Part shown: piece by piece, positions 1 through 23,805 of the stretch
Layout: each line of letters begins with the position of its first letter
How positions within the stretch are numbered: position 1 is the stretch's first letter
IMG/VR virus record: IMGVR_UViG_3300029199_000244
Coordinates: 1 to 23,805 of that record
Strand: one strand, 5' to 3'
DNA: 23,805 nt
Source: a virus
Translations under genes and position numbers: made by a program
Notes under the pieces: model-generated
Database searches by the model: none
Told to the model about the DNA's origin: nothing
What the model saw: the letters and a program-made list of their open reading frames with translations, nothing else

Positions 1-33
1 AGCACTACACGCCGCAAACCGGCAACCAAGTAA
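1..33 (+). CDS. C-terminal end of an unknown upstream gene
   Basis: The first eleven codons in frame 1 read without interruption to a TAA at 31-33, giving a basic tail ending in RRKPATK. The stop is 14 nt before the next ATG, with a GAGAGG ribosome binding site in between, the spacing seen for adjacent genes in a phage late operon. Too little is present to assign a function. The neighbouring sheath gene suggests a head or tail structural gene. That this is a real gene end is inferred only from position and phase. Confidence 0.35.
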   Translation, partial: STTRRKPATK

Positions 34-47
34 GAGAGGTTTAACCG

Positions 48-1697
48 ATGGCCGTATCTTTTGTACGCCAGCTGGGTGCCGAGTCCGGCGTTCAGCTCAA
101 CCCGTTGCGCGACAACTCCGAGCTTCCGAGTGGCAGCAATGCTGATCAGATGTTTGGTATCGCCATGCGGGCAACCCGAGGCCGTATCGATCGTGCTTTC
201 ACGGTCAATGCAGGCAATGTCCGTACCCGTTTGGGTAAGGGCGAATCCATGCGCGTGAATACGCAGAATGAAGCCTGGGTGCAGGTGGTAGAAGCGCTGA
301 ATAAGGGCGCGTACACCGCTGTTGTCAGTCGGTTGCATACTGCTGACGCCAAGCTGAACTGGATCGTTGTGACCGAAGTGCTGGACGAAGTGAGCCAGGA
401 GCCTACCGGCGCGCTGTCCTTCGCTGTATCCGAGACTGAACCGGCCCTGCCGTACCTGCTGGCGATCAAGCATCTTGATTGCTTCAATGACGGTATCAAG
501 GTTGCGATTCATGCTGATGAAAACCGCGTTGGCGGTGTTAATTCTGCAACAGACGTGATCACGCTTCGCCTTCTGGACAAAGATGATGACGTGCTGTCCG
601 AGTACACCGGCTCGCTGGTTCCCGGCGCCCAGGACGACACCGGCAACTCCATCTACTTGCCGGACGTGATCGAGCTGCGCACTGATGCGCTCGAAGTCAT
701 GGTAGGCGAAACCACCAGCATTGCGCCGACCTCTGATGCCTATGGCTTCAACGGCACTCAGTTGAAGTGGGCAACGTCTGATGTGCAGCTCTACTTCACC
801 GAAGGTAGCACTGTTTACACGGTGGAAGACTGCCAGCGCGCCGCCAAGCAGCTGCAGGATACACAGTACAACTATGCGTATATCGCCTCCGGCGGTACCA
901 AGTCTGCAACCCTACTGGCCTCTCTGCTGGATCTGATGCACAACACCAACCGTCAGTTGCGCATCGACGTGCCGGGTGATCTGACACCGGAAGAGGCGGT
1001 GGCGTGGATTGAGCAGATGAACATCTCTGCCAACACCTCTGCGCACCTTGCGCATGCCTTCTGGGCTCCGCTCAAGTCGAATGACCCCTCCGGTATCAAT
1101 GCCAAGGGCTATTTCGGTACCGCGGCCCTGAACATCGCCAAGGCGTGCGCGCGTAACGCTCAGACCAATGCCAAGGGTTTTGCACCGAAGAACTACCCGG
1201 TTGCAGGCCGTGAATGGCAGGTTGATCGCACCGGCATCATCCAGACCTATACCCCTGATAATCAGGAACTGGACATGCTGGCCCGCGCCAAGATCAACCC
1301 GGTGATCCACGAAACCTACACTGGCGGCGGTCGTTACGTGTGGCGCGACTCCCTGACCTGCGCACCGGTGACCAACTCGCTGAAGAAGCTGATCGCCGTG
1401 GTGGATATGTCCACCAGCATCGATGATGCCGTGACTCGTTTTGGCAAGGATGCGCTGCAGAAACCGATGAAGGTGGCGGTCAAGCGCACTGCCGACTTCC
1501 TGCAGGTGCTGTTCGAAGGTGCAGAGGCGTCAGACTGGATCGTGCCTTCTGATGATCCTGCCATGGGTGGCGCAGCGTTCCGTTTCGTAGTGGCACCGAA
1601 TGAAGCCAGCCCTTACGACCGCATGGACGTGAGCTACTGGGTTCGTTATGACGGCACCAACCGTCAGACCTTTGTTACACAGACTCTGAACCGTTAA
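48..1697 (+). CDS. Putative contractile tail sheath protein
   Basis: A 549-residue protein with no signal peptide or membrane segment. It most resembles contractile tail sheath subunits, which polymerise round the tail tube and contract to drive it through the host envelope. The sheath-like part is the C-terminal half: a stretch around residues 410-500 with an A(K)INPV segment, a YVWRDSLT motif, and a following region ending in KDALQKPM. In sheath families this part forms the conserved inner domain that binds the tube. The N-terminal 250 residues are variable, as is usual for surface-exposed sheath domains. The ATG at 48 follows a GAGAGG site. It is the first of a run of tail genes on the same strand, including a spike and PAAR tip downstream, which requires a contractile machine. 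The assignment rests on motif recognition and context. Confidence 0.7.
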   Translation: MAVSFVRQLGAESGVQLNPLRDNSELPSGSNADQMFGIAMRATRGRIDRAFTVNAGNVRTRLGKGESMRVNTQNEAWVQVVEALNKGAYTAVVSRLHTADAKLNWIVVTEVLDEVSQEPTGALSFAVSETEPALPYLLAIKHLDCFNDGIKVAIHADENRVGGVNSATDVITLRLLDKDDDVLSEYTGSLVPGAQDDTGNSIYLPDVIELRTDALEVMVGETTSIAPTSDAYGFNGTQLKWATSDVQLYFTEGSTVYTVEDCQRAAKQLQDTQYNYAYIASGGTKSATLLASLLDLMHNTNRQLRIDVPGDLTPEEAVAWIEQMNISANTSAHLAHAFWAPLKSNDPSGINAKGYFGTAALNIAKACARNAQTNAKGFAPKNYPVAGREWQVDRTGIIQTYTPDNQELDMLARAKINPVIHETYTGGGRYVWRDSLTCAPVTNSLKKLIAVVDMSTSIDDAVTRFGKDALQKPMKVAVKRTADFLQVLFEGAEASDWIVPSDDPAMGGAAFRFVVAPNEASPYDRMDVSYWVRYDGTNRQTFVTQTLNR

Positions 1698-1708
1698 GGA
1701 GATTCAGA

Positions 1709-2392
1709 ATGAGCAATGCTCTGCGTGGTCATTTGTATGACCTGATGGACGAAGAGCAGCAGGCCCAAGCACGCAAGATGGCGCTCGATAGCGCCATCGA
1801 GCCAGCCATGGATTCAGCTGCAAAATACGAAACCATGACGGTCCGCATGGAAGCGGCAGCCGCGATCAACCAATGGATTGAAGATGGCGACCTGGACGAT
1901 GGCGAACAGCTGTCCGATCGCCTGCTTGCACTGATGGTCGGTATCGCCGATGACGATCAAGAGGGCGAGCTGGAAGACGACGAGCAGGAGGTCATGGTGT
2001 CAGCATTGGAAGCCGCTTGGGATTACCTGTCCATGATGGGCGTGGATGACGAAGACCTTGACCTGTTGCTGAACGAGTGGGACGCCGATGCGGCCGTGCG
2101 TGTGCATGATCTGGCCTCAGCCAGCATGGAAGCGGACACCACTGATGATGAAATGGATAACTTTGTCTTCGGTGAAGAGGCGCAGGAAGCCGTTTTTGAC
2201 GCCGTTTACCGCAAGAAAGTGGCGGTGCGTGGTGGCAAGAAGGTGCGCATCAACAAGCGAGTGGGCGGCAACGTGCGCTTGAGCGGCAAGCAGAAAGTGG
2301 CCATCCGCAAGGCGCAGCGTAAAGCGCGTTCGGCGGGTGCCAAGGTGCGCCGCATGAAGTCGATGAAAGTCCGGCGCAAGCTGGGTCTGTAA
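1709..2392 (+). CDS. Unknown phage protein, acidic body with strongly basic C-terminus
   Basis: I do not recognise this 227-residue protein. Its composition is split. Residues 1-165 are very acidic and helical, with D/E clusters around residues 90-135. The last 60 residues are strongly basic, with many K/R and repeated VR/KVR segments, and could bind nucleic acid or an acidic partner. It starts 11 nt after the sheath stop with an AGGAG site, and it ends just before an intrinsic terminator, so it closes the sheath transcription unit. A tail-tube or assembly role is possible from position, but nothing in the sequence proves it. Confidence 0.75.
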   Translation: MSNALRGHLYDLMDEEQQAQARKMALDSAIEPAMDSAAKYETMTVRMEAAAAINQWIEDGDLDDGEQLSDRLLALMVGIADDDQEGELEDDEQEVMVSALEAAWDYLSMMGVDDEDLDLLLNEWDADAAVRVHDLASASMEADTTDDEMDNFVFGEEAQEAVFDAVYRKKVAVRGGKKVRINKRVGGNVRLSGKQKVAIRKAQRKARSAGAKVRRMKSMKVRRKLGL

Positions 2393-2402
2393 ACGACACT
2401 CC

Positions 2403-2430
2403 AGCGGTCCATACGGGCCGCTCCTTTTTT
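2403..2430 (+). terminator. Intrinsic terminator after the sheath unit
   Basis: An 8-bp stem (AGCGGTCC paired with GGGCCGCT, one G-T pair) with an ATAC loop is followed by CC and six T residues. It begins 11 nt after the stop of the 1709 gene and lies wholly upstream of the next start at 2445. Stem plus T-tract is the classical rho-independent form. It would reduce transcription of the baseplate genes relative to the abundant sheath. Confidence 0.85.
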
Positions 2431-2444
2431 GAGGGCTGCAGCGA

Positions 2445-3212
2445 ATGGCTGAGAAGGGAACTGGTGTGCTGATGGGGGTCATGGGGTCAAAGTGGGACGG
2501 CCTGAGCCGACACTTGCTCGCAAGCCTGCATGAGGTGGATATCGAAGGCAATCCGGTGGGTGAAATCGAGATTCAGGCCCCGTTTGTTGAAGATGTGCAG
2601 CTTGACCTTGAGATGAACTGGCAATCCCCGTTTGAGGGTGCGGGTGCCGAAGGTGCCGCCCCGGCTCTGAGTAGCATGCTGCAGTCCGGCGCAATCCCTG
2701 CCATCACTGAAAAAGTCGGTGAGCAGCTGGATACGTCCATATTTGACGGGCTTTCAGGCGCAGCCAAGGCGGCTATTGGCCGATCGGGCATGACCAAGTT
2801 GAACAGCACACAGATTTTCAATGGCATGCCGCCCTTGCGCATCCAGGGTGAGCTGTTGTTCCGTGCCTGGTCTGATCCGGTCAGTGAAGTGGAGGCCCCG
2901 ATTGATCAGTTGGTGCAGTGGGCTCTGCCTGAGTACCTGGCCCCCGAGGGGACGCTGGCTACCGCCGTGATCGACTATGCGACCAGCGACAAAGGCATGA
3001 TTGAATCGGCCTTTCCGTCAAAGGTTCCGGCGCTGGTGGCGTTGACCTACAAGGGTCGCACCTATTCGCCGATGGTGATTGAGCGTGTTGGCGTGCCACT
3101 GGGAAGCCCGGTTGACCGCTTTGGTCGTTTTACGCAGATGAAAGTGCCTGTCACGCTGGCGACCTTGACCGGTAAGGATCGCGCAGACTGGATGGCCATG
3201 AGGAACGCTTGA
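2445..3212 (+). CDS. Putative tail/baseplate-associated protein
   Basis: A 255-residue soluble protein rich in beta-prone segments, lying between the sheath and a chaperone-like pair. Its middle part (residues about 125-165) reads as hydrophobic strands around PPLRIQGELLF and AWSDPVSEVEAPIDQL, a pattern I associate with tail or baseplate proteins of myoviruses, though I cannot name the family. An alanine/glycine-rich segment precedes it at residues 65-105. The ATG at 2445 has GAGGG upstream. The stop TGA (3210-3212) overlaps the next ATG, indicating translational coupling. A tube-end or baseplate adaptor is the best guess from context. Confidence 0.6.
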   Translation: MAEKGTGVLMGVMGSKWDGLSRHLLASLHEVDIEGNPVGEIEIQAPFVEDVQLDLEMNWQSPFEGAGAEGAAPALSSMLQSGAIPAITEKVGEQLDTSIFDGLSGAAKAAIGRSGMTKLNSTQIFNGMPPLRIQGELLFRAWSDPVSEVEAPIDQLVQWALPEYLAPEGTLATAVIDYATSDKGMIESAFPSKVPALVALTYKGRTYSPMVIERVGVPLGSPVDRFGRFTQMKVPVTLATLTGKDRADWMAMRNA

Positions 3213-3979
3213 TGATCAATATCCCGCCACTGAGAACAAAGCGCCTGACGGTGCAAATGAAAGAGATATCAATGAAGGACGCCATTGCGCTGGCGACCAT
3301 TCCGGATCGCCTGCAACAGGCGTCTGCGTCCTTCTTCCTGAGTGCAGTTATCGAACAGTCTGACGGCGTTGAAAACCCTGACGATTGGACGGTGCAAGAG
3401 CGCACCATGGCGGTCTGCCACTACATGTCGGCCACCTTTGATGATGGCCCTGACTTCGCACTGGCAGGCGGTGATGCGCGCTACTCTGACTACCTGATTG
3501 GCGGCGAAGATTACCCCGGTGATCACTTTGACCTGGGGGAAGTGGAGGGTGACAAATGGTCCATCCGGCCCCTAACCGGACGCATGGCAAATGCCATTGA
3601 GCGGCTGGAAGGCGAAGTTGAGGGCATTGCTGGGTACGCGCATTGGCAGGTAGGTCTGATGGCGGCACAGCTGGTTCCCAATGGTCGCATAGAGCTGCCG
3701 GAGCAAGATGGGGAGCTGGATACGCTGCTGCTGGAGCGTATGCGCGTGTTTGCTCAATACCCTGAGAGCGTATTCATCCAACTGCTGGAACGCTTTCATG
3801 CTGGCACGCAGCAGCTACAGCACCTGTTGACCATCTCGTTTGATCGTAGCGGCATTGTCGTGCTGCCAGCCGACAGGGAGGGCAATGCGGCAAAACCGCC
3901 GGCCAGGTTTCCAGTTGGCACCTGCATCACCGCGTTTGCGCGCCGAATGGGTCGAGAGCATGGAGATGATCGCGCATAA
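3212..3979 (+). CDS. Putative tail assembly chaperone-like protein
   Basis: A 255-residue protein. The start is taken as the ATG at 3212 rather than the TTG one codon earlier, because ATG overlaps the preceding stop (TGATG) and has AGGA at a good distance. The N-terminus (residues 1-75) contains a positively charged strand, then MKDAIALATIP, and a segment with W-x-x-x-E followed by a hydrophobic helix with CHYM. This resembles the N-terminal region of phage tail assembly chaperones and hub-assembly proteins that interact with membrane- or tape-associated partners. Its 3' end overlaps an open frame in another phase (see 3960-4190), the arrangement typical of chaperone pairs made by ribosomal frameshifting. 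Function is inferred from layout and weak motif likeness. Confidence 0.55.
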   Translation: MINIPPLRTKRLTVQMKEISMKDAIALATIPDRLQQASASFFLSAVIEQSDGVENPDDWTVQERTMAVCHYMSATFDDGPDFALAGGDARYSDYLIGGEDYPGDHFDLGEVEGDKWSIRPLTGRMANAIERLEGEVEGIAGYAHWQVGLMAAQLVPNGRIELPEQDGELDTLLLERMRVFAQYPESVFIQLLERFHAGTQQLQHLLTISFDRSGIVVLPADREGNAAKPPARFPVGTCITAFARRMGREHGDDRA

Positions 3980-4190
3980 CCTTTCCCTGTATGCCTCAAC
4001 GCCCCTGCCGGACGCCCTCGGAATGCCGCACAGCGATGCGTATGCCTTCTTCGAGGGCAAGGCCTTTGCTGACTGGCGAAAGGGCAAGGAGGGTGAGCTG
4101 AAGCTGCAGGCAGGTATTGCCGATCGATTGAACAACGTCATTCGCGCGTGCGGCGCCATTGTGAAAACCATAGCAGGATCGAGACGATGA
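3960..4190 (+). CDS. Small overlapping-frame protein, possible frameshift extension of the chaperone
   Basis: A 76-residue frame overlapping the end of the preceding gene by 20 nt, in the +1 (equivalently -2) phase. Read independently it would start at the ATG 3960 after a GGGTCGAG stretch. It contains an aromatic motif FFEGKAFADW followed by RKGKEGE. The same phase stays open upstream to 3831, and the sequence just before the ATG (RAEWVES) continues smoothly into a predicted helix. This suggests that it may normally be translated as a C-terminal extension of the 3212 protein by frameshifting in the 3831-3979 overlap. Its stop overlaps the muramidase start (ATGA). Independent translation and frameshift fusion cannot be told apart from sequence alone. 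Confidence 0.6.
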   Translation: MEMIAHNLSLYASTPLPDALGMPHSDAYAFFEGKAFADWRKGKEGELKLQAGIADRLNNVIRACGAIVKTIAGSRR

Positions 4191-4987
4191 CCATCATGAG
4201 AATAGGTGACAAAGGGGCTGATGTGCGCACCCTGCAGAGCCAGTTGGGCGCCAATGGGTATGCGCTGGTGCCGGACGGCCACTTCGGACCTGCCACCGAG
4301 CGAGCCGTGCGGGAGTTTCAGCGTTACATGGGGCTGGTCGTGGACGGTATCGCCGGTAGCAAGACGCTTAACGCATTATCCGGCGTGCGTGTTGATTACC
4401 TGCTGCAGGACAAGGATCTCTACCGTGCCGCCGAAGAACTGGGGGTTGAAATGGCCGTGATACGGGCGGTGAATGCAGTCGAAAGCCGGGGCGACGGGTT
4501 CTTTGCTGCCGGCCAGCCAGCCATTCTGTATGAGCGCCACATTATGCGCCGTCGATTGCTGGCCGCTGGCATCAGTGTTGAGGGCCTGCCCCCGAGCCTG
4601 GTCAATACCGCAACTGGTGGCTATATCGGCGGCCTGAGGGAATATGACCGACTGGCATCTGCCATCGAGATCGACCGCGATTGCGCGCATGAATCGTGTT
4701 CCTGGGGCGCCTTTCAGATCATGGGCTACCACTGGAAGGCGCTGGGATACAGCTCAATTGATGAATTCGTGTCGCTGATGAAGCGCTCCGAGGGTGATCA
4801 CCTGGATGCCTTTGTGCGCTTCATACAGGTCAACTGGACGCTGCAGGCTGCGCTCCAGGATAAGGATTGGACTGCGTTTGCGCGCGGCTACAATGGCCCT
4901 GCCTACTGGAGGCACGGCTATCACCACCGAATGGCGGCTGAGTACGAGCGCATATCTGAAGAGGATCGTACCGGCATGGCGGCATAA
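4187..4987 (+). CDS. Peptidoglycan-binding muramidase (endolysin or tail lysin)
   Basis: A 266-residue two-domain cell wall hydrolase. Residues 4-62 form a PG_binding_1 domain, seen in the GDKGADVRTLQ, DGHFGPATERAV and FQ signatures. Residues 75-262 match the N-acetylmuramidase family (DUF3380), with the probable catalytic glutamate at E99 in the AVNAVESRG motif, then ILYERH and SWGAFQIMGYHW. It should cleave the glycan backbone of murein. There is no signal peptide, so as an endolysin it would need a holin, or it could travel in the tail as a lysin. I chose the ATG at 4187, which overlaps the preceding TGA and has AGGA upstream. A longer frame from 4148 adds 13 residues with no family likeness. 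Position inside the tail operon leaves both roles open. Confidence 0.9.
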   Translation: MTIMRIGDKGADVRTLQSQLGANGYALVPDGHFGPATERAVREFQRYMGLVVDGIAGSKTLNALSGVRVDYLLQDKDLYRAAEELGVEMAVIRAVNAVESRGDGFFAAGQPAILYERHIMRRRLLAAGISVEGLPPSLVNTATGGYIGGLREYDRLASAIEIDRDCAHESCSWGAFQIMGYHWKALGYSSIDEFVSLMKRSEGDHLDAFVRFIQVNWTLQAALQDKDWTAFARGYNGPAYWRHGYHHRMAAEYERISEEDRTGMAA

Positions 4988-5015
4988 GGCTGGAAAAACA
5001 GCACAGTGGTGGAGC

Positions 5016-5093
5016 ATGACGCTGGGTAGAGTGATACTGCCCGGCGCGCTCGCGTTGGGGTTTGCGATCATCCAAACGTGGAGCCGATTATGA
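5016..5093 (+). CDS. Tiny hydrophobic ORF, possible single-pass membrane peptide
   Basis: A 25-residue frame (MTLGRV... ending TWSRL) made almost entirely of one hydrophobic segment, with an arginine at each end. It fills the otherwise non-coding gap between the muramidase and the tail-tube-like gene. Its stop TGA overlaps the ATG at 5090 in an ATGA junction, the same coupling used elsewhere in this operon. The preceding GGTGGAG is very close to the ATG, so the start is weak. Being next to a muramidase suggests a holin-like or lysis-accessory membrane peptide, but that is inference. It could also be a small translational coupler without function of its own. Confidence 0.35.
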   Translation: MTLGRVILPGALALGFAIIQTWSRL

Positions 5094-5590
5094 CCGTATC
5101 CGTTAACCAGTACCTGCGAGGGTACTACGACAAGACCAAGGCCCTCGGTCAGAAGGTGGTCAACTCCGACTACACCTTCGAGATCGAAGGGTTCGAGGGC
5201 ATGTACCTGCTGGCCAAGCAGTGTCCGTGGCCCGTGACCACCGTGGCCGGTGAAATTGAGGTGCCGACCCCGCTGGGCGTACCGATCTATGAGCCGCAGC
5301 AGATCAAGCCCAACAAGCAGGGGCAGGTATCCTTCCTGGAAACCGTTGATGCGCCTATCGACAATATGCTGGTGGAGCTTATCACCCAGGGCGGCACTTT
5401 CAATGCCAAGATCTATGAAGGCACGCCGGACAAGTACCTGCGCTACAAGCGTATTGTTGATGCCTTTATCCAGATCGATGACGCCGACCGTGACTGGGAG
5501 AACCGCACCCAGATCCTGACCTTCAGCGGCACTATGTTCTACCACTACTACGGCGAGCTGATCGAAGGCAACTCCAAGGATTACCGCTGA
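5090..5590 (+). CDS. Putative tail tube (or tube-initiator) protein
   Basis: A 166-residue, beta-strand-rich soluble protein. The pattern is like that of tail tube and baseplate tube-initiator proteins: an early strand FEIEGFEGMYLL, a central proline-rich turn, a region with NMLVELITQGG, and a late DRDWENRTQILTFSGTMFYHYYGEL segment. These small beta-barrel subunits stack as hexamers to form the DNA channel. ATG 5090 is preferred over the GTG at 5078 because GGAG lies six nucleotides upstream and ATG overlaps the previous stop. Its own TGA overlaps the next ATG (TGATG). No definite family signature was recognised, so a baseplate wedge role is an alternative. Confidence 0.55.
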   Translation: MTVSVNQYLRGYYDKTKALGQKVVNSDYTFEIEGFEGMYLLAKQCPWPVTTVAGEIEVPTPLGVPIYEPQQIKPNKQGQVSFLETVDAPIDNMLVELITQGGTFNAKIYEGTPDKYLRYKRIVDAFIQIDDADRDWENRTQILTFSGTMFYHYYGELIEGNSKDYR

Positions 5591-5967
5591 TGGCGCTGCT
5601 GTCTGAGCTGGTTGATCGTTTCCTGCTGCAAGAGCGCGGCGCGGCCAACATTCTGCCACCTGAGTCTGTAACGGCCCAGGCATTGGCAGCGGTGGAGTTC
5701 TATGCAGGCTTTGCCGAGCTGGAAACCCCGCCGGAGCTCGGGCAGCCGATCACCGCCAATATCGATATATCCGTGTCTGAGTGGGCTGAAATACGCCCGC
5801 TCTTCCTTCTGTATGTGGAGCGCGAAAGCGCGCTGCAAATGGAGGCGACGCGGTCAATGGGGGCGGAAGTGTTCGGCCGTAACAGCTCAGAAGTGGGCAA
5901 CGATATTACCCAGATGGAAGCCGATATGCCGCGCCGGGTGTTCTGCATTCCGATCATCACGGTGTAA
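5590..5967 (+). CDS. Unknown small phage structural-region protein
   Basis: A 125-residue protein of unrecognised family. The first 55 residues look helical, followed by an EWAEIRPLFLLYVERESALQMEATR helix region and a C-terminal part with DMPRRVFCIPIITV. It is translationally coupled to the tube-like gene (TGATG) and is followed six nucleotides later by the hub-like gene. Small proteins at this position in myovirus operons are often connector, completion or assembly factors, but nothing in this sequence identifies it as one. Confidence 0.7.
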   Translation: MALLSELVDRFLLQERGAANILPPESVTAQALAAVEFYAGFAELETPPELGQPITANIDISVSEWAEIRPLFLLYVERESALQMEATRSMGAEVFGRNSSEVGNDITQMEADMPRRVFCIPIITV

Positions 5968-5973
5968 CGCCCG

Positions 5974-6867
5974 ATGCAGCTGTTCTATGACACTGACAAG
6001 CCGATTCGTGGCGATTTTATCCGTCGCGCGGTACTGCGTTCCGACCTGGTGCCAGTTCCGCTGACACTTGAGGCGGATATCCGTATTGATGCTGAAAGCG
6101 GGCCTTACTTTACCGTTGGCCGGTCGATTCATACCTATGCCAATGACGAGATGGAGATCGTCAAGTCAGAGGTCATACCGTCCGGACGGGTTCAGGGTGA
6201 ATCCGAGGCGGCATTCGTGCGCATCATTGCCATCCTGAAGCCAGTGAAGGAGGTGTCGTTCATCAAGCCTTACGCCATCATCAAGCGTGGTGCGACGCTG
6301 GCTGAGATTTACCGGGCTGCAGGCGCAACCTTGCGCGGCATCGAAGGGGATTTTGCCGTCAGTCGATACACCTGCCTGGTGGGCGAAGTGCCCAGCTACC
6401 ACATTTCCCGTGCGCTGCAGGAGGCAGGCGGCGTGGTGCGCTGGCGTAATGGCCGACTGGCGTTCATATCCTTGCCAGGGCTGTTCCAGCAGTCACCTGT
6501 CGATACCGTACCGGCAGGCAATGCAGAGACGGTGGATTCAGGGTTCCGAGAACGCCATGAGATACCGTCCTTCTACAGCCTGGATGCAGACGGGCAGTTC
6601 GTGTTCGGCAACCGCACCAAAACCCGCGCAGTGCGTTTTCAGCAAGGGGCCAATGCGCCCACGCTGCGCAACATGACCGCCTGCCTGGTCGTGGATCGTG
6701 TCAGTCGCTTCAAATATGCGCCCGTGATTGCTGCCGGTGATCTGGTTGAGGTGCAGGGCGCTGGTAATCGTGCGGTTATCACGGCGGCCAGCGTGTTCGA
6801 GGCAGGTACCGATGGCGAATCGCCGCAACAGTACACAAAGCTCTGGCTTGGGAGGTTGCAGCAGTGA
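5974..6867 (+). CDS. Putative baseplate hub protein (gpD/gp27-like)
   Basis: A 297-residue protein directly upstream of the gpV-like spike gene and overlapping it by four bases. In Mu-, P2- and T4-like phages this is the place of the hub protein that binds the tail tube on one side and the spike trimer on the other. The protein is rich in strands. Its middle (residues 110-160) has FIKPYAIIKRGATLAEIYRAAG followed by a segment with YHISRALQEAGGVVRWRNGRL, reminiscent of hub proteins with a ligand-binding-like fold. The C-terminal part, around GDLVEVQGAGNRAVITAAS, reads as a small beta domain. The family is inferred mainly from position. Confidence 0.55.
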   Translation: MQLFYDTDKPIRGDFIRRAVLRSDLVPVPLTLEADIRIDAESGPYFTVGRSIHTYANDEMEIVKSEVIPSGRVQGESEAAFVRIIAILKPVKEVSFIKPYAIIKRGATLAEIYRAAGATLRGIEGDFAVSRYTCLVGEVPSYHISRALQEAGGVVRWRNGRLAFISLPGLFQQSPVDTVPAGNAETVDSGFRERHEIPSFYSLDADGQFVFGNRTKTRAVRFQQGANAPTLRNMTACLVVDRVSRFKYAPVIAAGDLVEVQGAGNRAVITAASVFEAGTDGESPQQYTKLWLGRLQQ

Positions 6868-7331
6868 GTCTTGGCAGCGGTTTGCTGTACGGCAAGTGGC
6901 CGGCAGTGGTTACAGCCTACGATCAGGACAGTCGGACGTGCGAGATCGAGATTCCCGGTCAGACGGACGGCTCGCAGCTGCGCATGATCGCTGAAATCGA
7001 ATACCCGATTGGCGACAAGTCCCGCCATGCCACCATGACTGAGATCGAGATATTGCCCGGCGACCTGGTATGGATCGAGTTCATTCAGGGCGATCCGCGA
7101 TACCCTTTGATCACCGGCTGGCGCAACCCGACTCAGGGTAACTCGAAAGACTGGCGGCGCTGGCATCACAAAAACATGGAGCTGCTGATCGATAACGAGA
7201 TGCGCACCATATCCCAAGGCACTATTTATGAGCAGGCTGCCGAAAGCATCACGCTGAAAGTCGGCGGCTCAACTCTTGTTATCACCGGCAGCGATATCAC
7301 GCTCAAGGCCGGTACGATAAACCTAAACTAA
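6864..7331 (+). CDS. Baseplate spike protein, gpV/gp5-like OB-fold
   Basis: A 155-residue central spike protein. Residues 8-90 fit the OB-fold of gpV/VgrG/gp5 spikes: WPAVVTAYDQDSRTCEIEIPG at the first strands, then GDLVWIEFIQGDPRYPLITG. The C-terminal 40 residues alternate small and hydrophobic residues (SITLKVGG, LVITGSDITLKAG), the start of the triple-stranded beta-helix needle. It would trimerise at the tail tip under the hub and carry the PAAR cone encoded at 8301. The start is the GTG at 6864, overlapping the previous stop (GTGA) and served by a strong GGGAGG site eight bases upstream. Confidence 0.8.
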   Translation: MSLGSGLLYGKWPAVVTAYDQDSRTCEIEIPGQTDGSQLRMIAEIEYPIGDKSRHATMTEIEILPGDLVWIEFIQGDPRYPLITGWRNPTQGNSKDWRRWHHKNMELLIDNEMRTISQGTIYEQAAESITLKVGGSTLVITGSDITLKAGTINLN

Positions 7332-7344
7332 CAGGTGAATTCTC

Positions 7345-7821
7345 ATGGCCAATCTGCTGTTTTCGTTCGATGATCTGAGCGCCAAAGACAAAGCCGCGCG
7401 TGAAGCGGTTAAACATTTCAAGAAGGCTGGGGCCACTGTCGCCCAAGTCGACGTTAATTCAACTATCCGCAAGACCAGTGGTGTGGGCTACCGTGAGCTA
7501 CACCTGGTATTCAATGACAGCCAGACCATTGCGCTGCGCATCAAGGAGACCGGCGATATCTTCCAGGTCATGTTGAACAAGAAGGTGATCCCGATCCGCA
7601 ATCAGGATGATCATGCCAAGGCGATCAAGGAGATGGTCGCACTGATGGACCGTGGCCGTGCTGTCTTCCAGAAGAAACTGGCCCGCCAGAAAGTGAAACT
7701 GCCCTCAAGCGTCAAAACAGCGGCGCCGAAGATGGAGGTTGCGCTCCAGAAGCGTCGAGACGAGCTGACCTCGCAAGTAGCTGCCGCCAAGGCGCAACTG
7801 GCTGAACTGAACGCGGCTTAA
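7345..7821 (+). CDS. Small DarA/DdrA-like protein sharing a domain with the 8664 polyvalent protein
   Basis: A 158-residue protein with an N-terminal alpha/beta domain (residues 1-105) and a basic coiled-coil tail (residues 110-158). The domain contains LHLVFNDSQTIALRI, then LNKKVIPIRN and HAKAIKEM. A closely similar order (VFELQDGQTVSVYF, LLNKKDITIVV, EVARRIMKL, then a lysine-rich AF.K.NAKR helix) occurs at residues about 80-190 of the giant protein encoded at 8664. This resembles modules found beside defence-against-restriction proteins of phage P1 and in polyvalent proteins. A role in protecting incoming DNA or packaging such proteins is inferred. Start ATG 7345 has CAGGTGA upstream. Confidence 0.55.
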   Translation: MANLLFSFDDLSAKDKAAREAVKHFKKAGATVAQVDVNSTIRKTSGVGYRELHLVFNDSQTIALRIKETGDIFQVMLNKKVIPIRNQDDHAKAIKEMVALMDRGRAVFQKKLARQKVKLPSSVKTAAPKMEVALQKRRDELTSQVAAAKAQLAELNAA

Positions 7822-7822
7822 C

Positions 7823-8320
7823 ATGGCTGATGCTGTCTGGTCGCCGTCACCCGGCATTCTGTTCACAGAGCAGGAGACGGCTACAGGTCTGAGCTTTCGC
7901 ATCACCTGCACCATCGAGGCTGACCCGGCGGCAGTGGAGCCAGCGCCCACGGTCACCGGGTACTCAGTCGCGCTGAGCCCAGCGCCCGAAGTCGATGTGC
8001 TGAGCATCAACTCCGATGCCGAAGGCGTGACCGTTTCGAGCGAAAGCCTGGCCGGTTTATTCGGCATCGACTTCATTGACTACTGGGCGGGTGGGCAGGT
8101 TGTGCGCGTGTTTTCGTGGGACGATCTGCCGGAAGCCGCCGAGGAGGTAGTGGAGTTCAGACCCAGTCACGACAAGCAGCGAAGCTATACCCTGAGCGTC
8201 ACCGCACTGTTGTCAGATGGCGATTCCGTTACGGCTGCTTATAAGTGTGTTGTGCTGCAAAACTGGACAGCCGGGCGTGACCGGTTGAAGGAGGAGGTGG
8301 ATGCCCGCCGTCACCCGTAA
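7823..8320 (+). CDS. Unknown protein between DarA-like protein and PAAR tip
   Basis: A 165-residue protein of unrecognised family. The sequence alternates polar and hydrophobic residues through most of its length, suggesting an all-beta fold, possibly immunoglobulin-like. Around residues 85-105 it has FIDYWAGGQVVRVFSWDDLP, and it ends with a charged tail. It overlaps the PAAR gene by 20 nt, and its start lies one base after the previous stop. Such close linkage to PAAR suggests a tail-tip attached or structural partner, but the sequence alone gives no function. Confidence 0.65.
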   Translation: MADAVWSPSPGILFTEQETATGLSFRITCTIEADPAAVEPAPTVTGYSVALSPAPEVDVLSINSDAEGVTVSSESLAGLFGIDFIDYWAGGQVVRVFSWDDLPEAAEEVVEFRPSHDKQRSYTLSVTALLSDGDSVTAAYKCVVLQNWTAGRDRLKEEVDARRHP

Positions 8321-8588
8321 AGGCGATGATTGCACAGGTCATGGTGCATTCGGGCCAAGGCCCAGTAGCGCCGGAAGCCCCAATGTGCTGATCAACGGCA
8401 TACCGGCGCATCGAGTGGGCGATGCCTGGCCCAGTCACTGCGACCCTGATACTTGCCACGAAAGCGTATTATCGGGTGGTTCGAGTACCGTTATGGTGAA
8501 TGGTAAGCCGCTGGGGCGTGTCGGCGACCCCGTGGCGTGCGGTTCTGCTGTGGCCGCCGGTTCGCCCAACGTGTTTGCCGGGGGATAG
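8301..8588 (+). CDS. PAAR-repeat spike tip protein
   Basis: A 95-residue PAAR protein that caps the trimeric spike with a sharp, metal-stabilised cone used for membrane piercing. The family pattern is clear: MPAVTRKGDDCTGHG at the start, GSPNVLINGIPAHRVGD, a histidine/cysteine pair in SHCDPDTCH, then GSSTVMVNGKPLGRVGDPVACG and a final GSPNVFAGG. The repeated NG.P..RVGD segments and the H/C residues are the expected metal-binding features. A very strong GAAGGAGGAGG site precedes ATG 8301. It belongs with the spike at 6864. Confidence 0.93.
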   Translation: MPAVTRKGDDCTGHGAFGPRPSSAGSPNVLINGIPAHRVGDAWPSHCDPDTCHESVLSGGSSTVMVNGKPLGRVGDPVACGSAVAAGSPNVFAGG

Positions 8589-8631
8589 CAGGAAAAGGGC
8601 CGGTTTTCCGGTCGCGCAGCCCCGTAACATT

Positions 8632-8660
8632 GGCCTTACATAACCCACCATGTTGAGGCC
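8632..8660 (+). promoter_or_regulatory. Hairpin sequestering the ribosome binding site of the giant protein
   Basis: The arms GGCCT-T-ACAT (8632-8641) and ATGT-TG-AGGCC (8650-8660) pair as two helices of five and four base pairs round an eight-base loop. The GAGG that would serve as ribosome binding site for ATG 8664 lies inside the right arm. In the folded mRNA the site would be hidden. Whether it works as a control element is inference. A second short stem (ggccgg/ccggtc around 8599-8614) precedes it, without a T-tract. Confidence 0.45.
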
Positions 8661-8663
8661 AGT

Positions 8664-11600
8664 ATGAACCACTCCGTCGCCTGGACCGAGCACAACGAGC
8701 CTGTTGGCCTGTCGCTCGATCAGCTCCTTTACCGTATGCGCCGCCATGACAGCCAGGACGGCCTGCTGTTTGACAGCGTTACCCTTGATGAAATCCTGCA
8801 GGAAGAAGGCGTTGAGCAATTCGCCTTTGACGCCCTGGTATCCCCGTTCTCAAAGCTCAAGCGCAAGATGGATATCCTGTCTCGCACCATGGATCGCGCC
8901 ATTGATGGCTACGGCGTGGCGGCCATGCAGGTGTCTGATCCGTTCAAGCGCAACGGTGTTGCCCAAGTGGCGGCTGTATTCGAGCTACAGGATGGTCAGA
9001 CCGTCAGTGTCTACTTCCACAACCCGGACAACACCCCCGGCAAGCTGGCCCCCAATGATGAAATGATCAGTTGGAAATGGCTGCTCAACAAGAAAGATAT
9101 CACCATTGTGGTGGCCCCTGAGCGCGGCAATGACCTGCAGATTCGTGAAGTGGCGCGCCGCATTATGAAACTGGCACAAAAGAACAGCGCCGCCTTTGCC
9201 AAGGCCAATGCCAAGCGCGCCGAACGCCTGGAGATGATCGAAGGCCTGCGCACCGAGATCGCTGATCTGGAATATGAGTTGTCAGACCTGCAGGACCAGA
9301 TTGAGATTGCCAAGGTTGAGGCTGAAAGTCGTGCCATGGCTCCGTATAAGGCGGTTAAAGCGGCTGGCATGGCCGCACTGAACAGCTTCCGCAAGTTTCT
9401 GAGCCGCAGCCAGTATCGCGCCATGGTTGAAGCCATCGAAGGCGAAGAGGGTGCCGGTATGGCCGATCGCGCCAAGGCGCTTGCGGCCATAATCGAAGGC
9501 ATGGCGGCCACCTACGATCAGGACGGCAAGGGCGATAACGCCACCGTCTACCTGCACTACTTCCAGAACAGCGCCGACTGGTTCATTACCGAAAAAGACG
9601 CTCAGGGCGGTACGCAGCAGGCCTTCGGCTATGCCGATATGGGGCAAGGTGGCGAACTGGGCTATATCAGCATCGATGAGCTGACCAAAAACGGCGTCGA
9701 GCTGGATCTGTATTTTGACCCCAAGCCCCTGAAAGCGGTTAAGACTTCCAATGCCGGTACCGACGAAGCTGAGGCCGACCTTGCTAAGGCGCATGCAGAG
9801 CTGGATGGGCGCATTGATGCCCTTTCGGATGATGAAGCGCAGCGCATGGCGCAAGCGCTGGAGCTGAAGGTTGGCGCTGGCAAAGATCCGCGCGATGTTA
9901 TCAAGCAGCAGCACCCTGACGATCAGCGCCGGGGCCTTGAGTTGATCGCCTCCCAGTCTGAGGTAGGCGAATCGACCGACCCCACAACCCCAGAAGGTTA
10001 CGCCGCCATTATGGATGATGAGGCTGCATTGACTGCCGTTCAGGACCAATTGGACAGCTTCTTCCAGACACGCATGATCGAAGTGCGTAACGCCCTGCGC
10101 GAACTGGGCTGGGAAGGCGAGCGCTTCAAAACCCTGTCGAAGAATGGCGTAGAGGCGGTATTCGACCTGATTCAGGTGGGCGCCGGTGCCAACGTTGCCG
10201 GTATGACGATTAATGGTATCCGTGACGACCTGAGCAAGACCCCGGCGGAGCTGGCGGCTGAGGTGGATGCGCTGGCGGCTGATGTTGAGCAAGAGAGCTC
10301 AGAAACTGCAGTGAGCGGCAGTGAGGATGATAATTCCGATCTGTATGCTGCTTTGTACGCCGAAGCGGTTGATATGGGCCTCTCCCCGCTTTCGCCTGAT
10401 GCGTATATGCAGGAAATCAATGCTGGTGCACGCCAAGGCATGAGCCTGGCCGAAATCGAGAGCAGCCTTGCTGAATATCGCCAGATGCTGTTAGACCTGC
10501 GCGCAAAGAGAATCACTCCCCGTCGCGTGGTGGGTCGTGGCGCCAAACAGAGCGATGCGGTTAAGTGGATCAATGGCCAGATCGAGAAGAACGAGCAGGC
10601 TATATCAACAGGCGGTATCGGGCTTTACGTCAACGCGAGCAACTATGCGTACTACCTGAGAGGCCTGATCAATGATGCACCCAGGGCAGAGGAAGGCGAA
10701 CCCTCATCGCCTTCTTTCGAAGTAGGCGATGAGGTCGAATGGCGCAACGATAACGGCACGCTGACCGGCATCTATCGCGGCCCTCTGGATGAAACCACGG
10801 CTGTGATCGTGGTGGGCGGCATGCAGATGAATGCGCCCGTTGCAGAACTCTACCCGATAGGCGATGTGGCTGATCAGGATGCAGGTGAACCAGTCGAAGA
10901 AGGCTTGCAGCCCGAAGGTGCGACCAATCTGGTGAAAACCGCCAAAGGCACGCAGATCGAAACCGGCTTTACCCTGGTTGAAGCTGATAGCCTGATCGCC
11001 TCGCACGATTCTGCAGGCAACCCCAACCCTGACTACCCGCAAGAGCTGCAGCCGCGTGACCGTGGCCGTGACGCCTCTATCGCCTGGGTGAAGAAGACCG
11101 CCAACCAGCTTGACCCAGACAGCCTGGGCAAAACCCGCCGTGCCGACACCGGCGCACCGATTGTGGGTCCTGATGGCGTAGTGGAATCTGGTAACGGCCG
11201 CACCATGGCGATTCAGGAAGCATACCGCTCCGGCAAGGCAGATGAATACCGCGAATGGCTGATGGAAGAAGCTGAATTCTTCGGTCTGAGCGCCGACAAG
11301 GTGCGCGGCATGAAGGCCCCGGTGCTGGTTCGCGTGCGTACCTCCGCCATTGATCGCCGTGAATTCGCCATTGAAGCCAATCAGGATGACAAGCTGAGTA
11401 TGACCGCCACCGAAAAGGCCCGTGCTGATGCAGATCGTATTGATGAGGCTTTGATTGCGCGAATGTCAGACGATGGCGATCTGCTGGCCACTGGCAACCG
11501 CGACTTCCTGGCTGGTTTCATGCAGTCACTGGGCGACACCGAAGCGGCGCAGTACCTGACAAGCGACGGCGCTCCGACCGCGTCACTGATATCCCGCGTT

Positions 11601-12431
11601 CAAGCAGCGATCTTTGCCAAGGCCTACAACGACGACCGCCTGCTTGAGATGGCCGCCGATGTCAGCAAGCCCGAAGTAGCGAACGTGATCAATGCACTGA
11701 ATGCAGCTGCGCCTGAGTTTATCCGTGCCCAAGCTGCCGATCAGGACGGTGCCGGTGCGCTGGCGTCTCAGCTGGTGGACAGCGTCGAGGTTTCACTAAA
11801 TGAACAGGCCGTGCAGGCCATCATCGATGCTACCAACCTGGTGCGTATTGCGCGCTCCGAGGGTGCCAGTGTCGAAGAAATGGTCAACCAACGCGGCCTG
11901 TTCGGCGATATCCCGCCGGCTACTGCCGCCATGGCCCTGTTCATCAACCAGAACAACCGCAGCAGCAAGCGTCTGGGTGTGGCATTTCGTGCCATGGCTG
12001 AGTTCCTACGCACAGAAGCCGAGCGAGGCCAGACCGTGGATATGTTCGGTGATAGCGAGCAAGCCAGTCTGGAAGAGATCATTGCCGCCGCCAACCGTGA
12101 GCTGGACAAGGAGTACGGTGAAGGCGAATACGCCATTGAGTCGCTGGATATGTTCAGCACGCCGGTAGAGCCTGAGCCAGAATCGCAAATGGAGCCTGAG
12201 CCGATGACTGAGCCAGATCAGCAAGCCGTGGAACCTGAAAAACAGGCCGATACCGCCTACCTGCAGTCCATCATCGATAAGACCATTGCCGATCCGCTGG
12301 CGTCCGATATCGCCGATAAGCTGGGCGAAATCTTCGGTCGTCACGCTGGCGATGCCGAGATGGAAACCCTGATCGAGCAGGCCGCCATGGTCTATCAAAA
12401 TGCCGTTATGCAGGCCACTGCCAACCTCTAA
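8664..12431 (+). CDS. Giant polyvalent protein with DdrB-like ParB-fold domain
   Basis: A 1255-residue protein, likely injected with the DNA to protect it from host defences, in the manner of P1 DarB and related polyvalent proteins. Visible modules in order: a DarA-like domain shared with the 7345 gene (residues about 65-190); a coiled coil (195-225); a DUF2958-like region (about 290-360) with YFQNSADWFITEKD, FGYADMG, ELGYISIDEL; a small SH3-like region (685-730); and a DdrB-like ParB-superfamily domain (about 755-940). The last shows SLIASHD, LQPRDRGRDAS, DTGAPIVGPDG, VESGNGRTMAI and PVLVRVR, the usual signature. A helical extension and a P/E-rich linker follow. No methyltransferase or helicase domain as in full P1 DarB was seen. 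It lies 9 nt from the next polyvalent gene. Confidence 0.85.
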   Translation: MNHSVAWTEHNEPVGLSLDQLLYRMRRHDSQDGLLFDSVTLDEILQEEGVEQFAFDALVSPFSKLKRKMDILSRTMDRAIDGYGVAAMQVSDPFKRNGVAQVAAVFELQDGQTVSVYFHNPDNTPGKLAPNDEMISWKWLLNKKDITIVVAPERGNDLQIREVARRIMKLAQKNSAAFAKANAKRAERLEMIEGLRTEIADLEYELSDLQDQIEIAKVEAESRAMAPYKAVKAAGMAALNSFRKFLSRSQYRAMVEAIEGEEGAGMADRAKALAAIIEGMAATYDQDGKGDNATVYLHYFQNSADWFITEKDAQGGTQQAFGYADMGQGGELGYISIDELTKNGVELDLYFDPKPLKAVKTSNAGTDEAEADLAKAHAELDGRIDALSDDEAQRMAQALELKVGAGKDPRDVIKQQHPDDQRRGLELIASQSEVGESTDPTTPEGYAAIMDDEAALTAVQDQLDSFFQTRMIEVRNALRELGWEGERFKTLSKNGVEAVFDLIQVGAGANVAGMTINGIRDDLSKTPAELAAEVDALAADVEQESSETAVSGSEDDNSDLYAALYAEAVDMGLSPLSPDAYMQEINAGARQGMSLAEIESSLAEYRQMLLDLRAKRITPRRVVGRGAKQSDAVKWINGQIEKNEQAISTGGIGLYVNASNYAYYLRGLINDAPRAEEGEPSSPSFEVGDEVEWRNDNGTLTGIYRGPLDETTAVIVVGGMQMNAPVAELYPIGDVADQDAGEPVEEGLQPEGATNLVKTAKGTQIETGFTLVEADSLIASHDSAGNPNPDYPQELQPRDRGRDASIAWVKKTANQLDPDSLGKTRRADTGAPIVGPDGVVESGNGRTMAIQEAYRSGKADEYREWLMEEAEFFGLSADKVRGMKAPVLVRVRTSAIDRREFAIEANQDDKLSMTATEKARADADRIDEALIARMSDDGDLLATGNRDFLAGFMQSLGDTEAAQYLTSDGAPTASLISRVQAAIFAKAYNDDRLLEMAADVSKPEVANVINALNAAAPEFIRAQAADQDGAGALASQLVDSVEVSLNEQAVQAIIDATNLVRIARSEGASVEEMVNQRGLFGDIPPATAAMALFINQNNRSSKRLGVAFRAMAEFLRTEAERGQTVDMFGDSEQASLEEIIAAANRELDKEYGEGEYAIESLDMFSTPVEPEPESQMEPEPMTEPDQQAVEPEKQADTAYLQSIIDKTIADPLASDIADKLGEIFGRHAGDAEMETLIEQAAMVYQNAVMQATANL

Positions 12432-12440
12432 GGACGACTG

Positions 12441-14144
12441 ATGAATCTTTTTTTTGATGCTACCGAAAGTAGCAAAGCTAAATCGACGCTTGCCAGGCTC
12501 CGCCTGGTCGGCGCTTTGGCCAAGGTACGCAAAGATATCCTGGCGCTGGGTGCGGGGGCTGGCAATATTGTCCAGCGCCTGCAACTGGCCAAAGAAGCCT
12601 TGAGCCTGCGTGAGCAGCTGGGCGAGCTTGATGCACCCAACGATGTTGAATCAGATAATGATCCCGACCGGGAAGCCATTCTGGGCGTATTCAGGCAGCT
12701 TGGGCGTGACTACCCAGATCGTAGTATGTCTGTTGCAGGGAATTTGGCGGGCAGCGTGGTGGCGCTGATCCGTGAGGCAGTAGGGCGCGAGGTCATGCCA
12801 GAGGAGCTGAGGCAACTGGTCAGCATGGAGGATCGACGCGCCGCCTATCGAGAAGGCCAGCGGTCTGTCGACCCTGTCGCAAGCGCCGTTGTTGCCATGC
12901 ACGATGTGATTGAGGCACAGGCTGATGTCCTTGCTGCTGTCGTGCGCGACGATATCGGAGCGGTTGACTTTATCTGGGGCGAAGAGGGCAAGGAGCCGAC
13001 TGCATCCGGTAAGCGCAAAGGTGCCAAGGGTGTGGCGCATATCCTTGAGGCACGAATGCGCAAGGATGGCCTGAGCCTGGAGGAGGCTGCCGCTGTGGCA
13101 GAGGAAGTGGCAAAAGTGGTCGCTACAGGCGAGATTACACTAACCCATCACCATCAAGATGTGAGCCAAGCTACCATTACAGACGGCAAGTACTCTGCAA
13201 TCATGGTGAAGCGGGAAGGTAGTAATGCATGGCTGCTGACAGGGTGGGAAGAAAATAAGGATTCCGATGCCACTGGCAAGGGGGATGACAAAACCAGCGC
13301 TACGCACTCCGGGCCTACACCTGCCCGTCCCGGAGAGGGAGCGGAACCCTCTGATATCAATATAGCACAATCTCAGGATGAAGGTCAGCCGACCGATGAA
13401 GGCAGTGCGTCTACAATAGCTGCCCACGGCCTCGCACTGGAGGTGCCGGCCATTGAGCAGCAGCTGATAGATGATTACAACCGCACGAATCATGTATTTG
13501 GTGGCCGCGACTTCAATGCAGAACTCCGCAGCGAAGCGGAAAGCCTTTTGAATGAACTGGTCGAGCGAAACCACACGCTGGATACCCCGGAGCAGCAGGC
13601 ACTGGCCAAAGAGCTGATCGAATCCTACCTGCAGGCCCAAGCGGAGTTCGCGCAGTGGAATGCGCGCTTCAGCACCAGTAACCCATCTTGGATTGTGACT
13701 GGCCGCAGTGGTCGCGACATGGGCAAGTACAATCGCGCCAATGAGCGGCACATGGATGAATACACCCGGCGCGTTGACCAGTTGCAGGCCCAGCGTGACC
13801 GCATAGGCGAAACGCTCTACAAGATGCGCCCCCAAGAGGTTCAGGTAGAACAAGCACTGGGCTCGGACTTGCGCGGCATTACCCAACAGGCCGGGCATAT
13901 TCTGGGTTATTTGGAGGAGGGTAAAGCCGCGCTGGTTGCGGAAACCCGCAAATGGGCCGCACCTAAAGCGCACAAGTTGATCGAGCGCAGCCTGACTGTC
14001 GACCGTAACCGCACCCTTGAGCATATCCGCGAGCTGGAAAACTCCAAGTCCGTACAGGATGCCGGTGGTTTGGCCAAGGTGTTCGGCCCTCGCTCAAAGG
14101 CAGGCAAGCTGGTGGAGACGCTTCTGAGTGAGCCTGACTCTTGA
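12441..14144 (+). CDS. Polyvalent protein with Barnase/ColicinE5-like (PBECR) nuclease domain
   Basis: A 567-residue multidomain protein. Residues about 165-275 match the phage Barnase/EndoU/ColicinE5/D/RelE-like nuclease type: VDFIWGEEGK, KGVAHILEARMRKDG, an acidic helix, then ATITDGKYSAIMV and WLLTGWEE. This is a predicted endoribonuclease, known as a building block of polyvalent proteins delivered from virions. An acidic, proline/serine-rich linker (about 275-330) separates it from a helical C-terminal half containing NPSWIVTGRSGRDMGKYN and a coiled coil, whose function I do not recognise. It starts 9 nt after the DdrB-like gene with AGGACG upstream. It is the last plus-strand gene before the CRISPR module and ends in an inverted repeat. 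Confidence 0.8.
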   Translation: MNLFFDATESSKAKSTLARLRLVGALAKVRKDILALGAGAGNIVQRLQLAKEALSLREQLGELDAPNDVESDNDPDREAILGVFRQLGRDYPDRSMSVAGNLAGSVVALIREAVGREVMPEELRQLVSMEDRRAAYREGQRSVDPVASAVVAMHDVIEAQADVLAAVVRDDIGAVDFIWGEEGKEPTASGKRKGAKGVAHILEARMRKDGLSLEEAAAVAEEVAKVVATGEITLTHHHQDVSQATITDGKYSAIMVKREGSNAWLLTGWEENKDSDATGKGDDKTSATHSGPTPARPGEGAEPSDINIAQSQDEGQPTDEGSASTIAAHGLALEVPAIEQQLIDDYNRTNHVFGGRDFNAELRSEAESLLNELVERNHTLDTPEQQALAKELIESYLQAQAEFAQWNARFSTSNPSWIVTGRSGRDMGKYNRANERHMDEYTRRVDQLQAQRDRIGETLYKMRPQEVQVEQALGSDLRGITQQAGHILGYLEEGKAALVAETRKWAAPKAHKLIERSLTVDRNRTLEHIRELENSKSVQDAGGLAKVFGPRSKAGKLVETLLSEPDS

Positions 14145-14158
14145 TGATGCTAAAGGTA

Positions 14159-14190
14159 TCGAGTGACAGGCATGGTGTCCTGTCACTCGA
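14159..14190. terminator. Perfect 12-bp inverted repeat between convergent genes
   Basis: TCGAGTGACAGG at 14159-14170 is exactly complementary to CCTGTCACTCGA at 14179-14190, with an eight-base loop. It sits in the 62-bp gap between the polyvalent gene and the convergent cas3 stop. A perfect stem between convergent genes is most simply a bidirectional transcription terminator, although no T-tract follows on either strand. It also marks the left edge of the CRISPR-Cas module, so a recombination or insertion scar is a second possibility. Confidence 0.6.
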
Positions 14191-14206
14191 CCGGCTATAG
14201 GCGGGA

Positions 14207-17197
14207 TCAGAGTCTTACGCTTTTGGCGCGCCCAAAGCACTCATCAATCACGAATGTGACACCATCCTGGTCTCGCAACGATATCTCCATGCTTGCGTGC
14301 TCATCCAGACCCATTTCTGCTGCAATCCTTGGCAGCTGATCAAGCGAAGGCGACAGCATATCCCAGCAGCCGACTTTGTCGTTGGGGCGAATCTCAACAT
14401 CTTCCGTTACGTGCCATTCTGCCCAATCTCGCGCCAATCCCGATTCATTCAAGGCAGGTGAATGGATCTCGAAATACAGGTTCTGATGCCGGTCATACCG
14501 GGCGCGAAATCGCACTGTTGGTTGAGGATCGTGCCGAAGATTGAAATCGATATAGTGACGACGCGTCAGCCATGCAAGTGCTGTCTTCGATGGGGCGCAC
14601 CCTGTAATAACCTGCGCTTCAGCTTCAGCCAGCATGCGTTTGGCTTGATTCTGATCATCCTGCGCCAAAGCGCACATTGCACCATTGTGACCGAACACAA
14701 GCGTAGGCGTTATAACAAGTCCTGCCGCCTGCCAGCCGCTGGCACCGGCTAGTAGTGCGGCCATTGATTGATCGTTGTGAGTGTATATCTTCGCATTGCC
14801 CGGATACCTGAAGCAGTCAGCATACCCCTTCAATGATCGAAGATTACGATCAAGGATGGCGATATTGGGTGCCTGGACATGCAGGCGTCGATGTCGATTG
14901 ACGCGCCCCGCGATCTGCACAATGGATGCCGTTGAGGACGGCTCAATCACAGACCAGTCAAAATCATGATCGCGACCGACTTCTTCCACTGGCGTAGCCA
15001 CAACTACAAAGACCAGATCTTCTTCCGGAGCCTGTCGGATCATATGATCAAGCTCTGCATCCTGAAAGATGTTTTCGTTCCCTCGCTTGCGGTTAAAAAG
15101 CCTGTCCAGTGCGCTTTCCTTCACCCATCGGCGCAACCGGAAATCCTCAGAATGGTAAGCCGACACCCGGTAGCCTGGCTCGCTCTGCAGCCGGGTAGCT
15201 ATCTCTACGCAAGGTTCGATGTTGGCAACCCGGACAACGCCGAAAGAGACGCGCTTACCTGATGGGTGCAACCATGCATGATTGTGGTGCAGTTGTTGTA
15301 TTGCGGCGCTGATCGAGTGTTGAAATCTATCAATTGGCGTTTCGCCTTCAGCAACGGTCTGTATGTACGCCAAGCGATAACAGGGTTCCTGGTGTAGGTG
15401 GTCGGCAAGCCCATCAAGCCACTGCGCAATGATTGGCTCAATCTCATCCGAAGCCCCTGTATGGCTTGAGGGTGACTGGTAGTTGTCTACCAGCGTGATA
15501 TGGCAGCCTACATGCGAGTGGTGATTGATGGCGCCATGCATGTGCGCACCGGCCTCAAATGCACGCACCACTGCAGCAGCACATCCCTGCGTGAGTGTCG
15601 CGCTGGAGACGATGACGTTACACCCAAGCAGGGCCGCCATTTCAATCAGTCGCATCACCGCACCTAGGGATTGAGGGCTGTAATTATCAATTTCATCAAG
15701 AATCAAATCACTGCCTGCCACGCGCAGAGCCGCCGTTACATGATGGCCCTGGCGACCGGGGTTACCCGCATCAATCAGGTAGTCGAGTGTGGATACCAAA
15801 AGCGGGGTCCCGAGCAGGGCGCACGTTTTTTCTTCTGAACGGCAGCCGCCGTAGGTTTCAGCCCATTCACGCACCCACTTTGGGCAAGCAGGATCCACGT
15901 TGCCACCAATCTCCCAGATCGCGCGCCCATCAGCCGTGTCGGTTTCATCCTCATCCTCGTCCACAGCGCCAAGCTTTGCACGCGTGGTGTCGTGTGCCGC
16001 CTTCAGAAAGGCATCCCCCATTACGGTTGCTACTTGCTGCCTGGGCAGGCCAAGGTCTGCGCAAATCGCTTCACCCGTTTGCAGCGTAAGCGAGCGCAAG
16101 TTCAGGCCAATAGATATGCGTAACGGCGCTTCTGGTGCTGTCATTGCATCGGCTATCATCAGGTTGGCGCGCGTCTTCCCCGTGCCGGTGGACGCTGCGT
16201 TCAGTACAAGGCGGGGAGTGTTTCGCTGTTCGGGATGCTCATATTGCGAACGGATATGGTTGACCGCGTCCCGCTGCCAGGCAAAGCGAGATTCAGTACT
16301 GTCGCCATGTAGGCGTGCGCGCGCAGCGGTCGAAAGACCTGCAAGCCCTTCAATTTTGGCCAGCTTTTCTACCCAGCTGGCGGCTTCCTGACCAACGTGC
16401 TCAAGATGCCAGTCCAGCGGCTGATCAAGTTTACGCCCGACCCCGTTATTATTCGGTTTGGTGTTGGCATACAGGCGGTCACTCATGCTATCCACGATTA
16501 AGTCACCAGCCATTGAGCGGCTGGACACCTGATGATCTGCGGCAATCAGAGCCATTCGGACTATCATGCCCAAACCCTTCCAGTAAGGCGCTTGCTGGTG
16601 TTCTTGCGCGGGCAGGTCCGCATCAATACGCTGAAGCACATCCCAGAGCGCGCTTTCAAGGCTTTCAGGGAAGCCCTGAGTATCGGACGGCATTTGCTTA
16701 AACGCATCGACTGGCTGATCGATGAATGGCCTGACATGCGTCTCCGCCATGGGAATGACCGATCTGTCTTTGTGGCTTGATCGCGCCGTTGGCCCCAACA
16801 AGCCGTGGTGTGTCATTACAGCAAAATCGACAACATCGTCAGCCTTGCATACGGGCGCGACAACAGTCTGCTTAATCATCCGATGGCCCTGCTGCAGGGG
16901 CTGCATAAATGCAGGTAGCCGCTCTATGCCATCATCCGCCATTACGTGCCAAGCATCCTTCAATGTGGGCGGCGGGGCGGCATTGCCTGCATCGGCACTT
17001 TTCTGCCAGGCGCGCATCATGCCTCGCCATGTTTCCAGTACCCGCACCGAGATCCACTCATGCCGGATTCGGTCACCACTCAATGCAGACTGCTGTCCAC
17101 GCAGCTTTTCTTGGAAATGCACAGTGGCCTTCCCAATGTCATGGCTCAAGCCTGCCGCGCGAGCCAGGAGTGAGGCGAGGTTGGCCCAGCTATTCAT
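14207..17197 (-). CDS. cas3: Type I-F Cas3 nuclease-helicase lacking the Cas2 fusion
   Basis: A 996-residue HD nuclease plus superfamily 2 helicase that degrades DNA after the Csy complex has bound its target. The HD domain begins almost at once (LSHDIGKA with H19-D20), with THHGLLG and AADH further on. Helicase motifs follow: Walker A in ASTGTGKT near residue 340, DEID near 500, SSATL near 530, and the arginine motif QIAGRVNRHR near 762. In canonical type I-F the protein is about 1,070-1,100 residues because a Cas2 domain of roughly 95 residues precedes the HD domain. Here that segment is absent, since the WYL gene ends at the start codon. All catalytic motifs look intact. It is translationally coupled to the upstream regulator (ATGA). 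Confidence 0.92.
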   Translation of the reverse strand: MNSWANLASLLARAAGLSHDIGKATVHFQEKLRGQQSALSGDRIRHEWISVRVLETWRGMMRAWQKSADAGNAAPPPTLKDAWHVMADDGIERLPAFMQPLQQGHRMIKQTVVAPVCKADDVVDFAVMTHHGLLGPTARSSHKDRSVIPMAETHVRPFIDQPVDAFKQMPSDTQGFPESLESALWDVLQRIDADLPAQEHQQAPYWKGLGMIVRMALIAADHQVSSRSMAGDLIVDSMSDRLYANTKPNNNGVGRKLDQPLDWHLEHVGQEAASWVEKLAKIEGLAGLSTAARARLHGDSTESRFAWQRDAVNHIRSQYEHPEQRNTPRLVLNAASTGTGKTRANLMIADAMTAPEAPLRISIGLNLRSLTLQTGEAICADLGLPRQQVATVMGDAFLKAAHDTTRAKLGAVDEDEDETDTADGRAIWEIGGNVDPACPKWVREWAETYGGCRSEEKTCALLGTPLLVSTLDYLIDAGNPGRQGHHVTAALRVAGSDLILDEIDNYSPQSLGAVMRLIEMAALLGCNVIVSSATLTQGCAAAVVRAFEAGAHMHGAINHHSHVGCHITLVDNYQSPSSHTGASDEIEPIIAQWLDGLADHLHQEPCYRLAYIQTVAEGETPIDRFQHSISAAIQQLHHNHAWLHPSGKRVSFGVVRVANIEPCVEIATRLQSEPGYRVSAYHSEDFRLRRWVKESALDRLFNRKRGNENIFQDAELDHMIRQAPEEDLVFVVVATPVEEVGRDHDFDWSVIEPSSTASIVQIAGRVNRHRRLHVQAPNIAILDRNLRSLKGYADCFRYPGNAKIYTHNDQSMAALLAGASGWQAAGLVITPTLVFGHNGAMCALAQDDQNQAKRMLAEAEAQVITGCAPSKTALAWLTRRHYIDFNLRHDPQPTVRFRARYDRHQNLYFEIHSPALNESGLARDWAEWHVTEDVEIRPNDKVGCWDMLSPSLDQLPRIAAEMGLDEHASMEISLRDQDGVTFVIDECFGRAKSVRL

Positions 17198-18087
17198 GAC
17201 GTTATGGCCTCCATGCTCACAGCCACCGGATCAATGCAGTCAGATGTGACCGCTTTGGGTTGCAGGTGGCGCTGCCGAAAATGGAATAGCGACGCATCAT
17301 CCAACAGAATGCGGTTCTGGCTATCCAGGCCAAGCTCGCGGCGGGCAGCCAGTGACTGGTCAGGCGTCATCTTGGGGTTCAGTGAGACGACATACCAGCG
17401 GCCCGTCGCACGGCCAATGCCTGAATCTTTGATTGCGTCAATCTGCAGCTGAATGCTTGGCGTGATCGAGAGGGGGCGAAGTTCGAGCATGCGGAAAAGA
17501 ACAAATTGCTTTAGAGGGGCGGTTAGTACGTCTTGAGCATCAAATTCATCAAGGTCATACCCGGTTACTAGCAGTTGATCAGCAATGCGATGCAATGCGA
17601 CCGGGTAGATGCATCGCCACCGCGCCTGATCATTCTTTTTCCTGCCTACATAGCGCACCGAGAAGGCTTTTTTGTGCACCATTGCGTGAAGCAGGGGGGT
17701 GTAATCGACCTCATCAGGGAGGCGCTGCGCCCGAATCTTGCCGTACTGAACGCTGAGGCTTCCCACAACGCCTGGCGCATCATCAATATCAAGCCCAGCC
17801 TGCAGCCGTGTGATGGGGCTAAACAGGATCTCATTCAGGATGGAGTTGGCGCTGTTCGGGTCTCGTGTATCCAGGGCGACATAGCTATGGGGCCGGTAGC
17901 AGCGTTTGTCCTGATAAATCAAGTTGCTGTAGGCCGAGCACATCTGATTGAGAAGGCGATACTTCGTTGCAGCCGAGCCCTCACTGATGCCGTCCAGATC
18001 ACTTCGGCGGAACTGACCGGTGTGGATTGTCCGGCGCAAAACGTAGCGTTCGATCATGTCCTGTTGGTAGATAGTTGCAGATGACAA
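17194..18087 (-). CDS. WYL-domain transcriptional regulator coupled to cas3
   Basis: A 297-residue protein with an N-terminal winged-helix-like part (residues 8-60, RYVLRRTIHTGQFRRSDLDG) and a WYL domain at about 145-215. The WYL signature shows as FSVRYVGRKK, IYPVALHRIADQLLVTGYD and FVLFRMLELRPL. A C-terminal region of about 75 residues follows, matching the HTH-WYL-C-terminal layout of BrxR/CapW-type defence repressors. The start is TTG at 18087, supported by a GAGGAGAT site six bases upstream. ATG at residue 11 is the alternative. It precedes cas3 with an ATGA overlap and diverges from csy1 across an AT-rich region. It probably controls both operons and may sense nucleic acid or a ligand, but the ligand is unknown. 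Confidence 0.8.
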   Translation of the reverse strand: MSSATIYQQDMIERYVLRRTIHTGQFRRSDLDGISEGSAATKYRLLNQMCSAYSNLIYQDKRCYRPHSYVALDTRDPNSANSILNEILFSPITRLQAGLDIDDAPGVVGSLSVQYGKIRAQRLPDEVDYTPLLHAMVHKKAFSVRYVGRKKNDQARWRCIYPVALHRIADQLLVTGYDLDEFDAQDVLTAPLKQFVLFRMLELRPLSITPSIQLQIDAIKDSGIGRATGRWYVVSLNPKMTPDQSLAARRELGLDSQNRILLDDASLFHFRQRHLQPKAVTSDCIDPVAVSMEAITS

Positions 18088-18256
18088 GTTCCAATCTCCT
18101 CAAAAAGATAATTCACTTAAAACCATAGCGTTAAATATATATCAAAATGAAACATAAAAGAATTGCCACAGGATGAAAATAACTCTAGTCTAGTGCTCAT
18201 CGAACAAGCAACGGGAGGATGGCGCGGAGTCATGGACACCAGCGCCGGGCAAAAGA
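18088..18256. promoter_or_regulatory. Divergent AT-rich control region between regulator-cas3 and csy operons
   Basis: This 169-bp gap is markedly AT-rich compared with its surroundings. For the plus strand, TTGCCA (18163-18168), a 17-bp spacer and TAGTCT (18186-18191) form a plausible sigma-70 promoter for csy1. The -10 lies in a CTAGTCTAG pseudo-palindrome (18185-18193) that could be an operator. For the minus strand, TGATATATAT-type sequence round 18135-18145 is the best -10-like candidate, without a clear -35. The first gene product is a WYL regulator, so this is the expected binding region. Promoter positions are inspection only. Confidence 0.5.
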
Positions 18257-19384
18257 ATGAAAAACTCAGAGCAGCAAAGCGCGCTATCCAACTGGATACT
18301 GGACAACCTGGTGCATTTCTCGAACAAGCTCACAAACTCAAACGCACCGGGGGGCGGTATTCGGCTGTCAGGCATACAGGCCCTTGACCTGCCTTACGTG
18401 AGTGCACGAACGCACCTGCACGACATCAACCGTAAAGCGACCGGGGCACTTATTGAGCTGGATTACGTAAAGCCCACAAATATCCGGATGAAGGATGTTC
18501 GGGTATGCCTGGGCGAGGAAGTCATCAACCCGCCAGAGCTTGATCTTGCTAAGGATCAGATGAGCGAAGTTGCCGGTGTGTACTTGGATGCAGCATCAGG
18601 CCGGCATCCCTGCAAAGTTGCCGACCCGAAGGCACAGACTTTGTCGCGGCTGAAGCAGATTCTATTGCCACTACCTGAGGATGAGGCTTATTTGGCGGTA
18701 AGCCCGCTCAGTGCAGCAGGCATGGCAAAGCTGCTCAATGACACCTACGCCGCGCGCTTCGACCAGAGCGAGCAGGGCGACAATGGAAAAGGCTTGATCC
18801 CCAGGGTGCGTTCATTTCCCTATGGCGGAGACAAGCCGCAGAACGTGGGCTCTCGCGTCAATGAAGGCTTGAGCCGTCCATTCGTGTTTGATCGCGTGCC
18901 CCGTGAAAATGATGACCTGAAATACGCGCATCGCCTGTTTTATCGTGGCCTAACCTTGCGACTGCCTAAAGCGCTAATCATGGACTACAAGTCATTCCTC
19001 GACAGCGTGCGCAGAGAAGGGCGCGACTTGAAGGTATGGCCTGCCTCGCACAAGCGTGCAGAGCGTGCCTATCTGCAGCCTCTATGGGGGAGCTGGGAGA
19101 ATCAGGCCAGAAAGGCTAGGCGCGTACTGGAAGAACACGCAGCTTCACTGCCGGATTCAAATCCCGCATGGCATGGCGAGACCGAAGAAGCCCGGTTTCA
19201 GGCTGGGTGGTTGATGCCCTCAGCGCGAGGGCATGAGTGGAAGAAACAAGCAGCTCGCCGATTTGCCAGCCTGCTTTCAGCCAGTCGTGTCGCTGCCGGG
19301 CGTGACGGCGAGTCTGGACGGATCGCGTTGAGCCCTACCGATCAGCACCGCGTTGCCAGTGCAGTCCTGGAGGGCTTCAGATGA
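18257..19384 (+). CDS. csy1: Cas8f (Csy1), large subunit of the type I-F effector
   Basis: A 375-residue protein in the csy1 position of a csy1-2-3-4 operon. The clearest family mark is FPYGGDKPQNVGSRVNEG near residues 188-205, matching the GG-x-KPQN-x-x-x-x-N signature of Csy1. The C-terminal half is helical, with LQPLWGSWENQ and RRFASLLSAS resembling the helical bundle that recruits Cas3. Cas8f binds the crRNA 5' handle with Cas5f and recognises the CC PAM. It is shorter than the P. aeruginosa protein (about 434 residues), mainly at the N-terminus. The start ATG 18257 lacks a strong ribosome binding site, so the N-terminus is uncertain. A 13-codon frame from 18219 ends on this ATG. Confidence 0.85.
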   Translation: MKNSEQQSALSNWILDNLVHFSNKLTNSNAPGGGIRLSGIQALDLPYVSARTHLHDINRKATGALIELDYVKPTNIRMKDVRVCLGEEVINPPELDLAKDQMSEVAGVYLDAASGRHPCKVADPKAQTLSRLKQILLPLPEDEAYLAVSPLSAAGMAKLLNDTYAARFDQSEQGDNGKGLIPRVRSFPYGGDKPQNVGSRVNEGLSRPFVFDRVPRENDDLKYAHRLFYRGLTLRLPKALIMDYKSFLDSVRREGRDLKVWPASHKRAERAYLQPLWGSWENQARKARRVLEEHAASLPDSNPAWHGETEEARFQAGWLMPSARGHEWKKQAARRFASLLSASRVAAGRDGESGRIALSPTDQHRVASAVLEGFR

Positions 19385-20265
19385 ACAAGCGTTATCTATT
19401 GCTTCCACGACTGGATGTGCAGCGCGCAAACGCAATGGTGACTGCGGGTGTGATCTCACTATGTCCTGTCATGCCAGCAGTGCTCATGGGCGAGGCTTTC
19501 GGACATGCAACAGGTGCGTTCCCAGAAGGGGTGATGCTTGTCCACCATGACGCTTACCTGCTGGCTGATCAAAGCCTTGACCAAGCCCGACCGGGTGGCA
19601 CTGAGTACTATCCGCATCAATTCCGGGGCGCGACAGCGTTCAACGGTAAAGATATAGCGGGTGGTGACAAGAAAAAACCATCCAACTCGATCCAGCCAAC
19701 GGCCAGCATGAATGGCACCTGGTCAGTGATTATGTCATTCGACGCAGATCAGATTGATGCCGACAGTCTGCTGTCAGCCGCAACGCAATTTCTTGGACGT
19801 ATGGCACGGCTTGCCGGTGGCGTGATTACACACTTTGAAAAGCCTCAGGTGCAAGATGATCTGGCGGGTATTCTTGCTGCATGCCGAAGTGGTTTTGTGG
19901 CTATCGACCGGTCGCCTTGGCTGGTATCGGACACACAGACGCGCATCGAGCGTTTGCTGGCGCACACCGATGGAAGCGTTCAGCCCGAGCATCAGGGAAG
20001 GCGTCGCTGGCTGGTCCCGGCTGCTCTGGGGTATGCCCTGCTAACAGATCCTGTCGATACGGCTGGCGCGCGTAATGGCTTGCCCCATGCGTTCGCAGAA
20101 GTGCTCCTGGGGTTGGTGGAGCTGGTCAGCATCCGGCAAACATCCGCTTTCCCCACGCAAAACGAAACACAGGATATAACACTGATTGAATCATGCTTTT
20201 GGCGGCAAAACTGGCCAACACAAGACGTTTTTTTATTGAATCAAGAGGAGCCCAGCAATGGCTAA
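19381..20265 (+). CDS. csy2: Cas5f (Csy2), crRNA 5'-handle-binding subunit
   Basis: A 294-residue protein whose N-terminus RYLLLPRLDVQRANAM aligns with the LLLPRL-x-x-Q-x-ANA signature of Csy2. The C-terminal part contains RRRWLVPAALGYALL, a GARNGLPHAFAEVLLGLVEL segment and a final FWRQNWP motif. These correspond to the conserved WLVP-x-x-x-GY and RN-x-x-P-x-x-F-E positions of Csy2. It pairs with Cas8f to hold the crRNA handle. The start overlaps the csy1 stop (ATGA), and the end overlaps the csy3 start by eight bases. It is slightly shorter than the usual 320-330 residues. Confidence 0.85.
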   Translation: MNKRYLLLPRLDVQRANAMVTAGVISLCPVMPAVLMGEAFGHATGAFPEGVMLVHHDAYLLADQSLDQARPGGTEYYPHQFRGATAFNGKDIAGGDKKKPSNSIQPTASMNGTWSVIMSFDADQIDADSLLSAATQFLGRMARLAGGVITHFEKPQVQDDLAGILAACRSGFVAIDRSPWLVSDTQTRIERLLAHTDGSVQPEHQGRRRWLVPAALGYALLTDPVDTAGARNGLPHAFAEVLLGLVELVSIRQTSAFPTQNETQDITLIESCFWRQNWPTQDVFLLNQEEPSNG

Positions 20266-21331
20266 AGTAATGGCAAAACTACCCGGTGTAACCAGCTTCA
20301 CCCGTCGCAGTGTGATCAGCGATGGCGCATTTTACAGTCTTGTTGACGGGGTTGAAGTACCCCTGCCGGTTGTGCGTCACGGAATTCGTGGCACTCAGAA
20401 CATCAATAACACAAAGGAGCGCGAACCCTCGCAGATCCAGGTAACTGAAACAGCGCGCACAGAAGTGAATGCCGACGCCTTCCTGGTGCGGTTCAATCTG
20501 CGCTTTCTGCCGCTACAAGAAGGCTTGCACGCGTGTGCGGTCAATAAGCAGACCGACAAGGCGTTAACAGAGGCGCTGCGGGCGCAATACGAGGCATTCG
20601 TGAGCGCTGCCCGCAACAGTGATGGCTTGGCTGAGGTGTCTCTTCGCACCGCGCGGAATATCCTCAATGGTCGCTGGCTCTGGCGCAACCGTAGCCTGGG
20701 CGAAGCAATCGAGATCAGCGCCAGTACGCAGGACAAGCGCATAAACATAGACGGGTTTGATGCGCTTGAGCTGCCGCTGAATGCCTTTGGCGATTACACC
20801 CGTGAAGAGCAGCAGCTGGGTGACTACATTCAGCACATGCTTCAGGGCGAAGCCACTGGCGGCATGACGATTGAAGCGCGCGTAAGCCTTGGGTTCACGG
20901 GATCGGTCGAAGTATTCCCCTCACAGAACTATGTGTCCAAAAAGCCCAAAGGCTTTGCCCGGCCACTGTATAAGCTGGGAGTGGCCGACAAGTCGCGCAC
21001 GTTTACTACCGCTGATGACATGCTGGATTACAGTGATATTCGGCGCATGGGGCAGGCTGCACTGCGTGACCAGAAGATTGGCAATGCGCTGCGCACCATT
21101 GATACCTGGTATCCGGACGCAGAAGCGTATGATCATCGGCCAATACCGATCGAGCCTGAGGGCGCGAATCTTGATTCTATGTCGATGCTTCGCAAGCACA
21201 AAGGGGCCGGTAGCAAGTCTGCGTTTGCACTGGCAACGCGAATGGCAGAGATCAACCCCAACACCCCGGACGGCATGTTTCTGATCGGTGCCCTGATGAG
21301 GGGTGGCGTGTACGGCGAAGCGGGCGAGTGA
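20258..21331 (+). CDS. csy3: Cas7f (Csy3), backbone subunit of the type I-F effector
   Basis: A 357-residue Cas7-family protein. Six copies normally wrap the spacer part of the crRNA. The family signatures are strong: GIRGT near residue 43, ARNILNGRWLWRNR near 130, SVEVFPSQ near 212, KIGNALRTIDTWYPDA near 275, and the C-terminal LIGALMRGGVYGEAGE. The order and spacing agree with P. aeruginosa Csy3 (about 342 residues). A good AGAGGAG site lies before ATG 20258, so it may be expressed more strongly than its neighbours, as its stoichiometry requires. It ends in GTGA, which overlaps a possible GTG start for csy4. Confidence 0.95.
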   Translation: MAKVMAKLPGVTSFTRRSVISDGAFYSLVDGVEVPLPVVRHGIRGTQNINNTKEREPSQIQVTETARTEVNADAFLVRFNLRFLPLQEGLHACAVNKQTDKALTEALRAQYEAFVSAARNSDGLAEVSLRTARNILNGRWLWRNRSLGEAIEISASTQDKRINIDGFDALELPLNAFGDYTREEQQLGDYIQHMLQGEATGGMTIEARVSLGFTGSVEVFPSQNYVSKKPKGFARPLYKLGVADKSRTFTTADDMLDYSDIRRMGQAALRDQKIGNALRTIDTWYPDAEAYDHRPIPIEPEGANLDSMSMLRKHKGAGSKSAFALATRMAEINPNTPDGMFLIGALMRGGVYGEAGE

Positions 21332-21411
21332 CCCGCACTTTAATCCTGAAGTTCAACTCGACAAAGGAGGATGCTGGCGCAGACCGAATAGGGCTTGCGT
21401 CAGCCAATGAA

Positions 21412-21978
21412 ATGAAGCACTACATGGATATCAAGCTCGTGCCAGCAGTGGGTATGACGCCGCCAACTCTGGCATCAGAAGTCGTCAAGACGGTACATAA
21501 GCATCTGCACGACCACCCCGGAACGGTGGCAGTGGCGCTGCCTGAGTGCAAAGCCGGGGCTGAGCGCAAAGTGGGGACGCTGGTGCGGCTATTCGCTGTC
21601 GAAGGTGACCATCTTGAAGTGATTGCTGATGCCATCGAGGCCCGCAAAGCACTTAACGGGCTTGCGATCCCAATGCGCATTCGCACAGTGCCTGCCGAGG
21701 TTGGCAAGTGGGCTGCCTACACCCGGTTCAGGTTGCCCAATCGACGCCGACAACCAAAGGATACGGATGCTTTCGCGATTCGTCGTCAGCAGCTTCGGGC
21801 CGAAGGCTTGGCGATGATGGACACGCTGCCCACGATTTACATGACATCAACCGGAAACGGGCACCGCTACGGCATGGGCATACAGGTCATGGAAAGCGCC
21901 GATCCAGCGCCGCAGGGTGTATTGAACGGGTATGGACTGTCCAGCCGGACGGAGCCTTACTGGCTTCCCCTGCTATGA
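21412..21978 (+). CDS. csy4: Cas6f (Csy4), crRNA-processing endoribonuclease
   Basis: A 188-residue processing enzyme that cuts each repeat at the base of its stem-loop. Starting at ATG 21412 gives MKHYMDIKL, the standard Csy4 N-terminus (MDHYLDI). It places a histidine (H29, in KTVHKH) at exactly the position of the catalytic His29. The serine region appears as MTSTGNGHRY, and YGLS near the C-terminus matches the conserved tyrosine segment. The arginine-rich stretch RFRLPNRRRQ fits the helix that grips the RNA stem. No good ribosome binding site precedes 21412. A GTG at 21328 overlapping the csy3 stop would add 28 residues not seen in the family and may be used for coupling. Confidence 0.88.
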   Translation: MKHYMDIKLVPAVGMTPPTLASEVVKTVHKHLHDHPGTVAVALPECKAGAERKVGTLVRLFAVEGDHLEVIADAIEARKALNGLAIPMRIRTVPAEVGKWAAYTRFRLPNRRRQPKDTDAFAIRRQQLRAEGLAMMDTLPTIYMTSTGNGHRYGMGIQVMESADPAPQGVLNGYGLSSRTEPYWLPLL

Positions 21979-22106
21979 ACCAAAACCGACCAGTCTGCAA
22001 TGCATTGATATTCAACGAAATGCGCGATCGCTCGTATTTTTGGGTAAAACGCACGAAGCGAGCAATTGCGCATTCAAAAACAAGAGATTATAGTGATTTT
22101 GTTGTA
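21979..22106 (+). promoter_or_regulatory. CRISPR leader with inverted repeat and promoter
   Basis: This is a 128-bp non-coding stretch between csy4 and the first repeat. TATAGT (22089-22094) preceded at 17 bp by TTGCGC (22066-22071) is a plausible array promoter, with transcription starting close to the first repeat. A 16-base imperfect inverted repeat (arms 22019-22034 and 22059-22074, 14 matching positions, of the form AATGCGC-x-AT-x-GCTCG) overlaps the -35. It could bind a regulator or IHF-like protein, or form a hairpin after csy4. Its place next to the uniform repeats marks this end as the leader side. Confidence 0.6.
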
Positions 22107-22737
22107 CTTCACTGCCGCGTAGGCAGCTCAGAAAGAGATGAGCCGTCATCCCGGCGGCACTCAATACTTCACTGCCGCGTAGGCAGCTCAGAAAGCCGAC
22201 AATCGCGTTGGTCGACAAGGAGAAGACTTCACTGCCGCGTAGGCAGCTCAGAAACAGATATGGAAGCCGCCACTCTCGACGTTACACCTTCACTGCCGCG
22301 TAGGCAGCTCAGAAAATTGAAGAGAGTCAGGCTGAGCAAGCGCAGGCGCTTCACTGCCGCGTAGGCAGCTCAGAAAGGGATGACCACGGTCGCCAGTTTG
22401 ATGGCGTCCTTCACCGCCGTATAGGCGGCTTAGAAAGGGGCTTCGGTGGTGGTGACCTTGGCCCAGCTCTTCACCGCCGTGTAGGCGGCTTAGAAAAGAT
22501 CAACCTGCCCCGCATCCTCCGGCTTCACCTTCACCGCCGTGTAGGCGGCTTAGAAAATACGCGCCTGAGTCTCTGCGGCCTGCTCCAGCTTCACCGCCGT
22601 GTAGGCGGCTTAGAAATGGCAAGAAGCCCAGTGACCGCAACGGGTGGGTCTTCACCGCCGTGTAGGCGGTTTAGAAAAACGAGAAGGCCGAAGTGGGTAT
22701 CAACCTGCACTTCACCGCCGCATAGGCGGATTACTTG
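22107..22737 (+). CRISPR. Type I-F CRISPR array, 11 repeats and 10 spacers, two repeat types
   Basis: Repeats are 28 nt and spacers 32-33 nt (spacers 3, 4 and 9 are 33). Repeats 1-5 (starts 22107, 22167, 22227, 22288, 22349) are identical: a CTTCA lead-in, stem CTGCC/GGCAG, loop GCGTA and handle CTCAGAAA. Repeats 6-10 (22409, 22469, 22529, 22589, 22650) have stem CCGCC/GGCGG, loop GTATA or GTGTA, and handle CTTAGAAA (TTTAGAAA in repeat 10). Repeat 11 (22710-22737) keeps the stem but ends in ATTACTTG, a degenerate terminal repeat, so the leader is on the left. The form matches type I-F repeats cut by Csy4. Spacer 5 (22377-22408) matches the portal-like gene in this window. The array has no cas1/cas2 nearby. 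Confidence 0.98.
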
Positions 22738-22994
22738 CAGGTAGTTGAATGCAGGTCATGACTGGCCTGCATAGCCTGCCAGCTCTCAGGGGTCGTCTCG
22801 GTCATGGCGGCAATCTTGCCTGCCAGTCCGTCATCGCACGGCACGTTACCGTCAATGAATGCTTGCAGGTGTGCGGCATCAACGGCCATCTTTCGGGAAG
22901 CTTCGGTTACGCTCAGGTTCAGCGGGTCGAGAACATCAGCCTTGAATACGATGCCAGGGTGAACCGGCTTGCGGGTACGAATGCGATTATTCAT
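22731..22994 (-). CDS. HigA-like antitoxin / HTH protein without a toxin
   Basis: An 87-residue protein of the HigA (XRE-type helix-turn-helix) class. The marks are RKPVHPGIVFKADVLDPLNLSV at residues 8-30, the TEASRKMAVDAAHLQAFIDG helix-turn-helix, and the closing TPESWQAMQASHDL. HigA antitoxins bind RelE-like HigB toxins and repress their own operon. No HigB-like toxin is present. The start overlaps the stop of the upstream gene (ATGA). Its 3' end runs into the degenerate last CRISPR repeat, convergent with the array. It might neutralise a host toxin, repress its own operon or, as an HTH protein behind a very small gene, act like an anti-CRISPR-associated regulator. The first two are better supported by family. 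Confidence 0.8.
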   Translation of the reverse strand: MNNRIRTRKPVHPGIVFKADVLDPLNLSVTEASRKMAVDAAHLQAFIDGNVPCDDGLAGKIAAMTETTPESWQAMQASHDLHSTTCK

Positions 22995-23164
22995 ATTTCG
23001 AGATCCTTGAACAGCTCGTCGGCACTCTCAAACCGCTTGCCCTTGCCGGATTCCAACTCATCAACCGCTTCAACGGTGGTTGCGTTGGGCAGCTGTCGTT
23101 CGCCCCGGTGGATTTCGTCCATCTGTTGCACACTTTCCATCAGGTCATCAAAGAAGCTGCTCAT
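22991..23164 (-). CDS. Short RelB/DinJ-like antitoxin-like protein
   Basis: A 57-residue acidic protein. Its C-terminal 33 residues follow the RelB/DinJ antitoxin tail pattern PNA-x-T-x-x-A-x-(D/E)-x-x-x-x-G and F-x-S-x-(D/E)-x-(L/M)-x-x-DL, which wraps round RelE toxins. The N-terminal FFDDLMESVQQMDE helix recalls the opening helix of some XRE antitoxins. The start at 23164 is chosen because a minus-strand promoter lies just upstream. Upstream ATGs at 23197 and beyond fall at or before the predicted transcription start. It is coupled to the HigA-like gene, and no toxin lies between or beside them. Confidence 0.6.
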   Translation of the reverse strand: MSSFFDDLMESVQQMDEIHRGERQLPNATTVEAVDELESGKGKRFESADELFKDLEI

Positions 23165-23202
23165 GGCGAACCCTGCTGTTTCGTTTTTGCATATCATGCT
23201 TA

Positions 23203-23231
23203 ATTGTATATCCCAGTCGATAAGCGGGCAA
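23203..23231 (-). promoter_or_regulatory. Promoter for the antitoxin-like operon
   Basis: Read on the minus strand, TTGCCC (23231-23226), a 17-bp spacer and TACAAT (23208-23203) make a good sigma-70 promoter pointing at the gene starting at 23164. Just downstream, GCAT-ATC-ATGC (23189-23199) is a small inverted repeat at the expected transcription start. It could be an operator for the HigA-like product. Confidence 0.55.
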
Positions 23232-23315
23232 TTTGGCTGGTTGCATTCCCTATCTGAGTGATGAACCGGAAACTCCCCACCTTCAAAGCCATGGCGCTGG
23301 CGCACAATCAGCGTC

Positions 23316-23805
23316 ATGGCCAAGAATCCCAAAACGCAGCGACGCGGCATCTTCTCCCTGTTCGGCAGCAACACTAAAGCTTACACAGACGAGACAGCGT
23401 CAGCGAGCGACATTAAACAGTCGGATACCACCCTATACGGCGCGGGCATGACCACGGTCGCCAGTTTGATGGCGTCCGGAAATCGCAAGGCTCGCACCCG
23501 TCAAGCCATCTATGACCAATGGTCGATGATGGAGGCGAACCCGATTGTATCCACGTCCGTTCAACTGCTGGTGACAGCTGCGCTGGGCGGGCATGAGACC
23601 AACGGTAGCCTGGTGTTCATCGAGGAGCGGCCCGGATTCAACGACGATCAGAAAATGTCGGATTTGGTGCGTGAAGTGCGGGACGACCTTTCCGATCTGT
23701 TCAATGCAGTGGCGTTTCAGGTGGCGTACCTGGGGGCCAGCTTTGGCGATGCCTATGCGCGCGTCTACAGCGAGGACAAAACGGGCGTGGTGGATCTGTA
23801 TGTCG
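23316..23805 (+). CDS. Putative portal protein, N-terminal part (cut by window edge)
   Basis: An open frame from ATG 23316 runs to the last base without a stop, giving 163 residues of a longer protein. After a basic, low-complexity N-terminus comes RQAIYDQWSMMEANPIVSTSVQLLVTAALGG near residues 69-99. This recalls the opening helix region of phage portal proteins, where an R-x-x-x-Y-x-x-x-x-x-M-x-x-x-P-x-(I/V)-x-x-(A/S) pattern is common. A further helical region, around LVREVRDDLSDLFNAVAFQVAYL, follows. Portals form the dodecameric DNA gate of the capsid, and the gene would open the head module. It contains the protospacer-like match to CRISPR spacer 5 at 23445-23476, at codons 44-54. Another capsid-vertex protein is possible. 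Confidence 0.6.
   Translation, partial: MAKNPKTQRRGIFSLFGSNTKAYTDETASASDIKQSDTTLYGAGMTTVASLMASGNRKARTRQAIYDQWSMMEANPIVSTSVQLLVTAALGGHETNGSLVFIEERPGFNDDQKMSDLVREVRDDLSDLFNAVAFQVAYLGASFGDAYARVYSEDKTGVVDLYV
23445..23476 (+). other. Protospacer-like match to own CRISPR spacer 5
   Basis: These 32 bases agree with spacer 5 (22377-22408) except at the third base (C here, G in the spacer). The two bases before it on the same strand are CG, where type I-F interference needs CC. Both differences lie at third codon positions of the portal-like gene (GCG for GCC, GGC for GGG) and leave the protein unchanged. The match itself is directly visible. Protection of the own copy is inferred from known type I-F PAM and seed rules. 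Confidence 0.95.

Follow-up and report, generated by a model that had tools for sequence, protein, structure and literature searches.

A type I-F CRISPR-Cas module on a P1-like phage, with spacers matching sister phages and a silently altered portal site in the carrier

The viral record IMGVR_UViG_3300029199_000244, a 23.8-kb part of an incomplete phage genome (the window hereafter, meaning the whole stretch of 23,805 nucleotides that was analysed), carries a type I-F CRISPR-Cas module whose array, judged by its spacer matches, is aimed at close relatives of the carrier. We consider it likely that this is a P1-like phage in which a fixed guide set excludes sister phages, the carrier itself being exempt through a gene replacement and through silent changes in the PAM and seed of its own portal site.

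The carrier phage and its cas cassette

Genes for the tail sheath, tube, endolysin, DarA/ddrB-like proteins, and portal are found on the record. The homologous sheath, tube, portal, and Dar genes place the carrier among P1-like phages, its sheath being ~24% identical to that of P1 itself; in a sheath comparison it groups with Xanthomonas phage Rb1 and more distantly with P1. Rb1 has a sheath 60% and a portal 47% identical to the carrier's, and both Rb1 and P1-like phages have DarA_N and ddrB-like domains in common with it, but the Rb1 annotation is without any cas gene. Upstream of its smaller tail genes, Rb1 has a large gene annotated as a chromatin remodelling ATPase, the kind of gene that the carrier's cassette replaces. 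The sister phage G001 (67 kb) is much closer, with a sheath 98% and a portal 90% identical to the carrier's, and a second sister, G005, measures 75 kb. Searches for Csy3 in the sister records (G001 to G007) returned none, and no other phage with the carrier's Csy3 was seen in the viral contigs searched. Portal relatives were also found on 71- to 115-kb plasmids of Pseudomonas, Burkholderia, and Acinetobacter, which would fit a phage-plasmid life style of the carrier lineage; among bacterial genomes searched for relatives of the carrier portal, none was confirmed.

The features of the cassette and its left border are as follows.

12441..14144, plus strand: 567-aa gene; first 65 aa as in the DarB-like protein of G001, then a PBECR1 nuclease domain
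12635..23264, no strand: cassette; replaces 6.7 kb of G001, comprising most of the DarB-like gene and a 136-aa gene
14207..17197, minus strand: cas3, 996 aa; HD nuclease and helicase motifs, no Cas2 domain
17194..18087, minus strand: WYL-domain protein (below the Pfam cut-off), between the divergent cas3 and csy1
18257..19384, plus strand: csy1/cas8f; PADLOC Cas8f, E 2.4e-23, divergent
19381..20265, plus strand: csy2/cas5f; identified as Cas5f
20258..21331, plus strand: csy3/cas7f; identified as Cas7f
21328..21978, plus strand: csy4/cas6f; identified as Cas6f
21979..22106, plus strand: leader region, containing a hairpin
22107..22737, plus strand: CRISPR array; 11 repeats of 28 nt (the last degenerate) and 10 spacers of 32 to 33 nt

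The operon has the Cas8f, Cas5f, Cas7f, and Cas6f genes of a type I-F system, Cas8f being divergent. All five cas genes are intact open frames, and the HD, Walker A, DExD, and arginine motifs of Cas3 align with those of the solved P. aeruginosa Cas2-3. The Cas2-Cas3 fusion is absent: residue 2 of the carrier Cas3 already falls at profile position 104, and residue 9 at chain residue 119. Likewise, a search for cas1 (PF01867) in the 23.8-kb record, which is a genome fragment, found nothing, while the positive controls were detected. The interference genes thus look intact as predicted from sequence, and adaptation appears to be gone. The WYL-domain protein is a possible regulator.

Alignment of the carrier with G001 flanks the cassette on both sides, running up to 12634 on the left and resuming from 23264 on the right. 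Between these points the carrier has 65 residues of the DarB-like protein and the PBECR1 domain, then the cas genes and the array. A chimeric assembly was considered and rejected on two grounds: the sequence on either side of the cassette follows one and the same phage in the same order, and the PBECR1 domain of the left junction is found in relative G007 as well. At 12441 to 14144, relatives carry other cargo behind the same DarB-like N terminus, PBECR1 being a toxin-like nuclease domain, and this shared N terminus suggests a head-packaging signal at the cargo locus.

The 28-nt repeats and 32-nt spacers are those of type I-F, and the proximal repeats are uniform. Repeats 1 to 5 have CTGCC/GGCAG and repeats 6 to 11 CCGCC/GGCGG, a compensated stem change, with spacer 5 at the border between the two families. 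Such a border could come from a fusion of arrays or from a recent swap of the leader-proximal repeat. The leader hairpin (22022 to 22106) is strong (z -3.2), and the leader does not resemble those of host or bacterial I-F arrays that have this repeat. Repeats of 28 nt identical to the carrier's are present in Pseudomonas sp. TTU2014-080ASC, in a Salinisphaerales MAG, and in Rhodocyclus purpureus. This shared repeat does not settle the host, because the Csy3 proteins found in 16 of 21 genomes with the carrier's repeat are only 31 to 39% identical to that of the carrier. A host search with 1159 spacers from similar-repeat loci gave only chance-level matches (25/32).

Between the array and the portal gene, on the minus strand (22731 to 23163), lie a gene for a HigA-like antitoxin (NCBIfam TIGR02607) and a frame of 57 aa that also resembles an antitoxin; no toxin partner for these frames was seen. 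The degenerate last repeat overlaps the end of the HigA gene.

Spacer targets in sister phages

Five of the ten spacers match sister phages, in genes for the portal (spacer 5), a DarB-like methylase-helicase (spacers 4 and 10), and the terminase small subunit (spacers 2 and 8). Shuffled-spacer controls reached at most 22 to 24 matched bases and never more than 24.

22195..22226, plus strand: spacer 2; 27/32 in the gene for the terminase small subunit of G001, G002, and further relatives, no CC at the flank
22316..22348, plus strand: spacer 4; 29/33 to the DarB-like gene of G001, CC PAM
22377..22408, plus strand: spacer 5, 32 nt; matches the portal gene of the carrier and its relatives
22557..22588, plus strand: spacer 8; 24/32 in the terminase gene matched by spacer 2, 55 bases from that site and on the opposite strand, no CC at the flank
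22678..22709, plus strand: spacer 10; 31/32 to the DarB-like gene of G001, CC PAM, sole mismatch at position 12

The DarB-like protein of G001 has 2161 aa, with N6-methylase and SNF2 helicase domains. Two of the mismatches of spacer 4 with G001 are at positions 6 and 24; every sixth guide position (e.g., 6, 12, and 24) is unpaired in type I complexes. The presence of CC, the type I-F PAM, at the relatives' targets of spacers 4, 5, and 10 indicates it as the working PAM; it is not found at those of spacers 2 and 8. The gene matched by the latter two lies just upstream of the large terminase and is identified as the putative small subunit by position and sequence. The match of spacer 8 is weak alone and is strengthened by its position near the spacer 2 site. 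Comparison with relatives at the DNA and protein levels, and with phage records, gave no target for spacers 1, 3, 6, 7, and 9.

Spacer 10 also matches IMGVR_UViG_3300031730_000196 (at 8843) at 31/32 with CC, and its target motif, NEKAEVGINLQ, is found on 37 viral stretches, as for a broad guide. One phage that encodes this DarB-like motif, IMGVR_UViG_3300027710_000070, has a one-spacer I-F mini-array of its own (minus strand, ~3396 to 3482 of the reverse complement).

The cassette occupies the site of the sisters' DarB-like gene, and the targets of spacers 4 and 10 are therefore absent from the visible carrier sequence. This gene replacement, which the first-pass annotation had missed, is by its gene content a predicted second means of exemption. 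The carrier's own sites are thus altered or absent for spacers 4, 5, and 10, and the terminase region targeted by spacers 2 and 8 lies outside the contig.

Mapped targets are also clustered. Three of the five fall within the segment that the cassette replaces or 184 bases beyond its end, with a chance of ~0.013 if the targets are independent. Spacers 2 and 8 have the two nearest targets, separated by 55 bases (chance ~0.016), and the targets of spacers 4 and 10 are 575 bases apart. Those of spacers 2 and 8 are ~22 kb from the cassette site in G001. In I-F priming, new spacers are taken near earlier targets and from both strands (PMC4117759), and the spacing of both pairs, with spacers 2 and 8 on opposite strands, is as expected of this process. 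Primed acquisition together with purging of spacers against retained genes would suffice to account for the clustering.

Exact runs of 383, 296, 259, and 216 bases are shared by the carrier and G001 in surroundings that are mostly 81 to 96% identical, and an identical tract of 97 bases runs from 23709 to the contig end, downstream of the portal target. Such runs are evidence of recent recombination between the two lineages, which therefore meet in shared cells. Further signs of recent exchange are two tracts, at 5000 to 6000 and 11080 to 11860, in which identity to G001 rises to 98.6% and 99.4% while the DNA around them is less similar.

The carrier's portal site and competing explanations

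The portal gene lies <1.1 kb from the array and holds the single close match of any spacer to the carrier itself.

23316..23804, plus strand: portal gene (phrog_1497, E 2.4e-34); the contig edge falls inside the gene
23443..23444, plus strand: PAM site; CG in the carrier; of 11 relatives compared at the codon, CC in 9, CA in G006, GC in Rb1
23445..23476, plus strand: self-protospacer in the portal gene; 31/32, mismatch at position 3

Recomputing the match bore out the earlier observation that spacer 5 fits this site at 31 of 32 bases, with its sole mismatch in the seed (G in the spacer, C in the carrier target) and a CG flank in place of CC. A match of this quality is expected ~2.5e-12 times by chance (all spacers, both strands), and no spacer has another match to the carrier better than 21/33. 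The target lies in the portal reading frame and covers codons 43 to 54. Both differences are synonymous, as had been claimed: the altered PAM base is at the third position of codon 43 (GCG, Ala), and the seed mismatch is at that of codon 44 (GGC, Gly).

It had also been predicted that relatives would carry a GCC GGG allele at these codons. This allele is present in G001 and G005, with the CC PAM and positions 1 to 14 intact, but neither is the perfect target that had been foreseen, the best matches being 29/32 in these two phages. The mismatches are at positions 15, 21, and 22 in G001 and 15, 22, and 24 in G005, and all are silent. CC is present in G002, G003, and G004 also, but with T or C at position 3; G004 has C, as in the carrier. 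Across the eleven aligned relatives, codon 43 is GCC in nine, GCA in one, and AGC in one; the carrier, with GCG, stands apart from its close relatives. In 2.9 million viral contigs searched for an exact or synonymous spacer 5 allele, only five encode this stretch of protein, and a perfect match is absent from all of them. The proposal that the spacer is aimed at a related competitor is therefore partly supported: five spacers of the array match sisters (three with CC), and a perfect target for the portal spacer was not found.

Outside the PAM and seed position 3, spacer 5 is identical to the carrier allele. This includes AGT-TTG, which is found in the spacer and the carrier and in none of the relatives found, so that the source of spacer 5 was probably nearer to the carrier than G001 or any of these relatives. 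Such a source could have been a competing sibling or an ancestor of the carrier itself; its PAM is not recorded in the spacer.

Were the silent changes selected? Among the nine silently free codons of the PAM-plus-target stretch, two differences would land on precisely the PAM and seed wobbles with a probability of ~1 in 36, a figure counted by hand that assumes a source with CC. The carrier differs at 2 of the 9 codons that are identical in five relatives; GCC to GCG is not a rare change, and the PAM change alone is unremarkable. The pattern is suggestive of selection for the silent portal changes and falls short of proof.

In the explanation that we favor, the Csy-crRNA complex would bind incoming or co-infecting sister DNA next to CC, Cas3 would degrade the bound DNA, and the carrier's own portal site would stay unbound. 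Without the GG/CC motif, binding of double-stranded DNA by the P. aeruginosa complex is ~100-fold weaker (PMC4344526). A native perfect I-F self-match with a change at the -1 PAM position caused no interference, yet led to primed acquisition (PMC4117759), and the part of a further report considered here states that imperfect I-F matches can still cause autoimmunity (PMC11406979). The portal changes would be kept by selection against self-targeting, and loss of Cas1 and Cas2 would also remove priming against the carrier itself. The spacers may have been gained through adaptation genes acting in trans or since lost, with priming near earlier targets. Against this explanation stand the missing perfect portal target, the flanks of spacers 2 and 8, which are not CC, the half of the spacers that are without known targets, the commonness of a GCC to GCG change, and the autoimmunity that imperfect I-F matches can cause.

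It is possible, though doubtful, that spacer 5 was instead acquired from the carrier's own ancestor, which survived by mutating PAM and seed, so that any targeting of competitors by this spacer would be a by-product. The identity of spacer 5 with the carrier allele outside the two key positions, AGT-TTG included, and the placement of the differences on exactly the PAM and seed wobbles are in line with such an origin. The observations are accounted for just as well by a sibling strain at an equal distance from the carrier, however, and other spacers match genes absent from the carrier, which indicates that the array records other phages. Neutral drift, in which the phage would have picked up a commonplace or degenerating defence array and the two silent differences would have arisen by chance rather than been selected for exemption, strikes us as unlikely. 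About a third of the fourfold sites in the portal gene differ between the carrier and G001, G004 shares the carrier's base at position 3, and the last repeat is degenerate, all of which speaks for drift; but the cas frames and Cas3 motifs are intact, the proximal repeats are uniform, and the self-targets of spacers 4, 5, and 10 are each missing or altered.

The clustering of targets and the nearness of the exempt portal allele to the array, together with recombination between the carrier and G001 lineages, would also be seen if the guides served RNA-guided homing, cutting the replaced allele and the adjacent portal gene in co-infecting sisters, with the carrier then serving as the repair template from which the cassette is copied in. 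If this were true, biased recombination would spread the cassette jointly with the silently recoded portal allele to which it is linked. We regard it as very improbable: purging of self-targeting spacers and primed acquisition predict the same clustering, the spacer 2 and 8 targets are far from the cassette site, and processive Cas3 degradation may leave nothing to repair.

Relation to known systems and significance

The principle of guides aimed at sisters by a carrier that is itself exempt is already known from archaeal viruses (PMC6858448); what is new is its setting, a tailed phage of bacteria that brings its own effector. The mini-CRISPR arrays of the archaeal portogloboviruses SPV1 and SPV2 have spacers that target closely related viruses, and the orthologous loci of the carriers have point mutations or deletions that prevent self-targeting (Medvedeva 2019, PMC6858448). 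Sibling targeting, altered own loci, and targets near the array all recur here. In contrast, SPV1 and SPV2 have one to two spacers and depend on host cas genes, whereas the carrier has ten spacers and its own effector and Cas3, and its setting also differs in the silent exemption and in the replacement of a target by the cassette.

ICP1 likewise bears a type I-F system at a locus filled by a different gene in other strains. Its system comes with an adaptation module and is directed against the PLE satellite, whereas the carrier targets sister phages and no Cas1 or Cas2 was found in the window; the ICP1 Csy3 is only 30% identical to that of the carrier. The closest Csy3 found, at 45% identity, is that of plasmid I-F loci (Allochromatium pAt1 and A. 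baumannii p1DB053), which also have cas3 divergent from csy1-4 but carry cas1f, which the carrier locus is without. The CRISPR-Cas systems of huge phages, in the portions of Al-Shayeb 2020 (PMC7162821) drawn on here, are similar in being mostly without Cas1 and Cas2 and in having short arrays, with some spacers against structural genes of other phages. They belong to another phage group and are mostly of other types, and silent self-exemption is no part of their description in those portions.

If our explanation is right, the boundary between self and non-self in this phage is readable at single bases, as silent changes and one gene replacement, and would be testable with two alleles of one gene. 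In SPV1 and SPV2 the targets lie close to the arrays for a reason that was left unexplained (PMC6858448), and the carrier bears on this closeness of viral arrays to their targets.
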